Assembly: GCA_029262115.1 (NCBI GenBank)
Contig: JAJCZZ010000020.1
Span: 1-64,000, forward strand
From: Gemmatimonadota bacterium
Lineage (GTDB): Bacteria > Gemmatimonadota > Gemmatimonadetes > Longimicrobiales > Gaopeijiaceae
Length of the DNA stretch: 64,000 nucleotides
Direction of reading: 5' to 3'
Below the pieces are notes generated by a model. The model did no database searches and was not told the origin of the DNA. It saw only the letters and a program-made list of their open reading frames with translations. Of this stretch, positions 1-64,000 are shown one piece after another. Each line of letters begins with the position of its first letter. The first letter of the stretch is position 1. The position numbers and the translations under genes were made by a program.

Positions 1-1
1 G

Positions 2-148
2 ACCGTCTACGCCCCTCGGGGGGTCGCCGCCACGAGTCAGCCCCTGGCTACTGGCGCTGCTGTCCAGATTCTGGAAGCGGGAGGCAACGCGATCGACGCC
101 GCCGTCGCGGCCGCGGCGGTTCTGAACGTGACCGAGCCGCAGCGGTAG
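2..148 (+). pseudogene. gamma-glutamyltransferase N-terminal fragment, interrupted
   Basis: The reading frame starting at base 2 encodes the hallmark N-terminal segment of gamma-glutamyltranspeptidases: a short run ending in ATSQPLAT, then the motif [20 protein letters not shown]. In intact enzymes this is followed by a glycine-rich stretch. Here a TAG stop falls directly after EPQR (146-148). In-frame sequence just beyond the stop still reads GYAGGG, so the family resemblance continues past it for a few codons and is then lost. The rest of the enzyme, including the catalytic threonine region, is absent. I call it a degraded gene whose 5' end lies outside the window. Confidence 0.6.
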
Positions 149-346
149 GGGTACGCAGGCGGAGGACTATGTCCACCACAGTGAGCGAACGCGACCGGTG
201 GGTGTTGGACCGCAGCTTCGGGATAGCCGACGCTCGGGCAAGGTTACCGAAGGGCGGTTCGGAGATCGTGCGGACGCCTCGCTGTCTTGCGACGGGGAGC
301 GTCTAAACGGAGTAAGGCCGTATGTCATGCTGTAATGGAGGATCCC

Positions 347-871
347 ATGCATCACAGCGACGCCTCATTCGATACATCTCGCCTTTCCATCGTGCCGTGG
401 CGATCCGCTGCGACCCAGAGACCCGAAGGGCCAGGCTTAGTCCAGACCGTCCAGACCCTTCTGACGCATCAGGTCACTGCCTCCCTCCCAGAGTCCTGGC
501 GGGGATCATTCTCGGTGCCTCGGGCGACGGCTTGGATCCGAGAACGCGACGCTGAAGGAACCACCATGCTAGTCATCCGCCGGGAGTCCCATGAGCCGAT
601 TGGACTTCTGCTCCTCCATGAATCGACTCCTGACGCCTCTGAGCTGAGGCTTGGCTACCTCATTGGGGAATCACATTGGGGAGTTGGGTACGCCACTGAG
701 CTTGTTCGCGGGCTCGTGGAATGGGCTCGGATACACTCCTACGCCTTGATCATTGCAGGCGTTGCCGCCGACAATCAACCATCGCGGCGGGTGCTCGAGA
801 AATGCGGTTTCTCATCAAGTGGTGAGAGCAGCAGCAGTGAACTGTTCTATGAGATACACCTACGGTCGTAG
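347..871 (+). CDS. GNAT family N-acetyltransferase
   Basis: This 174-residue protein resembles RimJ/RimL-type GNAT acetyltransferases, which transfer an acetyl group from acetyl-CoA to an amine. The middle holds the beta4-alpha3 core (LRLGYLIGESHWGVGYATEL), where G-x-G-Y-A corresponds to the acetyl-CoA pyrophosphate loop. A later NQPSRRVLEKCGF segment matches the usual NxxSxRVLEKxGF signature. Longer in-frame starts exist (TTG at 287, ATG at 335). I chose ATG 347 because a GGAGG Shine-Dalgarno sequence lies five bases upstream. The substrate is unknown. The gene sits alone between a broken transferase and a lipoprotein hydrolase, in an accessory-looking stretch. Confidence 0.7.
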   Translation: MHHSDASFDTSRLSIVPWRSAATQRPEGPGLVQTVQTLLTHQVTASLPESWRGSFSVPRATAWIRERDAEGTTMLVIRRESHEPIGLLLLHESTPDASELRLGYLIGESHWGVGYATELVRGLVEWARIHSYALIIAGVAADNQPSRRVLEKCGFSSSGESSSSELFYEIHLRS

Positions 872-1229
872 CCGACACTACGCATCTCACACCGAACGAC
901 GGCCTAACTTGGATTTGCTGCTGACGCGATCATCGCCTGGGCCTCGCGCCTACGGCGCTTGGGCAGCATCCTAGGAGCGCAGTATAAATCCTGACCGTTA
1001 GCTCGCCGCCCCTTCGATGTTGAGGTGGCGATGGCCTTTGGTCCTTCCATGCCGCGCCTTGACCTCGCGAACGGCCCAGGGTTGACGGAGTCCGTTCGAA
1101 CGCACTGCGATGATTTCCAACCCTTCCGGCAGGCCCCACGTCTCACCTTGCGAGAAGGTGCGGAGCCTGAAAGGAAGTGGCGAGGGTGCCGGCTTCCTTC
1201 AACTCGGCAACCCCCGCGGGAAATACGGC
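872..1229. other. intergenic region without recognisable gene
   Basis: Open frames occur on both strands but none has a plausible start, composition or family resemblance. I see no tRNA, hairpin terminator or clear promoter. Confidence 0.4.
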
Positions 1230-2174
1230 ATGCGAAACCCGACTGGTCCTCTGCTACTAGCTCTCTACGTTGCCGGGTGCCAGGCATCCGCGAACTCTCG
1301 TGAAGTCGAGCCGTCCGTTCGTGATGGCGTGAGCCCGGCAGCACCGAGCGACTCGATCATGCCGACCCTCCACTCAGTCGGTGATCGTGGCTTCTTTGCC
1401 CTATCTGGTCCCTTTGCCACCTTCGACCCGAATCACCCCTCGGTAGAAATCTGGGCACCCAGCGGCATCGGCGATGCGCCGATCGTTGTATATGCCCATG
1501 GAGGTGCCGGATACCGCGAGGACGACCAAGCCCGTGTGGAGATGTTTCGGCACAATGGTTTCGCGACGATCTCGTTCGACTCGTACGAGATGAACGGGTT
1601 CACCGATTGGGAGTTCGTCACGAGACGAATCACGAACGGCGGGAAGCAAGACATGATCTGGGGTGTGTTCGAGGGTGCTGTCGCGCACGCCCTGGCCGGG
1701 GGCCCGTGGGACGCGGACAACGTTGTCCTTTACGGCGGATCGAACGGCGGTCGGGTGGTCCTCTACGCCGGTACCGAGCTCCATCATCCAAACATTAGAG
1801 GCATTATCGCGGAGGCTCCCGCGGCGACGGGCTTCGCCCTCGGAGACTTATGGATCCCAGCCATTATTCCGTTCGGAGCCTTGGACAACTGGGCTGGTCA
1901 GTCTGAGACCGACTTCGTTTGGACGAGGACGTACCCGGACTCGCCGATATCGATTGAAGCGTGGGTGGACACGCTCCAGCGTAAACAGCGGCCACTCCGC
2001 TTCATCTTCTACGAGAACGCAGGTCATCTTCTCTTCGAGGGCGCGTTGAAGGAGGTCACGGTCCGTCGGGGGGAGGCGATCGCGTTCACGGCCTATGAGG
2101 GAGCCGGACCCGGTGTGCTCGAACGATACGAGCGGGATGTGATGTCATTCGTTGAGGGGGTCCTGAGGCGTTGA
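1230..2174 (+). CDS. alpha/beta-hydrolase-fold lipoprotein
   Basis: The product (314 residues) has a lipoprotein signal peptide: MRNPTGPLLLALYVAGC, with the lipobox cysteine at residue 17. It is therefore probably anchored in an envelope membrane. The body looks like an alpha/beta hydrolase of the dienelactone-hydrolase or esterase type. VVYAHGGAG fits the oxyanion-hole strand, LYGGSNGG is a G-x-S-x-G nucleophile elbow, and the C-terminal ENAGHLLFEGA supplies a likely catalytic histidine. The acidic member of the triad is not certain by eye. An upstream ATG in the same frame (1110) would bury the signal peptide, so ATG 1230 is preferred. The natural substrate cannot be inferred. Confidence 0.68.
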   Translation: MRNPTGPLLLALYVAGCQASANSREVEPSVRDGVSPAAPSDSIMPTLHSVGDRGFFALSGPFATFDPNHPSVEIWAPSGIGDAPIVVYAHGGAGYREDDQARVEMFRHNGFATISFDSYEMNGFTDWEFVTRRITNGGKQDMIWGVFEGAVAHALAGGPWDADNVVLYGGSNGGRVVLYAGTELHHPNIRGIIAEAPAATGFALGDLWIPAIIPFGALDNWAGQSETDFVWTRTYPDSPISIEAWVDTLQRKQRPLRFIFYENAGHLLFEGALKEVTVRRGEAIAFTAYEGAGPGVLERYERDVMSFVEGVLRR

Positions 2175-2604
2175 CGAAACAACCCGCATCCAGTCTGGCT
2201 GACGTTAGCCCCCGCAGTGTACTTGCTGGATGATCTAGAGCCATAAGGGGGCGGTTACGTCGCGGGCCAATGAGCGATGGGCCCCTGAGGAACGGTGTCA
2301 ACGCACTGGGAGACGCAACGTGTGCCCCCACTGCCCTCGCGGCCAGTCCGCTCGTCCGGACACCAGAACTAGCATATCCTCATGCACGGTAGGGAGTCGC
2401 AGTATCAACACACCGCGCGTAGACTGCCGGAGCGTTGCCGTGCCATCGAGCGGTTCGGTATCCTGAGCATCTTGCATGTTCGGTCCTGACGGGCCGCTCG
2501 TGCAACAGAAATGCAACGAATTAGAAGGCCACTGACGGCCTGCAGCGAGCGTACGAGGCATAGCGCGGGAACGTCTCGGATAGCTGGGGCGGTAGCCCTC
2601 GCCA
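2175..2604. other. intergenic region without recognisable gene
   Basis: This stretch lies between the ends of two convergent genes. Short open frames on the minus strand look like random high-GC translations. I found no tRNA, recombinase site or clear terminator hairpin. Confidence 0.35.
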
Positions 2605-3304
2605 TCAATAGGCGGGTGGCCACTGCGGCCCTTGAGGCGGTGGCGGCGGAAACCACTCAGCTAGCTTGTGAAGAACCCGATGCATAGTCGGCTCGTCCTT
2701 CATGCCGGGAATGCTCAGTTGTTGCCCCAGTTCCTGGAATACGGCGGAGGAAAACCTCAAGTTGAGGGTCCGCAATAGGGCTTCGAACATTTCCTTAGGA
2801 TTGGCCTGAAGCGCCGCATTCACCGAATCAGGTATTGCCACGCGGGCAAACTGTTGTCGAGCCTTCTCCAAGATCTCGGCATTCGACGGAGCATGTTGTC
2901 CCCTCTTCTCCGCCATGGCCTGGGATACGCGTTCCCAGACTGGAGCCAGAACCGCCTCAACCTCGGGCTGGAAGGCGCATGCTAAGGCATCCTCCGCTGA
3001 TACGCCGGCACGTCCGAGCGTCTCGACTACCTGGGCCTCAACCTCAGCGGGCGGAAGATGCTCCGCGCCGGAGCCATGGTGATCCCACAGGAGGACGACC
3101 TTCGGCTGTTGAGACAAGAATGGGCGTAGAATGCCCAGAGGATCCGTACGGAGGTTGTCGCGGAGCGGGTCTCTGATGCTACGCCAACGGAAGGGAGAGA
3201 TGCAGTAGGTTTTGCCCTCGCTCAACGACCTCGTCGAAAAGCGCCTTGGCATCGGCGTCGGCGAATATGACAACGAGATCGTACGGCGGTTCCTCAACGA
3301 TCAC
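2605..3304 (-). pseudogene. frameshifted partner protein of the upstream AAA ATPase
   Basis: The gene appears to start at GTG 3304, overlapping the ATPase stop in a GTGA arrangement. That frame encodes VIVEEPPYDLVVIFADADAK and then FDEVVER before reaching a stop near 3180. A neighbouring frame continues with GKTYCISPFRWRSIRDPL, then KVVLLWDHHGSGAE, and runs to a proline-rich end at 2605. Removing one G from the GGG run near 3210 joins the two halves into a single protein of about 230 residues. I do not recognise the family with certainty. The acidic FADAD and WDHHGSGAE motifs may bind metal, as in Toprim-like or DUF4276-like partners of AAA ATPases. The indel could be a real mutation or an assembly error. 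Confidence 0.55.
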
Positions 3305-4545
3305 GACAAAACGCCAGACGCGAACAATTCAGCGATATTCGCGCGACCTTGCCAGGTCTCCAACTCGGGTACCTCTGAGCCGTGCCGTACGATCGCCGCC
3401 CCGTCGGAGGAGCGCCGGAAGACCAGCACGTCGTGGAGGTCGACATGCGCCAGAAAGACCGGAGAATGTGTGGCGAAGAACAACTGCGTGTCGCCAGGGG
3501 GGCGCGCCAGTGACTCATACGCTGTCTGAACTGCTAGCGGGTGGAGGCCGTTCTCAGGCTCTTCGATGAGGTATATGTCGCCGGCGTTTGTCGGGCCCAA
3601 GTAGCTCAAGAGCGTAAGCGCCATTAGCCGCAAAGTGCCGTCCGAGAGGAACCACGATGGGACCGGCTCGGGGTGATCCCCTGAGAAGGTGGCCTGAAGT
3701 ATGAGGTTCTTGTCCTCCTCCCTCTCCCACACGTCCACGTCCTTGAGCCCTCGTACACCGGTGGCCACGTGTTTCACCCACTCTCGAAAGAGGATGGGAT
3801 CGCGTCGCTTTAGTGCCCGGACCTGATAGGGTAGGTTGCCACCGTCGAGGGCAGGCATGGCCGTGCCGCCAGGACTTGCCGGTTCTCGCATCCGACGAGC
3901 GTCCAATGCCAATGGACGGACTCCCACCCTGAGCAGATTTCTTGCTGCGATCGAGAGGGGGAATCTTACCGGATCCTCCGGCAAGCTTCCTAACGCTGGG
4001 CGGTCGACGCCGAACCGAAAAGTGTTGTTCCACTTGGTCCGCTCGTCTTGAAAATAGTCGCTTCCCTCTGCCGTCTTGCTGACGACTTTTCGCCATCCCG
4101 ACTCGCTGGCTCGATGAATGATTTCGAAAAATACGTCCTCTCCGAATAGGCTCGGCTGGATCTGGAAGGAGTCTCGAGCCAAAATAAAGAGTTGTTCTCT
4201 GAGGACACGGAGGCCGTCATCCGGGTGAACGCCAACTTCGATTTCGTAGCGAAGGTGGCTCGCCGCCAAAGTCCTATCTGCGTGGGTGGCCGCGGAGCGG
4301 GCCTCTAGCTCAACTGCGAACGCGATCGGGAAGTCCGGGTTGAAGCAGAGCTCGAAAAAGTTGGGTGTCCGGTCCTCAACGGCAGCTGTAACCCCGTTCT
4401 TCAGCAGGTCCGAGACGAACTGAAATGCGTCGAGGAACGTCGACTTGCCCGTCGCATTCGGGCCAACTAGGACGTGGAAGCGGTCCAAGCTCACCCGGTT
4501 CCGCTCGAGCATCCGGAAATTTGAAACCTCAAGCTGTCGGATCAT
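3301..4545 (-). CDS. AAA family ATPase (OLD/AAA_21-like)
   Basis: This 414-residue protein begins MIRQLEVSNFRMLERNRV, the usual opening of RecF/OLD-like ATPases. The Walker A motif is GPNATGKST (about residues 27-35). Near the C-terminus come LSDGTLRLMAL (signature-like), the Walker B motif IYLIEEPENGLHP, and FFATHSP with the switch histidine. The long middle region is family-variable. I chose ATG 4545 because the longer frame upstream to 4755 encodes only arginine-rich, non-conserved sequence. Its stop overlaps the GTG of the downstream partner gene, so the two are probably translationally coupled. ATPase plus small partner pairs of this form are frequent in phage-defence loci, but defence is an inference here. 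Confidence 0.75.
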   Translation of the reverse strand: MIRQLEVSNFRMLERNRVSLDRFHVLVGPNATGKSTFLDAFQFVSDLLKNGVTAAVEDRTPNFFELCFNPDFPIAFAVELEARSAATHADRTLAASHLRYEIEVGVHPDDGLRVLREQLFILARDSFQIQPSLFGEDVFFEIIHRASESGWRKVVSKTAEGSDYFQDERTKWNNTFRFGVDRPALGSLPEDPVRFPLSIAARNLLRVGVRPLALDARRMREPASPGGTAMPALDGGNLPYQVRALKRRDPILFREWVKHVATGVRGLKDVDVWEREEDKNLILQATFSGDHPEPVPSWFLSDGTLRLMALTLLSYLGPTNAGDIYLIEEPENGLHPLAVQTAYESLARPPGDTQLFFATHSPVFLAHVDLHDVLVFRRSSDGAAIVRHGSEVPELETWQGRANIAELFASGVLS

Positions 4546-5370
4546 GTCCTGAAGTTGCTCTTGAGGAGGAGCCGAGCAAGAATGGCACACACGAGCGGGC
4601 CTGGCGATGGCCCACCGTGCATGAGAAAACGGATGGAGTGACACACGGCTAGAACGCTTCCTAGGCGGAGGTGCACTCCGCCGTGAGGGCGGCACCCACG
4701 GCCGGCTGGAGCGACGCCGTCTGGTAGCAACGCGGTTGCCGCCGCCGCTCCCCATCTTTCACTATGGTCGCTCCGGTGGATCCCGTCGCCGGTGGCGCCG
4801 CGCCGTGACGAGCTACGTGGTCTTCCCTGGCCGTCCTTTGGGGTCCGGGCTGCTGCTACCGTCGGACGTCCCCCTTCCTCTCCGGGCAAATGGCGCACCG
4901 GCTTTGCTGCTCAGCCTCCTCCTTCCGCTCGGCTTCGCGGCTGGTGTGGCGATGCTACTTCGCCGAGAGGCGCAGCAGGTGGCCGAGGCGGCCCTGATCT
5001 GATCGTAGAGTCGAGCCCGAGCGCCGTGCCGACCGTTTAGATTCGCTTCGCTCTGGGTGCGTATTTAGAGCGCACCCGAGAAGAGACACTTTCGAAACAC
5101 CACACTAGGGCATTCCCCAGCGCCTCCACCTCCCCTCCCCAAACGCCGTCCCATCGGCACACACGGCGCGGAGATACGCCCCCATCGAAGTGAGCGGCTT
5201 GGAGCGGGCACTCGAGTGGGTACGGCTTGAGCCACCCCGACCTCGTTAGCCGCGCTACCTTCGGGGCTCGCGTGACAGCCTCCACTGGCTCCACGACGTT
5301 ATGTGCGACAGTGCGACGTCGCGGGACGACTGGCCAGCTTCCGAACTGCCTCCACACCGAACCACGTGTA
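4546..5370. other. long intergenic region, no confident gene
   Basis: This 825-bp stretch separates two divergent genes. The plus strand has an open frame ending at 5002 with a leucine-rich C-terminal half that could be one membrane helix. It lacks a good ribosome binding site and recognisable motifs, so I did not call it. Promoters for both flanking genes must lie here, but no near-consensus site stands out. Confidence 0.35.
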
Positions 5371-6267
5371 ATGACCCCGCCCGAAAATGACGAACCCATC
5401 CGCGCCGATCAGATCATTCCGTTCGATCGACTCCCTGAGAGGTTCGCCGAGAGCCTCGAGAACCCACCCGCCGTTCCCGTGACACCCCTGCCCGCCGCGA
5501 CGGTCCTGCTCCTGCGCGGCGCGCCCGGCGGCATGGAGGTCCTGTTGATGCGAAGGACGCGCAGCGCGGGCTTCGTACCGGGCGCCTACGTCTTCCCGGG
5601 AGGCCGAGTCGACCGGGACGACGGAGACGAGGCGGCGCTCGAGCGCCTGGATAGCCTGAGCGGCCGAGCGGCCGCCGACCGTCTGGGTGGGAGCGTGCCC
5701 GTCGAGGGAAACGCCGAAGCCACCCCGTCCATCGCCTATTACATGGCCGCCCTGCGAGAGGCGTTCGAGGAGACCGGCATCCTCGTGGCGCGCCGCGCCG
5801 ACGGAAGCCCGGTCCCAACGGCGGCCGAGGACGCCTCGGTGGACGTGGTCCGCAACGAGGTCATGGACGACCGCGTGACCTTCGCCGAAGCGCTCGAGGC
5901 GCTCGGCGCCCGAATCGACGGCAGCGCGGTCGCGTATATGGCCCACTGGGTCACGCCCGAGGTCGAGCCGCGCCGGTACGACACCCGATTCTTTGCGGCG
6001 CGAGTGCCCGACGGAGCTACGCCGATCATCGATGAGCGGGAGATGACGGACGCAGTCTGGATCTCTCCCATGCGCGCGCTCGAACGGAACAGGGAGGGCA
6101 GCCTGCCGATGGTATTTCCGACCATCAAGAGCCTCGAGACGCTCGCCCGCTTCGACGACGCGGACGACGCCGTCGCAACGCTCGATCGTAGACCCGTTCC
6201 GATGATCCTGCCGAGACTGGTCGTGACGCCCACCGGTATCGGGATGGAGTTGGACGTCGAGCCTTAG
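5371..6267 (+). CDS. NUDIX hydrolase (NUDT19-like)
   Basis: The 298-residue product belongs to the longer NUDIX hydrolases related to NUDT7/NUDT19, which cleave nucleoside-diphosphate-linked substrates such as CoA esters. The beta-strand AATVLLLRGAPGGMEVLLMRR is followed by AYVFPGGRVD, and the catalytic helix REAFEETGI lies about 60 residues later. The standard Nudix box is thus split by an insertion, as is typical of this subgroup. The glutamates of REAFEET are the expected metal ligands. ATG 5371 is chosen because sequence upstream of it in the same frame is unlike the family. It is a single gene with no obvious operon partner. Confidence 0.8.
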   Translation: MTPPENDEPIRADQIIPFDRLPERFAESLENPPAVPVTPLPAATVLLLRGAPGGMEVLLMRRTRSAGFVPGAYVFPGGRVDRDDGDEAALERLDSLSGRAAADRLGGSVPVEGNAEATPSIAYYMAALREAFEETGILVARRADGSPVPTAAEDASVDVVRNEVMDDRVTFAEALEALGARIDGSAVAYMAHWVTPEVEPRRYDTRFFAARVPDGATPIIDEREMTDAVWISPMRALERNREGSLPMVFPTIKSLETLARFDDADDAVATLDRRPVPMILPRLVVTPTGIGMELDVEP

Positions 6268-6654
6268 CGAGCGCCGCGGGAGGCGCTGAGAGAGGCGTGG
6301 CGGTCGCGCCGCAGTACGTTCAGACGCGGCCCCTCGTCGGCTTGCGAGTGCCCACCGGTGCGCGAGTCCGCCCGCCACATCAGCGCAACCGGCGGGAACT
6401 CTGGAACTTACTGCCCGGTCGCTCGTGCACGCCCGATCCAGTCCGGCAGGGGCCTGGCACTGTCCTCCCGAAAGGACACAATCGGTTCGAATGGCACCCT
6501 CAGGCATCACCTTAAGATGTTGTTAAACAATGGGTTAACACGTGTACGTCCGGCTGGCTCGTCCCGTGCCTCCTGAACGTGGTGAGGGAGCGCTCCGCTC
6601 CTGAGACGTCCGTGTGGTGCTTCGACAAGACCACTTCAGAGCCGGGAGGCACCG
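6268..6654. other. intergenic region, AT-rich core upstream of repeat protein gene
   Basis: No gene is evident. Around 6510-6545 the composition turns AT-rich (TTAAGATG, TTGTTAAACA, GGGTTAAC), in contrast to its surroundings, so the promoter of the downstream secreted-protein gene is probably here. The downstream start is preceded by GGAGG, seven bases before ATG 6655. Confidence 0.35.
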
Positions 6655-7368
6655 ATGAGCACCTTGAACTCCACTGTGATTGGACTGACGGCGTTCGCCC
6701 TCGTCACGCTGGGGTCCCCGGATCCGGCGTCTGCGCAGATCGGAGCCGGCGCGTATCGGTGGGCCAACGAGTGCCGTGACGACTGGGGCACCCGCACGGC
6801 ACAGCGGAACTACGAGCGCGAGCACCGAGAAGTCCACCGCGACCTGGACCGAATCCACGCGCGCTGGCACCGGGAGTACGATCACCACCGCCGGGCCAAG
6901 CGCTGGAAGCGTGAGCACAAGGAACTCCATCGATATCTGGAGCGGGAGCACGCGCAGTGGCATCGTTCCAGCCGGGTGAGAATGGACCGGTACCAGTACC
7001 GACACCGCGGGGACGGTCGATCGGCGGATCTGGAGCAGTGGCGTGACTACGACTGGGACGACGATCGCTACGACGACCGTGACCGCTACGACGACTACCG
7101 CGATCGCGACGACGACTGGGATGATGACCGTTACGACGATCGTCGCGGCGTGGTCAACGCGAAGTACGACCGGGACGACCGCTACGGAAAGAAGAACAAG
7201 CGGTCGAAGAAGAACGATCGGTACCGCGGCAACCGGGGCCGAGGAAACGGGCGCGGCCCTGCGTGCGGACCGGTCTCACGGAGCGGGCGGGTGTACCGGA
7301 ACGAGCGGGGCGGACGCACCTGGGTTCAGCTGTTGGGCGGCATCCGCGTGGAGATCCCCTGGCCGTAG
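6655..7368 (+). CDS. secreted low-complexity protein rich in His/Arg/Glu and Asp/Tyr/Arg
   Basis: I do not recognise a family. The 237-residue product has a signal peptide (MSTLNSTVIGLTAFALVTLG, cleavage probably after ASAQ near residue 28). Two compositional blocks follow. Residues about 40-110 are heptad-like and full of H, R, E and W (HREVHRDLDRIHARWHREY), which suggests a charged helical segment. Residues about 125-175 are a run of DDRYDD-type repeats rich in D, R and Y. A basic Lys/Arg/Gly tail and a short folded end (GRTWVQLLGGIRVEIPWP) close the protein. It may bind metals, nucleic acids or polyanions outside the cytoplasm, but this is speculation. A strong terminator follows. Confidence 0.7.
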   Translation: MSTLNSTVIGLTAFALVTLGSPDPASAQIGAGAYRWANECRDDWGTRTAQRNYEREHREVHRDLDRIHARWHREYDHHRRAKRWKREHKELHRYLEREHAQWHRSSRVRMDRYQYRHRGDGRSADLEQWRDYDWDDDRYDDRDRYDDYRDRDDDWDDDRYDDRRGVVNAKYDRDDRYGKKNKRSKKNDRYRGNRGRGNGRGPACGPVSRSGRVYRNERGGRTWVQLLGGIRVEIPWP

Positions 7369-7409
7369 GTTCGGCATTGGCCGGATCGCGGCCACACCTG
7401 ATGGGGATC

Positions 7410-7446
7410 GGGGCGGCGGTCGGAGGATTCGACCGCCGCCCCTTTT
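7410..7446 (+). terminator. rho-independent terminator
   Basis: A perfect 13-bp inverted repeat (GGGGCGGCGGTCG at 7410-7422 and its complement at 7430-7442) encloses a seven-base loop and is followed immediately by TTTT. It ends the transcript of the secreted low-complexity protein. Confidence 0.88.
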
Positions 7447-7516
7447 CGTGGGGCTGCCACAGGTCCATGATGTACGGGGTGCGGTCGGGCACATCCTCAC
7501 GCCCCCAGGAGGGCGC

Positions 7517-8056
7517 ATGCGTCCTGTCGTCGGAGTCGCTCTGCTCGCTCTCGGCCTGCCGGGGTGCTCGCCCCAGGGCGCGGGACCGTCGCCCCTGCTG
7601 GCGGAGAACGAACTCCTCGCTCGGACCGTCCTCGCTGCCTGGGAGCGGGGTTCAGTCGACGAGATGGCCGACTTCTTCTGGCCGGACGCCACCTACGACG
7701 ACTTCTCCAACTCCGTGCAGCACAGGGGCCTCGGAGAGATCCAGGAGTACTTCGCGCAGGCGCACACGTGGGGTAGTGACGTGGTCGTGAACGTGACCGC
7801 GGTGCACGCCTCGGCCGACGGGGCCGTCGCGGAGTGGGTGTTCTCGGCCGTGCAGACGGCAGCATTGGAGGGCACGGTGGAGGTGGGCACGGGCCGTGAG
7901 GTCGTCCTGAACGGCGTGACCATCCTCGAGATCCAGGACGGGCTCGTCCGACGCGGCGCCGACTACGTGGATACACTGCCGTTCGTGTTGCAGTTGGGCG
8001 CACGCGTGGAGATGCCGGGGGGAACGGTCATGGAGCTCGGACCCGGTGGGCCGTAG
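7517..8056 (+). CDS. SnoaL/NTF2-like lipoprotein
   Basis: The 179-residue protein starts with a lipoprotein signal (MRPVVGVALLALGLPGC, lipobox cysteine at residue 17). The mature part begins with an LLARTVLAAWERGSVDEMADFF segment and continues with a fold typical of SnoaL-like/NTF2-like limonene-1,2-epoxide-hydrolase-related proteins: HRGLGEIQEYFAQ, then AVAEWVFSAVQT, then a beta-strand with NGVTILEIQDGLV. Such proteins are small ligand-binding or enzyme folds, and no substrate can be assigned. ATG 7517 is preceded by AGGAGG at 7507-7512, which supports the start. The longer open frame upstream crosses the terminator and is not used. Confidence 0.72.
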   Translation: MRPVVGVALLALGLPGCSPQGAGPSPLLAENELLARTVLAAWERGSVDEMADFFWPDATYDDFSNSVQHRGLGEIQEYFAQAHTWGSDVVVNVTAVHASADGAVAEWVFSAVQTAALEGTVEVGTGREVVLNGVTILEIQDGLVRRGADYVDTLPFVLQLGARVEMPGGTVMELGPGGP

Positions 8057-8106
8057 TTCTCGGAGATGGCTGGTGGTGGGCTCGGACTGGACTTCCTGAC
8101 GGAACT

Positions 8107-9189
8107 TCAGGCGCCGCCCAACGCGTCGAGCGCCTCCCACCCCTGAGGCCGACGCCCTTCCTCCACGCCATGGATGAGGTCGACCAGTCGGCGCACCACC
8201 GGTGTGGGAACACCCTTCTCGCTTCCGAGGTCGGCGATGACCGCGATCTGGGCGTCGACCTCGGTCTTCCGCTTGCGCACGGCGAGGTCCCGCCACACCC
8301 CTGAGTGCGTCTTGGCCGACATACGGTTGAAGGCGACAAGGCGGTCCAGGCTCTCGCGGGCCTTCTCGTCCGGGGCGGTGGGGTGAAACGCCGCCGGATC
8401 GAAGCCGTCGAAGGCCTCCGGTGAAACTCCGAGTGCTTCGGCCACCCGCATGACCTCACGACCCAGCTCGATCAAGGTGGGCCGGTGCGGCTCCGAGTCG
8501 AGCACGTCGGCAATGGACGCCTCCGCCAGTGCGGTCGCGAACAGGATGGCGCCGTAGGCCAACTTCCCCCAGAGGAAGCCATGGATGTTGTCAGACGCGA
8601 TCGCGTCCGGCTCGAACAGGCGTAGCAGGCCGTGAACGGCGGCGAGCCGTTCGGTGCGCCGCCCGTCGAGCTCTCCCACCACGACCGCGCCACGATTGCC
8701 GCGCATGACTACGCCGGGGGCCATGACGTCGGCGCCGAAGTTCACGAAGCACCCGATCGTGCGCTCCGCGCCCACGATGTCGGCGATCTCGCGCTCGTTC
8801 AGCCCGTTCTGGACGGACACGACGTATCCGTCTTCGGCCACGTGGGGTGCGAGCTGCCGGACCGCATCGTGCGTGTGGTGGGCTTTCACGCAGAGGAGCA
8901 CGCACTCGAAGCGAGGGTCCCCCGGACCCACGATCGTGTCCCCCGTACTCCGCTCGAGCGCAGCCGGCGTGGCCGCGGCCATCTGCCGCGTGAACGAATC
9001 CACCGGCCCCACGATCCGCAGACCGTCCCGCCGAATGGCCGCCACATGCTCTTCGTCGGAGTCCACGAGCAGGACATCCCGACCCGCCCGGTGGAGCCAG
9101 GCCCCGATCGATCCACCCATCGCTCCCGCTCCCCAGATGAGGACGGGAGCACCAGGCTCACCGAGAAGTGGATCATGAATGACCATCAT
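8107..9189 (-). CDS. panE: 2-dehydropantoate 2-reductase family protein
   Basis: This 360-residue protein matches ketopantoate reductase (PanE/ApbA), which reduces 2-dehydropantoate to pantoate with NADPH in pantothenate synthesis. VLIWGAGAMGGSIGAWL (about residues 16-32) is the Rossmann nucleotide-binding loop. VLLCVKAHHT supplies a conserved lysine, SVQNGLNE the conserved asparagine and WGKLAYG the catalytic lysine. It is longer than typical enzymes (about 300 residues), mainly through inserts in the C-terminal helical domain. Paralogues acting on other 2-oxo acids are common, so the exact substrate is uncertain. It is transcribed divergently from the small membrane protein gene at 9253. 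Confidence 0.78.
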   Translation of the reverse strand: MMVIHDPLLGEPGAPVLIWGAGAMGGSIGAWLHRAGRDVLLVDSDEEHVAAIRRDGLRIVGPVDSFTRQMAAATPAALERSTGDTIVGPGDPRFECVLLCVKAHHTHDAVRQLAPHVAEDGYVVSVQNGLNEREIADIVGAERTIGCFVNFGADVMAPGVVMRGNRGAVVVGELDGRRTERLAAVHGLLRLFEPDAIASDNIHGFLWGKLAYGAILFATALAEASIADVLDSEPHRPTLIELGREVMRVAEALGVSPEAFDGFDPAAFHPTAPDEKARESLDRLVAFNRMSAKTHSGVWRDLAVRKRKTEVDAQIAVIADLGSEKGVPTPVVRRLVDLIHGVEEGRRPQGWEALDALGGA

Positions 9190-9252
9190 ACTTCACTTAT
9201 AGAGTAGTTAGCGTTACATATAGTCACGAAAACTACGCACTCAGGAGGAATC
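9190..9252. promoter_or_regulatory. AT-rich divergent promoter region
   Basis: This short gap between divergent genes is markedly AT-rich. It contains an inverted repeat GTAGTT (9204-9209) / AACTAC (9231-9236) around a TATAGT element (about 9219-9224) that could be a -10 box for the rightward gene. The downstream HTH protein could act here; that is inference. Confidence 0.35.
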
Positions 9253-9615
9253 GTGGCTGGATCGGAAGGCCTCGAGTTGGCCGGACGGGACAGCGGCACC
9301 GACATGCTGGCCCTGAGCGCACTCACCATTGCAGGCTACCTCACATTCGTCGTCGGGTTGCTGGCCGGAAAGATATCGGGAAACAGGGAGCTCCTCGGCG
9401 CGGTGGCGGCCGATGAGCGGGTCCGCGCCATTCGAGGAGACGCGTTCACGTGGGGATTCAGTGCCATGCTCGTCTTCCAGGTGTTGGTTCTCGTCGGCGT
9501 GCCGGTCGTCGGCCGGATATCAGGTGTCGCGATTCCGGCCGAGATACTCGCGAATCTGTCGATCGGCACGGGGATCGTCGCGGCCTTCTCCCGTTACCTC
9601 TGGCTGGATCGATGA
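9253..9615 (+). CDS. small membrane protein paired with HTH regulator
   Basis: This 120-residue protein has three predicted membrane segments: about residues 18-41 (LALSALTIAGYLTFVVGLLA), 63-84 (GFSAMLVFQVLVLVGVPVVG) and 92-113. The GTG start at 9253 is preceded by AGGAGG. It resembles the DUF2178-type membrane proteins that sit next to short Xre-type regulators in many bacteria. Its stop overlaps the start of the HTH gene (ATGA), so the two are made together. Their joint role is not established. A membrane sensor that controls the small regulator is one possibility. Confidence 0.6.
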   Translation: MAGSEGLELAGRDSGTDMLALSALTIAGYLTFVVGLLAGKISGNRELLGAVAADERVRAIRGDAFTWGFSAMLVFQVLVLVGVPVVGRISGVAIPAEILANLSIGTGIVAAFSRYLWLDR

Positions 9616-9827
9616 GCACGGAACGACTCCTGAACACGATGAGGGTTCAGCGTGCAATACATGACATGACCCAGGGCAAAGTCGCCGAGCGAGTGGGCGT
9701 CACGAGGAAGAGCATCAACGCCATCGAGAACGGTCGTTTCGTGCCGTCCACAGAACTAGCGCTCAAGCTGTCGCGACTCTTCGGCGTGACCGTGGAGCAG
9801 CTTTTCCAGCTTCCGGATCCGGAGTGA
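9612..9827 (+). CDS. small HTH transcriptional regulator (Xre/YozG-like)
   Basis: The 71-residue protein is a bare helix-turn-helix of the Xre family, with DMTQGKVAERVGVTRKSINA as the HTH and the usual AIENGRFVPSTELALKLS continuation. The protein ends EQLFQLPDPE, matching short YozG-like regulators. It overlaps the upstream membrane protein gene by four bases. It probably binds DNA as a dimer and may regulate the divergent promoter region just upstream of its operon. Confidence 0.82.
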   Translation: MSTERLLNTMRVQRAIHDMTQGKVAERVGVTRKSINAIENGRFVPSTELALKLSRLFGVTVEQLFQLPDPE

Positions 9828-9830
9828 CCC

Positions 9831-11807
9831 CTACGCCCCCGCGCCCGCGTCGATCGCCTCGGCCACCAACTCCACGACGTGCCGCACCTTCACGGGCTTG
9901 TCCGCAAAACCGTCCTGCGCCTTCAGCCCGTCTTCCAGCATGGCCATGCAGAAGGGACAACTCACCGCGAGCGTCGGTGCTTCGGTCTCCATGATCTCCG
10001 CGGCGCGGTTCCAGCTTACCCGTGGCTCCTTCTCCTCACGCCAGAAGTTCCCACCGCCCGCACCGCAGCAGAATGATTCCTCACGGTTCCTCGGAAGCTC
10101 GACCAGGTCTCCGCCCGAACGTTGGACCAGCGCGCGCTGTTCCTCGTAGATCCCGTTGTATCGCCCGTAGAAGCACGAATCGTGGTACGCCACACGACCG
10201 AGGTCGGACCCATCCGGTAGCCCCTGCCGGCGGACCAACGCGGACACTTCCTCCTCGACGCTCACGATGTCGAAAGGCATGGCGTCCATCCCTTCCGGAA
10301 GGAAGTCCTTGTAATCCTTGCCGAAGACCTGGTGACAGTGCGGGTTCGTGACCATCAGCCGGTCGAAGGAGACGCTCCCGAACAGCTCCATGTTCATCTG
10401 GGCGTTCATCTGGAACTGCAGCTCGTTGCCCATCCGGCGATAGTTCTCGCCGCAGCACACTTCGGTATCTCCGAAAATCCGGTAATCAACGCCGAAGTGG
10501 TCGAGCACTTTGAGCGTTGCTCGTGTGGTCTCTACTGAACGGTCGTCGTACAGTCCCCAGCACCCAACCCAGAAGAGGACCTCGAAGCGCTCCCCGGGCG
10601 CAATGATCCGAACCCCTTCCCCGAGCTTCTCGATGGTCTCCGTCTTCTTGTGCTCGCCGTACCCCCACGGATCGCCCTGGCGCTCCATGTTCGTGAAGAC
10701 CTTCTGGTACTCGGGCTCGACCTCCCCGGCGTCGAGTACCTGGTACCGGCGCAGGTTGAGCAGCATCGACAGGTGGTCGATGTCCACGGGGCACGCCTGA
10801 ACGCACGCCATGCACGTCGTGCACTCCCAGAGCGTCTGGTCCGCGATCACGTGGTTGACCAGTGGCTGCTGCTCAAGCGGGAGGCCTTCCCACTCGATGC
10901 CCTTCTCCTGTCCGACCGTCCGTGCCACCGCGGCCTGATTCCCGTGCGGAGTCTCCCCCTTGGCGTGGTACTTCAGATCGACGATGAAGTCCCGGGGATT
11001 GAGCAGCTTACCCGTGGCGTACGCAGGACACGCTTCCTGGCATCGCCCACATTCGATGCACGTCAGCAGGTCAAGCCTGTCGGTCCAAGCGAAGTCCGCC
11101 AGCTTGTTCCAGCCGTATGAATCGCCGCCATCGAAGTCCAGCTCGGCCTCGAGGTCCATGGGATCCATGCGCTGGATGTCGTCGAGTTGCTGGACGACCG
11201 CGTTGACGGGCGCTCCCATGATGTGGAAGTGCTTCGAGGTGGGCACGTAAGCCAGAAAGCCGAACGCGAGCACGAGGTGCGCGTAACCCCAGTACGTCGA
11301 CGCCATCCCACCCGCGAACTGCTCGCCGAGGTATGTGGCGCCGATCAGGCCGATGACCGTCAGGACCACGGCCGACTCGATGCCGTGGTAGGTGAGGTAG
11401 GGCGGACGGAAGACGAAGCGACGGATGGCCAGAATCGCGATCCCCAGGAGGATGGCGAACGCGAAGCCTGTGACGACCCAGGTGACGCTGGCGAGCGGGC
11501 CGTGGAGAAAACCCTCGCCTCCGGATACGAGGCGCCAGAGCAGGTCGACGGTGGCCCCGCTGAACGCAAGAAAGCCCCAGAAAACGAGCGCGTGGGCCCA
11601 TCCCGCGGTCAGCCGTCGCCTCACTTTCGACTGACCGATGACCTCGCTGAAGAAGATCCAGATCCGGTCTCCGATGCGATCTGTTCGGTCGTCCGGCGAT
11701 CCTCTGAGGATGAACGACGTCTTCCCCCATACGAGGCGGGTGAAGATGGCCAGGGCGCCGACCAGGTAGACGGCAACGAGAATCCGGACGATGTCATGGG
11801 TGGTCAT
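9831..11807 (-). CDS. membrane-bound Fe-S oxidoreductase with CCG domains (HdrD/DsrK-like, possible ETF:quinone oxidoreductase)
   Basis: This 658-residue protein combines several modules. The N-terminal third is a NarI-like membrane domain with about five or six helices. Then come two [4Fe-4S] ferredoxin motifs (CIECGRCQEACP and CTTCMACVQACP). Two cysteine-rich CCG domains follow: VGCWG with CCGE, and HDSCFYGR with FCCGAGGGNFW and a final CPFC. This order is that of the fused NarI/HdrD-type proteins, some of which pass electrons from electron-transfer flavoprotein to menaquinone during fatty-acid oxidation. No etfAB genes lie in the window, so the donor is inferred only. The gene is single and its start at ATG 11807 gives a complete first helix. 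Confidence 0.8.
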   Translation of the reverse strand: MTTHDIVRILVAVYLVGALAIFTRLVWGKTSFILRGSPDDRTDRIGDRIWIFFSEVIGQSKVRRRLTAGWAHALVFWGFLAFSGATVDLLWRLVSGGEGFLHGPLASVTWVVTGFAFAILLGIAILAIRRFVFRPPYLTYHGIESAVVLTVIGLIGATYLGEQFAGGMASTYWGYAHLVLAFGFLAYVPTSKHFHIMGAPVNAVVQQLDDIQRMDPMDLEAELDFDGGDSYGWNKLADFAWTDRLDLLTCIECGRCQEACPAYATGKLLNPRDFIVDLKYHAKGETPHGNQAAVARTVGQEKGIEWEGLPLEQQPLVNHVIADQTLWECTTCMACVQACPVDIDHLSMLLNLRRYQVLDAGEVEPEYQKVFTNMERQGDPWGYGEHKKTETIEKLGEGVRIIAPGERFEVLFWVGCWGLYDDRSVETTRATLKVLDHFGVDYRIFGDTEVCCGENYRRMGNELQFQMNAQMNMELFGSVSFDRLMVTNPHCHQVFGKDYKDFLPEGMDAMPFDIVSVEEEVSALVRRQGLPDGSDLGRVAYHDSCFYGRYNGIYEEQRALVQRSGGDLVELPRNREESFCCGAGGGNFWREEKEPRVSWNRAAEIMETEAPTLAVSCPFCMAMLEDGLKAQDGFADKPVKVRHVVELVAEAIDAGAGA

Positions 11808-11893
11808 GGGGGGTAGACTAGCGCGTCGGAACCGCCCTTACCAGCCGAGGTAGCAGGGTGTTCTGCATGACTCGCATCAGCCCAGGAGATTGC

Positions 11894-13363
<1,470 letters not shown>

Positions 13364-13414
13364 AGGGGGGGCGGAGGGAGCGGCTCTGGGGGGCAGCGGG
13401 CGCGGGGTCGACCG

Positions 13415-13530
13415 AATCCGATGGACCGGGAAGCGGGATCCGATGGACCGGGAGGCGGAATCCGATGGACCGGGAAGCGGGATCCGATGGACCGGGAGGC
13501 GGAATCCGCTGGACCGGAGGCGGAATCCGG
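13415..13530. repeat. 22-bp tandem repeat array (alternating A/B units)
   Basis: Five consecutive copies of a 22-bp unit, plus a 7-base start of a sixth, lie just downstream of the ChlI-like gene. The unit core is ATCCGATGGACCGGGA. Copies at 13415, 13437, 13459 and 13481 alternate between two variants that differ at the first base and at AAGCGG/AGGCGG, which gives a 44-bp higher-order period. The copy at 13503 has lost one base. The period is not a multiple of three, so it is not a coding repeat. Confidence 0.9.
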
Positions 13531-13629
13531 TCCGGCGGGAAGGCGCGATCCGCACGGGCGGGACGACAGATCACGCCGGACGGGTCGACGCAATCTCGCT
13601 GGCCGGGTCGACTACATCCCGCTAAACCA

Positions 13630-13717
13630 GAAATAGTGCCGGTACGGTAGCGGTCGTCGGCCCCCTCCCGGACTGTATCACGATAGGCCCGAAATAGTGC
13701 CGGTACGATAGCAGTCG
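13630..13717. repeat. 27-bp direct repeat pair
   Basis: Two near-identical 27-bp copies begin at 13630 and 13691. Both start GAAATAGTGCCGGTACG and continue TAGCGGTCG or TAGCAGTCG after one variable base. They are spaced 61 bp start to start, in the gap between convergent genes. They could be operator-like, recombination-related or remnants of a dispersed repeat. Confidence 0.75.
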
Positions 13718-13808
13718 GCGCCGTCCTCGGGCGGGGTTGGCCCCTTGGGAGGGAGTCGCGGCTGCCGACGCGCCTCCTCCTCCGGCGACCCTCCGCGTGG
13801 GCGACGCC

Positions 13809-14567
13809 TCAGCACTCGAGTTCGGGAATTGGATTGATCGGGAGGGTTCGCAGCATGGCCCGGGCCATGTAGCTACGGGTGTACACCACGATCAGGCTGC
13901 CCCGATTGTAGAGTTCGATGGAGTCGATCTCATCCGACGAATACGCTCGGAGGTCCGCCGGCCCGCCGAGCGCCCGCACACCGTCGATGCAGACCCTCGG
14001 CGGCCGGCGGCCGATACAGAGGTTTCCGACTGCGTCCACGTTGCACGGTCGCAGTGCGGGAACTGCGGCCTGCACGTCGTCTCGAGCGCTCGCGGCCGCC
14101 GACCGGGCCAGGCGCGCCCGGTCGAGGAGGACGACTGATCCGACGTAGGCGCGCCTGCGGGTCTCCAGTTTGGCCCGCGCGGATTGGAGGCCCTGCTGTG
14201 CCACGGAAACTTCGACGCCCTGCAAGGCGATCGGGTCCGGTGACATGGCCACCGAGAGCGTGTCCCGCGCACTGGCCGACGCCAGCACCGCTGAGGTGGT
14301 CCGGTATCCCAGCTGCTCGAATCTGAGCTCTACCCTCCCGCCGTCCGGGACGCGCAACCGGAAGTACCCTCGCGCGTCCGTCGTCGTCGCGCGATCCAGT
14401 TCGTCGGCCGTCGCGAGCGCACCCGAAATGGGTCGCCCGGATTGGAAGTCCACCAGGTAGCCGACGAGTGAGATGTACGGACGATCCCCCACCACCTGGC
14501 CCCATCCCACTGACGGTAGGACGCTCGCGAAACAAACCGCACCCACGACAACGTAGACAAACCTCAC
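13809..14567 (-). CDS. carboxypeptidase-regulatory-like / TonB plug domain protein
   Basis: This 252-residue exported protein starts with a signal peptide (FVYVVVGAVCFASVLPSVGW) followed by a carboxypeptidase-regulatory-like beta-sandwich (YLVDFQSGRPISGALATADE, then ARGYFRLRVPDGG). The C-terminal half resembles the plug domain of TonB-dependent receptors (RPPRVCIDGVRALGG, then SSDEIDSIELYNRGSLIVVY). There is no beta-barrel, so it is a stand-alone sandwich-plug protein rather than a receptor. GTG 14567 is chosen because GGAGGT lies upstream and the SDR stop (14570) sits next to it. It is the last gene of a leftward four-gene operon. Confidence 0.68.
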   Translation of the reverse strand: MRFVYVVVGAVCFASVLPSVGWGQVVGDRPYISLVGYLVDFQSGRPISGALATADELDRATTTDARGYFRLRVPDGGRVELRFEQLGYRTTSAVLASASARDTLSVAMSPDPIALQGVEVSVAQQGLQSARAKLETRRRAYVGSVVLLDRARLARSAAASARDDVQAAVPALRPCNVDAVGNLCIGRRPPRVCIDGVRALGGPADLRAYSSDEIDSIELYNRGSLIVVYTRSYMARAMLRTLPINPIPELEC

Positions 14568-14569
14568 CC

Positions 14570-15334
14570 TTACCTCCCCTTCCCACCATCCACCGCCAGG
14601 ACCTGCCCGGTGATCCACGACGCATAGTCCGACGCGAGGAACAGCACCGCATGTGCGATATCGGCCGGCGTCCCCAGACGGCGGAGGGAGATACCGTTCA
14701 CGAGCGCTCGCTGGCCTTCCTCACCATACGACTGCCACTGCCGTTCGGTGGCGGCGTTCGACCGCACGAAGCCGGGGGCAATGTTGTTGACCGTAATGCC
14801 GAAGGGGCCCAACTCGTGGGCCAGTTGGCGGGTGAGGCCGATCTGGCCGGCCTTTGCGGACGCGTACGCCTGGATGCCCGTGAGGCTGACACCCAGTCCC
14901 GCGCCGCTGGAGATATTCACAATCCGGCCGTAGCCGGCGGCCTTCAGGGCCGGCGCCACGGCCTGGACGCACCAGAAGGCCGCGTTCAGGTTCACGGCCA
15001 CGATCCCGTGCCAGTCGAGGGCGTCCACCTCCTCGAGAGGCCGGCCGACCTGCCCGAGCACCCCGCCAGCGTTGTTGACCAGCACGTCGACCCGGCCGGA
15101 CGCCTCCAGGGCCTCCCCCACCCACGCCGTCACCAACTCGCGGTTGGTCACGTCGACCCGACTGACGGTGCACGCTTCTCCGATCAGGTCAGCCGTCTCC
15201 GCCAGGCCGTCGCCGTCCACGTCGCACGCGAACACTCGGGCGCCCCGTGCGGCGAACGCGCCCGCGATCGCGCGCCCGAAGCCGTGGGCCGCCCCGGTGA
15301 CGAGCACCACCCGCTGGGCGAAGTCGATCCTCAC
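14570..15334 (-). CDS. short-chain dehydrogenase/reductase (SDR)
   Basis: The 254-residue protein is a classical SDR, an NAD(P)-dependent alcohol/ketone oxidoreductase. VLVTGAAHGFGRAIA is the TGxxxGxG cofactor loop, NNAG is present (VLVNNAGGVLG), and the catalytic Ser-Tyr-Lys set is in NISSGAG and YASAKAG. The family end DYASWITGQVLAVDGG is intact. The start is GTG 15334, overlapping the upstream creatininase-like gene's stop (GTGA). The substrate is unknown. Co-transcription with a creatininase-family amidohydrolase suggests a small catabolic or cofactor-maturation role. Confidence 0.87.
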   Translation of the reverse strand: MRIDFAQRVVLVTGAAHGFGRAIAGAFAARGARVFACDVDGDGLAETADLIGEACTVSRVDVTNRELVTAWVGEALEASGRVDVLVNNAGGVLGQVGRPLEEVDALDWHGIVAVNLNAAFWCVQAVAPALKAAGYGRIVNISSGAGLGVSLTGIQAYASAKAGQIGLTRQLAHELGPFGITVNNIAPGFVRSNAATERQWQSYGEEGQRALVNGISLRRLGTPADIAHAVLFLASDYASWITGQVLAVDGGKGR

Positions 15335-16032
15335 GACCAACCTCCCTCGAGAAGCGCCCGTGTCTCCGTGACGGCCACGTCCCACACATGGTCGAGGTCA
15401 GATTCCGGGCGCGTGTAATATCCGCCGAACGATCCGTCGCCCAGGTGCTGTCGGAATTCGGAGGCCGACATGCCGTCCCTCCCGGACAGGTCCACCGGTG
15501 CCTTCGTGCTCTCCGGCAGCACAACCCCGTCCACCCGCGTCCATGCGAAGCCCTCCATCCACGACGCGTGTGACGCGTCCGGGTCGATAGCCCGCACCGC
15601 CGCCATCGTCCCAGGAGCCGCCCACCAGTCGTGCCAGCACAGTCGCGAGTCCGCCCGCCGCTCCGCCCACCGTTCGACCGACGCCCTCGCCACCCGATTC
15701 CCGCCGTGACCGTTCACGACTGCGATGCGCCGGAAACCGTGCGCGTACACGCTGTCCAGGATCTCGTCGAGCACCCGCTGATACGTCTTCGGCGTGAGGG
15801 TGACCGTCCCAGGATAGCCCATAAAATACGGGGTGACCCCGTACGGAAGCGCTGGGAAGACGGGCACCCCAAGCGGCTCGGCCGCGTCGACCGCGACCCG
15901 CTCCGACAGGATCGCATCAACCGCGAGGCTGAGGTACGCGTGCTGCTCCACACTCCCGAGTGGTACGACACAGCGGTCGTCGCCCTCGAGGTAGGTTTCC
16001 ACCTGCATCCACGTCATGTCGGGCACGCGCAT
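15331..16032 (-). CDS. creatininase family amidohydrolase
   Basis: The 233-residue product matches the creatininase/MftE family of metal-dependent amidohydrolases. PLGSVEQHAYLSLAVDAI carries the E, H and D metal ligands near the N-terminus. AVVNGHGGNRV is the second metal-binding loop, and a conserved glutamate follows in SHASWMEGFAWTR. Family members hydrolyse creatinine or formamides or trim the mycofactocin peptide, and the exact reaction here is unknown. ATG 16032 overlaps the MutY stop by one base (TGATG) and the gene's own stop overlaps the SDR start, so all three are coupled. Confidence 0.8.
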   Translation of the reverse strand: MRVPDMTWMQVETYLEGDDRCVVPLGSVEQHAYLSLAVDAILSERVAVDAAEPLGVPVFPALPYGVTPYFMGYPGTVTLTPKTYQRVLDEILDSVYAHGFRRIAVVNGHGGNRVARASVERWAERRADSRLCWHDWWAAPGTMAAVRAIDPDASHASWMEGFAWTRVDGVVLPESTKAPVDLSGRDGMSASEFRQHLGDGSFGGYYTRPESDLDHVWDVAVTETRALLEGGWS

Positions 16033-17570
16033 CAACAATTCTCCATGGGGATGGTCATCTGGATTGCACCACCTCGCGGGGACCCGTCTGCCGCGCTCGC
16101 TCGAACCGGGCCGGCACCGTCGACCGCGCCCGCTGGGTCGGAGTCGGCCGCGCTCCTCGCGATCTTCTGCTGGGCTACTGGAAGGGCCACTCCGGGGTCG
16201 GACAGGTCGACCCACCGGACGTCCGGACGTGTGACGGGCCCGGATTCGGTCGTCGCTTCGGAAGTTCGCAGACCCACGTCGGTCGTGGGTACGCCTTGGG
16301 CCACCTGTCCGCTGGCCTCGCCTCCGCCGCCCTCTACATGGCCGTCCTCAACCCGACCGCCCTCGCCGTCCTCTACATGGCCACCCTCGACCCGACCATC
16401 CCCGACCCGACCCGCCGCTCCGACCCACCGCTCCCCCGCCGCCGCGAACACCACCGGAAAGTACGTCGCGTCCAGGTGGCTGAACTTGTGCCGCACGGGA
16501 GGCAGAACGCGAACGGGGAGGGCGACCTCCTGCTCCCCCAGGAGCGCCAGGAGCGCTCCCGCCGCCTCGGCGCTCACCCGCACGAGCTGCTCCTCTGACG
16601 GGCGCGCGCCTCCTCCACGTGGGGGGCCCCCGGACGCTCGCCACGACCCACCCGCTCGGCCCGACTCGCCAGATCCTCCCGTCCCGCCAGATCCTCCCGT
16701 CCCACCCCCGACATCCGAGTCGCTCACTCGCCCGTCCCCGTCCACCTCCACCGTCGGAAAGCTCCACATCCCGGCCAGAAGCCCCGAGTCGGGCCGCCGC
16801 ACCAGCAGCGCCCGTCCGTCCGCACGCACAACCACCGGCGTGGCGAAGAACGCAGTGGGTGCGGCCTTGCGCACCTTGCGCGCTGGCCGCTCATGCTGCG
16901 TGCCAACGGTGCGCGCCGCGCACCACTCTTCCACCGGACAGGCGTCGCAACGCGGCGCACGAGGACTGCAGATCGTGGATCCCAGATCCATGAGCGCCTG
17001 ATTCCAGTCGCCGGGTCGGACCGGGTCGACGAGCACCGCACCGGTCTCCCGCAGCCAGCGCGCCGACGGCTCCGCCACATCGAACAGCCGTGCGAACACC
17101 CTCCGCACGTTTCCGTCAACAGCCGGCACCGCCTCACCGAACGCGATACTCGCCACCGCACCGGCGGCGTACTCGCCGAGGCCGGGCAACTCGCGTAGCC
17201 GGGCGTAATCCGATGGCACATCTCCATCGAAAGTCTCGCGCACGACCTGCGCTCCGGCGTGAAGGTTTCGGGCCCTTCGGTAGTAGCCGAGGCCTTCCCA
17301 CACCATCAGCACATCGTCGACCTCCGCCTCGGCAAGCGAATCGAGGTCCGGGAACCGCTTCAGCCAGGCTTCGTAGTACCTGAGCACGGTGTCGACACGG
17401 GTCTGCTGAAGCATGACCTCGGACACCCAGATCCGGTACGGGTCGCTTTCACCCCGCCAGGGGAGGTCTCTGGCCGTTCGGTCGTAATGGTTCAGAAGCG
17501 CGGCGCGCAGATCCCGGACTCGGTTCGGATCGGGTGTCGAGGGCGCTTCGGCGGCAGATCGGCGGCTCAT
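16032..17570 (-). CDS. mutY: A/G-specific adenine DNA glycosylase with enlarged C-terminal domain
   Basis: The N-terminal 220 residues are a standard MutY, which removes adenine mispaired with 8-oxoguanine. SEVMLQQTR has the catalytic Glu51, LPGLGEYAAGAV (128-139) is the helix-hairpin-helix, VPAVDGNVRRV has Asp152, and Cys201/208/211/217 bind the [4Fe-4S] cluster. The NUDIX-like C-terminal domain is interrupted twice. One insert is a glycine/serine-rich linker (about residues 285-330) and the other is a GRVEDGHVEGG-type repeat (about 395-440). A long disordered tail follows. At 512 residues it is much longer than the usual 350. It leads a leftward operon and is divergent from the VWA gene. 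Confidence 0.9.
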   Translation of the reverse strand: MSRRSAAEAPSTPDPNRVRDLRAALLNHYDRTARDLPWRGESDPYRIWVSEVMLQQTRVDTVLRYYEAWLKRFPDLDSLAEAEVDDVLMVWEGLGYYRRARNLHAGAQVVRETFDGDVPSDYARLRELPGLGEYAAGAVASIAFGEAVPAVDGNVRRVFARLFDVAEPSARWLRETGAVLVDPVRPGDWNQALMDLGSTICSPRAPRCDACPVEEWCAARTVGTQHERPARKVRKAAPTAFFATPVVVRADGRALLVRRPDSGLLAGMWSFPTVEVDGDGRVSDSDVGGGTGGSGGTGGSGESGRAGGSWRASGGPPRGGGARPSEEQLVRVSAEAAGALLALLGEQEVALPVRVLPPVRHKFSHLDATYFPVVFAAAGERWVGAAGRVGDGRVEGGHVEDGEGGRVEDGHVEGGGGEASGQVAQGVPTTDVGLRTSEATTESGPVTRPDVRWVDLSDPGVALPVAQQKIARSAADSDPAGAVDGAGPVRASAADGSPRGGAIQMTIPMENC

Positions 17571-17606
17571 GGCGGGAAGGTACCGGAAGCCCTCATCTTT
17601 CGCCTC

Positions 17607-18899
17607 ATGCGCTTCACGACATACAGCAAGTACAAGGGCAAGTGGCTCGACGCCCTCAATCTCGAGTCACTGCTCGAGCACCTGTCCGATTTTCTGTTGG
17701 ATGGGGGATTCGCGGGCGGGCCCCACTTCCATCCCTACTGGGGCTGGTCCGGTCTGGACGACAAGGGAAGCACGGACGGGCTCAAACGCGCGCTTCTGGA
17801 GGCGCTGGTCAACAGCGGACAGCTCACACAGGAGATGATCGACGAGCTGCGCGGCGAGGGCCAAGGAGACGAAGCCATCCAGCAGCAGATCGCCGATCTC
17901 CTCGATGAACTGGTCCAGAAAATGGTCGAGGAGGGCTACATCAACATGGAGACGGGCAATCCGCAGATGCCCGGCGCCACCTACGACGTGACCGGGCAAG
18001 GCGAGATCGACGAAGCGGCCCAGGCGGCGCAACAGGTCCAGTTCAACCTCACGCAAAAGGGGATGGACTTCCTCGGCTACCGCGCGTTGAAAGGCCTGCT
18101 CGGGGCGCTCGGGAAGTCGAGCTTCGGCTCGCACGACACGCCCCACCTGTCGACCGGTATCGAGGCCGAGGCTGCCTCGAAGCCGTACGAGTTCGGCGAC
18201 ACGATGAACCTCGACATCCCCGCAACGCTGACCAGGGCGATCGAGCGGGAGGGTCTGGCCGTGCCGCTCAACCTCGAGTACGGCGACCTCATGGTGCACC
18301 AATCCGAGTTCCGCTCGTCGTGCGCGACCGTGCTGATGCTGGACATCAGCCATTCGATGGTGCTGTACGGCGAGGACCGCTTCACGCCCGCCAAGCGGGT
18401 GGCGCTGGCGCTGTCCCACCTTATCCGCACGCACTTCCCCGGCGACTCGCTTCACGTCGTCACCTTCGGCGACCGCGCCGAGGAGATTCCGTTGAGCCAG
18501 TTGGCCAAAGCGCAGGTCGGCCCGTTCCACACAAACACCGCCGAGGGGCTGGAAATCGCCCGCCGGCTTCTGATGGCGCAGAAAAAAGACATGCGTCAGA
18601 TCGTCATGATCACGGACGGCAAGCCGAGCGCCATGACCCTGCCGGACGGAAGAGTCTACACGAATTCCGGGGGACTCGACGCGATGATCCTGCGCCGGAC
18701 CTTCCAGGAAGTGGCGGCGTGTCGGAAGTCCGGCATCCCCATCAACACATTTATGCTCGCCCGGGACCCATTCCTGGTACAGTTCATCGTGAAGGTCTCG
18801 GAGATCGCGCGCGGGAAGGCGTATTTCACCAGCACCATGACACTCGGTCAGTACATCATGAAGGACTTCATGACGCGGAAGCGAAGGCGGATGGCGTGA
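17607..18899 (+). CDS. VWA domain protein (partner of ChlI-like ATPase)
   Basis: The 430-residue protein has a C-terminal von Willebrand factor A domain. TVLMLDISHSM (about residue 240) is the DxSxS-like MIDAS motif, followed by FTPAKRVALALSHLI and VVTFGDRAEEI. NTAEGLEIARRLL gives the MIDAS threonine and IVMITDGKPS the distal aspartate. The N-terminal half is charged and helical. Such proteins pair with MoxR/ChlI-type ATPases, and the obvious partner here is at 11894-13363. ATG 17607 begins MRFTTYSKYKGKWLDALN; upstream sequence in the same frame is antisense to mutY. The stop overlaps the next gene's GTG. Confidence 0.82.
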   Translation: MRFTTYSKYKGKWLDALNLESLLEHLSDFLLDGGFAGGPHFHPYWGWSGLDDKGSTDGLKRALLEALVNSGQLTQEMIDELRGEGQGDEAIQQQIADLLDELVQKMVEEGYINMETGNPQMPGATYDVTGQGEIDEAAQAAQQVQFNLTQKGMDFLGYRALKGLLGALGKSSFGSHDTPHLSTGIEAEAASKPYEFGDTMNLDIPATLTRAIEREGLAVPLNLEYGDLMVHQSEFRSSCATVLMLDISHSMVLYGEDRFTPAKRVALALSHLIRTHFPGDSLHVVTFGDRAEEIPLSQLAKAQVGPFHTNTAEGLEIARRLLMAQKKDMRQIVMITDGKPSAMTLPDGRVYTNSGGLDAMILRRTFQEVAACRKSGIPINTFMLARDPFLVQFIVKVSEIARGKAYFTSTMTLGQYIMKDFMTRKRRRMA

Positions 18900-19624
18900 C
18901 GGGACGAAACCGCGGTTTCAAGGCGATGGCACTCTGTATCGGCGCACTCCTCGGCGCGGCGTGCGGGGGAGAGACGGATGGGACTCTCGACGGCGCGGAA
19001 GCGGACGGCGGGATCGGCACCTCGGAGGCTGGTGCTGCGGAGGCGTCCCCGATCAGCACGATGGATGCCCCGTACAGCTTCAGGCTGGACAGCGAAAGGT
19101 CCGACCCCGGTGACTTCAGGCTCCAGCCGGATGAAGGAGGCGCGCTTCGGATCGTCACCGGGCCAGCCGGCATCGCGTATCGGGCGGCCGACCAGATCCG
19201 GTCCGGCGACTTCCAGGTCGAAGCCACCTTCACACAGTTCGGGGCCCCGGTGGGGTACCGGGAAGCGTTCGGGCTTTTCGTGGGCGGGCTCGACCTCGAC
19301 TCGCCCGATCAGGAGTACACGTATCTGCTGATCCGCGGTACCGGCGACTTCCTCATCAAACGAAGGGTGGGAGCCACCACCGAAGCCATCGTGGATTGGA
19401 CGCCCCACTCCGCGGTCGCCGCCGTGACCGAGGGGACCTCCGAACCCGTGAACCACCTGGCTATCACCTCGCTCGATGGCGAGACCGTCTTCGTGATCAA
19501 TGGTGTGGCGGTGCACGGCATGCCAACGCCGGAAGCTCGACCGTACGGCATTGCCGGAATCCGAGCCAACCACCGGCTGGACGTGCGGGTGGATGGCTGG
19601 TCGTTGGAGGCGGCGGGCTCGTAA
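18896..19624 (+). CDS. lipoprotein with concanavalin-like beta-sandwich
   Basis: The 242-residue product has a lipoprotein signal (ALCIGALLGAACGG). An acidic, low-complexity linker follows, then a beta-rich domain (about residues 60-238). Its pattern (FQVEATFTQFGAPVGYREAF, FGLFVGGLDL, YTYLLIRGTGDFLIKRR, and the end GIAGIRANHRLDVRVDGW) resembles DUF1080/laminin-G-like sandwiches seen in bacterial sugar-binding lipoproteins. No catalytic residues are apparent. GTG 18896 overlaps the VWA stop (GTGA), so it is co-translated with the VWA protein and may be its envelope-side partner; that is inferred. Confidence 0.65.
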   Translation: MTGRNRGFKAMALCIGALLGAACGGETDGTLDGAEADGGIGTSEAGAAEASPISTMDAPYSFRLDSERSDPGDFRLQPDEGGALRIVTGPAGIAYRAADQIRSGDFQVEATFTQFGAPVGYREAFGLFVGGLDLDSPDQEYTYLLIRGTGDFLIKRRVGATTEAIVDWTPHSAVAAVTEGTSEPVNHLAITSLDGETVFVINGVAVHGMPTPEARPYGIAGIRANHRLDVRVDGWSLEAAGS

Positions 19625-19646
19625 AGGCCGCGGGTCGCCCACGAAG

Positions 19647-20219
19647 TCAGCCTGAGGGGTCGACTCCCGGTCGGCCGGGGCGTTCGCCTACCGCCGGTGC
19701 CCGCACACCGTACTCGATCTGGACCATGCCACTGTCGTACCCCCTGGCGCTCTTGAATTCGAGACCCAGCGGATAGGCCGCACCGCCGAAGAGCGAAATC
19801 CCACCGCCGATGACCGTGGGCGCGATCGAGACGATCACGTAGTGGAGGTACCCGGCCAGAAGGAAGCTGCGCGCCAGTTCGCCCCCACCCACGAGCCAAG
19901 CGTGCTCGTGGCCGGCCGCGGACAGGGCCGTGACCACCGCCTCGGGTGAGTCGGACGTGAAGTCGATCGACTCCGCCATCGAGGTATCCGGAGCGTTCGC
20001 GGTCATGACGATGGTGGGCAGGTCATACGGCCACGTTCCGTGCTCCTCCACGAACCGGTACGTCCCGCGGCCCATGATCAGGACGTCCACGCTCGCGATG
20101 AACGCCCCATACCCGTAGTCCTCATCGCCATCCCCGTAGGGATCCAGAAAGGCGACGCCTCCGTCGGCGTCGGCGATGAAGGCGTCCAGGGTGGAGGCCA
20201 CATAATAGGTGACTTTCAT
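19647..20219 (-). CDS. dihydrofolate reductase/RibD-C-like protein
   Basis: The 190-residue protein belongs to the RibD C-terminal/dihydrofolate-reductase-like family. It starts MKVTYYVASTLDAFIADADG, as these proteins usually do. VDVLIMGRGTYRFV is the conserved MGRxTY segment, AWLVGGGELARSFL is the NADPH-binding GGGE loop, and ISLFG occurs near the end. Stand-alone members are reductases of unknown substrate, so folate or riboflavin activity should not be assumed. ATG 20219 overlaps the stop of the upstream acetyltransferase (ATGA), which places it last in a leftward operon. Confidence 0.83.
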   Translation of the reverse strand: MKVTYYVASTLDAFIADADGGVAFLDPYGDGDEDYGYGAFIASVDVLIMGRGTYRFVEEHGTWPYDLPTIVMTANAPDTSMAESIDFTSDSPEAVVTALSAAGHEHAWLVGGGELARSFLLAGYLHYVIVSIAPTVIGGGISLFGGAAYPLGLEFKSARGYDSGMVQIEYGVRAPAVGERPGRPGVDPSG

Positions 20220-20722
20220 CCGGTGACGTCGGCGAGGCGGCGATACATGACGAGCGCGTCGACATCGCCCTCGGTCGGGTGCCGGAACGCACCCGGGAGC
20301 CGGCCGACCGTCGAGAAGCCCACCCGCTCCCAGAGGCGGATCGCCCCCTCGTTGGTCGCGGCCACCAGATTGTACTGCATGGCGTCGTATCCGAGTCGTC
20401 GAGCTTCCCGGAGGGAGTGGCGACACATCGCCTCGCCCACCCCGCGTCCGCGTGCGGCGGCGGCCACCATGTAGCCGGCGTTGCAGACGTGCGCGCCCTG
20501 GCCCGGCTGGTTGGTCCTGATGTAGTAGGTGCCGAGCACCTCGCCATCGCCGTCGGCTACGAAGGTGGCCCGAGCGCCGTCGACCCAACTGGCGAGGGCG
20601 TCGGCGCGGGTTGTATCAGGAGGGTATGCGTATGTGTCACCCCGGCTGACCACCGCGTGAAAGATATCCCAGATCGCGTCCCGATCGCCCGGTGTGACGG
20701 GGCGAATGACGAACCGGCCCAA
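20216..20722 (-). CDS. GNAT family N-acetyltransferase
   Basis: This roughly 168-residue GNAT protein has the full core. FVIRPVTPGDRDAIWDIF opens the fold, YMVAAAARGRGVGEAMCRHS holds the acetyl-CoA-binding R-G-x-G-x-A loop, and NLVAATNEGAIRLWERVGF is the family's C-terminal signature. The start is uncertain. No ATG is close, and I used TTG 20722, which gives LGRFVIRPV directly after the previous gene's stop (20734). The open frame runs much further upstream but there it is antisense to the TonB-like gene. The substrate is unknown; it resembles the phosphinothricin-acetyltransferase-like branch. Confidence 0.75.
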   Translation of the reverse strand: MGRFVIRPVTPGDRDAIWDIFHAVVSRGDTYAYPPDTTRADALASWVDGARATFVADGDGEVLGTYYIRTNQPGQGAHVCNAGYMVAAAARGRGVGEAMCRHSLREARRLGYDAMQYNLVAATNEGAIRLWERVGFSTVGRLPGAFRHPTEGDVDALVMYRRLADVTG

Positions 20723-20733
20723 TCGCGGCGGTC

Positions 20734-21114
20734 CTACCCGGCGAACCAGAACGACTCGTGGATTCGAACCGCCACGGGTCTCCCGGCCACTTGTGCGGGC
20801 TCGTAGGTGCACCGGGTCGCCAAATCCCTTGCCTCCTCGATCAGCCGCTCCGGGGCGGTGGAGTGGTGATCGGGCATCAGTCTCACCGACCCGGGCTCGA
20901 CCGTTCCGTCCGCACGCACCACGAACGCGAGCCTCACCCGCCGATCCGGAGGCGGAATGCGAGGGGGTTCGTTGATGGGGCACCCGAGCTGCACCGGCTC
21001 GACGTCCACTTCGGACAGCGCCACGACGCCGCTGGTACCTCCCGCGCCCTGACCGGCGCTCACGCAGGCGGACGCAAGAAGGGCGAAGCCGGCGAAAAGC
21101 AGCGATCGGGTCAT
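20734..21114 (-). CDS. TonB C-terminal-like lipoprotein
   Basis: The 126-residue product has a lipoprotein signal (MTRSLLFAGFALLASAC). The rest resembles the TonB C-terminal domain, the module that energy transducers use to contact outer-membrane receptors: EPPRIPPPDRRVRLAFVVRA, then GTVEPGSVRLMP, then a paired-cysteine strand TRCTYEPAQVAGRPVAVRI. It lacks the N-terminal transmembrane helix and proline-rich spacer of true TonB, so it is probably a periplasmic or outer-membrane paralogue. Upstream in-frame ATG 21174 would precede the signal peptide and is not favoured. Confidence 0.7.
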   Translation of the reverse strand: MTRSLLFAGFALLASACVSAGQGAGGTSGVVALSEVDVEPVQLGCPINEPPRIPPPDRRVRLAFVVRADGTVEPGSVRLMPDHHSTAPERLIEEARDLATRCTYEPAQVAGRPVAVRIHESFWFAG

Positions 21115-21459
21115 GGTCCTCTCCAGGGCGACGGCGGCGGGCATCCGGGGTGACCACCAACATTTCGCTACCATAGCCCACGGGGCAAGGGATTTCGCGG
21201 GGGGTTATCCCGTGCGCCAGAGTCCGGGCAGCACGCCTCCGTCCCGTAAACCGCACTAGCCGAGCGCCGACTCCACGCCCCGGAACCGGATCTGCCGATC
21301 GCGCGGGCTCGGGCGTATCGCGGAAGCGGAAGTCCCCGTCCGGACGTCCCGTGAACCCCCTCCACGGAGAACACCACCTGATCGGGGTCGGCGGCAGGTC
21401 ATCCTGGCACGAGACCGACTCCGCTTGACGCACGCCCTCGGCCCCGGTATTGGATGCCT
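21115..21459. other. intergenic region flanking IS110 element
   Basis: I see no gene. Open frames here are short or antisense extensions of neighbours. The IS110 copy appears to begin near 21460, so this gap is probably ancestral upstream sequence of the TonB-like operon. Confidence 0.35.
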
Positions 21460-21845
21460 TCTATGGGGCAGGCAGTCAAGACGCACCTCGACTACACGCT
21501 GTCCAATGCTGTTTTGACGGCCAGCGTCCTTTGTTTCCGGCGCCCGGAACGGTCGTGTGCGGAGTGGGACTGAGGGCTTAACGGTGGCTCTCTCCCTGAG
21601 GGGGGCGAGACTCCGGATCCTGTCGCAGCCGGCTTGTTCTCCACCGAGAGGCGGGAACCATCCTTCTATCGGGGACTCTGTGGCCCATTGCTTCGTTCGG
21701 CTCTCCAGGGGGGCATAGCCTATCCCGGGGGACTCGGGCCCGAAGGCCCGGACCAGAAATCCAATGGATGCTCTCCCCTGAACCGGTGGGATCTCGGCAT
21801 CTACGCATCGGAGCCGCTCGTCCTCATCCGCTGCCTCGTCCTCGG

Positions 21846-22849
21846 TCAGCCGCTCTTCGAGGCGTCCTCGAGTCTTTTCGGGTCGTAGGCCTCCCCGGCT
21901 CGCCACACCGCCAGTACGATGGACGCGATCTGCCGGGCGATTGTCAGCTTCGCCAGGTTCGGCTTCGTCCCTCCATCGAGCAGTCGCACGTAGTGACGAT
22001 AGACCGGCTCGTCCTTCCTGCGACCGATGACCGTCGTGGCCGCTCCCTTGAAGATCGCCTTCAGAGTGTGGTTGAAGTTGCGGTTCAGGTCCCGGGTCCG
22101 CTTCACCTCGGCCTTCACCCACTCGCCCGTCCGGGTTCGCACCCAGTCCGACGAGCTGCGCGTCACGATCCCCAGTCCACAGTATGACCAGAACCCACGC
22201 TTGTTCTGAAACCGGAACGCTGTCATCACGATGGGAAGCAGCTCGGCCGTGCGCACCGGACCCAGGCCGGGACAGCTCTTCACCAGACGGTACTCCCGGT
22301 GCCGCTTGGCCTCGGCCAGCATCGCCTTCTGCGCCTGGCTCTTCAGCGCCACCAGGGCGTCCATCTCCTCGTACATGAGCTCGGCCAGCGGCTGAGCCGA
22401 CCCCGGAAGTCGATCCAGGAACGCCCCGCGCTTCGACGCCGCGTAGACCGACGGCCCGGCCACCTGCACCCCGCGCGAGCGGTACAGGCTCTTCAGACGG
22501 TTCTTCACCCGAACCCCATCGTCCCTCGCCCACCGGTAGCCCCTCGCCCGGTAGCCCAGGGCTCCGAACCGTCCCCGCTCCTTGTAGACCTTCCGCTTGA
22601 TCGCCCCCATCCGAAGGCCGTCCGCCAACCCGAACGCATCCCGCCGGTCGTCCTTCGGTCCCCGACTCTCGCTCACCGCCGCCACCACCTTCCGGGCATG
22701 GGGCGACAGCACCTCGTACAACCAATCCGACAGCGTGCCCTCTTCCAGGCAGATGTGCCGGGGCTCGGGGATCTGTCGCACCGCTTCGATCAGGCACCGC
22801 GCGTTCGTCTCCACCACGTGGCTTCCCACGCGTTTCTATACCTGTCCAT
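21846..22849 (-). pseudogene. IS110 transposase lacking its N-terminal catalytic segment
   Basis: Most of the DEDD transposase is readable in one frame. It includes SRGPKDDRRDAFGLADGL (RuvC-like acidic residues), a long helical region with YRSRGVQ and the C-terminal Transposase_20 part (VKSCPGLGPVRTAELLPIV), ending at 21846. At the 5' end, MDRY (ATG 22849) is followed out of frame by NAWEATWW. Compared with the copy at 26.3 kb, about 55 bp coding for IGLDAHASSCTLGVATP are missing, which removes the first catalytic aspartate. The element should therefore be unable to transpose by itself. Confidence 0.75.
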
Positions 22850-22985
22850 GAGCGTTCTCCTGTTGGGGTGCGGACTCTTGGGCTCTCACAGATCCCAGAT
22901 TGTCCCGCCCCTCGGTAGAACGCCACCGCTGTTCCGGGGCCAGCCGTCCCATCGAATCACCTCCGGTCACGGACGTGCTGCCCCT
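22850..22985 (-). ncRNA. possible IS110 bridge RNA / 5' leader
   Basis: The non-coding leader upstream of the transposase is conserved with the leader of the second IS110 copy at 26408-26546: shared blocks GGGCTCTC, ATCCCAGATTGTCCCGCCC and CTCCGGTCACGGACG. In IS110-group elements this region is known to encode the bridge RNA that guides target and donor choice. I could not model its loops, so this rests on position and conservation. Confidence 0.4.
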
Positions 22986-23014
22986 ATGATGCCTATCACT
23001 AGGAGGACGCGCGC

Positions 23015-23330
23015 TTAGCGATCCTCCCGGACGGATATCCGATACCCGAATCGACGGACCGTCTGAACCAGGGTGGCTTGCGTCGATCTCGATGCAGCGA
23101 CGCAGTTCCGCAACGTGCCAGTCCACCGTTCTGGTCCGCGCCGCTCACTCGTATCCCCAGACCGTTGTCAGCAGCGTCTCGCGGGATACGGCCTCGTTCG
23201 GGTGACGCAGGAGCGCCAGCAACAGATTGAACGCCCGCGAGGAGGAGGACCGGCCATCCCTCTCCGCGCCAGCCGTCGAGACGTCGCCGAACCGCCGTCG
23301 TGCTCTCGGTCGTCATTGGACGAATAGGTC
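23015..23330 (-). pseudogene. OmpR/PhoB-type response regulator DNA-binding domain remnant
   Basis: Reading leftward, the sequence encodes FNLLLALLRHPNEAVSRETL then LTTVWGYE, an in-frame TGA, then RTVDWHVAELRRCIEIDASH. After a frame change it gives LVQTVRRFGYRISVRED and a TAA stop at 23015-23017. Together this is the winged-helix effector domain of an OmpR/PhoB-type response regulator. It has one internal stop and at least one frameshift. Upstream toward 23330 only weak resemblance (GDVSTAG) remains and no receiver domain is visible. Confidence 0.65.
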
Positions 23331-23480
23331 GAAACCCCGGCTCGCCGGCCACCCCGTTCTGTGTGCGTTGCGCAAGAATGTGTGCGTTACGAAAGCACTG
23401 CTTCGGGACCGCAACCCCCGAAGAACGCCCGCGTAGACCCCCGTGCAGACCAGACAAACGCCACGATCCGAGGTCCAGCG

Positions 23481-24184
23481 ATGCGCGCACGCACCCTGCG
23501 AGAACTGCAGCCTCTGTCACTCCTGGCCGGCCTACTCCTGTCGGCATGTGAAGGCGCCCCGGGGCCGATCGTCGAACCCATCGATGCCACCTGGACGTAC
23601 TCCGTGCCGCCGACGCTGAGCGACGGTTGGACGACGGGCTCGGCCGGCGGCGGCTGGCTGGATACGTCGTTGCTCGAAGTCATGTACGAGCGAACTCGGA
23701 CTGGAGCGCTGGCAAACGTCCACTCCGTGGTCATCGTGAAGGACGGAGTCCTGGTAGCCGAAGGGTACTTCCCCGGGACCGACGTCAACGGACAGTTCGT
23801 TGCATACGATCGCTGGACGCTTCACGGTACGCACTCCGTCACCAAGAGCTTCAACTCGGCTCTGGTCGGAATCGCCCTGAGGGAGGGACTGATCACCGAT
23901 CTCGACGCCCCCCTCGCGGGCTTCTTCCCCGAGTACTCGGCGAGCCCTCCGACTGAGGCTCAGGCGTCAGTGACCCTGCACCATGCGCTGTCGATGAGCG
24001 CCGGTCTGGATTGGGACGAATGGAGCTACGCGTACGGTGACCCGCGCAACGACCACTTCGTCATGGACAACCGTCCTCACCCCATCGGCTACGTGCTATC
24101 GAAGGCACTGGCCGTGCCGCCGGGTAGCACCTTCGTTTACAACAGCGGGCTAACGGCCACATCCTGTCCCAGGTGGTCGGATGA
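23481..24184 (+). pseudogene. class-C beta-lactamase-like serine hydrolase, truncated
   Basis: The gene starts at ATG 23481 with a lipoprotein signal (LSLLAGLLLSAC) and reads well as a beta-lactamase-family serine hydrolase. VVIVKDGVLVAEGYFPG precedes GTHSVTKSFNSALVGIA, where S-V-T-K is the SxxK catalytic motif. LHHALSMSAGLDWDEW and FVYNSG (the YxN motif) follow. After FVYNSGL the frame breaks. A neighbouring frame continues ANGHILSQVVG and stops at 24182-24184, where a second hydrolase reading begins. The C-terminal half, with its HxG-type motif, is missing, so the gene is inactive. Confidence 0.72.
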
Positions 24185-25664
24185 GCGACCCCGGGGCGGG
24201 GGCCACGGCCGCGACGATGATCCTCGTCTCGGGCCTCACGATAGCCTGTGCGAAATCGACGCCCGAGCGACTCGACGCATATCTGGACGAGCACCTCGAG
24301 TCGGACTTTTCCGGGGCGATGATGATGATCGCGGACGAGCAGACGATACTGGCACGGGGCTTCGGCATGGCGAATCGGGAGCGCTCGGTCGCCAACTCGC
24401 TCGCCACCGTCTTCCCCTTCGGGGTCGATCGTGAAAGATTTCACCCGCTTCCTGGTGCTCGAACTGGTGGATGAGGGTGGTCTCGAACTCGACGATCCGC
24501 TGTCGGGATTCTTCGAGAACGTCCCCGAGGACAAGAGTCACATCACGGTGCGACAGCTTCTGGCTCACCGGGTAGGCCTGACCGCGTATCATGGCGAACG
24601 CACGGACAGCGTACCCGCGGATCACCTGATCATGTCCGAGGCCGAGGCCCGTTCTCTGATCTTCTCACAACAACTGCTGTTCGATCCCGGCACTCAGTAC
24701 TCCTACTCGAACTCGGGATACACGCTGCTTGCCATGATCTTGGAGCGGGTCAGCGGCACCTCCTTCGAATCGCTCGTGGAGCATCGACTCCTGGCTCCCG
24801 CCGGATGACTCGGTCCGGCTTCTATCGCGACCCGCGGTGGGCTCCGGAAGACGTAGCCGTGGGATACGGTCCGCTGCGATACGGAAAAGAAAATTCGCCA
24901 CGGTACTGGCCGACGAACGCATGGCCGGTGGCCGGAAACGGAGGCATGGCTGGCCCCCTTATGGACCTTTATCGGGCCTTCGACTTCATCGACCAGCGGC
25001 GTTCCACCTCGGAGCGCTTCGACGAGATCTGGCGATCGTCGCACCCAGAGGACGCGCCCCGGGACATCTACGGCTCGGCTGGGGGGAACGACTTCGGCTT
25101 CGTAACCGTTTTCTACTACGATCCGGTAGCCCGAAACGCGCTCGTGCTCAGCAGCAATGCGGACCAGGACGGCGGGGAGGACGCCGAGCTCGTCATGGGA
25201 CTCATCGAGGTCGCCTTCGACCGTCGTCTCGGTGAAGGAAGATCCGAGGATGGCCCCGGAGCGGCCCCTCCCGACGAGCATGCGGCAACCGCGGCGATCG
25301 TGTCGCCCCCACGGGCCTGGGGGATGCCCGACCGCGCTACGTGGCGCCGAGGCTCCGCGGTGGTCGAAGCAATCGCCTCCGACGACCCTGCATACATCAA
25401 GACCCTCGTTACAGACTCTTTACAGACTCCTTCTCCCCCCGCTTCCGGACTTCGGTGCCTCTGTCGAGACATCAGGCCGAGTTCTCGAACATGCACGCGC
25501 TGATCCCGGATCCGGACGTGACCCGGGTCGAGCGAGCGAACCAGCTGGACTTCAAGCTGACGCTGGCCGATACGGCCTCGGAGCGCACCTTCGATCTGTC
25601 GGTGCGGTTGCACCCGGCACCGCCGTTCCTGATCGACGAGATCTCTCTCCGGGCCAACGAATGA
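24181..25664 (+). pseudogene. second class-C beta-lactamase-like serine hydrolase with three frameshifts
   Basis: Several consecutive frames together describe one serine hydrolase. They are MILVSGLTIACAKSTPERLD (signal-like) with FSGAMMMIADEQTILARGF; then SIVKDFTRFLVLELVDEGG (SxxK); then VRQLLAHRVGLT and YSYSNSGYTLLAMILE (YxN); then YGSAGGNDFGFVTVFYY; and finally a C-terminal FSPRFRTSVPLSRHQAEF domain ending at 25664. The breaks are an extra G near 24420, a missing base near 24803 and an 11-bp tandem duplication (ACAGACTC core) at 25411-25432. The domain order is complete, so this is recent decay or a series of sequence errors. Confidence 0.72.
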
Positions 25665-26158
25665 GTCGCACCGCATCAGGGCGGTGGGCCACAGCGCTTG
25701 TGTTGGCCGGCTGTGGCTTATCCGCCAACGCAGCGTCCCAATGCGTCGTAGATGTGGCGTACGGCGCGGTACGGGCCGTCGAGTCGTCTCCCGCGGAGGT
25801 CGACGGATGGGTTTCTGCCTCTCTTCAATGGACCGTGAAGGATGCCTGGAGTCTCGGTCTCGGAGCGGACCATCAGTTCGAGGCTGCGTCTCCAAGCCCG
25901 TCGCAGCATCAATCCTCGGCCGTATACCTCTTCTCGGCTTGGACTCTGCCTCGGCGTCGGGCGTCACCGTTCGTGAAGTTGGGGCTCGGTTGGGGGCCCG
26001 CTCCGTGCCGTGGCGATACCTGTGACGAAGGGCTCTATCTGAGGGTGTCAGGTGGTGTACGGGCCCACCTGCAGGGACGCCTTGGCACCATCGGTGAGGC
26101 TGGCTGGAGCCGAGTCGGTCGTCCGTTCGCGGGAGTGGGGCTCAGTGTCGGCATGTAA
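25661..26158 (+). CDS. outer-membrane beta-barrel-like protein
   Basis: The 165-residue product has a signal peptide (ATALVLAGCGLSANAAS) and alternating hydrophobic/polar strands: WVSASLQWTVKDAWSLGLGA, AVYLFSAWTLPRR, PFVKLGLGWGP and YLRVSGGVRAHLQGRLG. It ends GRPFAGVGLSVGM, the form of a small outer-membrane barrel closing strand. A cysteine pair (CRGDTC) may form a disulfide in a loop. ATG 25661 overlaps the end of the preceding pseudogene in ATGA form, so the two were once one operon. Its function is unknown. Confidence 0.58.
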   Translation: MSRTASGRWATALVLAGCGLSANAASQCVVDVAYGAVRAVESSPAEVDGWVSASLQWTVKDAWSLGLGADHQFEAASPSPSQHQSSAVYLFSAWTLPRRRASPFVKLGLGWGPAPCRGDTCDEGLYLRVSGGVRAHLQGRLGTIGEAGWSRVGRPFAGVGLSVGM

Positions 26159-26248
26159 GGAGCCGGGGATGTTCACGTCATCCCCGGGCTGACATCCGTC
26201 AGCCCTGCGATCGAGCAAACTCCTCAAATCGCTTGTCGCCTGGCGAGT

Positions 26249-26547
26249 CACGCCCATCCTCTCGGCTGCGGGATCTGCCGAACAGCCTCGATCAGACACC
26301 GGGCATTCGTCTCCACCACGTGAGACCCGACCTGTTCCCCTTCGGCGTCGCCACTCCGAGTGTGCAGCTTGACGCATGCGCATCCAGCCCGATATACCTG
26401 TCCATCGGCGTTCTCCTCTTGGGGTGCGAACTGCTGGGCTCTCGTACATCCCAGATTGTCCCGCCCTCGGAAGAACGCCAACTGCTTGATCGGGCCAGCC
26501 TCCGCATCAAACCTCCTCCGGTCACGGACGCGCTGCCCCTATGATGC
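26249..26547 (-). mobile_element. 5' fragment of a second IS110 copy
   Basis: Leftward from about 26547 the fragment carries the same leader as the copy at 22.9 kb and then ATG 26415. This encodes MDRYIGLDAHASSCTLGVAT and PKG, with the D of GLDAH being the first catalytic residue. A one-base loss in the following G run shifts the frame to VGSHVVETNARCLIEAVRQI, and the match to the transposase ends shortly after. Only the first 55 codons remain. It preserves the segment that the larger copy has lost. Confidence 0.75.
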
Positions 26548-26548
26548 C

Positions 26549-26666
26549 TACCCCGAGTGGAGGAGGCCGCGTGGGACCGGAGACCCGAAGCGTGCTGCGA
26601 TGGACCCTACCCCGAGTGGAGGAAACCGCGTGGGACCGGAGACCCGAAGCGTGCTGCATTGGACCC
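26549..26666. repeat. 59-bp tandem duplication at a gene start
   Basis: Two adjacent 59-bp copies (26549-26607 and 26608-26666) share TACCCCGAGTGGAGGA, GTGGGACCGGAGACCCGAAG and CGTGCTGC, and differ at a few positions. The left copy abuts the IS110 leader fragment and the right copy forms the first codons of the small membrane protein gene. The duplication places two alternative ATG contexts and GGAGG-like sites in tandem. Confidence 0.88.
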
Positions 26667-26857
26667 TGGGGAGCGGAGCGCTGTGGGGCGGTCTCTTCCT
26701 GGGCGTGGCGGCGTTCCGATCTACCACGGTGGGCGTCGCGCCCTGGGAGGTCGCCGCACCCCTTATGGCGCTCGGCCTCATCGGCGCCACCGTCGGCGGG
26801 CTGACCGGTCCTCTGGTTCGGTTGATCTGGCGCCGGTTCCGGAGCGCTCGGGCGTGA
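26600..26857 (+). CDS. small two-helix membrane protein
   Basis: The 85-residue protein has two hydrophobic stretches (about residues 25-42, GALWGGLFLGVAAF, and 52-72, APLMALGLIGATVGGLTGPL) and a basic C-terminal tail (RLIWRRFRSARA). It is therefore probably an inner-membrane hairpin. I have no family for it. The start is ambiguous because of the 59-bp duplication: the same N-terminal reading (PTPSGG, then RVGPETRSVL) also appears in the upstream repeat copy. Its TGA overlaps the GTG of the HemQ-like gene, so the two are coupled. Confidence 0.55.
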   Translation: MDPTPSGGNRVGPETRSVLHWTLGSGALWGGLFLGVAAFRSTTVGVAPWEVAAPLMALGLIGATVGGLTGPLVRLIWRRFRSARA

Positions 26858-27531
26858 TCGCCGACCCCTTTCTCGCCCACTTCGCCTGCTACGCCTTCGA
26901 GCCGGCTCTTTGGATCCTGCCCGACCGCGAACGGGTGGCCACCGGGGCGGCGCTGAAGGCTGCGCTCCGCGGGGCCGGCGAGGCCGTGCATCTGTACGGC
27001 ACGTATGCCACCCGCTCCGAGGCCGACCTCCTGGTGTGGACTTCCGTGCCCGTCACCTCGACGGACGCCGCTGCGGCCTTCTTCGGCAGGCTGGAGGCGG
27101 CGCTCCGCCCGTTTCGCGCATACCTCCGCCTCGTGGAGGTCCTCTGGGGATTCACCCGTGAGTCACAATACGCGAGGGGTGGCTCCGAGCGGCGCATGGA
27201 TCCCGCGGGCCCCCGGACCCTCCCCTACCTGGTGGTCTACCCCTTCTCCAAGACCCACCCGTGGTATCGCCTCGAGCCCGAGGAGCGCCAGCGGATGATG
27301 TCCGAGCACATCCGCATCGGCCACACCTACGAGGAGGTCCGCCAGCTCCTACTGTACTCCGCCGGCCTTCAGGACCACGAGTTCGTCGTGGTTTACGAGA
27401 CGCCGGACCTGGCTGCCTTCTCGGCGTTGGTGCGGGAGCTGCGGGCCACCCAAGTTCGCGCCTACACCGCGCTCGACGCGCCCGTGCGAGTGGGCGTTCA
27501 CCTGCCCGAGGGCGACGGCGCATGGCCGTGA
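26854..27531 (+). CDS. chlorite dismutase family heme protein (HemQ/ChdC-like)
   Basis: The 225-residue product belongs to the chlorite-dismutase family. The C-terminal ferredoxin-like half is recognisable: YLVVYPFSKTHPWYRLEPEE (a Tyr in the position used for coproheme decarboxylation), then MMSEHIRIGHTYEEV with the proximal-histidine region, then LYSAGLQDHEFVVVYETPD. The RELRATQVRAY segment near the end corresponds to the distal side. Family members either convert chlorite or decarboxylate coproheme to heme b. With a nearby heme operon containing hemY and hemH, the ChdC/HemQ role is the better guess. The GTG 26854 start overlaps the previous stop. Confidence 0.75.
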   Translation: MIADPFLAHFACYAFEPALWILPDRERVATGAALKAALRGAGEAVHLYGTYATRSEADLLVWTSVPVTSTDAAAAFFGRLEAALRPFRAYLRLVEVLWGFTRESQYARGGSERRMDPAGPRTLPYLVVYPFSKTHPWYRLEPEERQRMMSEHIRIGHTYEEVRQLLLYSAGLQDHEFVVVYETPDLAAFSALVRELRATQVRAYTALDAPVRVGVHLPEGDGAWP

Positions 27532-27851
27532 GTGAGCCGGCCCATGCGGCGGGGTTCAAGGCACCTGGAGGCCCGGGGCCGAGCGGGTGCTATGTCTTCG
27601 CATTCGAGGAGTGTCGCATGACGGGGGGACATGACGGGGGGAGGAGACACCCTGGGGGTGCCGGGTCGACATTGTCCTCGCGGAGGACCCTCGGGCCTCA
27701 GGGTGGTTTCACTCCGGGGGTCGGCGGGGCCGACTCGGTGGGGCGGCAACCCCTGAGGGCTCGGCTTGTGAGCGCAGCGAGCGACGTGGTAGTATCGGGC
27801 GGGAAGGCTCGCCCTTCCCAAAGACCGTGCCCTGATTGAAGGAGGAATCCG
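27532..27851. other. structured intergenic region before the maturation cluster
   Basis: I see no gene. The + strand is rich in hairpins: GTCCTC-GCG-GAGGAC (27674-27688), CCTCAGGG (27696-27703) pairing with CCCTGAGG (27751-27758) around a TCGGC-GGGG-CCGA hairpin (27721-27733), and GGGAAGG/CCTTCCC (27801-27819). GGAGG just before GTG 27852 is a strong ribosome binding site. It may be a structured leader of the following operon. Confidence 0.4.
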
Positions 27852-28169
27852 GTGACCGCGACCTGGCTCGTCCCCCTGGCCCTCTTCTGGCCCCTGACCG
27901 CGCTGTACCTGGGAGGCGCCCCGATCCGGATCGACGGTGGAGGTGGCGTGCGACAGCTCGCGGGGCTCCTCCTGCACTTCGCCCTTTTCCTGGGCGCGTG
28001 GCTGGGCGTCCGCACGGTGCTGTCCGCCGTGGCCAGCGGCGCGCTGCTGACCGTGGTCGTTCCGGCGCTGGTGGTCGTGATCCTCCTTCCACTTCTCGCG
28101 CGGGTCGCCTTCCGCGCGGTGGGCGTCCGGATCCGTCCCGACGAGGATGCGGCTGGCGCTGCCGGATAG
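27852..28169 (+). CDS. small membrane protein, first gene of the maturation cluster
   Basis: This 105-residue protein has about three hydrophobic segments: residues 5-20 (WLVPLALFWPLTALY), 34-52 (LAGLLLHFALFLGAWLGV) and 55-90 (VASGALLTVVVPALVVVILL, then PLLARVAF). It ends in a charged tail. I recognise no family. The GTG start is preceded by GAAGGAGGAA, one of the strongest ribosome binding sites in the region, so it is likely well translated. It precedes the ferredoxin gene by 108 bp on the same strand. Confidence 0.62.
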   Translation: MTATWLVPLALFWPLTALYLGGAPIRIDGGGGVRQLAGLLLHFALFLGAWLGVRTVLSAVASGALLTVVVPALVVVILLPLLARVAFRAVGVRIRPDEDAAGAAG

Positions 28170-28277
28170 GCGGTGGGGGCCCGGGGGCCACGCCGCCATG
28201 GCCGCGCGGCGGTGGTTCCCCGCGTGCCATTAGACGGGGCCCGTCATGAAACCGCCAACTCGCTAGGGAGTGCAGTC

Positions 28278-28520
28278 GTGGACAGCGAAACGCGAACGAT
28301 AGCCGGGCTGACCATCCGCATCGACCGACTCGTGTGCGTGGGCTTCGAGGACTGCATCGACCCCGAATCTACCCTCTTCGTACTGGACAGCGATGGCATC
28401 GCAACGTTCCACGCCGACGCCGACTCGGCCGGCACCGAGCGAATCCTGGAGGCCTGCCGGGCCTGCCCCGTGGACGCCTTCGAGGTGTCCGACGCGTCGG
28501 GCAAGCGGGTGGTCCCGTGA
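28278..28520 (+). CDS. ferredoxin (single-cluster type)
   Basis: The 80-residue protein matches small single-cluster ferredoxins. Cysteines sit at about 20 and 26 (LVCVGFEDC) and 60 and 63 (EACRACPVDAF), with the usual proline after the last. The middle cysteine of a standard CxxCxxC is missing (residues GFE), as in [3Fe-4S]/[4Fe-4S] variants. The GTG 28278 start has AGGGAG upstream. Its stop overlaps the GTG of the Mrp-like ATPase gene, so this carrier and that ATPase are made together. It probably supplies electrons or a cluster to the maturation system. Confidence 0.8.
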   Translation: MDSETRTIAGLTIRIDRLVCVGFEDCIDPESTLFVLDSDGIATFHADADSAGTERILEACRACPVDAFEVSDASGKRVVP

Positions 28521-29443
28521 GCCGCGACGCCGGCGTGACGCCTCGCGCGATTCGGAGCTACGCGGACGTGGCGGCCCCGGACCGCTCAGACCTCGCCGGC
28601 CAAATCGGCGAGCAGCAACGTCTCCTGGCCCAGCGCTTGACGGGTGTGGGAGCCGTGGTGGCCGTCGTGAGCGGGAAGGGTGGGGTGGGCAAGAGCGCCG
28701 TCACGGCCAACCTGGCCGTCTCGCTGGCGGCGCGCGGCGCCGTCGTGGGCGCCGTGGACGCCGATCTCAACGGCCCGTGCCTGGGCCGGATGCTGGGCCT
28801 TCCGCGCACGCCCTTGGAGGACCGGGCGGATGGGGTGGGGCCTGCCATCGCCCCCTCCGGCGTCCGCGCCATCTCCACCGAATTGCTTCAAGAGGAGGCG
28901 GCCCCCGTCCGGTGGAAGGGGCCCGCCTCGGACCGCTTCGTGTGGCAGGGAGTGGCCGAGGCGTCGGTGCTCCGCGAATTCCTGGCCGACGTGGTCTGGG
29001 GGGAGTTGGACTACCTCCTGGTGGACGTGCCGCCGGGCACGGACAAGATCGGGCGCTTCCTGGATCTGGTGCCGCGACCCCACCAGGTGCTCCTGGTGAC
29101 CATCCCGTCGGCCGCGGCCGAGGCAGTGGTGGCGCGCTCCGCGACCTTCCTGGCCGAGGCCGGCGTGGAGGTAGTGGGCGTGGTACGCAACATGGTCGGC
29201 TACGCGCCGTCCGACGGCGGCCCGTCCATGCCTCTCTTCTCGAGCGAGACGGAGGCTCGCCCGGGGACCGCCACGGGGTTCGAAGTCTGGACGGACATTC
29301 CCTTCGCTCCCCGGCTCGGGCGGCTCACCGACGGCGGGCGTCCCCCGGGCGCTACCCTGGACGGGGCCGTGGGCGAGGCCTTCGGAGCCTTGGCGGATCG
29401 GGTGGAGCGCGGCCCTGGAGGCCGTGCTGAGGACGCCGCATGA
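28517..29443 (+). CDS. Mrp/ApbC-type P-loop ATPase (Fe-S carrier)
   Basis: The 308-residue product is an Mrp/NBP35-family ATPase. VVSGKGGVGKSAVTANLAVS is the deviant Walker A (about residues 50-69). VDADLNGPCLGRMLGL is switch I, and YLLVDVPPGTDKIG is the Walker B region with the family's VDxPPGT. The C-terminus (VVGVVRNMVGYAPSD) normally carries a CxxC for the Fe-S cluster; here that region has no CxxC pair, so cluster carriage is uncertain. It overlaps both its neighbours by four bases (GTGA, ATGA). A role in cofactor delivery for downstream redox proteins is inferred. Confidence 0.82.
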   Translation: MSRDAGVTPRAIRSYADVAAPDRSDLAGQIGEQQRLLAQRLTGVGAVVAVVSGKGGVGKSAVTANLAVSLAARGAVVGAVDADLNGPCLGRMLGLPRTPLEDRADGVGPAIAPSGVRAISTELLQEEAAPVRWKGPASDRFVWQGVAEASVLREFLADVVWGELDYLLVDVPPGTDKIGRFLDLVPRPHQVLLVTIPSAAAEAVVARSATFLAEAGVEVVGVVRNMVGYAPSDGGPSMPLFSSETEARPGTATGFEVWTDIPFAPRLGRLTDGGRPPGATLDGAVGEAFGALADRVERGPGGRAEDAA

Positions 29444-29943
29444 AGTTCCTCTGTCTCGACTGCGACGCAGCCATGGGCTTTGCCGAGCGACAGCTGCCGG
29501 GCGACGGCACCATGGCCGCCGTCTTCACCTGTCCGGGGTGCGGCCGCGAGGTGGCCATGTTGACCAACCCCATGGAGACCCGTTTTGTTGCCTCCATGGG
29601 CGTGGAGATCGGGGGACGCACGGTGCCGCTTCAGCCCTTCGAGCAGACCCGGACGGGCCTGGACCGGGCACGGGAGGACGCCTTCGAGGAGCCCGCCGCC
29701 GCGCCCGAGTCCGCGACAGGGTCCGCACCTCCCGCCGGCGCAGCGGCCCGGCCCGCTGCGCCCCGCCGTGGGGGCGTTTCTTGGTCCGACGACGCCAGGG
29801 CGCGTCTGGAGCGTGTGCCTCGCTTCGTCCGGGGAATGGTAAAGCGCATCTACACCGAGTACGCCCAGGAGCAGAACATCGGGACCATCACCGTGGAGGT
29901 GATGGACCGGGCCCGCTCCGATCTCGGCCTCGAAGGGATGTAG
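29440..29943 (+). CDS. zinc-ribbon / PCP_red domain protein
   Basis: The 167-residue protein starts with a zinc ribbon (MKFLCLDCDAAM, then FTCPGCGREVAML: two CxxC pairs). An alanine/proline linker leads to a C-terminal PCP_red domain (about 113-160: WSDDARARLERVPRFVRGMV, KRIYTEYAQEQ). PCP_red is the small domain named from the end of the BchB/ChlB subunit of protochlorophyllide reductase, where it helps hold a tetrapyrrole. No chlorophyll genes lie in the window. The gene overlaps the Mrp gene (ATGA). The same domain recurs in the two fusions downstream, so these proteins probably act on one substrate or complex. Confidence 0.75.
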   Translation: MKFLCLDCDAAMGFAERQLPGDGTMAAVFTCPGCGREVAMLTNPMETRFVASMGVEIGGRTVPLQPFEQTRTGLDRAREDAFEEPAAAPESATGSAPPAGAAARPAAPRRGGVSWSDDARARLERVPRFVRGMVKRIYTEYAQEQNIGTITVEVMDRARSDLGLEGM

Positions 29944-29946
29944 ATC

Positions 29947-30876
29947 GTGCTGTGGGCCACAGGTGTGGCGTATGGCTACGGGTCGGCGCCGGAAGCGCTC
30001 CAGGAGGCCGAGCTGGCGGCGGTCGGCGGCGAGGTGGTGGCTCTCCTCGGCGCAAATGGCGCCGGCAAGACTACGCTGCTCCGCCTGCTGGACGGCCAGT
30101 TCGAGCCCCGGCGCGGCCAACTCCGGCGACCGCCCTCCCGAACGCCGGAAGGGAGGCTCGCGTACGGCTTTGCAGGGGAGGACACGCCCCATCTCGACCT
30201 CCTGTCGGGGTGGGAGAACGCGCGCTTCTTCGCGCGGGCGGCGGGCCTCGACCGGGCCTCCGCCGAGGCGGCGGTGGGGGACCTCCTGGCGCGTCTAGCG
30301 CTGCTGGCCGAAGCCCACCGACCCGTGGCCGAGTACAGCTTCGGCGCCCGCCGGAAGCTCGCGCTGCTCGAGGCGCTGGCCCACCGTCCGTCCGTCCTCC
30401 TCCTGGACGAGCCCACGGTGGGCCTCGATTCCGCCGCCCGGGCCGCGCTTACCGCGCTCCTGCGCGAGCGCTCCCGCGAAGGGGCGGCCGTGGTGCTGGC
30501 CAGCCACGACACGGCCTTCCTCGAAGGGGTGGCGGACCGGGTGGTCTTCATGGCACGGGGGCGCACGCGGGGTGGGGGCCGGCCCCGGGAATTGGTGGCG
30601 GCCTTGGGCGGAGCCGCGCGCATCGAGATGACGCTGGCGGCGCCGATATCGTCCTCCCCGCCGCCGCGGGGCACGGGGTGGACGGTGGTCGATGGGGGTA
30701 GCCCCCTGGTGGTGCGCGCCGACGCGGGAGCGGCCGTCCTCCCCGACCTCTGCCGGGCTCTGGCGGCCGCCGGGGCTGAGGTGCGCCAGGTGGTGGTTCG
30801 GCCGCCGGACCTGAGCGAGGCGTTCCGCCGGAACGTCGGCGAAACGCTCCCCGGTGTCGCCGAGACGGCCTCGTGA
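29947..30876 (+). CDS. ABC transporter ATP-binding protein (CcmA-like)
   Basis: The 309-residue ATPase has Walker A LLGANGAGKTTLLRLL (about residues 35-50), an ABC signature YSFGARRKLALLEALA and Walker B VLLLDEPTVGL. The H-loop is in VLASHDTAF. A C-terminal extension of about 90 residues (residues 215-305) is not part of the usual nucleotide-binding domain. GTG 29947 is the start, three bases after the previous stop. It overlaps the permease gene by GTGA, so the two form an ABC-2-type transporter. Heme or cofactor export is possible given the context, but not shown. Confidence 0.82.
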   Translation: MLWATGVAYGYGSAPEALQEAELAAVGGEVVALLGANGAGKTTLLRLLDGQFEPRRGQLRRPPSRTPEGRLAYGFAGEDTPHLDLLSGWENARFFARAAGLDRASAEAAVGDLLARLALLAEAHRPVAEYSFGARRKLALLEALAHRPSVLLLDEPTVGLDSAARAALTALLRERSREGAAVVLASHDTAFLEGVADRVVFMARGRTRGGGRPRELVAALGGAARIEMTLAAPISSSPPPRGTGWTVVDGGSPLVVRADAGAAVLPDLCRALAAAGAEVRQVVVRPPDLSEAFRRNVGETLPGVAETAS

Positions 30877-31595
30877 GCCCTCTGGTCTGGGCGTTGGAGT
30901 GGCGGTTGGCCCGCAGGCGCAGGCGCTTGTTCCTCCTCAACGTGACCGTCCCACTTCTGCTGGTGCTCGCGGTGGCCCTCGCGTCGGCCCCGGTGGTGCA
31001 CGCGGCGGCGGTGTTCGTGGTCCTCTTCGTGATCCACCCGACCTTCGGCTCGGCCGTGCCCCTGGTGCGGGACGCAGAGACGGGAATGGTCGCCCGGATG
31101 CTACGGGGTGGCGTACCGCCCGGGGCCTACTTCCTGGAACGCGCGGCCGCCGCCGCCCTTCTGGATACCCTCCAGCTCCTGCCCGCCGTCGCGGTGGCCT
31201 GGTGGGGGCTCGGAGGACGCGGCTCGGCGCTCCTCCCTCTGCTGGCCGGCCTGGTCCTCGCGTTGTGGACCGCCAACCTGACGGGAATTCTCGTGGCGGC
31301 CGTGGCACGTTCCGTGGCCGAAACGGCCCTCTTTGCGGCGGTGGCCGCACTCCTGCTCCTCCACGCCTCGGGCGTCTTCCGCACCGGCCCGCCCGGGTCC
31401 GTGGCGGCTAGTTTTGAAGGGGCGGCGCCGTTCCGCCTTCTCCATGAAGCGCTGCTGGCCTCGGGGAGCGCGTTACCCACGGCGGGAGTGTGGGCCGCAC
31501 TCATCTGGGCGGCGGCGCTCCCGGGCGTCGTCCTCCTCCTGGCCCCGCGGATCGGCGTCGGCCTCGCCGGCGTGGCGCTTCGCCGCTCCATGTAG
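30873..31595 (+). CDS. ABC-type permease (CcmB-like)
   Basis: The 240-residue membrane protein has six predicted helices, starting LFLLNVTVPLLLVLAVALAS. The N-terminus PLVWALEWRLARRRRR and the RDAETGMVARML segment resemble CcmB and related ABC-2 permeases. CcmB works with CcmA in heme/cytochrome c maturation. Other ccm genes are not in the window, so this may be a specialised paralogue. It is coupled by GTGA to the ATPase. A gap with a promoter follows, so it may end the first transcript of the cluster. Confidence 0.68.
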   Translation: MSPLVWALEWRLARRRRRLFLLNVTVPLLLVLAVALASAPVVHAAAVFVVLFVIHPTFGSAVPLVRDAETGMVARMLRGGVPPGAYFLERAAAAALLDTLQLLPAVAVAWWGLGGRGSALLPLLAGLVLALWTANLTGILVAAVARSVAETALFAAVAALLLLHASGVFRTGPPGSVAASFEGAAPFRLLHEALLASGSALPTAGVWAALIWAAALPGVVLLLAPRIGVGLAGVALRRSM

Positions 31596-31682
31596 GAACG
31601 CCCCCCGAACACGGACTGTCCGGCGCTGCCAGGTATTCCGGAGTCGGCGAGAAGGGTGCGTCGGCGGGCCTCCCGCGCCGAT

Positions 31683-31712
31683 TTGACAACGTCCGTCGGC
31701 CTCGGATATACT
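31683..31712 (+). promoter_or_regulatory. sigma-70-type promoter
   Basis: A perfect -35 TTGACA (31683-31688) and a good -10 TATACT (31707-31712) are separated by 18 bp. They lie about 300 bp upstream of the universal-stress-protein gene, and the start site would fall near 31719. This would drive the downstream respiratory operon separately from the ABC genes. Confidence 0.75.
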
Positions 31713-31759
31713 CGCGTGGTCCACTGTTCGGGTTCCAGACGATCTGGAGGAATTCGACG

Positions 31760-31816
31760 GTGGACATCCTCGACACCGCACCGCCTCCTTGGAGGTCTGC
31801 GGCGCCCGGGGACTGA
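31760..31816 (+). CDS. possible 18-residue leader peptide
   Basis: Downstream of the promoter, CTGGAGGAATTC is followed by GTG 31760. This opens a short frame encoding MDILDTAPPPWRSAAPGD and ending TGA at 31814-31816. It has a triple proline that could slow ribosomes. With its strong ribosome binding site and nothing else in the gap, it could be a regulatory leader peptide or a chance reading. I see no clear alternative hairpins that prove attenuation. Confidence 0.3.
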   Translation: MDILDTAPPPWRSAAPGD

Positions 31817-32010
31817 CTGCGTCAATGACCCGCCGTGAGGGTTCGCCCTCCGGCTCTTACAGGACCGTGGGCGGGGCCATGAGCGCCCGGCTCACATGAT
31901 AAGACGCGACAGTTCCAGCATGTTGCCTGCTCGTTCCGTGGGGTCCGGCGTTGGGTCGGCACCCGGAGTCGCGCTCGGTGGCGTGCACGCACCCGAGCGC
32001 GGGCAAAGCG

Positions 32011-34101
32011 ATGTATCGAGAGATCCTGGTTCCGGTCGATAACTCCGATCCCTCCCTCTGGTCCGTTCACCGGGCCATAGAGATCGCCGAGCGCTCCGCG
32101 GGGCGCCTCACCGGGAACCACGTCTACGCCGCGCGTCTCCACGACATCCGTTTCCGTCAGCTCGAGACGGGCCTTCCGGCCCAATTCCAGACGGCGGACG
32201 AGCTCAAGCGCCAGCGGAAGATCCACGACAAGCTCATCGAGAAGGGCCTCCAGCTCATCTCGGACTCCTTCCTCGATCAGACCGAGAAGGCGTGCCGTGA
32301 GGCCGGCGTCGGCCTCACCCGGCAGCTTCTGGAGGGCATCAATTATGAGGAAATCATCCGGGAGGTGAACGAGGGCGAGGGCCGCCTGCCCAGCCTCATC
32401 GGCTTTGACCCCAACATCGCGGACAAGTACGACGGGGGAGAGCACGTGCGCGGCGATGTCCGCCTGGGAGAGGACGGCCGCATCGTGGCCGAGGACGAGT
32501 CTCAGGACGAGAGGGAGGCGGGCACCAGCGGCCGTGCGTACGACCTGCTGGTCATGGGGGCCCACGGCATTGGCCGCCAGGAGTACTCCCAACTCGGCGG
32601 CGTGGTTTCACGGGTCCTGCGCAGGGCCGAGAAGGACATGCTCGTGGTCCGCAACGACCGCCCCCTGGAGGGCGGCAAATGGATGGTGTGCGTGGACGGC
32701 TCGGCGTACAGCTACAACGCGCTTCGCCTGGCCCTGGAGATGGCGCGCGACTTCGACGCCAGCCTCTGGGTCTGTTCCGCTTTCGATGTGGAATACCACC
32801 ACGTCGTGTTCGGCAACATCAAGGATGTCCTGTCGGTGCAGGCCTCGAAGGTCTTTAAATTCGAAGAGCAGGAGGAACTCCACAACAACATCATCGACAA
32901 GGGTCTCCTCAAGCTGTGCAAGGCCAACCTGAAGCGGGCCCAGGTGATGGCTGAAGAGTTTCCCGAGGTTCCGGTCGAGACGCAGATCCTCATCGGCAAG
33001 CCCTTCGACTGTATCCTGCGCTGGGTGGACGAGGTGGCTCCCTCCCTCCTGGTGTTGGCCCGCCACGGGAGCCACCGGATCGAGGGTACCGAGCTGGGCT
33101 CCCAGGCCGAGAACCTTGTGCGCCTGGCCGATACCAGCGTCCTCCTGGTGGGCGCCCTGGACGTGCGCCCCGAGGAGATTCCCTGGATCGAGGAAGACGG
33201 CGAGACGGGGCTGGAATGGGCGCCACAGGCGGACGTGCGCATCCTTCGGGTGCCGCCCTTCGCCCTGGGGATCGCCCGCCGGGCGGTGGAGGAGTTCGTC
33301 CTGGACAACTACGGCTCTGGGGCCAATGGCACGTACGCCGGAGAGGCTCACAGCGAGGGCCTCGACGGTGATCACGCCGGGGGCGAGACTCCCGGCGCTC
33401 CCGTCCCGCCGCTGGGCACGAACGGCCTGCCCCTGGTCACCAACGAGCGCCTGGATCAGGCCATCAAGAAACTTCTTCCCACCCACATGCAACTCATCAT
33501 GGGCATCGGCACCGCCGAGGAGTTGGCGCTGGCCGAAGTGAAGGCGCAGGAAGCCATGAAGCGCACTCACGTGGAAGGGAACGAGGCCGACTCGCCGCCC
33601 GCGGTTCCCACCATTTCCACCACGTGCCCCTACACCGGCCACGTCCAGACGCGGGAGCGCACGGTGGCGGACCCGGTGGTGTGGACCGAGGAGGCCTTCC
33701 AGCGCCTGAGGAACGTCCCGCTCATCGCGCGGCCGCTAGCGCGCAACACGGTGGAGCGCTTTGCACGGGAGCACGACGTCTGGCGCGTTACGACCACGGT
33801 CATGGACGAGAACAAGGAGGCCATGATTGCGGCCGACGAGTTCGACGTGGATACCATGCTGGTCATGTTCCGTGAACTCCAGTCCAAGCAGCTCAAGGCC
33901 ACGGCCGAAGGCGTGGACGGGCTCACTCCCGAGATGCGCAGATTCATCGAAGAGGCCAAGGCCAACGGCGTGACCCGCTGCCCCGTGCGTGACGTGGCCG
34001 AGCAGGCCGAGGCGTGCCCGGTGGATCTCAAGACGGTGAGCCCCGAGGATGCGAAGGCCGCGGTACAGGCGTTCATGGAGCAGGGCGACGACCGAGAGTG
34101 A
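32011..34101 (+). CDS. tandem universal stress protein fused to two PCP_red-like domains
   Basis: The 696-residue protein begins with a UspA domain (MYREILVPVDNSDPSLWSV, ending around LLVMGAHGIGR and DMLVVRND) carrying a long insert. A second UspA domain follows (about 230-395: WMVCVDGSAYSYNALRLA, then LLVLARHGSHRIEGTELG). A PCP_red-like segment is near 401-425 (EWAPQADVRILRVPPFALGI), and a second at about 556-605 (VWTEEAFQRLRNVPLIARPL). A tail with two cysteines closes it. GTG- or ATG-type starts further upstream lack support; ATG 32011 opens the Usp fold. UspA proteins bind ATP and often tune respiration under stress. This architecture, linked to CydA-like genes, suggests a regulator or maturation scaffold. 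Confidence 0.75.
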   Translation: MYREILVPVDNSDPSLWSVHRAIEIAERSAGRLTGNHVYAARLHDIRFRQLETGLPAQFQTADELKRQRKIHDKLIEKGLQLISDSFLDQTEKACREAGVGLTRQLLEGINYEEIIREVNEGEGRLPSLIGFDPNIADKYDGGEHVRGDVRLGEDGRIVAEDESQDEREAGTSGRAYDLLVMGAHGIGRQEYSQLGGVVSRVLRRAEKDMLVVRNDRPLEGGKWMVCVDGSAYSYNALRLALEMARDFDASLWVCSAFDVEYHHVVFGNIKDVLSVQASKVFKFEEQEELHNNIIDKGLLKLCKANLKRAQVMAEEFPEVPVETQILIGKPFDCILRWVDEVAPSLLVLARHGSHRIEGTELGSQAENLVRLADTSVLLVGALDVRPEEIPWIEEDGETGLEWAPQADVRILRVPPFALGIARRAVEEFVLDNYGSGANGTYAGEAHSEGLDGDHAGGETPGAPVPPLGTNGLPLVTNERLDQAIKKLLPTHMQLIMGIGTAEELALAEVKAQEAMKRTHVEGNEADSPPAVPTISTTCPYTGHVQTRERTVADPVVWTEEAFQRLRNVPLIARPLARNTVERFAREHDVWRVTTTVMDENKEAMIAADEFDVDTMLVMFRELQSKQLKATAEGVDGLTPEMRRFIEEAKANGVTRCPVRDVAEQAEACPVDLKTVSPEDAKAAVQAFMEQGDDRE

Positions 34102-34214
34102 GCGGCCACGGGGAGGATCCGGTCGGAGCGGTGTGGGGAGGGGCAGGACCCCTCCCGATCCCGGACTTTCCCGTGTCGCCTTCGTCCTGGACCGTGGCCG
34201 ACGCGGAGATGTCG

Positions 34215-35528
34215 ATGTCCGCCCACACGGACGCACCGGTGCCCCATGTCGTCGCCTGGAACCTGACGCGCCGGTGCAACCTGGCGTGCTCGCACTGCTA
34301 CATCTCCGCTGGCGCCTGGCACGGCGGCGAGGGCGAGTTGGGCACGGAGGCGTGCCGGGCCATCCTGGACCAGGTCCTGGAGGTCAACCCGTCGCTTCTG
34401 CTGATTCTGAGCGGGGGCGAGCCCCTCGTGCGCGACGACCTGGAGGAGCTGGCGGCCCACGCCGCGGAGGCCGGCGCCACGGTGGTAGTGGGGACCAACG
34501 GCATCGGGCTCACCGACGCCCGCATCGAATCGTTGATGGAGGCCGGGGTGAGGGGGGTGGCCGTGAGCGTCGACTCCCTCCGCCCCGAATACCACGACCG
34601 CTTCCGCCACGGCGGCGGCGCCCTGGCCGACACGCTGGCCTCCGTGGACCGCCTCGTAGCGCACGAGCTGGACTTCGTGGTGCAGACCACGTTGACCCGG
34701 GGCAACCGCCATGAGGTGAACGGGCTCGCGGCGTGGGCCGCCGACCGGGGCGCCGTCTCGTTCAACCTGTACTTCCTCGTGCCCACGGGGCGGGGCGACC
34801 GGATGAAGGGGCTCCCGCCGGAGGAGAACGAGGAGGTCCTTGAGGAGTTGGTAGCGCTGGAAGAGCGGTATCGGGGCCGGATGATGGTGCGCTCCAAGTG
34901 CCAACCCCAGCTAATGCGGCACGTCTTCGAGGCGACGGGCGAGTCGCCCCTCCACAACTACCGGACGCGCTGCCCGTGTGGCGTGCACTACTGCCGCATC
35001 ACCCCCGAGGGGAAGCTCACGCCGTGCCCGTACCTTCCCGCCGTGGCCGGCGACCTCACCCGGGAGCCCTTCCGCCGGGTCTGGGAGAAGGCCGCCCTCT
35101 TCCAGGCCCTCCGCCACGGCGAGCTGGGAGGGCGGTGCGGCCGCTGCGAGTACCGGGAGGTGTGCGGCGGCTGCCGCGCCCGGGCTTACGCCCTCACCGG
35201 CGACCCCCTGGGCCCCGACGACTCGTGCGCCTACGACCCGCCTGGGGACCGCGCCCTGGTCCGCCCTCGGGGCGAGGTGGGGTACGGCGATGCCGCCGAG
35301 CCCGAGTTGGTCTGGACCGAGGGCGCCCGGAACCGGCTGAATCGGATTCCCAGCTTCGTTCGAGGGGTTGTCACGAAGCGGGTCGAGGCTTTCGCCCGCG
35401 AGCGAGGCTACCAAGCGGTGGATCTGGAGGTCATGGCGGAGGTGCGCCGGGCCCTTCCCGTGGACTTCTCCAAGCGCCTGCCCTTCTTCCTCGAGCGCGC
35501 CGACGCTGAGGAGGTGGACCGTGCGTAG
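34215..35528 (+). CDS. radical SAM/SPASM protein with C-terminal PCP_red domain
   Basis: The 437-residue protein has the radical SAM motif CNLACSHC (C21, C25, C28) after VVAWNLTRR, then LILSGGEPLVRDDLEEL. A SPASM region with about seven cysteines follows (CPCGVHYC, LTPCPYLPAV, CGRCEYREVCGGCRARAY), which binds auxiliary [4Fe-4S] clusters. The arrangement resembles AhbD/NirJ, which modify tetrapyrrole side chains, and PqqE-like peptide modifiers. A PCP_red domain occupies about 365-412 (VWTEGARNRLNRIPSFVRGV). ATG 34215 has GGAG six bases upstream; an alternative GTG at 34098 overlaps the preceding stop and would add 39 residues. The stop lies within the start of the CydA-like gene. Confidence 0.82.
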   Translation: MSAHTDAPVPHVVAWNLTRRCNLACSHCYISAGAWHGGEGELGTEACRAILDQVLEVNPSLLLILSGGEPLVRDDLEELAAHAAEAGATVVVGTNGIGLTDARIESLMEAGVRGVAVSVDSLRPEYHDRFRHGGGALADTLASVDRLVAHELDFVVQTTLTRGNRHEVNGLAAWAADRGAVSFNLYFLVPTGRGDRMKGLPPEENEEVLEELVALEERYRGRMMVRSKCQPQLMRHVFEATGESPLHNYRTRCPCGVHYCRITPEGKLTPCPYLPAVAGDLTREPFRRVWEKAALFQALRHGELGGRCGRCEYREVCGGCRARAYALTGDPLGPDDSCAYDPPGDRALVRPRGEVGYGDAAEPELVWTEGARNRLNRIPSFVRGVVTKRVEAFARERGYQAVDLEVMAEVRRALPVDFSKRLPFFLERADAEEVDRA

Positions 35529-37275
35529 CCTGATCGGAGCCCTGGCCGCACTGGTCCTCCTGGCCGAGCCCGCCCTGGCCCAGGAGGCCGCCCGCCGGTA
35601 CGGCGACTTCCCCGTCATCGGGAGCCGCGCCGCCGTCTGGGTGGCTGCCCAACTCCACCTCTTCTTCGCCGCCTTCGTCCTGGGCGTTCCCATGTTCGCC
35701 GTGGTGGCCGAGGTCATCGGCATCAAGTCGGGCGAGGAGCGTTTCGACAAACTGGCCAAGGAGTTCACGCGCCTCCTCCTGGTTTCGTACTCGGCCACGG
35801 CCGTCTGGGGGGCGGTCCTCGTCTTCGCCCTCGTCACCCTCTACCCCGGCGTCTGGACCTACCTGGCCGAGATCTTCGATGTCTCCATGTGGGTCTACGT
35901 GGGGATCTTCTTCTTTGAGTCGGCCACCCTCTACCTCTACTACTACGGGTGGGACCTCTGGAAGGAGGGGCGGGCCAAGTGGTTCCACTGGGGTCTGGGC
36001 ATCTTGCTCAACCTCTGGGGGACGACGGTGATGTTCATCGCCAACTCGTGGCTCACCTACATGATGAGCCCCCCTGCTGAGGTCACGCCGGACACGGCGC
36101 CGGGCATGGTGCAGTTCTGGAGCGCCTTCGCCAACGCCACCTGGATGCCCATCAACATCCACCGTCTCATTGCCAACGTGGTCTTCGGCGGAGCCATCGT
36201 GGGCGCCTACGCAGCGTACCGCTTCCTCATGGCCGAGACCGACGAGGAGCGGGCCCACTACGACTGGATGGGCTACATCGGGAACTTCGTGGCCATCAGC
36301 GCCCTCATCGTCCTCCCGTTCGCCGGCTACTGGTTGGGCCGGGAGATCTACGAGTTCAACCAGCAGATGGGGATCACCATGATGGGCGGCTTCATGAGTT
36401 GGCTCTGGATCGTCCAGGCCTTCCTCATCGGCGTTCTCTTCCTCACGGGCAACTACTACCTGTGGGTAGGGATGGGACGCATTCCCGGCGCCGAGCGCTT
36501 CCAACCGTACACCAAGTACATGCTGGTTGTCCTGGTCCTGGGCGTCATCGTCTGGGCCACCCCCCACTCCATGATCGCTTCCCGCGACGAGATCAGCGCC
36601 ATGGGCGGGCAGTTCCACCCCTTCCTGGGAGTGCTGGGCGTCATGAGCGCCAAGAACACGGCGGTGAACCTCATGATCCTGACCACGTTCCTCTCCTTCC
36701 TCCTCTACCGGAGGGCCAACAAGGAACCGGTGGTCGGGTGGGCCGGACGGGGGACCATGGTCCAGGGCGCCCTCTTTGGGATCGCCGCGCTGGTGGTCCT
36801 CTTCTACGGCGTGTACGGCTACTTCGTCCCGGCCATCGTCCGCATCGGCTTTTCGGTCTACCAGGTGCTGGCCGTCCTCTCCACCATCGTGGCGGTGGTG
36901 GTTCTGGACGTCCTCATGCTCCGCGGCGCCACCTCCCGCGGCGAGATCCGCTGGGGTCAGATGCCCCCCCGCTCCCAGTACGCCCTCTTCATCCTGGCCG
37001 TGACCTTCACCTGGCTCATGGGTCTCATGGGCTTCGCCCGGAGCGGGATCCGCCAGCACTGGCACGTCTTCGAGGTCATGCGAGACACCAGCGTCGACGC
37101 GGCCACACCGGCGCTGGGCTACGCCTCCGTCGTCATCTCGGTGTGCGTCCTCATCTTCCTGGGTATGGTGGCCTTCATCTTCTGGGTGGGCGGCCTGGCG
37201 GAGAAGCCGATCATCACCAAGGCGGCCCGCGGCGAAGGCCCCCACGCCGCCCTGCAGCCCGCCGGGGGCGACTGA
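35521..37275 (+). CDS. CydA-like cytochrome bd-type subunit I without CydB
   Basis: The 584-residue membrane protein matches cytochrome bd subunit I over its first half. WVAAQLHLFFAAFVLGVPMF has the His of heme b595, FFFESATLYLYYYGWD the conserved Glu, and MFIANSWLT the next helix. WMPINIHRLIANVVFGG supplies a heme b558 histidine. The classic GRQPW quinol-loop motif is not visible (GYWLGREIYEF instead), and several extra helices follow. No cydB is adjacent; c-type cytochromes are. An exported N-terminus (LLAEPALAQEA) is present. The start is GTG 35521, overlapping the radical SAM gene. I infer a quinol-oxidising unit that passes electrons to the cytochromes. Confidence 0.8.
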   Translation: MRSLIGALAALVLLAEPALAQEAARRYGDFPVIGSRAAVWVAAQLHLFFAAFVLGVPMFAVVAEVIGIKSGEERFDKLAKEFTRLLLVSYSATAVWGAVLVFALVTLYPGVWTYLAEIFDVSMWVYVGIFFFESATLYLYYYGWDLWKEGRAKWFHWGLGILLNLWGTTVMFIANSWLTYMMSPPAEVTPDTAPGMVQFWSAFANATWMPINIHRLIANVVFGGAIVGAYAAYRFLMAETDEERAHYDWMGYIGNFVAISALIVLPFAGYWLGREIYEFNQQMGITMMGGFMSWLWIVQAFLIGVLFLTGNYYLWVGMGRIPGAERFQPYTKYMLVVLVLGVIVWATPHSMIASRDEISAMGGQFHPFLGVLGVMSAKNTAVNLMILTTFLSFLLYRRANKEPVVGWAGRGTMVQGALFGIAALVVLFYGVYGYFVPAIVRIGFSVYQVLAVLSTIVAVVVLDVLMLRGATSRGEIRWGQMPPRSQYALFILAVTFTWLMGLMGFARSGIRQHWHVFEVMRDTSVDAATPALGYASVVISVCVLIFLGMVAFIFWVGGLAEKPIITKAARGEGPHAALQPAGGD

Positions 37276-37278
37276 GCC

Positions 37279-38097
37279 ATGCTGTTGCAGAATCTGAAGA
37301 TCGTCCTGGTGGTGTTGGGTACGCTGGGCCTCTACACCTGGGTGGCCAACGCCATTCCCCAGGTGGAGTCGGAGGTGCCCGCCCAGCTCTCCTTCGGCGC
37401 CGACGTGACCCCTGAGGAGCTCGTGAGCGCCGGCGGGCAGCTCTTTGCGGGGGCCGGAGCGTGCGTCACCTGCCACGGGCTCGAGGATCGGGCGCCGGCG
37501 CTCCTCTCCGACTACGGTGGGGCCGGGCCCATCGGCCAACGATGCGCCGACCGGGTCGAGGGGATGGACTGCAAGGAATACCTCTACGCCTCCCTCGCCG
37601 ACCCTTACTCCTACCTGGTGGAGCCCTTCGGGCCCATCATGCCCGACCAGCGCATCAACCTCTCCGAGGATCAGCTCTGGTCACTGGTGGCGTACCTCCA
37701 GGACCAGGGCGGGGAGGTGACCGTAACCGGCGCCGACCTCCAGAGCACTCAGGCGTCGTCCGCGGGCGGCGCCGCGAGCCAGGGCGGCGGCGGCGCCGCC
37801 ACCGCCGCGGCGTCGGGCCCCTCCAGCGACGCCACCGAGGCCACAGCCGTCATGCAGGCCAACCTCTGCTTCGGGTGCCACAAGCTGGGCGACCAGGGGG
37901 TGGTGCTGGGCCCGCCCTTCGACGGCATCGGATCCCGGCGGGACGCCGCCTACCTCCGAAACTCCATCCTGAACCCGAACGCCGAGGTGCCCGAGGGCTA
38001 CCAGGAGGTGGCGGGGCTCATGCCGCCCAACTTCGGACAGATGCTCACCGCCGGGCAGCTCGAGACCATCGTCCAGTTCCTGGCGAGCCAGAGGTAG
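37279..38097 (+). CDS. diheme c-type cytochrome, membrane-anchored
   Basis: The 272-residue protein has one N-terminal helix (LKIVLVVLGTLGLYTWVANA) as anchor and two CxxCH heme sites: CVTCH at residues 62-66 and CFGCH at 197-201. An alanine/glycine/serine-rich linker of about 40 residues separates the two cytochrome c folds. Candidate axial methionines occur in PIMPDQRI (first domain) and GLMPPNFGQML (second). It starts three bases after the CydA-like stop, so it is very likely a subunit of the same complex and the first acceptor for its electrons. Confidence 0.85.
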   Translation: MLLQNLKIVLVVLGTLGLYTWVANAIPQVESEVPAQLSFGADVTPEELVSAGGQLFAGAGACVTCHGLEDRAPALLSDYGGAGPIGQRCADRVEGMDCKEYLYASLADPYSYLVEPFGPIMPDQRINLSEDQLWSLVAYLQDQGGEVTVTGADLQSTQASSAGGAASQGGGGAATAAASGPSSDATEATAVMQANLCFGCHKLGDQGVVLGPPFDGIGSRRDAAYLRNSILNPNAEVPEGYQEVAGLMPPNFGQMLTAGQLETIVQFLASQR

Positions 38098-38105
38098 GAG
38101 GGACG

Positions 38106-38903
38106 ATGCGCTTTCTCGACACTCCGTTCCGGCAGGCGTTGGCCGTCCTCGTCGTCGCCTACGTCCTCATCGACTTCGGCATCCCCTACATCCCGCCGCT
38201 CTTCGGGGTAGACAGCGCCCCCGTCCCCAACACGGTGGTCCTCCAGTACCTCCTCACTGTGCTGGCCGGCCTCCTCCTCTGGGTGAGCGACAACGACGAG
38301 CGCTGGACGGAGTTCAAGCGGCCCATCCAGGAAGTCCTGGTGCGGCCCGACAAGAGGGTGGGTCGGGCGGTGCTCCTGGTGGCCGTGCCGGTCCTGGTGG
38401 CCTTCGTGACGTGGGGGCGGGTGAAGCCCGAGGTCACGGCGCCCCCCTCCTTCCGCTCCATCCATCCGGCGCCCCCCAGGTCCATCACATTCCAGGGCGA
38501 GACAATGCAGCTCGCCGGGCTGGAGAACCCGCTCCGGAGCGAGGGCTCCCTGGAGGCCCACAACGAGGTTGGGAAGCGGGTCTACTACCAGAACTGCCTC
38601 CCCTGCCACGGCGACGCCCTGGACGGCCTGGGTCACTACGCCCACGGTTTCAACCCGGCGCCGCTCAACTTCCAGGACGTGGGGACCATCGCCCAGCTCA
38701 CCGAGAGCTTCGTCTTCTGGCGCGTCGCCAAGGGCGGACCCGGGCTCCCCCGGGAGGGGACCCCCTGGAACTCGGCCATGCCCGCATGGGAGAACCTCCT
38801 CACCGCTGACGAGATCTGGTCGGTCATCCTCTTCCTCTACGAGCAGACGGGGAACGATCCCCGCACCTGGGAGGAAGCAGGGGCCGAGGAAGGGGAGCAC
38901 TGA
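38106..38903 (+). CDS. monoheme c-type cytochrome with three membrane helices
   Basis: This 265-residue protein begins with hydrophobic helices at about residues 9-30 (ALAVLVVAYVLIDFGIPYI), 45-62 (VVLQYLLTVLAGLLLWV) and 88-105 (AVLLVAVPVLVAFVTWG). A periplasmic cytochrome c domain follows, with CLPCH at residues 164-168 and a likely Met ligand in NSAMPAWENLLT. The helical part resembles the membrane subunits seen in complexes where cytochromes dock on quinol oxidoreductases. The stop overlaps the next start by one base (TGATG). Confidence 0.82.
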   Translation: MRFLDTPFRQALAVLVVAYVLIDFGIPYIPPLFGVDSAPVPNTVVLQYLLTVLAGLLLWVSDNDERWTEFKRPIQEVLVRPDKRVGRAVLLVAVPVLVAFVTWGRVKPEVTAPPSFRSIHPAPPRSITFQGETMQLAGLENPLRSEGSLEAHNEVGKRVYYQNCLPCHGDALDGLGHYAHGFNPAPLNFQDVGTIAQLTESFVFWRVAKGGPGLPREGTPWNSAMPAWENLLTADEIWSVILFLYEQTGNDPRTWEEAGAEEGEH

Positions 38904-40519
38904 TGGACGCCCGCACCGCCGGCCCCGGAGCCGGCACCCGCCGCGCCGCCGCCCTCGCCGCCGGGCTCCTGTGCGCCGCCGCCCTCGCCCTCGTGGCCCT
39001 CGCGCCGACGCCCGCTGGGGCCCAGGTGGAGGGCGCGGCCGTCTACGACCGCTGGTGCGCCGGGTGCCACGGGGTGGACGGAGACGGGCAGGGCCCGGCC
39101 GCGGGGAGGATGCTCCCCCGGCCCCGGGACTTCACCGTGGGCCTCTACCAGATCCGCTCCACGGGCACCGGGGAGCTCCCCACCGACGAGGACATCCTCC
39201 GCGTTATCGACGAGGGGATGCCGGGCACGGCCATGCCCGGGTGGTCCGAGGTCCTGACCCGAGCCGAGCGCAACGCCCTGGTGGAGTACCTCAAGACCTT
39301 TTCACGCTTCTTCGCCTCCTCGCCCGAGCCCGAGCCGCTGGACTTCCCCAGGGCCCCCGGCTCCTCCGAGGAGAAGCTGGTGCGTGGCCGGGAGGTCTTC
39401 GAGCTAATCGAGTGCAACCGCTGCCACGGCCCCGCCGGCCGCGGCGACGGGACCTCGTCGCCTACCCTGGAGAACGACGAAGGCCACCCCACCGTGGCCG
39501 CCGATCTCACCGAGGGGTGGATGTTCAACGGCGGGGGCACGGTGGAGGACATCTACCGGCGCCTCCGCACTGGGCTGGACGGCACCCCCATGCCCTCCTT
39601 CTCGGACCTGGTGGACGCCGAGGTCATCAGCTCCGAGGATCTCTGGAGCCTGGCCCACTACGTGCGAAGCCTCTCCCCCGGGGAGCGCCCCCCGGTGCGC
39701 GAGGTGGTCACCGCCCGGTTCGCCGAGGAGGGCCCGGTGCCCACCACCCCCGACGACGACGCCTGGGACGAGGTGGAGCGGTACTGGGTACCCATGGTGG
39801 GGCAGATCCTCCTCCCGCCCCGGTGGTTCAACCCCCGGGTGGACGGCCTCTGGGTCCAGGCGCTCCACGACGGCCAGGAGCTGGCCGTCCTGGTGACCTG
39901 GAGCGACCCCTCCCGGAGCCCTGATCCGGCGTGGGACGAGTGGGCGACCAAGGTGATGGAGGTCATGGACCACCCCGACGCGGGGTCCACGGCGGGCGCG
40001 GGGCCGGGGGACCGGCTCACCGTGCAATTCCCGGCCACGGCCACCGAGGGGATGGAGCGTCCGTTCTTCCTCCAGGGTGACGCCCGCCGTCCCGCCTACC
40101 TGTGGACGTGGCGGAGCTGGCAGGCCGGACCCGTGGAGGCGGAGGCCCGGGGGCTGGGCGCGGAGCAGCCCCAGCCCGCCGACGGCCAGGACGTGACCAC
40201 GGCGGCGGTGTGGGAGGCGGGCCAGTGGCGCGTTCTCTTCAGCCGCTCCCTCACCACGGAGGGGGAGGATGACCCGCCTTTCGCCGTGGGGACCGCCATC
40301 CCGATGGCCTTCCAGGCCTGGGACGGCGACAACGGAGAGCAGGGGGCCCAAGGCTCGGTAAGCACTTGGTACTTCCTCTCCCTGCAGCAGCCCACCCCCA
40401 TGGCGGCCTACGTGGCCCCGGTGGTAGCGTTGGCGCTGGCGTTCGGCCTGCTGCTCCTGATGGTGCGGCGCGCCCAGAGGCGGGAGGAGGGGGCCCAGGC
40501 TCCCGCGTCCCGTGTGTGA
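38903..40519 (+). CDS. diheme cytochrome c with EB_dh-like heme domain
   Basis: The 538-residue product has a signal peptide (ALAAGLLCAAALALVALAPT) and two cytochrome c domains: CAGCH at 52-56 and CNRCH at 171-175. A large beta-rich domain follows (about 290-500: WVPMVGQILLPPRWFNPRVD, then ELAVLVTWSDPS and ending ISTWYFLSLQQPT-like). It resembles the ethylbenzene-dehydrogenase gamma/NxrC heme b domain. One C-terminal helix (AYVAPVVALALAFGLLLLMV) anchors it. Such a chain could carry electrons from the CydA-like core to a soluble or membrane oxidase. The exact axial ligands of the beta domain are not identified. Confidence 0.78.
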   Translation: MDARTAGPGAGTRRAAALAAGLLCAAALALVALAPTPAGAQVEGAAVYDRWCAGCHGVDGDGQGPAAGRMLPRPRDFTVGLYQIRSTGTGELPTDEDILRVIDEGMPGTAMPGWSEVLTRAERNALVEYLKTFSRFFASSPEPEPLDFPRAPGSSEEKLVRGREVFELIECNRCHGPAGRGDGTSSPTLENDEGHPTVAADLTEGWMFNGGGTVEDIYRRLRTGLDGTPMPSFSDLVDAEVISSEDLWSLAHYVRSLSPGERPPVREVVTARFAEEGPVPTTPDDDAWDEVERYWVPMVGQILLPPRWFNPRVDGLWVQALHDGQELAVLVTWSDPSRSPDPAWDEWATKVMEVMDHPDAGSTAGAGPGDRLTVQFPATATEGMERPFFLQGDARRPAYLWTWRSWQAGPVEAEARGLGAEQPQPADGQDVTTAAVWEAGQWRVLFSRSLTTEGEDDPPFAVGTAIPMAFQAWDGDNGEQGAQGSVSTWYFLSLQQPTPMAAYVAPVVALALAFGLLLLMVRRAQRREEGAQAPASRV

Positions 40520-40580
40520 TGCTCGACAATCTCGGCTCTCCGGCGTGTCCGGGAGCCATCCGTACGAACGAGGAGGAACC

Positions 40581-41447
40581 ATGTTCGCCAAGCCCACGAC
40601 AGGACTCGCCCTGCTGCTCGCAACATTCCTGGCCGCCGGGTGCGGCGGTGGCGGAGACGCCGGAGGAGGCCCGGGCGCCGCGGCGGGCGACGACGAGCCC
40701 ATGACCTCGTCGGTGGACGCTTCCACCGCAGGGAACGTCTCCGGGACGGTGAGCTTCACCGGCACCCCGCCGGCCCCCGAGCCCATCGACATGACCGAGG
40801 AGCAGGTGTGCGCCGAACAGTACAGCAGTCGGCCCACGACCCAGACCGTGGTGGTGGGGGACGGAGGCGGCCTGGCCAACGTCTTCGTCCACGTCCGTGA
40901 GGGGCTTTCGGGGCACACATTCCCCACGCCCTCCGCGGCCGTCCTCGACCAGGAGGGGTGCCGCTACCACCCCCACGTCCTGGGTCTCCAGACCGGGCAG
41001 ACCATGACCATCAGGAACTCGGACGGGGTCCTCCACAACATCAACGCCTCCCCCTCGGAGAACCGGCCCTTCAACGTGAGCCAGCCGGTGGAGATGGACA
41101 CGGAGCGCTCCTTCCCGGTGGAGGAGGTCATGATCCCCCTTCGCTGCGACGTGCACGGGTGGATGGCCGCCTACGTGGGCGTTCTTCCTCACCCCTACCA
41201 CTCGGTGACCGCCACCGACGGGTCCTTTTCCCTTGAGACGCTCCCGCCAGGCGACTACGTGGTGGAAGCGTGGCACGAGCGCTACGGGGTCCAGACGCAA
41301 AACGTGACCGTGACCACCGGCGGGACCGCCGAGATCACCTTCGAGTTCAACGAGGCGATGGCGGGGAACCCGGTGCCGCTGGCTGAGCCGTGGGTCTTGA
41401 CGCACCAGGGCGAACCCGGGCACGCCGTCGGAGCGGACCGTCCGTAG
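40581..41447 (+). CDS. lipoprotein with cupredoxin-like and carboxypeptidase-regulatory-like domains
   Basis: The 288-residue protein has a lipoprotein signal (LALLLATFLAAGCGGG). The middle fits a cupredoxin: MTIRNSDGVLHNINASPS gives a histidine ligand and MIPLRCDVHGWMAAYV a Cys-x2-His-x2-Met set, so a type 1 copper site is plausible. The end is a carboxypeptidase-regulatory-like sandwich (TDGSFSLETLPPGDYVVEAW). ATG 40581 is preceded by AGGAGG. Placed between the c-type cytochromes and the oxidase subunits, it may carry electrons to cytochrome c oxidase or help deliver copper. Confidence 0.75.
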   Translation: MFAKPTTGLALLLATFLAAGCGGGGDAGGGPGAAAGDDEPMTSSVDASTAGNVSGTVSFTGTPPAPEPIDMTEEQVCAEQYSSRPTTQTVVVGDGGGLANVFVHVREGLSGHTFPTPSAAVLDQEGCRYHPHVLGLQTGQTMTIRNSDGVLHNINASPSENRPFNVSQPVEMDTERSFPVEEVMIPLRCDVHGWMAAYVGVLPHPYHSVTATDGSFSLETLPPGDYVVEAWHERYGVQTQNVTVTTGGTAEITFEFNEAMAGNPVPLAEPWVLTHQGEPGHAVGADRP

Positions 41448-41460
41448 CACTGGCCCTTTC

Positions 41461-41491
41461 GGTCGGGGCCCGCGGGCCGTGGGCCCCGACC
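41461..41491 (+). other. strong hairpin between the cytochrome c genes and the oxidase genes
   Basis: A perfect 11-bp stem (GGTCGGGGCCC at 41461-41471 with GGGCCCCGACC at 41481-41491) encloses a nine-base loop. There is no T-tract, so it may attenuate, protect or partially stop the transcript entering coxB rather than act as a classical terminator. Confidence 0.65.
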
Positions 41492-41513
41492 CGCCTTCGG
41501 CGAGGAGAAACGC

Positions 41514-42188
41514 ATGGATGTACTGAGCTGGCTGCTTCCCGAGAGCTTTTCCACCTTCGGGCGTGACATCGACCGGCTGTACTACGTCATCCTCTGGATC
41601 ACGGGCGTGGTCTTCGTGCTCACGGAGGGGCTGCTGGTGTGGATCCTCGTCCGTTATCGGCACCGGGAGGGGAGAAGGGCGGCGCACATCCACGGCCACC
41701 GTACCCTCGAGATGGTGTGGACGACTGTCACGGGAGTCATCGTCCTCGGCCTTGCCGTCGCCAGCACCGGCGTCTGGCACCACGTCAAGCGAGATGTCCC
41801 CGCGGGGGCCATGGAGGTCATCGTCACCGCGAAGCAGTATGAATGGAACGTTACCTATCCCGGCCCAGACGGCCTGCTGGGTACCGACGACGACTTCACG
41901 CGACGCAACGCCCTGGACGTGCCCGACGCCCGGCCGGTCCTGGTCCACCTCCGCTCCGAGGACGTCATCCACTCCTTCTTTCTCCCGGAGCTCCGGGTAA
42001 AGCAGGACGCCCTTCCCGGCAAGAGTATCCGGGTCTGGTTCGAGGCCACCCGGCCGGGCACGTACGTCATCGGCTGCGCCGAACTCTGCGGACTCGGCCA
42101 CTACCGGATGCAGGGCCAACTCACCGTCCACGCCGCCGCCGACTACCAGGACTGGATGCAGGCCGCCCTGGCCGAGGCGGACCAATGA
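41514..42188 (+). CDS. coxB: cytochrome c oxidase subunit II
   Basis: The 224-residue protein has two N-terminal helices (YYVILWITGVVFVLTEGLLV and MVWTTVTGVIVLGLAVAST) and a cupredoxin domain with the binuclear CuA site. DVIHSFFLPELRVKQD gives one histidine and IGCAELCGLGHYRM the C-x3-C-x3-H-x2-M ligands. There is no fused cytochrome c domain, so this is aa3 rather than caa3 type and electrons must come from a separate carrier. It is 46 bp upstream of coxA. Confidence 0.93.
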   Translation: MDVLSWLLPESFSTFGRDIDRLYYVILWITGVVFVLTEGLLVWILVRYRHREGRRAAHIHGHRTLEMVWTTVTGVIVLGLAVASTGVWHHVKRDVPAGAMEVIVTAKQYEWNVTYPGPDGLLGTDDDFTRRNALDVPDARPVLVHLRSEDVIHSFFLPELRVKQDALPGKSIRVWFEATRPGTYVIGCAELCGLGHYRMQGQLTVHAAADYQDWMQAALAEADQ

Positions 42189-42234
42189 TCCGGCGCGCGC
42201 AACGATTCAACCGGAAGCCCACGGGAGTGTCTCG

Positions 42235-44034
42235 ATGAGTACGAGCGAAGCCGCAGTGCAGGCCCACCTCCACGAGCACGGCGGTCACGACCACGAGGAG
42301 CCCTTCCTCCGCAAGTACATCTTCTGCACCGATCACAAGATGATCGCCCGGCAGTTCCTCTTCATGAGCCTCTTCTTCCTGCTGGTGGGCGGGCTGCTGG
42401 CCGCCATGATGCGCTGGCAGCTCGGCTTTCCCAGTCAGCCCATGCCGGGAGCCGGGGGCTTCCCCGACACCATGGCGCCGGGAGGAATCGTCCTCCCCGA
42501 GTTCTACAACTCGCTGGTGACCATGCACGGCACCATCATGATCTTCTTCGCCATCATGCCGCTCTTGGTGGGGCTCTTCGGGAACCTCCTCATCCCGCTC
42601 CAGATCGGCGCTCCGGACATGGCCTTTCCCCGGCTCAACATGGCGTCCTTCTGGATCGCCGTCCCCGCAGGACTCCTCATGTTGAGTTCCTTCTTCGTGG
42701 AGGGCGGTGCGGCCGGGGCGGGGTGGACCTCGTACGCCCCACTGTCTGCCTCGGGCGAGTGGACCGGCGTGTACCTGGGGCAGCAGCTCTGGCTCGTCAG
42801 CCTCATCGTGCTCGGGTTCAGCTCGTTGGCTGGGGCCGTGAACTACATCACGACGATCATCTCCATGCGGGCACCGGGCATGACTTGGTTCCGCCTCCCG
42901 CTCAGCACGTGGGCCCTCTTCATCACGGCGATTCTGGTGCTCCTGGCCATCCCGATCCTGACGGGCGCGCTCATCATGCTCCTCTTCGACCAGACCATTG
43001 GGACCGGATTCTTCCGGCCCGAGGTGGGAGGCGAGCCCATCCTGTGGCAGCACCTGTTCTGGTTCTTCGGTCACCCCGAGGTCTACATCCTCATTCTCCC
43101 AGCCATGGGCATCACCTCCGACGTGCTGGCCAATCGGGCGCGCAAGCCCATCTTCGGCTACCACGCCATGGTGTTGGCCATCATCGCCATCGCCTTCCTT
43201 GGTTGGATCGTGTGGGGACATCACATGTTCCAGAGCGGTATGAACCCGCTGCTCGGCACCTCCTTCATGATCTCCACCATGGCCATCGCCGTACCTTCGG
43301 CCATCAAGACCTTCAACTGGCTGGGCACACTCTGGCATGGGGACATTCACCTCGACGTGCCCATGCTCCACGCCCTGTCCTTCGTGTCCATGTTCATCAT
43401 CGGCGGCCTGTCGGGGATCTTCATGGCCAACACGCCTGTGGACATGTACATCCACGACACCTACTTCATCGTGGCACATATCCACTACGTGCTGTTCGGC
43501 GGGAGCCTCTTCGCCATCTTCGCCGGAATCACGTTCTGGTTTCCAAAGATGTTCGGCCGCATGATGCACGAGGGCGTGGGCAAGGTCCACTTTGTCCTCA
43601 CGTTCATCCTCTACAACATCGTCTTCTTTCCCATGCACAACCTGGGACTGAGGGGGATGATGCGACGGCTCTACGACCCCACGCAGTACGAGTATCTCCA
43701 GCCCCTCCAGCCCATGAACGAGTTCATCTCCATAGCGGCATTCGGGCTCGTGACCGTGCAGTTCCTGTTCGCCGGAAACTTCGTCTGGAGCCTCTTCCGG
43801 GGTCGCACGGCGGGGCCCAATCCCTGGAAGAGCAACACCCTGGAATGGTCCGTGCCCTCGCCGCCGCCCCACGGCAACTTCGACGGCATGCCTGTGGTGT
43901 ACCGTGGGCCGTACGAGTACAGCCACCCTGACGCTGCGGAGGACTACTGGCCCCAGAACCAGCCGCCTCCTCCGGAGGTGGGACCCGGGCCGGAGGTGGC
44001 CCTCAGTCCGGCCCCCGAAGGGGTGGGGCCATGA
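42235..44034 (+). CDS. coxA: cytochrome c oxidase subunit I
   Basis: The 599-residue catalytic subunit of a heme-copper oxidase (A family) has twelve helices. Conserved ligands are visible: MHGTIMIFFA for low-spin heme, HPEVYILILP with the CuB histidine and cross-linked tyrosine and the D-channel glutamate of HPEVY, WGHHMF with the two further CuB histidines, and HDTYFIVAHIHYV with the high-spin and low-spin heme histidines. APDMAFPRLN holds the D-channel aspartate. A histidine-rich N-terminus (HLHEHGGHDHEE) is unusual and could bind metal. It reduces oxygen to water and pumps protons. Confidence 0.95.
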   Translation: MSTSEAAVQAHLHEHGGHDHEEPFLRKYIFCTDHKMIARQFLFMSLFFLLVGGLLAAMMRWQLGFPSQPMPGAGGFPDTMAPGGIVLPEFYNSLVTMHGTIMIFFAIMPLLVGLFGNLLIPLQIGAPDMAFPRLNMASFWIAVPAGLLMLSSFFVEGGAAGAGWTSYAPLSASGEWTGVYLGQQLWLVSLIVLGFSSLAGAVNYITTIISMRAPGMTWFRLPLSTWALFITAILVLLAIPILTGALIMLLFDQTIGTGFFRPEVGGEPILWQHLFWFFGHPEVYILILPAMGITSDVLANRARKPIFGYHAMVLAIIAIAFLGWIVWGHHMFQSGMNPLLGTSFMISTMAIAVPSAIKTFNWLGTLWHGDIHLDVPMLHALSFVSMFIIGGLSGIFMANTPVDMYIHDTYFIVAHIHYVLFGGSLFAIFAGITFWFPKMFGRMMHEGVGKVHFVLTFILYNIVFFPMHNLGLRGMMRRLYDPTQYEYLQPLQPMNEFISIAAFGLVTVQFLFAGNFVWSLFRGRTAGPNPWKSNTLEWSVPSPPPHGNFDGMPVVYRGPYEYSHPDAAEDYWPQNQPPPPEVGPGPEVALSPAPEGVGP

Positions 44035-44693
44035 GCACCGCCGCGGCCGGGCGCCTTCCGATGCCCGGAATGAAGGTCTACAACCTCAAGCTGGGCATGT
44101 GGATCTTTCTCCTGTCGGAGGTCATGTTCTTCACGGGCTTGATCGGGTCGTACATCATTCTCCGCTTCGCCCACCCGGAGCATTTCGCGGCCCCGGGCGT
44201 GGTGCTCAACGTGCCCCTGACGGCTTTCAACACCTTCGTCCTGATCTGCTCCAGCGTGACCATGGTCAAGGCGTTCGCGGCCGTCGAACAAGGCGACCAG
44301 AAGGGGCTCCAGCGGTGGCTCCTTGCCACCATCGCTCTAGGGACCTTCTTCGTGGGCGTCCAGGCGGTGGAATACAGCGTGCTCTCGAGCGAGGGCTTCG
44401 TGCCCATGGCCGAGCTGTACCACGCCGTGGGCCGCGGGGCGGTCCACGCGGAGGGGGCCGCCGAGGCCGCGGTGGTGGGTGGACCCCTGTACGGGGCCAC
44501 CTTCTACGCCATGACCGGCTTCCACGGTGCCCACGTGAGCATCGGCGTGCTGTGCCTTCTCTACGTCTACTGGCGTGCCCGGAAGGGAAAATACTCCGCC
44601 GCGAGCCTGGGAGGCGTCGAGATCATGGGCCTCTACTGGCACTTCGTCGACCTCGTCTGGATCCTCCTGTTCACCATCGTCTACCTGATCTGA
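44031..44693 (+). CDS. coxC: cytochrome c oxidase subunit III
   Basis: The 220-residue protein is a five-helix subunit III. LGMWIFLLSEVMFFTGLIGS has the conserved E of the SEVMFF motif, YAMTGFHGAHVSIGV matches the family's TGFHGxHV, and GLYWHFVDLVWILLFTIVYL is the usual C-terminus. It overlaps coxA by four bases (ATGA). Subunit III stabilises subunit I and helps proton uptake. Confidence 0.93.
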   Translation: MSTAAAGRLPMPGMKVYNLKLGMWIFLLSEVMFFTGLIGSYIILRFAHPEHFAAPGVVLNVPLTAFNTFVLICSSVTMVKAFAAVEQGDQKGLQRWLLATIALGTFFVGVQAVEYSVLSSEGFVPMAELYHAVGRGAVHAEGAAEAAVVGGPLYGATFYAMTGFHGAHVSIGVLCLLYVYWRARKGKYSAASLGGVEIMGLYWHFVDLVWILLFTIVYLI

Positions 44694-44703
44694 GGAGTTC
44701 GCG

Positions 44704-44973
44704 ATGTCAGAGGACGCACACAAGGAATCGCCCTACTTCCTCATCTGGGGGGTCCTCTTCGCCCTGACCGTGGCCGAGGTCTTCTACGCCTTCATGGAAC
44801 TGCCACAATTCTGGCTCGCCTTCGGGCTCATTGTCATGGCGGTGTGGAAGGCGCTTCTGGTGGCGCTGTACTACATGCACCTCCGCTTCGAGCCCAGGCG
44901 CCTCTGGGTCCTGGCGGCGTCGCCTCTTCCCCTGGCGGTGATCCTGGTCGTCGTGGTCATCCAGGAGTTCTAG
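44704..44973 (+). CDS. coxD: cytochrome c oxidase subunit IV
   Basis: This 89-residue protein has three helices (FLIWGVLFALTVAEVFYAF, FWLAFGLIVMAVWKALLVAL and PLPLAVILVVVVI). YYMHLRFE is the signature of the short prokaryotic subunit IV (COX4_pro). It lies 10 bp after coxC, with a good ribosome binding site (GAGGAG) upstream. It is not catalytic and assists assembly. Confidence 0.87.
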   Translation: MSEDAHKESPYFLIWGVLFALTVAEVFYAFMELPQFWLAFGLIVMAVWKALLVALYYMHLRFEPRRLWVLAASPLPLAVILVVVVIQEF

Positions 44974-44979
44974 AAGGGC

Positions 44980-45198
44980 ATGTCGCTCATTCATTTCCAC
45001 CGCTTTCTCATCGGCACGGCCATCCTCTTCTGCGGAGGCTACGCCGCTCGGGAGTTCGCCGCCGCGTTCCGCGGTGCGGGTATGGGCGCGTTCGTGCTCG
45101 GCGCGGTGTTCGCTGTGCTGGGGGCCGGCCTTCTGGTCTATCTCGTCCACCTTCGCCGCTTCCTGGGGTACGATGAGGGGGAGATTTCCGCACGGTAA
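44980..45198 (+). CDS. small membrane protein of the oxidase operon
   Basis: The 72-residue protein has two hydrophobic helices: FLIGTAILFCGGYAAREFA (about 9-28) and GAFVLGAVFAVLGAGLLVYL (about 36-55). A charged tail ends YDEGEISAR. I do not know the family. Its position in a cox operon suggests a small oxidase-associated or assembly protein. It begins just after coxD. Confidence 0.6.
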   Translation: MSLIHFHRFLIGTAILFCGGYAAREFAAAFRGAGMGAFVLGAVFAVLGAGLLVYLVHLRRFLGYDEGEISAR

Positions 45199-45227
45199 CC
45201 TCGCGGCTTCGGTGGGACCTCCCGTCG

Positions 45228-45818
45228 GTGGCGGTCGTGGCGCTGCTGGTGGCGACGGCGGTCGTCTTCGTAGTCGCCTCACTCCGTATGCCCGACGTGC
45301 CGACCTTCGCCCCTACCGATCTTTCGGCGGAGGCGGGGGGGGAGGGGCTCGTGGGCCCCCGGACCTTCACCGTCGACGCCTCAGACCCCGACCGGTGGCG
45401 CTTCTTCGACTTCTCCCGGGGCACAGTGGTGGGGCGGCCGGGTCCGCTGGAGTGGGACTTGGCTTTCCGGCGCTTCCAGGTTGCGGTGAACGGCGGGCCA
45501 GGCTTCGCGGGCCAGGGAGGTCTGATGGAGCTGACGGGGGTCCCCTTCGATTCAGTGCGGGCAGTGCCGCGGGGCGGGTACGTGGGGTCGGTGGCGGCCG
45601 ACGACTCCCTCAACGCCGTCGTGGAGCGCTGGTATGATTATTCCTGGACCAGCCACGTTCTCACGCCTCGGCCCACGGTCTACGCCGTGCGCACCGCCGA
45701 CGGCCGCCACGGGAAGTTCCAGATCATCGGATACTATTGTGAGGGCGCGATCGCGGGATGTCTCACGTTTCGCTACGTCTATCAGGGAGGGGGAGGGACG
45801 GATGTCGCCGCGCGTTAG
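45228..45818 (+). CDS. HmuY-like heme-binding protein
   Basis: The 196-residue product has an N-terminal helix (VALLVATAVVFVVASLRM) and a beta-rich domain. The parts WDLAFRRFQVAVNGGPGFAG, WYDYSWTSHVLTPRPTVYAV and GKFQIIGYYCEGAIAGCLTF match the HmuY family of extracellular heme-binding proteins. The start is GTG 45228 or nearby; no ATG fits. HmuY proteins usually capture heme from outside the cell. Inside a cytochrome oxidase operon it may instead hold heme during assembly. Its C-terminus overlaps the SCO gene start. Confidence 0.7.
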   Translation: MAVVALLVATAVVFVVASLRMPDVPTFAPTDLSAEAGGEGLVGPRTFTVDASDPDRWRFFDFSRGTVVGRPGPLEWDLAFRRFQVAVNGGPGFAGQGGLMELTGVPFDSVRAVPRGGYVGSVAADDSLNAVVERWYDYSWTSHVLTPRPTVYAVRTADGRHGKFQIIGYYCEGAIAGCLTFRYVYQGGGGTDVAAR

Positions 45819-46464
45819 CGGGCACGGTCGGACGGCGGCGCGTTCCCGCGGGCCCTCGTGCCGGGCCGCATGGGGTGCGGTGGGCCTTGCCCTGGCTTGG
45901 GGCGGCGCCTCCTGCGAAGTGCCCAACGAGGCGTCGGGAGTCCATGGGACCCCTGTCCACCGGGAGGTCGGGGCGCCCCGGCTCGCCCTCATCGACACCG
46001 AGGGCCGCGCCTTCGACCTTCGGGAGGAGACCCACGGGCGGGTGACGCTCGTCTTCTTCGGCTACACGCATTGCCCCGACATCTGCCCGGTCCACATGGC
46101 CACCCTGAGTGCTGCCTATAGCGACGTCGAGCCCGAAGTCCGGGACCGGATCCGTGTGGTCTTCGTGTCAACGGATCCCGAGCGGGACACCCCTCAGCGC
46201 CTCCGAGCCTGGCTGGACGGATACCATCGCTCCTTCGTTGGTGCTCGCGGGGCTCTGGACGAGATCAACGGGGCTCTGGCCGGGCTCCAGCTCCCGGGAG
46301 TTGCGGTCATCCCTTCGGAGCACGGCGAGGGCGCGCCCAATATCGGGCACCCGTCCGCCATCGTGGCGTTCGGCCCCGACGGGCGGGCCCGCGTCCGCTA
46401 CCCTTTCGGCATGCGGAGGGCTGACTGGCTACGCGACCTCCCCCGCCTGGCCCGGGAGCGCTGA
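45802..46464 (+). CDS. SCO1/SenC family copper chaperone
   Basis: The 220-residue lipoprotein (lipobox GGASC) has the thioredoxin-like SCO fold. VTLVFFGYTHCPDICPVHMA contains the CxxxC copper-binding cysteines, and NIGHPSAIVAF includes the conserved histidine ligand. RVVFVSTDPERDTP is the family's middle signature. SCO proteins deliver copper to the CuA site of subunit II. The start ATG 45802 overlaps the HmuY-like gene's end. Confidence 0.88.
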   Translation: MSPRVSGHGRTAARSRGPSCRAAWGAVGLALAWGGASCEVPNEASGVHGTPVHREVGAPRLALIDTEGRAFDLREETHGRVTLVFFGYTHCPDICPVHMATLSAAYSDVEPEVRDRIRVVFVSTDPERDTPQRLRAWLDGYHRSFVGARGALDEINGALAGLQLPGVAVIPSEHGEGAPNIGHPSAIVAFGPDGRARVRYPFGMRRADWLRDLPRLARER

Positions 46465-46503
46465 CCTCCTGACATCCATCGTAGGCGCCTGAGGAGGCTC
46501 TCC

Positions 46504-47319
46504 ATGCAGTGGTGGTGCGTCGCCCGAACGGAGGCATGGAGCTGGCAGTGGCAGCCCTTGGTCGGAGTGTGGGTCGTGCTCGCTGTCCTGACCGTCGGTT
46601 ACCGGCGGCTCCGCCGCTCTGTCGAGGAAGAGGGCGGGGACGTAGGGCCGAGTTGGAGGCCTACGGCGTTCGGCGGCGGCCTCTTCCTGCTGTGGGTATC
46701 GCTCGACTGGCCGTTGGGGCCGCTGGGCGCGAGCTACTTTGCTAGCGTGCACATGGCCCAATATGTGGCCGTGGGGGTGGCAGCGCCGGCGCTCCTCCTC
46801 ATCGGCCTCCCCGACGGCGCCTTCCGACGGATCGAAACCCGCCCGCGGGTCCTGCGGATACTCGGGGCACTCACCCATCCCCTGGTGGCGTTCTCCCTGT
46901 TCAACGGGGTCATGACCGTAACCCACTGGCCGTCGGTGGTGGAGGTTCTCATGCGAAGCCAGATGGGCTCGTTTGGCCTCGATGTCTCGTGGCTGGTGGC
47001 CGGGCTGGTGTTCTGGTGGCCAGTGGTTGCCCCGGTGCCGGCTCGGACCGCTTTCTCGCCCCTGGCGAAGATCGGGTACCTGGCCCTGAACGCGTTCCTG
47101 ATCCGGCCCCCGTTCGCCATGATGGTCTTCAGCGCGGACCCCATCTACCGGATCTACGAACTCGCGCCTCCACCCGCGGGCGACGCCCTGGATGACCAAC
47201 AACTCGGCGGCGTGATCATGAAGATCGGCGTCGCCTGGGTCATGTTCGCCGGAGTGGTCGCGGTCTTCCTCCGCTGGGTGCGGACGGAGGCGGCGGCAGC
47301 GAAAGGGGGTGGAGGCTGA
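46504..47319 (+). CDS. ctaG: cytochrome c oxidase assembly protein CtaG (caa3 type)
   Basis: The 271-residue membrane protein has about seven helices. Its motifs match the Caa3_CtaG family: WVSLDWPLGPLGASYF and FASVHMAQYVAVGVAAPALL. NGVMTVTHWPSVVEVLM and IRPPFAMMVFSADPIYRIYE also fit. Conserved histidines in VHMAQY and THWP probably bind copper for CuB insertion. It ends the rightward cox operon and is convergent with the membrane protein gene at 47341. Confidence 0.85.
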   Translation: MQWWCVARTEAWSWQWQPLVGVWVVLAVLTVGYRRLRRSVEEEGGDVGPSWRPTAFGGGLFLLWVSLDWPLGPLGASYFASVHMAQYVAVGVAAPALLLIGLPDGAFRRIETRPRVLRILGALTHPLVAFSLFNGVMTVTHWPSVVEVLMRSQMGSFGLDVSWLVAGLVFWWPVVAPVPARTAFSPLAKIGYLALNAFLIRPPFAMMVFSADPIYRIYELAPPPAGDALDDQQLGGVIMKIGVAWVMFAGVVAVFLRWVRTEAAAAKGGGG

Positions 47320-47340
47320 ACCTCCGGCGCGGCTTAGCGC

Positions 47341-47871
47341 TCAGGTGTATTCGGTGTCCTCTGCCCGGTGAGCTGCCAAGAGGAACAGGCCCATGGCAAA
47401 GCCGGTCAGGACGTTGGCCAAGGAGATCCAGCCGAGGCCGATCTGGGCCACGGCTCCCTGCAAGATGGTCTGGTCGGCCAACAGGATCCCCATCTCCAGG
47501 ACGACGAAGACGATGAATGCCACGAGTCCCGGGTGCAGGGCAAGCGCATGCATCCTCTGTACCATGGCCGAGATGACGATCCCGAGAACGCCGAAGGTGA
47601 CGAGGTGAACCACCGTGAAGAGAGCCACCATCTCCATGCGAACCTCTGTCACGGTGGCGGGGTCGACGCCCTGGAAGAGGACGCTGCCGAGGAGGGACGG
47701 AGTGTAGAGCACCTCGTGGACCGCGGCGTCGACAACGGCCATGACCAGGGCCACAGTGGATCCGCCGATGGCCCCTCCATAGAAGGCGTCGTAGAGGAAA
47801 TCAGCCAGGGGTGACGCACCATCGCGAGGTGTCCGCCGACGGTCGACGGCAACGTCAACAGGGTCGTCCAC
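47341..47871 (-). CDS. four-helix membrane protein
   Basis: The 176-residue protein has four predicted helices: about residues 25-46 (AIGGSTVALVMAVVDAAVHE), 72-94 (MVALFTVVHLVTFGVLGIVI), 104-125 (LVAFIVFVVLEMGILLADQT) and 137-158 (ISLANVLTGFAMGLFLLAAH). I recognise no family. GTG 47871 is chosen because GAGGAGG lies 5 bases upstream. The longer open frame to 47994 is arginine-rich and lacks a site. The gene is leftward, between convergent ctaG and the heme operon's end. Confidence 0.65.
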   Translation of the reverse strand: MDDPVDVAVDRRRTPRDGASPLADFLYDAFYGGAIGGSTVALVMAVVDAAVHEVLYTPSLLGSVLFQGVDPATVTEVRMEMVALFTVVHLVTFGVLGIVISAMVQRMHALALHPGLVAFIVFVVLEMGILLADQTILQGAVAQIGLGWISLANVLTGFAMGLFLLAAHRAEDTEYT

Positions 47872-48086
47872 GCATGCCTCCTCGGCGCCGTGTCGGCGCC
47901 CACCGGGTCTGAAAGCCCAAAACACGGTACGTGTCGGTAGACCACCGGGCAAGTTCGAAGCGTTGTCCGGTGACGCGGCGCGTTTGACGGCCATGTCCAG
48001 CCACGCCGCTTCGTCGGATCGGTGTCGCCCCTGAGACTGCGCCGGCGGAGGCGCTGAAGGCGGAGTGTGGTCGGCGCACGACGGTC

Positions 48087-49121
48087 CTACGTAGCCGACC
48101 TCTCGTGGACCCAGTCGACCAGGAACGCAACCTGATCGGGATCGGTGGTCCGGTGGATGCCGTGGCCCAGGTTGAAGACGTGGGCCGCCGCGGCCGCCCC
48201 CTCGGACAGCACCCGGTCGATGGCCGAGCCCAGCGTGGCGCGATCGGCAAAGAGGTAGGACGGGTCCAGGTTGCCCTGCAACACCGTGGCGGTGCCCAGA
48301 CGGTCCACCGCTAGGGACAGGGGCACCGTCCAGTCCACAGCCAGGACATCCGCACCGACGCGGGCGGCCTCTTCCAGGAGGTGATTGCCGCCGTTGGCGA
48401 AGTAGATCACGGGACGGTCCACCTCGGCCTTGATGTCAGCCACCACCCGCTGGAGCAGAGGTAACACGCGGCGCCGGTAGGTCCCGGCGTCGAGTAGCCC
48501 CACCCACGAGTCGAAGAGCATGACGGCGTCTGCGCCCGACCGTGCCTGTGCCGTCAGATAGCGGGCCATGGAGGTACCCAGGAGTTCCAGCAGGTGGGCG
48601 GCGGCCTCGGGTTCCGCCCGGAGGAAGGACCGGGCCTCCATGAAATCCTTCGACCCCCCCCCTTCCACCAAATAGCAGAACAGCGTGAAGGGGGCCCCGG
48701 CAAAGCCGATGACCGCCCGATCGTGGGAGAGCTCAGACCGTACCAGGGAAATGGCCTCGGTCACGAAAGGCACGTGCTCTTCCGCGTCCAGTGGCCGGAG
48801 GGTGCGGGCCTGCGACGGCGACCGCACCGGATCGTCGATGACCGGGCCGGGGGCGAAACGCAGCGATACGCCCATCCCCTCGAGGGGTGTCATGATGTCG
48901 CTGAAGATGATGGCGGCGTCCAGGTCGAACCGCTCCATGGGTTGGAGCGTGATGCGAGCGGCCAGCTCCGGCGTCTTGGTGGCCGTCAGGAAGTCCACCT
49001 TCCGGCGGAGCGCCCGATACTCCGGGAGGTAGCGACCGGCCTGGCGCATGATCCACACGGGTGTGGGGTGGCCGCGCTCCCCCCGAGCGGCGCGTTCGAA
49101 GAGGGTGAGGCCGTCAGGCAT
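48087..49121 (-). CDS. hemE: uroporphyrinogen decarboxylase
   Basis: The 344-residue enzyme removes four carboxyl groups from uroporphyrinogen III to give coproporphyrinogen III. MRQAGRYLPEYR is the N-terminal signature, IIFSDIMTPLEGMG includes the substrate-binding aspartate, FAGAPFTLFCYLVEGGGSKD is the second signature and FNLGHGIHRTTDPDQV the C-terminal one. ATG 49121 overlaps the hemL stop by eight bases. It is the last gene of the heme operon. Confidence 0.93.
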   Translation of the reverse strand: MPDGLTLFERAARGERGHPTPVWIMRQAGRYLPEYRALRRKVDFLTATKTPELAARITLQPMERFDLDAAIIFSDIMTPLEGMGVSLRFAPGPVIDDPVRSPSQARTLRPLDAEEHVPFVTEAISLVRSELSHDRAVIGFAGAPFTLFCYLVEGGGSKDFMEARSFLRAEPEAAAHLLELLGTSMARYLTAQARSGADAVMLFDSWVGLLDAGTYRRRVLPLLQRVVADIKAEVDRPVIYFANGGNHLLEEAARVGADVLAVDWTVPLSLAVDRLGTATVLQGNLDPSYLFADRATLGSAIDRVLSEGAAAAAHVFNLGHGIHRTTDPDQVAFLVDWVHERSAT

Positions 49122-50475
49122 CCGAGACTTCCCGGCGGCGGAGCACGGCTTCCGCGGTCTCGAGGGTGCGCGTGACGTCATCCCGAGTATGGGCCAGGGA
49201 CCAGAACCACGCCTCGTAACCGCTGGGAGGGAGGTGGATGCCCGCGCTCAGCATCCCGTGGAAGAACCCAGAAAAACCAGGCTCGGAAGCCGCCGCCGCG
49301 GCTGCGGTGGTCCAGTCGACCACAGGATCCTCGGAGAAGAAGAGCGATCCCATGCCCCCGGCGCGGTTCCACTGGAGCGGAACGCCGAGGCGGCGGGTCA
49401 GGTCGGCGAAGCCGTCGTCGAACAGCCGCCCCAGCGTCTCCAGGTGGTCGTGGATGGACGGGTCGTCGCGGAGCGTGCGCAGCGTGGCCAGCCCCGCCGC
49501 CACCGCCATAGGGTTGCCCGACAGCGTTCCGGCCTGATAGACCGGCCCGTCGGGCGCGATGTGGCGCATCAAGTCGGCGCGCCCGCCGTAGGCGCCTACG
49601 GGAAGCCCACCCCCGATGACCTTGCCCAGCGTCACGAGATCGGCCTGGACTCCATACCGCCCCTGGGCTCCCTCGGGCCCGACGCGGAAGCCCGTCATGA
49701 CCTCGTCGAAGATCAGGAGCGCGCCGTGGCGAGAGCAGCGCTCGCGCAACCCCTCGAGGAAACCGGGCGCTGGTGGGATGCATCCCATGTTGCCCGCCAC
49801 CGGTTCCACGATGATGGCGGCGATCCGTCCGTCGTGGGCGCCGAAGAGGGCGTCCACCGTCTCCAGGTCATTGTACTCCGCCACCAGCGAAGTCCGGGCC
49901 GTCTCACCGGGTACGCCCGGACTTGAGGGTACGCCGAGGGTGGCGGCACCCGAGCCGGCCTCGACCAGGAAAGCGTCTGCGTGGCCGTGGTATCCGCCGC
50001 GGAACTTGACGACGCAGTCGCGCCCCGTGGCCGCCCGTGCCAGGCGCAGCGCGCTCATGGTGGCCTCGGTGCCGGAGTTGACCATGCGAACCACCTCCAG
50101 ACCCGGTACCATCTGCACCATCATCTCGGCCAACTCCACCTCTCCTTCCGTGGGCGTGCCGAACGACGTGCCCCGTGCCAGCGCGTGGGCCAGGGCCTCG
50201 CGCACGGCCGGGTGGTCGTGTCCCAGGACCATGACGCCCCACGAGCCGATGTAGTCCAGGTACTCGTGGCCGTCCACGTCCATGAGTCGCGCACCCCGCG
50301 CGCTCCGGATGAAGCGGGGGGTGCCGCCGACGCTCTTGAAGGCGCGCACGGGGCTGTTGACCCCGCCGGGCAGGACCCGACGGGCCCTCCGGAAGAGAGC
50401 CTCGCTTGTGGGGGTATCCCTGGGCGCGGAAGTGGGGTGGTCGGCCATGGTGGTGCCGTGTGGGGTGGAGGACAT
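49114..50475 (-). CDS. hemL: glutamate-1-semialdehyde 2,1-aminomutase
   Basis: This PLP enzyme of about 453 residues converts glutamate-1-semialdehyde to 5-aminolevulinate. It starts RARRVLPGGVNSPVRAFKSV after a short variable lead. LRLARAATGRDCVVKFRGGY, LIFDEVMTGFRV and TLGKVIGGGLPVGAYGG follow, the last with the PLP lysine. Two close ATGs exist (50475 and 50448). I take 50475, just after hemD, but 50448 gives the better-conserved N-terminus length. It forms part of the C5 route with hemA. Confidence 0.9.
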   Translation of the reverse strand: MSSTPHGTTMADHPTSAPRDTPTSEALFRRARRVLPGGVNSPVRAFKSVGGTPRFIRSARGARLMDVDGHEYLDYIGSWGVMVLGHDHPAVREALAHALARGTSFGTPTEGEVELAEMMVQMVPGLEVVRMVNSGTEATMSALRLARAATGRDCVVKFRGGYHGHADAFLVEAGSGAATLGVPSSPGVPGETARTSLVAEYNDLETVDALFGAHDGRIAAIIVEPVAGNMGCIPPAPGFLEGLRERCSRHGALLIFDEVMTGFRVGPEGAQGRYGVQADLVTLGKVIGGGLPVGAYGGRADLMRHIAPDGPVYQAGTLSGNPMAVAAGLATLRTLRDDPSIHDHLETLGRLFDDGFADLTRRLGVPLQWNRAGGMGSLFFSEDPVVDWTTAAAAAASEPGFSGFFHGMLSAGIHLPPSGYEAWFWSLAHTRDDVTRTLETAEAVLRRREVSDA

Positions 50476-50482
50476 GCAAGTT

Positions 50483-51241
50483 CTACGAGGCGGGGAAGAG
50501 GGAGGCACACGCCTCCACGAGAGCCACCAAGGAGCTGTCGGCGGCCACAACGGGATCGGCGACGCCGGCCCGCCGCAGCGCGGCGGAGGTGGTGGGGCCG
50601 ATGGCAACGCAGGGAGAGCCCTGAAGCGCTGCACCAAGATCGTGGTCCAGCGCGGCAGCCAGCGAAGCCACGGCCGATGGGCTGGCGAAGGTCACGGCGT
50701 CCACGCCCCGGGCCAGGTCGGCGTGCACCCGGACCGCGTCGGGTGGGGTGGCCACCGTGCGGTAGGCTTCGACGCGGTGGACCCGAGCGCCGGCCCTGGC
50801 CAGCCCCTCCTCGAGGGTTCCGGCGGCGCCCGATGCGGCGGGAAAGAGCACCCGCGCGCCGGCCAGTTGCCGACTCCGTGCCAGGGCCTCGACCACCCCC
50901 GCCGCGCCGTGTCCGTCGCCGACCGTGTCCACGGACCACCCCCGGCTCCGGGCCGCCTCCGCGGTGGCGGCGCCAACGGCGGCCACGGCGGGGCGGTCGG
51001 GTGGCGCCTCCAACCGGTCGGCGACGGCGTAGACGCCCCGGGCGCTTGTGACCACCACCCAATCCCAGGTGGACAGGTCCGCCAGCGCCCGCTCCAGTGG
51101 GGCTCCGTCGGCGGGCCCTTCGAAGGCCATGGTGGGCCAGACGAGCACCGTGGCGCCGACGCGCTCCAGCCCCGCTACCAGCGGGTCGGCCGCCTGGCCG
51201 TCCCGGGTGGTAGCCACCACCCGCCCGTCCAACCGCTTCAC
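50483..51241 (-). CDS. hemD: uroporphyrinogen-III synthase
   Basis: The 252-residue protein has the two-lobed HemD layout: LDGRVVATTRDGQAADPLVA, DWVVVTSARGVYAVADRLE, ARVLFPAASGAAGTLEEGLA, VDAVTFASPSAVASLAAAL and VAIGPTTSAALRRAGV. HemD sequences diverge widely, so identification rests on these and on its position between hemC and hemL. It closes hydroxymethylbilane with D-ring inversion. The GTG 51241 start overlaps the hemC stop (GTGA). Confidence 0.88.
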   Translation of the reverse strand: MKRLDGRVVATTRDGQAADPLVAGLERVGATVLVWPTMAFEGPADGAPLERALADLSTWDWVVVTSARGVYAVADRLEAPPDRPAVAAVGAATAEAARSRGWSVDTVGDGHGAAGVVEALARSRQLAGARVLFPAASGAAGTLEEGLARAGARVHRVEAYRTVATPPDAVRVHADLARGVDAVTFASPSAVASLAAALDHDLGAALQGSPCVAIGPTTSAALRRAGVADPVVAADSSLVALVEACASLFPAS

Positions 51242-52179
51242 GCGCTACCGCCCAGCCGCTCCGGCGGCCGACCCGCCCACGGCACGTGGGCCAGGGAGTC
51301 GAGGCCCAACTCCGCCAGGAGTGCCTCCGCCACGGCCACGCCCAGCGCTTCCTCGTCGTTGGCCTCCCGGAGCTTGTGGACCCGGACCACACCCTGGTCC
51401 AGGGCCACCGCGGCTTCCAGCGTCAGGCCATACCCGCCGAAGGTGGCCAGGGCTCCCACCGGGGCCTGGCACCCGGCTTCGAGGCGCCGGAGGCAGGCCC
51501 GCTCCGCCGTCACCCGCTTCCGGGTGGGAAGGTGGTCCAGGCGTCCGACCAGGTCGGACATGGGCGCGTCGTCTTCGCGGATCTGAAGGGCCAGGGCGCC
51601 CTGGGCGGCGGCCGGGAGCATGATGTCGGTGGACAGCAACTCGGTGATGGCGCCGTCCAGGCCGAGCCGCCTGAGACCCGCCGCGGCCAGGACAACCGCA
51701 TCGAAACGTCCTTCCTCCACTGCATCCAGACGGGTCGGTACGTTGCCTCTCAGATCCCGGATGTCCAGGTCGGGGCGGGCCTCGGCCAAAAACCGCTGCC
51801 TGCGCACGCTGGCCGTGCCCACCGACGAGCCCGCCGGCAGGGCACACAGGTCGCCCAGGGCGCTGACCAGCGCGTCGCGCGGATCCTCACGCACCGGGAT
51901 GGCGCCCAGGGCGAGTCCGGCGGGAAGGCGCGTCGCCAGGTCCTTGCACGAATGCACGGCAACGTCGACCTGACCCTCCAGGAGGGCGTCTTCCAACTCC
52001 TTCGTGAAGAACGACTGGCCCACCGCGGGCCCCAGGGGCACATCGGTGATGCGGTCGCCCGTGGTGCGGATCTCCACCAGCTCCACAGTCGCGCCGTGGG
52101 TTTCGAGGGCGGCGGCCATGGCCCGGGATTGGACCAGCGCCAGCCGCGACCCTCGGGTGCCGAGTCGGAGCCTGGTCAT
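51238..52179 (-). CDS. hemC: hydroxymethylbilane synthase
   Basis: The 313-residue enzyme polymerises four porphobilinogens. LRLGTRGSRLALVQSRAMA opens the protein, VHSCKDLATRLP is the substrate region, and LEAGCQAPVGA holds the dipyrromethane-anchoring cysteine. The end is typical. ATG 52179 overlaps the hemB stop (ATGA); an in-frame ATG 12 bases earlier lies inside hemB and is less likely. Confidence 0.94.
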   Translation of the reverse strand: MTRLRLGTRGSRLALVQSRAMAAALETHGATVELVEIRTTGDRITDVPLGPAVGQSFFTKELEDALLEGQVDVAVHSCKDLATRLPAGLALGAIPVREDPRDALVSALGDLCALPAGSSVGTASVRRQRFLAEARPDLDIRDLRGNVPTRLDAVEEGRFDAVVLAAAGLRRLGLDGAITELLSTDIMLPAAAQGALALQIREDDAPMSDLVGRLDHLPTRKRVTAERACLRRLEAGCQAPVGALATFGGYGLTLEAAVALDQGVVRVHKLREANDEEALGVAVAEALLAELGLDSLAHVPWAGRPPERLGGSA

Positions 52180-53147
52180 GAGCCCAGCCACCTGGCGGCG
52201 TCCTCGGCGTGGTACGTGATGATCACGTCCGCGCCGGCCCGGCGGAATCCGGTGAGCGTCTCCAGGACTACCAGGCGTTCGTCGATCCAGCCGCTGGCGG
52301 CCGCTGCCTTCACCACGCTGTACTCCCCGCTGACGTTGTAGACCGCCAGGGGCATGTCAGGAAAGGCGTCGCGGGTGGCCCGGACCACGTCCAGGTACGC
52401 CAGTCCAGGTTTGACCATCAGCAGGTCGGCGCCTTGGGCCACGTCCTCGGCGTGCTCGCGCATGGCCTCGCGTACGTTGGCGGGGTCTACCTGGTGAAGA
52501 CGGCGGTCGCCGAAGCGCGGGGCGCCCCCGGCCGCATCGCGAAACGGCCCGTAGTACGCCGACGCGTACTTGACCGAGTAGGCCAGGATGCCCGTCTCCG
52601 TGAGCCCGGCGGCGTCCAGCCCCGTGCGGATGGCAGCCACCATGCCGTCCACTGCGGCCGAAGGGGCTACGAGGTCCGCTCCCGCCTTCGCGAGGGACAC
52701 GGCGGTCGCCGCAAGACGTGCGCACGTGTCCCGGTGCCGCAGGGCGCCGCCGTTGTCCAGGAGCCCGCAGTGCCCGTGGTCCGTGTATTCGCACAGACAG
52801 ACGTCGGTGGCCACAACGCCGTCGTATCCCGCGGCCTTCAAGGCCCCGACACCACGCTGAGCAACGCCGTGCTCGGCGGACGCCTGGCTCCCCCATTCGT
52901 CCTTCTCGGCGGGGATCCCAAACAGAAGGAGGCCCCCCAGGCCGGCGTCGTTGGCGCGCTCGGCGACCGTACCCAGCGCGTCCACGGGCCAGCGGTGCAC
53001 CCCGGGCATCGACGGCACCTCGGAAGGGGTGTCCTCCACTTCAGTAACGAACACGGGCCACACCAACTGCGACGGGTGCAGCCTCGTCTCCCTCACCAGG
53101 GCGCGGAGCGCCGGCGTGCGTCGCAGACGGCGGAGATCTCGGGTCAT
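52176..53147 (-). CDS. hemB: porphobilinogen synthase (5-aminolevulinate dehydratase)
   Basis: The 323-residue enzyme joins two 5-aminolevulinates. VCLCEYTDHGHCG carries the zinc-type cysteines, so this is a Zn-dependent form. LAYSVKYASAYYGPF and DLLMVKPGLAYLDVV have the two Schiff-base lysines. The start ATG 53147 overlaps the hemY stop (ATGA). Nothing is missing. Confidence 0.95.
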   Translation of the reverse strand: MTRDLRRLRRTPALRALVRETRLHPSQLVWPVFVTEVEDTPSEVPSMPGVHRWPVDALGTVAERANDAGLGGLLLFGIPAEKDEWGSQASAEHGVAQRGVGALKAAGYDGVVATDVCLCEYTDHGHCGLLDNGGALRHRDTCARLAATAVSLAKAGADLVAPSAAVDGMVAAIRTGLDAAGLTETGILAYSVKYASAYYGPFRDAAGGAPRFGDRRLHQVDPANVREAMREHAEDVAQGADLLMVKPGLAYLDVVRATRDAFPDMPLAVYNVSGEYSVVKAAAASGWIDERLVVLETLTGFRRAGADVIITYHAEDAARWLGS

Positions 53148-54457
53148 GAACGGAGGGGGCTACGGGGAGTCGAGACCATCGAAGCGCGGGCGCGACCCGC
53201 CGCCCCGGCCAGCGTCCGGGCCAACCGCCGAGCCTCCGCGAAGCGTCCGGGCAGGCCCGGCCGGGACCACCAGTTCCCGGCCACGTGGAGGCCGCTGGGG
53301 ATGGGCACGTCGGCGAGCCCGCGCCAGGTCGTGTCCCACGCCGGCATGGACCCCCGAGCCACCGACAGTGGACGGCTGTCGTACCCGGTACACGCGCGAA
53401 ACTCAGAGACGGCCAGCTCGCCGAGTCCGGCGTCGTCCGGAGGGGCTCCGGCGCGGCTCGGGGCAGCACCCAGGTACGCCGTGTAGACGCCGGGACGCCC
53501 GAAGAGGCTGTCGTTGAAAGTCACACCGCGGAGGGCACGATTCCGCTCGGTGAAAGACACCTGGAAGCCCACCCCTCGCAGATCCGTGTCGGCGTGGAGG
53601 TGGACGATGCGGAGCACGTTGTAGCGCAGGCCTGCGGCGGCCCGGGCCAGGTCGGGGGCCGCGGCCTCCACGATGGACGCCGTGGCGCCGGCCGGTGGAG
53701 TGAGCACCACATGCTCCGCGTCGAAGGCGCCCCCGTCGGCGTGGAGCCGCCACCCGGCGCCCCTGCGCCGGAGGGTGCGCACCGGAGCCGAGAGCCGCAC
53801 GTGGGGCGCCAGCGCCCGGTGGAGGGCGGCGGGAAGCTCCTGCATGCCGTCGGGAAAGGAACACGCCGGAGCCGATGGGCCGTCCGACGTTCCGGCGCGG
53901 AGCAGGCGGGCCAACAGGCTCCTGCGGACGCCGAGACGCCGGAGCACCGGCGCCAGGGCCACGTCGACGTCCATGTCGTCGGGGTCGGAGCCGTACAGCC
54001 CACCGAACAGGGGGGCGACGAGGGTCTCGTAGATCTCGCGCCCCACCTTCCGGCGGAAGTAGGCGCCGACCCGCTCGCCCGGTGCGGCACCTGCCGTAAG
54101 CGGCTCCACCAGAAAGCGTAGCTTAGCAGCGGTGCCTACCACGTCCGAGGTTGCCAGGGCGCCGGCGGAGAGGGGCACCGCGTGAAGCCTGCCCTCGCGA
54201 TAGACGAACAGGTCGAGGTCCGGCGAGGCCGTGAGCAGCCGGTCGGTCAGGCCGAGCGCGTCGGTCAGGCGGGCCAGCTCCGGAGTTCGTCGGGTGCGCT
54301 GCGGGCCCCACTCCAGGATGCGCCCATCCACGCGCCCACTCCGGATCATCCCGCCGGCCCGGTCGTCCGCCTCGAGGATCACGAAGTCGGCACCGAGGCG
54401 TTCCAGCTCCCACCCCGCCACCAGCCCCGTGATGCCGGCTCCGACGATGGCGATCAT
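53144..54457 (-). CDS. hemY: oxygen-dependent protoporphyrinogen/coproporphyrinogen oxidase
   Basis: The 437-residue FAD enzyme starts MIAIVGAGITGLVAGWELER (dinucleotide-binding fold). ILEADDRAGGMIRSGRVDG and LEWGPQ follow. APLFGGLYGSDPDDMDVDVA is the family's middle signature, and LHVAGNWWSRPGLP is the C-terminal FAD motif. It oxidises protoporphyrinogen IX, or coproporphyrinogen III when used in the coproporphyrin-dependent route, as the HemQ-like gene would suggest. Start ATG 54457 overlaps the hemH stop. Confidence 0.88.
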   Translation of the reverse strand: MIAIVGAGITGLVAGWELERLGADFVILEADDRAGGMIRSGRVDGRILEWGPQRTRRTPELARLTDALGLTDRLLTASPDLDLFVYREGRLHAVPLSAGALATSDVVGTAAKLRFLVEPLTAGAAPGERVGAYFRRKVGREIYETLVAPLFGGLYGSDPDDMDVDVALAPVLRRLGVRRSLLARLLRAGTSDGPSAPACSFPDGMQELPAALHRALAPHVRLSAPVRTLRRRGAGWRLHADGGAFDAEHVVLTPPAGATASIVEAAAPDLARAAAGLRYNVLRIVHLHADTDLRGVGFQVSFTERNRALRGVTFNDSLFGRPGVYTAYLGAAPSRAGAPPDDAGLGELAVSEFRACTGYDSRPLSVARGSMPAWDTTWRGLADVPIPSGLHVAGNWWSRPGLPGRFAEARRLARTLAGAAGRARASMVSTPRSPLRS

Positions 54458-55590
54458 GTCCGGGTACCCTCGGTAAACGGGCTGGGCGGGAGGTCTCGGT
54501 TCCCGTTCGTGCACCATGTTCCGGACCACGGGGTGCACCGACACGGGCTCAGGATACCGGACGGAGCTTCGGGTGCCCCGGCGGCGCCGACCAGGTCCGC
54601 CAGGAAGCGGATGAACCCCTCGTCGTCGTGGGGAACCGGCACCCGGTGGAACTCCTTTCCCACGCCCTCGGCGAATTCCCTCAGGTCGTGATCTAGCTCC
54701 GCCAGCGTCTCGGACTGCTCGTGCATGAACGAGATGGGCACCACCACCAGTTGGCTCTCTGCCGCAACCCCGATGCGGTCCTCGTTGTCTGGCGACGTCC
54801 ACCGAATGCGGCGGTTGCCATGGTTCTGGAATCCTACGGCGTATCGATCCGCGCCCAGGCGACGTGCGATGTCCCGGCAGTGCTCGTCCACATACCGGTC
54901 GTAGCGGTTGCCCTCGTGGAGGTACTTGAGGGGCGTCCCGTGTACGGAAAAGTAGAGAAGCACGTCGGGGTCGGTCACCTGCAGATCCCTCTCGGCCGCC
55001 CATGCGCGGATCTGCTCCGTCCGGAGGCTCACATAGGCCGGGTGGTGGTGCCACCCCGAGACGGCCCGCACCCGAGGGGCCCACGCCGTCGCGTCCAATG
55101 CGCTCCGCACGGCCCCCAGGGCCGCCACGGTCGTCGACTGGCCGCAGAAGGGGTATACAGGTAGTGCTAGAAGGTCGGTCACCCCATCGGCCCTTGCCTC
55201 CTCCAGGCGCTGGGCGATGCTGGGCCCCGCGAACTGGAACGACGAATAGACGCGGGTGGGGCGGGCTTGGCTCCGCAACTCGACGTCGAGGGCCTCCGCC
55301 TGGGCGTCGGCCTGGGCGTTGAGCGGGGATCCCCCGATCTCCCGGTACTCCTCCACCAGTCCAGGCGTCCGCGCGAGGGCCAGCTCACGCGCTCGGGCCC
55401 CCGCGGCCTCGCCCGACTGGTCCTCCAGGCCCCCGTTCTGGAGGAAAATGCGCTCCAGGAAGGGCGCGACCGCCTCAGGCGTGGGCTCGGTCGGCTCGCC
55501 GAAGTTGATGAGGAGAATGCCCAGGAGTCCGTTGGGTACCATCCCCTGGGTCCGCTTCGGAAAGAAGGTCACCGGAGCCGGCTTGGTCAT
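54454..55590 (-). CDS. hemH: ferrochelatase
   Basis: The 378-residue product inserts ferrous iron into a porphyrin. LLGILLINFGEPTEPTPEAV opens the fold, VYPFCGQSTTVAAL sits in the middle, YFSVHGTPLKYLHEG holds the key histidine and FMHEQSETLAELDHDL the conserved acidic residue. The C-terminal 30 residues (after SGILSPC) look like a family-unrelated tail with three cysteines, possibly in-frame extension. The gene overlaps hemA (ATGA-type) and hemY. Confidence 0.9.
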   Translation of the reverse strand: MTKPAPVTFFPKRTQGMVPNGLLGILLINFGEPTEPTPEAVAPFLERIFLQNGGLEDQSGEAAGARARELALARTPGLVEEYREIGGSPLNAQADAQAEALDVELRSQARPTRVYSSFQFAGPSIAQRLEEARADGVTDLLALPVYPFCGQSTTVAALGAVRSALDATAWAPRVRAVSGWHHHPAYVSLRTEQIRAWAAERDLQVTDPDVLLYFSVHGTPLKYLHEGNRYDRYVDEHCRDIARRLGADRYAVGFQNHGNRRIRWTSPDNEDRIGVAAESQLVVVPISFMHEQSETLAELDHDLREFAEGVGKEFHRVPVPHDDEGFIRFLADLVGAAGAPEAPSGILSPCRCTPWSGTWCTNGNRDLPPSPFTEGTRT

Positions 55591-56870
55591 GTGGCGCCGT
55601 CACGAGGTGGGGGAACGTCGAACAGCGCGGCGGCGGCGTCCAGGAGACGGCGACCCTCCTCGGTAGAGCTGTCCGCTTGCCGCAGTGCGACCGTCGGTCC
55701 GTGAAGGAGAGAGCGAGCCACGGCCCGTGCCAAGCGATGGGCCTCGGCGCGTGCCTCCGGTGACTGACCACGCGCGAGCCGTTCGGCCTCTTCCCGTGCC
55801 CTCCCCAGCACCCGCTCACGGAGGTCCCGGAGCACCAGGACCGCGTGGCGGCTCCTCAGCCACGCCCCGAACGACGCCACTTCGGCCTCGACGATGGCTT
55901 CGGCCTCGGGCACCTTCTTCAGTCGCTTCGACCGTGCCTGGTCCACCTCCCGGGCCACGCGGTCGAGGTCTACGAGGTGGATGCCGTCCAGCTCCGTCAG
56001 GGCAGGATCGAACGCCCTGGGGTGGGAGAGGTCGACCAGGTAGCGCACACGGTCGGCGGACATCGACGCGAAATGCTCAGGGCGGAGAATCCCCTCCACG
56101 CCCGCGAGGGCTCCCACGATGATGTCGGCGTCGGCCACAAAGTCGGGCAGTCGCTCAAGGTCGACCCCCCGGCCACCGAGGGCGCCGGCCACGGTACGAG
56201 CGCGGACGACCGTGCGGTTGGCCACCACCAGTGAGGATACGCCACCCTTGCTTAGAAGTCGGGCCACGAGCGCACCCGTCTCCCCGGCGCCGATGACCAG
56301 GGCGGACGCACCCTCGATGGAGCCCGCATGCGCCCGGACCATGGCAAGGGCAGCGCCGACCAGCGAAGCGGTGCCCCGGCCGATGTCGGTCTCGGACCGG
56401 ACGCGCTTGCCGGTGGCGAGAGCCCGCTGGAAGAGGCGCTCGGTCACCGGCCCAGTCACGGAGGCCTCGCGGGCACGCTGAAGAGCGTGGCGCACCTGGC
56501 CCAGGATCTGCGCCTCGCCGTGCACGACGGAGTCCAGGCCAGCCGCCACCCGGAAAGCATGGCGCACGGCGGCGTCCGCCCGATAGTGGAAGGTATGGGC
56601 CGCCACCAGATGCCCGGACAACCCCTTCCGTCGGGAGAGGAGCCGGCGCACCGTGTCGGCGGCGCGCTCCGGGGACCGTCCTGTGGCGTACAGTTCCAGG
56701 CGTCCGCAGGTGCTTAGCGGCAGCGCTTCGGTGAGGATGCCGCGCTCCACTAGTTCGGCGGCGGCGGATTCCACGGTGTCGTGGGGGAGGTGGAGGCGTT
56801 CCCGGACGCCGGACTCAGCCACAACGTGGCTGGTGCCAAGGACGAACGGTTCGGTGAACAGCTCAGGCAA
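55587..56870 (-). CDS. hemA: glutamyl-tRNA reductase
   Basis: The 427-residue enzyme reduces glutamyl-tRNA to glutamate-1-semialdehyde. ALPLSTCGRLELYA contains the catalytic cysteine. HAFRVAAGLDSVVHGEAQIL with GQVRHAL is the family's strongest signature, and SALVIGAGETGALVARLLSK is the NADPH domain. It is the promoter-proximal gene of the heme operon, the usual control point. ATG 56870 is the start. Confidence 0.94.
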   Translation of the reverse strand: MPELFTEPFVLGTSHVVAESGVRERLHLPHDTVESAAAELVERGILTEALPLSTCGRLELYATGRSPERAADTVRRLLSRRKGLSGHLVAAHTFHYRADAAVRHAFRVAAGLDSVVHGEAQILGQVRHALQRAREASVTGPVTERLFQRALATGKRVRSETDIGRGTASLVGAALAMVRAHAGSIEGASALVIGAGETGALVARLLSKGGVSSLVVANRTVVRARTVAGALGGRGVDLERLPDFVADADIIVGALAGVEGILRPEHFASMSADRVRYLVDLSHPRAFDPALTELDGIHLVDLDRVAREVDQARSKRLKKVPEAEAIVEAEVASFGAWLRSRHAVLVLRDLRERVLGRAREEAERLARGQSPEARAEAHRLARAVARSLLHGPTVALRQADSSTEEGRRLLDAAAALFDVPPPRDGAT

Positions 56871-57235
56871 GGTTGTCCGTCCACTCTTCGGGGGTGGTCA
56901 GGACGCCGGCATGGAGCGGGATGTCCGATTTCGTGCAACGACGCGCCTCAGCGTCTCTCTGGAAATACACCAGACGGGAGAAGAGCGCGAGGTCTCGCCA
57001 CGCAGGAGGGACCACGCGGCATCCTGATGGAGGGATACGCCACGAGGTCGGGCGAGCGGTCCACCGAAGGGGGGTCGATCTCCGGCGCCGAACGCGCCGT
57101 GCTGTACCCCGATGGGCGGGTCTGCACGAGGCGAGGCCGGGAGCTCCGTGTTCTGACGAGACCCGCCGTCCCAGCAGCAGAGGCACGATGACCCGAAGGT
57201 CGTCGGGCAAGGCACTGCGGCGAGGGATGGTCACG
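56871..57235. other. intergenic region between tmk and hemA
   Basis: This gap should carry the heme operon promoter, but no near-consensus site is evident. A minus-strand open frame covers most of it (GTG 57234, one base after the tmk stop, to 56863). It ends EEWTDNLA and overlaps the hemA start, but its middle is arginine-rich and unlike a real protein, so I leave it uncalled. Confidence 0.4.
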
Positions 57236-57943
57236 TCAGAAGCGCCTGGGGGGACCCGTCCGGGCGGTCGCACGGATCGCACGCACGACATCGCTGTGGA
57301 CGGCCTCTACCGGACGTGGGGCCCCGGCGTCGTCCCCGATCGACACCACCACCCACGGCCCACCCGCCTCCTGATCCGCCAGCCATCGATACGCCCGCCG
57401 ACACGCGTCCATGTAGGATGAGTCCGCCTCATGGAGGTCCGCTCTGGCTTCCGTGTACGCCCTTCGACCCTTCTTTCCCAGGAGGACGGCGCTCGATTCG
57501 GCAGAGATGTCGAGAAGCAGTGTCAGGTCCGCTCTCGGCAGACCATACACTTCGTACTCCAGCCGTGAGAGCCAGTCCACGAAGCCGTCCCGACCCGCGT
57601 CGGGAACGCGGGCTGACTGGTGCGCCAGATTCGAAGCCACGTAGCGGTCGAGGACGACCACCTCGTTCTCGGACAGGAGCGTTTCCAACTCCCCCCGCGT
57701 TTCGAAGCGATCGCCGGCATAAAGCAGGCTCACCAACGACGGGTCGAGCGTCTCGAGCGAGCCGAAGCCGCCGTTCAGGTACCGGCTGATGGCTTCCGCG
57801 AAGAAGGTCCGGCCGTAGCGTGGAAAGGAGAGCATTCCAACGGTCATCCCCTCACCGAGGAGATGGTCCCGGAGCAGCGCTGCCTGCGTGCCCTTGCCCG
57901 AGGCGTCGATGCCTTCGATCGCGATGAGTTTGCCGGACGGCAT
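57236..57943 (-). CDS. tmk: thymidylate kinase
   Basis: The 235-residue protein phosphorylates dTMP to d[23 protein letters not shown] is the P-loop. [16 protein letters not shown] resembles the DRY substrate motif, and [12 protein letters not shown] the conserved lid-side strand. [17 protein letters not shown] follows the typical FPRY(G/T). I chose ATG 57943 because the N-terminal extension of the longer frame is unconserved. It precedes the heme operon on the same strand. Confidence 0.92.
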
Positions 57944-58032
57944 GCGGAAACCTTGTTGCGAGCGGCGTGGCCCGCAATATGGGTCACACGCGGGCTCGCG
58001 AGAAGCCACTTCACCTTAGGGGCGACTACCCG

Positions 58033-58659
58033 ATGAACGGACCTTCACCCGACGTTCGCCACCCGATCGAGGCCGCCGAACGGCTGGGCTTCCTCAAGAA
58101 CTTCATCACCCGACCGAGCATCTTGGTCGGCGACTACACGTATTACGACGATCCCGCCGGCGTGGATCGCTTCGAACGGAACGTGCTCTACCACTTTGAC
58201 TTCATCGGCGACCGTCTGATCATCGGGCGCTTCTGCTCGATCGCCGCCGAGACCCGCTTCATCATGAACGGCGGGAACCATCCGACCGACTGGTTCACCA
58301 CCTATCCGTTTCCGGTGTTCGGGGGTGGGTGGGAATCGGCTCAGCCGGAGGCGTGGCCCAACCGGGGCGACACCGTCGTGGGGCACGACGTCTGGATCGG
58401 CTACGGCGCGACGATCATGCCGGGCGTAACCATCGGAAACGGCGCCATCGTGGCCTCCAAGGCGGTGGTCACCAGGGACGTCGAGCCGTTCGCGATCGTG
58501 GGTGGGAACCCCGCCGAAGTGATCCGCTTCCGGTTCGACGCCGAGATGCGGGCCGTGCTGACCGAGATCGCGTGGTGGAACTGGGACGCGGCAAAGATCA
58601 CACGGAATGTGCGCGCGATCTGTTCCGGGGATCTTGAAGGGCTGCGGGCGACTGGCTGA
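58033..58659 (+). CDS. CatB-related hexapeptide O-acetyltransferase
   Basis: The 208-residue protein has the left-handed beta-helix repeats of xenobiotic (Vat/CatB) acetyltransferases. [20 protein letters not shown] opens the coil, [18 protein letters not shown] contains the catalytic histidine of the family, and [20 protein letters not shown] with [20 protein letters not shown] are hexapeptide repeats. Such enzymes acetylate chloramphenicol, streptogramins or sugars. No drug specificity can be read from sequence. ATG 58033 has a modest AGGGG site upstream. Confidence 0.88.
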
Positions 58660-58731
58660 TCCGTCCTCCACATTGCAGGCCGAGAAACCAGTGCGGGCGA
58701 GCGGCAGCACGTACGCGGGACGTTCACGGGC

Positions 58732-60813
58732 TCAGGCCGGTGTGCCCGCCTCCGCCTCGGCGGGCGAACGATCCTCGGAGACGATCGGCAGGCCGAACGT
58801 GAACACCGACCCGATGGCCGGGGTCGACTCGACCCAGATCCTGCCGGAGTGGGCCTCGACGATTCCCTTCACGATTGCTAGCCCGAGGCCGGCGCCGCCG
58901 ACCGTACCTTCGTCCTGCCAGAAGCGCTCGAACAGCCGACTGGTCTTCTCCGGAGCGATGCCCGGCCCAGAGTCCTGCACGGAGATCTGAACCTCCTGGG
59001 CGCGCGCGTTCGCGCGGATTACGACGATCGGCTCATCGCCCGCGTGCTTGAGAGCATTGCCGACCAGGTTGGCGATCACCTGGAGCAGCCGCGGCCGATC
59101 ACCCAGGATATTCGGAAGGCCCGCCGGGAGTTCGACGCTCAGCGTTCCACCGGCCTTCGTCACGGCAGGCTGGAGTTGCGTCGCCGATTCGGCGATGAGG
59201 TCGTCCAACTCGACAGGCTTCAGGTCGACGCGGAACTGACCGGCCTCCATTCGGCTGACGTCCAATAGGCCCTCCACCAACTCGCTCATCCGTGAACCCA
59301 CCCTCTGGATCACGCCCGCCTGAACCTTGATCTGGTCTTCGGACAGGATATCCATCTGCAGAAGCGAGGCGGCACCCAGGATGGTACCGATAGGGTCACG
59401 GAGATCGTGGGAGATGACTTGCAGGAGATAGTCCCGATCCTTCAAAGCAGACTCCGCGGTAGCTCGGGCCTGGTCGACGCCGGTATAGACGCGCACGCTC
59501 TCGAGCTTCGTCGCCAAGCGCCGCGCAAGCTCCTCCAGGACCAGGAGGTCTCCGCCGGCGTACCGCAGCTCGGGATGCGTCGAGATCAGCAGGATACCCC
59601 CGTTCGTCTGGTCGGGGCCCGGGACCGCAACGGTGACCATGGAGGCGATGTCCGCATCCGTCAGTAGCGTCGCCGAGGCACCCTGTCCCAGTCTCGTCTC
59701 GAGCGACTCGCGCGTTCCGGCGACAATGAGATGCGAGCCGATCCGCTCGTCCTCGCCAGGCACCGTAAATATCGAACGACCCTCTCCCGTCACCCACGCT
59801 TCGATGCGGTCGGCAACCTCCGCGTCGATCCCGGGTCCCCGGGCCGAGCCTACCCAGACCTCGTCCGGGCCTCCTCCGGGCGTGGCGATGACGCAGAGAT
59901 CTGCCCACGCCGGTGCGACCAGCTCCGCTAGCCGATGCAGAGTATCCGCGGGATCGAATCCGTTCGCGAGGGCCGCACCCGCCTGGGCCAGAAAGCGCAG
60001 CCGGTTGGCCTCGCGTCGCTGCGACGTGACGTCCGCGATCGTACCGACGACCCGCGCCACCCTCCTGGTGTCTCCTTGCCCCCTAACGGCCGGCTGGGCG
60101 CTGAGCTCGATCCACCGAACGACGCCCTCAGGATCGAGTTCCGTCAGGAATTCGGTACCCGTGCGCTTGGCGTCTATGTCCTCGGCTGCGTTGAGTATCA
60201 GGGTACTCACCTTCGCCCGGTGATCCTGCTTCACACGTGCCAGGAAGTCGGGGAGCGGGGTCTCGACATCGGGCGACAGACCCATGAGGTGGCACCCGGC
60301 CACGTCACATTGGGCGTTTCCCGTGCGGGGGTCGTACTCCCAGATACCGATCCCCGAGGAAACCACGGCGATCTCCAGCCGCTCGCGCGTCCGCTCCAGA
60401 GCCGTTCGGGACTCGTGGGAACCGATCACGGAAACGAGTCTATCGCGGAGTTCCGCCCCGTTCAGCTTGCGCTTGGGGAGATACCCATAGGCTCCGGCGC
60501 TCATCAGGCGGGCCGCGATCTCCTCGTCGGTCTGGCCAGTGAGAACGATTACCGGGACTTCGATGCCATGCTCCTGGATCCACTCCAGGAAGTCGTGGCC
60601 GGTGCCGTCCGGCAGGTTGTAGTCGAGGAGCACACAGTCGAAGTCGTCCGCCGTCAGGTGGTGGACGGCTACTTCGAGGGTGCCCGCCTCCTCTATGGCC
60701 GCCTCGTACCCCACGTGGTCCAACTCCTCACGGATCGTCAGCCGGTCAACCGCGTCGTCGTCGACGACCAGGATGCGAACCTCATCCCGAGCCGTATGCG
60801 TAAAGTCGTTCAT
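58732..60813 (-). CDS. hybrid sensor: receiver-PAS-GAF-histidine kinase
   Basis: The 693-residue protein begins with a receiver domain (VRILVVDDDAVDRLTI, phospho-acceptor Asp64 in VLLDYNLPDG). A PAS domain is next (about 145-270, GIWEYDPRTGNAQ), then a GAF domain (about 285-440). The kinase core has VISHDLRDPIGTILGA with the phospho-histidine, LVGNALKHAGDEP, DSGPGIAPE and GGAGLGLAIVKGI. No transmembrane helices are visible, so it is cytoplasmic. It overlaps the response regulator gene (ATGA) and receives its phosphate or signal from that cascade. Confidence 0.88.
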   Translation of the reverse strand: MNDFTHTARDEVRILVVDDDAVDRLTIREELDHVGYEAAIEEAGTLEVAVHHLTADDFDCVLLDYNLPDGTGHDFLEWIQEHGIEVPVIVLTGQTDEEIAARLMSAGAYGYLPKRKLNGAELRDRLVSVIGSHESRTALERTRERLEIAVVSSGIGIWEYDPRTGNAQCDVAGCHLMGLSPDVETPLPDFLARVKQDHRAKVSTLILNAAEDIDAKRTGTEFLTELDPEGVVRWIELSAQPAVRGQGDTRRVARVVGTIADVTSQRREANRLRFLAQAGAALANGFDPADTLHRLAELVAPAWADLCVIATPGGGPDEVWVGSARGPGIDAEVADRIEAWVTGEGRSIFTVPGEDERIGSHLIVAGTRESLETRLGQGASATLLTDADIASMVTVAVPGPDQTNGGILLISTHPELRYAGGDLLVLEELARRLATKLESVRVYTGVDQARATAESALKDRDYLLQVISHDLRDPIGTILGAASLLQMDILSEDQIKVQAGVIQRVGSRMSELVEGLLDVSRMEAGQFRVDLKPVELDDLIAESATQLQPAVTKAGGTLSVELPAGLPNILGDRPRLLQVIANLVGNALKHAGDEPIVVIRANARAQEVQISVQDSGPGIAPEKTSRLFERFWQDEGTVGGAGLGLAIVKGIVEAHSGRIWVESTPAIGSVFTFGLPIVSEDRSPAEAEAGTPA

Positions 60814-61229
60814 GGAAGCTCGTTCATGGCCCAGTAATCCCGGAACCGGACCAGCATCGCGGTCAGGTCAGAGGTGGCGAGTGGCTTGAGGAGGTACCCG
60901 GCAACGGCAAGGTCATACGCCTCGATCCGGTCGCGCTCGTGGTCCGAGGTCGTGAGCACCACCACGGGTACGCGGCGGAGGGCGTCGTCGCCGCGCATCT
61001 CGCGGAGCAGCTCGAGGCCGCTCATCCGGGGCATGTTCAGATCCAGGAGAACGAGAAGCCCCTTGGTGAGCGAGGGGGAGCCTCGGAGCCATTCCAGTGC
61101 CTCCTCGCCGTTTCGCTTGACCGTGAGTTCCGCGTTCAGAGCCGCGTCCTGGAAGGCAAACTCCACGTTCATCACATCGATATCGTCGTCTTCGACCAAC
61201 AGTAGTCGCTCGATCGCGCCTATGGACAC
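60810..61229 (-). CDS. Rcp1-like single-domain response regulator
   Basis: The 139-residue protein is a lone receiver. It has the acidic cluster LLVEDDDIDVMNVEFAF, the phospho-acceptor Asp in LVLLDLNMPRMSGLELL, the T/S in VVVLTTSDHERD and the lysine in YLLKPLATSD. The Rcp1-like pattern (NGEEALEWLRG) is common in single-domain regulators that serve phytochrome-type kinases. It overlaps the hybrid kinase (ATGA) on one side and abuts the ethylene-receptor-like kinase on the other, so it is probably the shuttle between them. Confidence 0.9.
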   Translation of the reverse strand: MSIGAIERLLLVEDDDIDVMNVEFAFQDAALNAELTVKRNGEEALEWLRGSPSLTKGLLVLLDLNMPRMSGLELLREMRGDDALRRVPVVVLTTSDHERDRIEAYDLAVAGYLLKPLATSDLTAMLVRFRDYWAMNELP

Positions 61230-62818
61230 TAGCTGTCACTCCTCGGGTCGAGGGGCCACGTGAAACGAAAGGTCGCACCTTCTCCAAGGCTGGACTCGAC
61301 CCAGGCGCGCCCTCCCTGCTCCCGCATAATTTTCTGTACCAGGGACAAGCCGATTCCCGTACCTGTGCCCGGAGCGTCCGAGTCGGGATCCAGACGCTGG
61401 AAGATCTCCCAGATGCGGTCCTGATGCTGCGGCGCGATGCCCATGCCGTCGTCCGAAACGCTGAACTCGATGAACGCGCCGTCTTTTTTCGCCGTAATTC
61501 CGATTCGACTGTCCGCATACCGAAGGGCATTCGAAACGAGGTTCTGCACAACCTGATGAAGGCGCACTCTCTCGGCACGTAAAGTCGGCGCAGTAACGTC
61601 CACATGTACGGCGAGGTCGGGCGGTGGGTCGAGGAGTTGTACAATGTCCCGGACAAAGGGCTCCAATTGAATCTCCTCTATGGACTCCGTGGTCCGACCC
61701 ACCCGGGAGTACGCCAACAGGCCGTCCACCATCCCCTCCATTTTGTGAACCCGCCCCTTCATGAGGCCCAGGAACTCGTCCGAACGGTCCGTCGGTCGGT
61801 CCTCCAACTCGCGGCCCAAGAAGGTGGCGAGGTTGGCGATACCCCTCAGGGGAGCCTTGAGGTCGTGCGAGGCCACGTAGGCGAAACGATCGAGCTCCTC
61901 GTTTCGGCGCCGCAGTGTCTCGGTCACTCGGGCCAGCTCCTCGTTGCGCTCCTCCAGCCGAGCCTGCTCCGCTTCGGCGCGGGCCCGTGCTCGGGCCTCC
62001 TCTTTTCGCAGTCTCCGCTGCGCCGCCGCAGAACGTGCCTGCGTCACGTCGACCTGGGTCACCAGCACGGTGCCGTCGGGCTGGAGGCCGGCGCTGGTGT
62101 GGAGGATCCGACTGCGGTTGCCCGTTCCGACCGACACCTCGAAGGCGGCTGGCCGACCGGCCGCGGCGCCGGCGAGGGCCTCGACCATCACGTCGGCGTC
62201 GTCCCCCATGTTCCACGGGTCGAGAAGTTCAGGAAGGGTCGTGGGTGGAGTGTCTCCTCCGAATCCATACGAGGTGAGCATTTCCTCGGAGATGCTCACA
62301 GCACCAGTCTCTGGATCCCACCCGAAGCTATGGAGCCCGGCCAGCGCCTGCGCTTGTTGCAGCGCGCCAGAGGACTGCTCCAGCGCCCGGCGGCGGGTGT
62401 CGGACATCCGCGCGTCCCTGAGGAGTTCCAACGCCTTCGGTACGAGCGGTGGAAGCGCGATCGCGGTCGCCACCGAAGCCACGGCCGTGACCGCTTTGGC
62501 GCCGCCGCTCCACCAGTAGTCAGGTCGCCAGACCGTCCAGATGCCGAGAACGTGGGTCAGACCGCAGGCTAAGATGAAGACGCCGAACGCGAGGAACATC
62601 AGACCGTACGGAGCGCCCTGTTCCAGCGGTGACCTGTCGGAGCCCTCGAGAATCTGCCGGCCTCGATACACCGAGTAGGCCAGTGTCGCGGGGATCGCGA
62701 AGTAGGCCAGCGCGATGAAGCCGTCGGCCAGGACGTGCGTCCATAAGAGGCCCGGCTGCCACAGATAGCACATCCCATGGGGCATGAAGGCACCGGAAAA
62801 TCCTTGCACAAGGTCCAT
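61229..62818 (-). CDS. ethylene-receptor-like (ETR1-type) sensor histidine kinase
   Basis: The 529-residue protein has an N-terminal domain of three to four helices that matches the plant/cyanobacterial ethylene-binding domain. PHGMCYLWQPGLLWTHVLAD and GFIALAYFAIP give Asp32, Tyr39 and Pro43, and FILACGLTHVLGIWTVW gives Cys85 and His89. These correspond to Asp25, Tyr32, Pro36, Cys65 and His69 of ETR1, which hold copper and ethylene. A PAS-like region, a coiled coil (about 270-300) and a kinase follow (ASHDLKAPLRGIANLA, LVSNALRYADS, DDGMGIAP, GTGIGLSLV). ATG 62818 is preferred over a TTG upstream. Confidence 0.85.
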   Translation of the reverse strand: MDLVQGFSGAFMPHGMCYLWQPGLLWTHVLADGFIALAYFAIPATLAYSVYRGRQILEGSDRSPLEQGAPYGLMFLAFGVFILACGLTHVLGIWTVWRPDYWWSGGAKAVTAVASVATAIALPPLVPKALELLRDARMSDTRRRALEQSSGALQQAQALAGLHSFGWDPETGAVSISEEMLTSYGFGGDTPPTTLPELLDPWNMGDDADVMVEALAGAAAGRPAAFEVSVGTGNRSRILHTSAGLQPDGTVLVTQVDVTQARSAAAQRRLRKEEARARARAEAEQARLEERNEELARVTETLRRRNEELDRFAYVASHDLKAPLRGIANLATFLGRELEDRPTDRSDEFLGLMKGRVHKMEGMVDGLLAYSRVGRTTESIEEIQLEPFVRDIVQLLDPPPDLAVHVDVTAPTLRAERVRLHQVVQNLVSNALRYADSRIGITAKKDGAFIEFSVSDDGMGIAPQHQDRIWEIFQRLDPDSDAPGTGTGIGLSLVQKIMREQGGRAWVESSLGEGATFRFTWPLDPRSDS

Positions 62819-63045
62819 ACAGTACCCTGGGTTATGGACTACCAAGTAGAGAACGGACCGATCGCGGTGCAATAATCACACCGAGGTGGCCAAAGTCTGC
62901 CGGCCGGCTCTCGATCGGGGCCCACCGATTCCTCGAGCTCACGCACCCGGCGCGCGTGTGTGATCGAAGCTCCACGACGCGTCCGCCTCGGCTCCGATCT
63001 TCTCTCGATGGCCACGCCAACGTAGCCCGCCGCGTGGCCGTGGTT

Positions 63046-63756
63046 TTACTTCGGACTCCTGCTCGGCGAAACCACGAACGCTCGTTCGAGCACCTTGAGT
63101 ACGGTAGCGTGGGAGGCGTCTTCCGACAGATCGGCCGAGTCGCGGGCGCCGTGCCCGTGCATGGCGAAGAAGGCGACATTTTCCACCAGGACACGAGCGG
63201 CCGTGTCGGGGTCGGGATACGGCTGGATGTAGCCTTGAAGCATGCGCCGGGCGAGGTACTGTGCGCCCAGGCCCAACAGCTCTCGACGGAAGTCCAGGTA
63301 GAAGAGCAGCTCCAACTCCGGCCACTCCCCAGCGCACTTCTCGATGAGCCGAATGGCGCGCCAGAACCTCGACTGCCACGCCCACAACTCCTCGATTACG
63401 TCGCGGAACTCGAGTTCATGATCGTCTGGATGCCTCCGCGCGGCCGCGGCGCGGAGGGCCGTGAAGGGTGAACTTGCCCTTAGAGGGGACCAGAGCCAGT
63501 CGACGGTGTCCGTGTCGACGGCTGCCCCGAACGGAAGCTCGGCGACGGCTGGCAAGGGCACATGGAAGGCCCTCATCAACGCCAGGCGGAAGAGTCCATC
63601 TTTGCCGGTCGCATAGAGGTAGAGCGTGCCTGCGGAGACCTCGGCGCTCCCGGCGATGGCGTCCATACGGGTGTTGCGATAGCCCGAGGCCAGGAACGCG
63701 TCGAGGGCGGCGTCGACGATCCGGTCGAGTTTGGCAGGAGAGAGGGTTCGTACCAT
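63046..63756 (-). CDS. TetR family transcriptional regulator
   Basis: The 236-residue protein has a TetR-type HTH (LDRIVDAALDAFLASGYRNT, then MDAIAGSAEVSAGTLYLYAT) and a helical ligand-binding domain. Two starts are possible: ATG 63780 and ATG 63756. I use 63756 because the first would place the protein's own start inside a perfect palindrome (63767-63781) that looks like its operator. The ligand is unknown. Confidence 0.8.
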   Translation of the reverse strand: MVRTLSPAKLDRIVDAALDAFLASGYRNTRMDAIAGSAEVSAGTLYLYATGKDGLFRLALMRAFHVPLPAVAELPFGAAVDTDTVDWLWSPLRASSPFTALRAAAARRHPDDHELEFRDVIEELWAWQSRFWRAIRLIEKCAGEWPELELLFYLDFRRELLGLGAQYLARRMLQGYIQPYPDPDTAARVLVENVAFFAMHGHGARDSADLSEDASHATVLKVLERAFVVSPSRSPK

Positions 63757-63766
63757 GGCGTAGAGT

Positions 63767-63781
63767 AATGAACGGTTCATT
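63767..63781. promoter_or_regulatory. palindromic operator at the TetR gene start
   Basis: AATGAAC-G-GTTCATT is a perfect 7+1+7 palindrome just upstream of ATG 63756. TetR regulators often bind such sites to control themselves. The surrounding sequence (TTATCTACAATAGT) is AT-rich and probably holds the promoter. Confidence 0.55.
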
Positions 63782-63843
63782 TATCTACAATAGTGAGCGC
63801 CATGGGATCTCACAGCCGTTGTTCTGTAACGCCTATTCCCTGA

Positions 63844-64000
63844 TCAGCACGCCCGCTCCAGGAGCGGTAGGGCCTTCTTGTTGCACATCACCCGGAGGAA
63901 GACCACTTCAGCCAGCAGGCCCGTCGCGGCAAGCGTGACGCCCATCGCGGCGCCGTTGTAGCCCATCGGGCCGAGCAGAAGCGGGGCGGCCGCGAGGATG
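63844..64000 (-). CDS. C-terminal part of a membrane protein (partial)
   Basis: The minus strand encodes ILAAAPLLLGPMGYNGAAMG, then VTLAATGLLAEVVFLR and CNKKALPLLERAC, ending TGA at 63844-63846. The segment has two hydrophobic stretches and a GAAMG motif, as in the last helices of MATE/polysaccharide-flippase proteins. The rest lies outside the window, so the family is a guess. Confidence 0.5.
   Translation of the reverse strand, partial: ILAAAPLLLGPMGYNGAAMGVTLAATGLLAEVVFLRVMCNKKALPLLERAC

Follow-up and report, generated by a model that had tools for sequence, protein, structure and literature searches.

Three proteins carrying PCP_red domains (PF08369) are encoded directly upstream of a divergent CydA-like membrane protein and its c-type cytochromes in a Gemmatimonadota bacterium. 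The set travels with this complex across several phyla, which suggests that a cofactor, a special heme or another one, is prepared specifically for it. The anatomy of the cluster, the PCP_red fusions and the heme-gene surroundings are established, and so is the near-exclusive pairing, in several phyla, with a single CydA subfamily. We give about an even chance to the reading that the PCP_red proteins, among them a radical SAM (rSAM) enzyme, form with a Mrp-type ATPase a dedicated maturation module of the adjacent CydA-like/c-type-cytochrome complex, probably concerned with a modified heme. The association of a PCP_red protein set with a CydA-like complex is apparently undescribed, as no published account of such a module was found in the literature searched, mostly without subscription papers.

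Anatomy of the cluster

The window, meaning the whole stretch of DNA analysed, comprises 64,000 nt of contig JAJCZZ010000020.1 (GCA_029262115.1) from a Gemmatimonadota bacterium of the Gaopeijiaceae, and the cluster under study occupies positions 28278-35528. The cluster and its surroundings contain the following features:

26557-27531, + strand: Chlorite-dismutase/ChdC (HemQ)-family gene, probable coproheme decarboxylase (PF06778, 140 bits; coordinates run from the first start codon, ChdC-family domain at residues 133-315)
28278-28520, + strand: single-cluster 4Fe-4S ferredoxin, a Gemmatimonadota addition (PF13459 and PF13370 above cut-off)
28517-29443, + strand: Mrp/NBP35-type P-loop ATPase (PF10609, 181 bits)
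29440-29943, + strand: zinc-ribbon (two CXXC pairs) and PCP_red (residues 115-159) protein (PF08369, 56.6 bits)
29947-30876, + strand: ABC transporter ATPase, accessory (PF00005)
30873-31595, + strand: ABC-2 type permease, accessory (PF01061)
32011-34101, + strand: tandem Usp domains, degenerate PCP_red-like copy (402-433) and PCP_red (558-602) (PF00582, PF08369, motif scan)
34209-35528, + strand: AhbD/NirJ2-group radical SAM/SPASM enzyme, PCP_red at its C-terminus (369-413) (PF04055, PF13186, PF08369)
35521-37275, + strand: divergent CydA-like membrane subunit, 584 aa (PF01654, 78 bits; alignments; fold Z)
37279-38097, + strand: di-heme c-type cytochrome (PF00034/PF13442; two CXXCH)
38112-38903, + strand: mono-heme c-type cytochrome, membrane region at the N-terminus (PF13442; one CXXCH)
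38903-40519, + strand: di-heme c-type cytochrome fused to an ethylbenzene-dehydrogenase-gamma-like (EB_dh) domain (PF13442, PF09459; two CXXCH)
40581-41447, + strand: cupredoxin-like lipoprotein (assigned by eye), conserved partner (conserved order)
41514-44693, + strand: CoxB (41514-42188), CoxA (42235-44034) and CoxC (44031-44693) (by eye from translations; conserved order)
48087-56870, - strand: heme-biosynthesis block (Pfam matches), made up of the next seven genes
48087-49181, - strand: HemE
50483-51241, - strand: HemD
51238-52191, - strand: HemC
52176-53147, - strand: HemB
53144-55084, - strand: HemY/CgoX-like
54454-55590, - strand: ferrochelatase
55587-56870, - strand: HemA

Every gene of the cluster lies on the + strand and neighbours mostly overlap or are separated by a few bases, the exception being the Usp gene, which starts after a gap of 415 bases. 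The CydA-like gene overlaps the stop of the rSAM gene, in keeping with the co-oriented position just upstream of the CydA-like and c-type cytochrome genes given in the preliminary description. The fusions of PCP_red to a zinc ribbon, to tandem Usp domains and to a radical SAM/SPASM enzyme, described there from the sequence alone, agree with the Pfam matches, and the suggested PF08369 search returned all three proteins. Chance is ruled out as the source of this arrangement.

PF08369 exceeds its gathering score (32.5) once per protein, with 56.6 bits in the zinc-ribbon protein and 53.5 and 52.3 bits in the other two. The original count of four domains is thereby reduced to three by Pfam; the fourth copy, at residues 402-433 of the Usp protein, is degenerate yet conserved: a model built from the two remaining PCP_red protein families gives it 14 bits (i-E 1e-4), and it returns at 15-22 bits in Gemmatimonadota orthologues. 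In other phyla, the Usp protein has two or three copies, and in many relatives PF08369 alone detects two. Within the genome, PCP_red matches are limited to the three cluster proteins, which means that neither BchB nor BchZ is present; the idea of a chlorophyll remnant is rejected on this ground. Elsewhere, PCP_red is fused to BchB, BchZ, ChdC-family and siroheme-reductase-like (NIR_SIR) proteins, and a few genomes have lone PCP_red proteins and ChdC fusions without the complex.

The CydA-like protein scores 78 bits against PF01654 (cut-off 26.2) and its fold matches solved cytochrome bd CydA chains with Z values of 20-23 over ~345 residues, both of which place it among the CydA proteins. Alignments show that H46, E133 and H214, equivalent to H19, E107 and H186, are retained, while the positions of E99 and E445 are occupied by Tyr126 and Leu502. 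With the canonical quinol loop replaced and the heme b595 ligand E445 lost, the protein falls outside the cytochrome bd quinol oxidases; it could hold plain heme b.

Distribution and gene order across phyla

The PCP_red set is present in all 42 of the sampled Gemmatimonadota genomes with the divergent CydA, and beyond these a non-phototroph-type PCP_red match occurs in only 3 of 150 sampled genomes. The divergent CydA is likewise found in 17 of 18 non-phototroph PCP_red genomes of Acidobacteriota, in 13 of 16 PCP_red genomes of Planctomycetota, probable anammox bacteria among them, and in four genomes of a further phylum. The link between the PCP_red set and the CydA-like gene is strong, the Fisher p-values for this co-occurrence being ones that take no account of shared ancestry. 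The co-occurrence check proposed earlier was run as well: the gene group was not found without the CydA-like and cytochrome genes in most genomes. Three apparent exceptions (G275, G270 and G016) have the PCP_red set without a matching CydA, each on a contig that ends within the cluster, and the G275 contig starts with two cytochromes that elsewhere come after cydA. The PCP_red matches of G093, G140 and G336 are single, weak or short, and no CydA match was found in G651 and G692. Among the Planctomycetota that carry the module, seven have matches of the expected length to a hydrazine synthase family and are probably anaerobic anammox bacteria; this test is imperfect, as the family also matches G651 36 times, and only frames of ~810-830 aa were counted.

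The order ferredoxin, Mrp, zinc-ribbon-PCP_red, (ABC transporter), Usp, rSAM, CydA and c-type cytochrome is kept, with small variations, in 36 Gemmatimonadota-type loci where the contig is long enough. A core consisting of the CydA-like protein, three c-type cytochromes, the Usp-PCP_red and rSAM-PCP_red proteins, Mrp and the zinc-ribbon-PCP_red protein persists despite rearrangement at the phylum level. Of the genes that had been listed as one system, the PCP_red proteins and Mrp belong to this core, whereas the ABC transporter and the ferredoxin lie outside it and are largely Gemmatimonadota additions, the ABC pair being absent from several Gemmatimonadota groups (L004-type loci). No partner genes were found near other weak CydA relatives. 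By gene-order comparison, CoxB, CoxA and CoxC are common but non-universal neighbours; a role as the client finds no support in constant partnership, since several Acidobacteriota and Planctomycetota loci have PCP_red and CydA with no cox in the stretch examined. At one locus (L037), the rSAM-PCP_red gene adjoins cox genes and CydA is on a separate contig.

The heme-biosynthesis genes of the window form a nearly complete pathway. Of 23 Gemmatimonadota loci, 15 have genes of heme biosynthesis upstream, their identity varying by lineage. The gene at 26557-27531 passes PF06778 at 140 bits and remains outside the ChdC/HemQ equivalog, with 87 bits against HemQ_actino (cut-off 235).

A candidate maturation module and its alternatives

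The radical SAM/SPASM superfamily membership of the rSAM enzyme follows from its CX3CX2C motif, SPASM cysteines and matches to PF04055 and PF13186; alignment shows C23, C27, C30, C255, C273, C310, C313, C319, C322 and C340 to be invariant. Its best families are AhbD and NirJ2 (268 bits each), one or the other scoring highest in each phylum tested, with 299-342 bits for AhbD in three relatives and 268-340 bits for NirJ2 across the window protein and its relatives; all tested enzymes are far under the equivalog cut-off of 500 that applies to both AhbD heme b synthase (TIGR04545) and NirJ2 (TIGR04055), and so fall outside these families. AhbD and NirJ both have iron tetrapyrroles as substrates and work on their propionates (PMC7242693). 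The 18 genomes carrying tail-less AhbD/NirJ-like relatives all lack PCP_red. This proximity to AhbD/NirJ2, the fusions of PCP_red to tetrapyrrole proteins and the recurring heme genes together argue for a tetrapyrrole role.

The module would be cytosolic and would mature the neighbouring complex. PCP_red, a small helical module of tetrapyrrole-handling proteins, would let the rSAM enzyme, the zinc-ribbon protein (with invariant C5, C8, C31 and C34 in the alignment) and the chaperone-like Usp protein share or pass on one substrate or one partner. The rSAM enzyme would most likely edit an iron porphyrin at one of its side chains, taking coproheme or heme from the neighbouring heme pathway; Mrp and ferredoxin would provide Fe-S clusters or electrons, the Usp domains would bind ATP and the modified product would enter the complex. 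We infer heme as the substrate and, in the same way, the product, the bond altered and the recipient subunit; co-occurrence by itself fits CydA, the cytochromes or the EB_dh heme, any of which may be the client. The earlier proposal of a maturation system for a tetrapyrrole or Fe-S cofactor thus gains from the linkage to the complex and, on the tetrapyrrole side, from the ChdC-family, siroheme-reductase-like and BchZ fusions and the recurring heme genes, but its chemistry and target subunit stay conjectural. More tentatively, and with a probability clearly below even, a new modified heme made from coproheme or heme by the PCP_red-tailed rSAM enzyme may be the special cofactor of a widespread CydA-like respiratory complex, found in Gemmatimonadota, Acidobacteriota and Planctomycetota and, within these, in probable anammox bacteria.

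Many SPASM enzymes modify peptides, the domain being typical of such modifiers, and the nearest solved fold to the rSAM enzyme is PqqE, a peptide modifier, followed by the peptide maturases SkfB and SuiB. The enzyme might then modify the polypeptide of the CydA-like subunit or of a cytochrome, through a cross-link or an amino-acid-derived cofactor, with PCP_red as a docking domain. The specificity of the module for one client would suit this, as would the CydA-like protein, in which Tyr, Trp, His and Asn are invariant at many positions. By sequence, however, all peptide maturase families are more distant from the enzyme than AhbD/NirJ2 (268-342 bits), and PCP_red is attached to tetrapyrrole enzymes in other proteins; we consider the explanation unlikely.

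Somewhat less probable still is an oxygen-independent supply of heme b, in which the rSAM enzyme would perform the AhbD reaction on coproheme to replace or supplement ChdC at low oxygen, the link to CydA reflecting low-oxygen life only. AhbD is indeed one of the two top-scoring families, a heme pathway and a ChdC-family gene are in the window, and the seven Planctomycetota are probably anaerobic. However, every tested enzyme is far below the AhbD cut-off, a general heme supplier is not expected to follow one CydA subfamily alone, this reading leaves the Usp and zinc-ribbon proteins unaccounted for, and ferrochelatase and a ChdC-family gene are already in the genome.

We equally doubt a reading in which the module assembles or mends a cofactor other than heme, such as an Fe-S cluster, or controls the complex under stress through Usp, while PCP_red serves general protein-protein contacts and has no part in tetrapyrrole handling. 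In its favour, Mrp, a ferredoxin and a zinc-ribbon protein are present and the ATP-binding-type nucleotide motifs of the Usp domains are largely intact in the motif scan, but the client complex contains no conserved Fe-S protein, tetrapyrroles are favoured by the heme-gene neighbours and PCP_red fusions, and the CXXC kept by most relatives is replaced in Mrp of the window clade, which places the window protein and its nearest relatives outside the Mrp/ApbC Fe-S carriers that use it for a bridging cluster.

Although common, cytochrome bd superfamily members of the non-quinol type have hardly been studied by biochemistry (PMC10839748), and a maturation module dedicated to one client would offer direct access to their content and role in environmentally important organisms, probable anammox bacteria included. 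The enzymes of tetrapyrrole biosynthesis are, for the most part, regarded as known (PMC7242693). PF08369 has served as a genome pre-screen for phototrophy (PMC12815261), and 44 of 55 PF08369-positive genomes in the Gemmatimonadota sample have no BchB-type match; with a dedicated module, PCP_red would become a domain of tetrapyrrole handling in general and no longer a mark of chlorophyll.

Comparison with known systems

The rSAM enzyme shares with AhbD (heme b synthase) and NirJ/NirJ2 (heme d1 biosynthesis) the radical SAM and SPASM cysteines, the best scores and adjoining heme genes, but differs in scoring 268-342 against a cut-off of 500, in its C-terminal PCP_red and in its tie to a respiratory complex; the window genes examined include neither ahbABC nor a nir operon. 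The C-terminal PCP_red and the P-loop ATPase and ferredoxin close by recall BchLNB (dark-operative protochlorophyllide reductase, DPOR) and BchXYZ (chlorophyllide reductase). In contrast to these, the cluster has no nitrogenase-like subunits, its ATPase is of the Mrp type rather than BchL and the genome lacks BchB; none of the three PCP_red matches of the genome is on a BchB, and Pfam finds no nitrogenase-like domain in the three proteins, which places the cluster outside DPOR with its nitrogenase-like N and B subunits. With PqqE/QhpD-type SPASM maturases, the rSAM enzyme has in common the PqqE fold and a maturation gene adjoining the client, as is the case for QhpD, whereas its sequence is nearer to heme enzymes and no peptide precursor gene was seen.

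The CydA-like subunit itself resembles, in features rather than by tree, the non-quinol OR-N and OR-C branches that belong to the cytochrome bd oxygen reductase superfamily (Murali, Gennis and Hemp 2021), as these are summarised in PMC10839748: PF01654, the H19/E107/H186 equivalents, the missing quinol loop and c-type cytochrome partners are common to both. Set against that summary, it is distinguished by the loss of the E99 and E445 equivalents and by its constant partners, two c-type cytochromes and the EB_dh cytochrome.

Gene content and PCP_red domains of the cluster

The window is part of a metagenome-assembled genome from Gemmatimonadota, the phylum to which most of its close relatives are assigned. 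The gene lay-out that the preliminary description gave for 28278-35528 is confirmed by the gene positions, and the ferredoxin, Mrp, ABC ATPase and ABC permease are all matched by Pfam. The surrounding features are the following:

Before the PCP_red cluster: ChdC-family gene
27852-28169: gene for a small hydrophobic protein, lying after the ChdC-family gene and before the ferredoxin
35521-37275, forward strand: CydA-like gene
45228-45818: HmuY-like gene of a heme-binding family, with the Cox genes on one side and SCO1/CtaG on the other
48.1-56.9 kb, after the cluster and on the opposite strand to it: HemA, B, C, D, E, HemY-like and ferrochelatase genes

Pfam places PCP_red (PF08369) on a zinc-ribbon protein (ZnPCP), a tandem-Usp protein (Usp-PCP) and a radical SAM/SPASM protein (rSAM-PCP), the stop codon of the last being overlapped by the next gene along, CydA-like. 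Four such domains had been claimed; three exceed the Pfam gathering score, while the fourth, at 402-433 of the Usp protein, is degenerate. A model built from the other two protein families alone recovers it at 14 bits in the window and at 15-22 bits in the Gemmatimonadota orthologues. The Usp protein of other phyla mostly carries two or three copies. No further PCP_red was found in the whole genome. Homologues of the small hydrophobic protein (53-55% identity) occur in several Gemmatimonadota clusters.

Association with a divergent CydA complex

The association of the PCP_red set with the CydA-like gene is strongly supported, and the PF08369 and co-occurrence searches that the preliminary description proposed both came out in its favour. 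Divergent CydA proteins, which score 50-87 bits against PF01654 where complete canonical CydA mostly reaches 355-538, are present in 42 of 150 sampled Gemmatimonadota genomes, all 42 with the PCP_red set (Fisher p about 5e-34, shared ancestry ignored). Phototroph-type genomes aside, only three of the sampled Gemmatimonadota have PCP_red without divergent CydA; in one of these the contig is truncated, and each of the other two has a single weak match. Divergent CydA is found in 17/18 non-phototroph PCP_red genomes of Acidobacteriota (p about 1e-23) and 13/16 PCP_red genomes of Planctomycetota, two of the 13 counted from split hits (p about 7e-18), both values again ignoring shared ancestry. Around other weak CydA relatives, none of six loci contained the partner genes. 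PF08369 serves as a phototrophy marker (PMC12815261); a BchB-type match is absent from most PF08369-positive genomes sampled in the three phyla.

A stronger argument for linkage than these p-values is that gene order is reshuffled between phyla, yet the set is kept together. Gemmatimonadota loci run ferredoxin, Mrp, ZnPCP, an optional ABC pair, Usp-PCP and rSAM-PCP, then CydA-like, three cytochromes, a cupredoxin-like protein and CoxB-A-C, the ferredoxin being shifted in a few loci with the remaining order conserved. The Acidobacteriota order is CydA, cytochromes, Usp-PCP, other genes, Mrp, ZnPCP and rSAM; in genome G190, rSAM lies on one strand and ZnPCP, Mrp, Usp-PCP, cytochromes and CydA on the opposite one, with cupredoxin-Cox beyond. 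The core common across phyla excludes the ABC pair and ferredoxin, and in other phyla Mrp neighbours a GNAT-family protein. In one locus (L090, genome G234), two CydA-like complexes face each other head to head, and both have a separate trio of cytochromes and a separate cupredoxin-like gene.

The window's CydA-like protein is 584 aa long and has a PF01654 match. Among solved structures, its model (mean pLDDT 78.5, pTM 0.80) comes closest to CydA chains, with Z 20-23 across some 345 residues, and next to an Alternative Complex III membrane subunit (Z 16). Alignment with seven canonical CydA proteins indicates that the equivalents of H19, E107 and H186 are retained and those of E99 and E445 lost; new conserved segments replace the quinol loop, and GRQPW becomes RQHW. 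The residue roles referred to are those known for E. coli cytochrome bd, and the positions come from the alignments. An acidobacterial member (L132) has Lys at the H19 position. The CydA-like protein is partnered by two c-type cytochromes, one di-heme and the other mono-heme, and by a further di-heme cytochrome that bears an EB_dh domain; the complex is in keeping with the non-quinol bd-superfamily branches summarized in PMC10839748. Seven Planctomycetota genomes (G594, G628, G576, G612, G659, G674 and G701; loci L138 and L151) that carry both the PCP_red set and the CydA-like complex have HZS_alpha matches in frames of about 810-830 aa and so probably belong to anammox bacteria; in these organisms the complex may not function as a conventional terminal oxidase.

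Tetrapyrrole links and proposed chemistry

A tetrapyrrole role is suggested by rSAM family scores, PCP_red fusions and neighbouring heme genes. In every phylum tested, the highest family scores of rSAM are to AhbD and NirJ2 (268-342 bits), below their cut-off of 500, and it is therefore assigned to neither; AhbD converts coproheme propionates to vinyls, and NirJ puts carbonyls in place of propionates (PMC7242693). None of 18 genomes with tail-less AhbD/NirJ-like relatives has PCP_red, so the tail belongs with the module rather than with heme rSAMs generally. BchB bears PCP_red, as does BchZ, where the C-terminal match is weak but above cut-off (phototrophic Gemmatimonadota loci L066, L067 and L069); both nitrogenase-like chlorophyll reductases therefore carry the domain. 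It is also found on ChdC-family proteins in two genomes and on Planctomycetota proteins combining NIR_SIR with ferredoxin; a flavin reductase match falls below cut-off. The ChdC-type fusions are N-terminal, on chlorite-dismutase/coproheme-decarboxylase-family proteins (L096:8652-9668, L097:1810-2964), in genomes without the CydA-like complex. The Planctomycetota fusions (L139:8996-9922, L155:8919-9803) join PCP_red to a sulfite/nitrite reductase domain of siroheme type that has 4Fe-4S motifs, and other Planctomycetota with the module have PCP_red on ORFs of similar size. Of 23 Gemmatimonadota loci with sufficient flank, 15 have heme-biosynthesis genes (HemA and HemB, HemE and HemY, HemC or a ChdC-family gene) upstream, and HemY-type genes lie beside the cluster in other phyla. 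The HmuY-like gene of the window has a homologue on the upstream side of the cluster in other Gemmatimonadota.

Most likely, the PCP_red proteins have a single substrate or partner in common. The rSAM would edit a side chain of an iron porphyrin, Mrp and ferredoxin would supply clusters or electrons, and the Usp protein, which retains largely intact nucleotide motifs, would act as an ATP-dependent carrier or switch, the product entering the CydA-like/cytochrome complex. A classical cluster-carrier role is doubtful for the window-clade Mrp, because its CXXC, kept in most relatives, is lost. Peptide modification by rSAM, instead of heme editing, is a less likely but live alternative: the confidently predicted rSAM structure (pLDDT 87, pTM 0.87; PCP_red part 92-96) has PqqE as its closest solved fold.

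The module is real, conserved and client-specific, its chemistry being an inference, and the cofactor of these CydA-like complexes is directly testable. Its component parts all come from known families, and its probable role, client-specific cofactor maturation, is of a known kind; within the open literature searched, a client-specific PCP_red module is undescribed.
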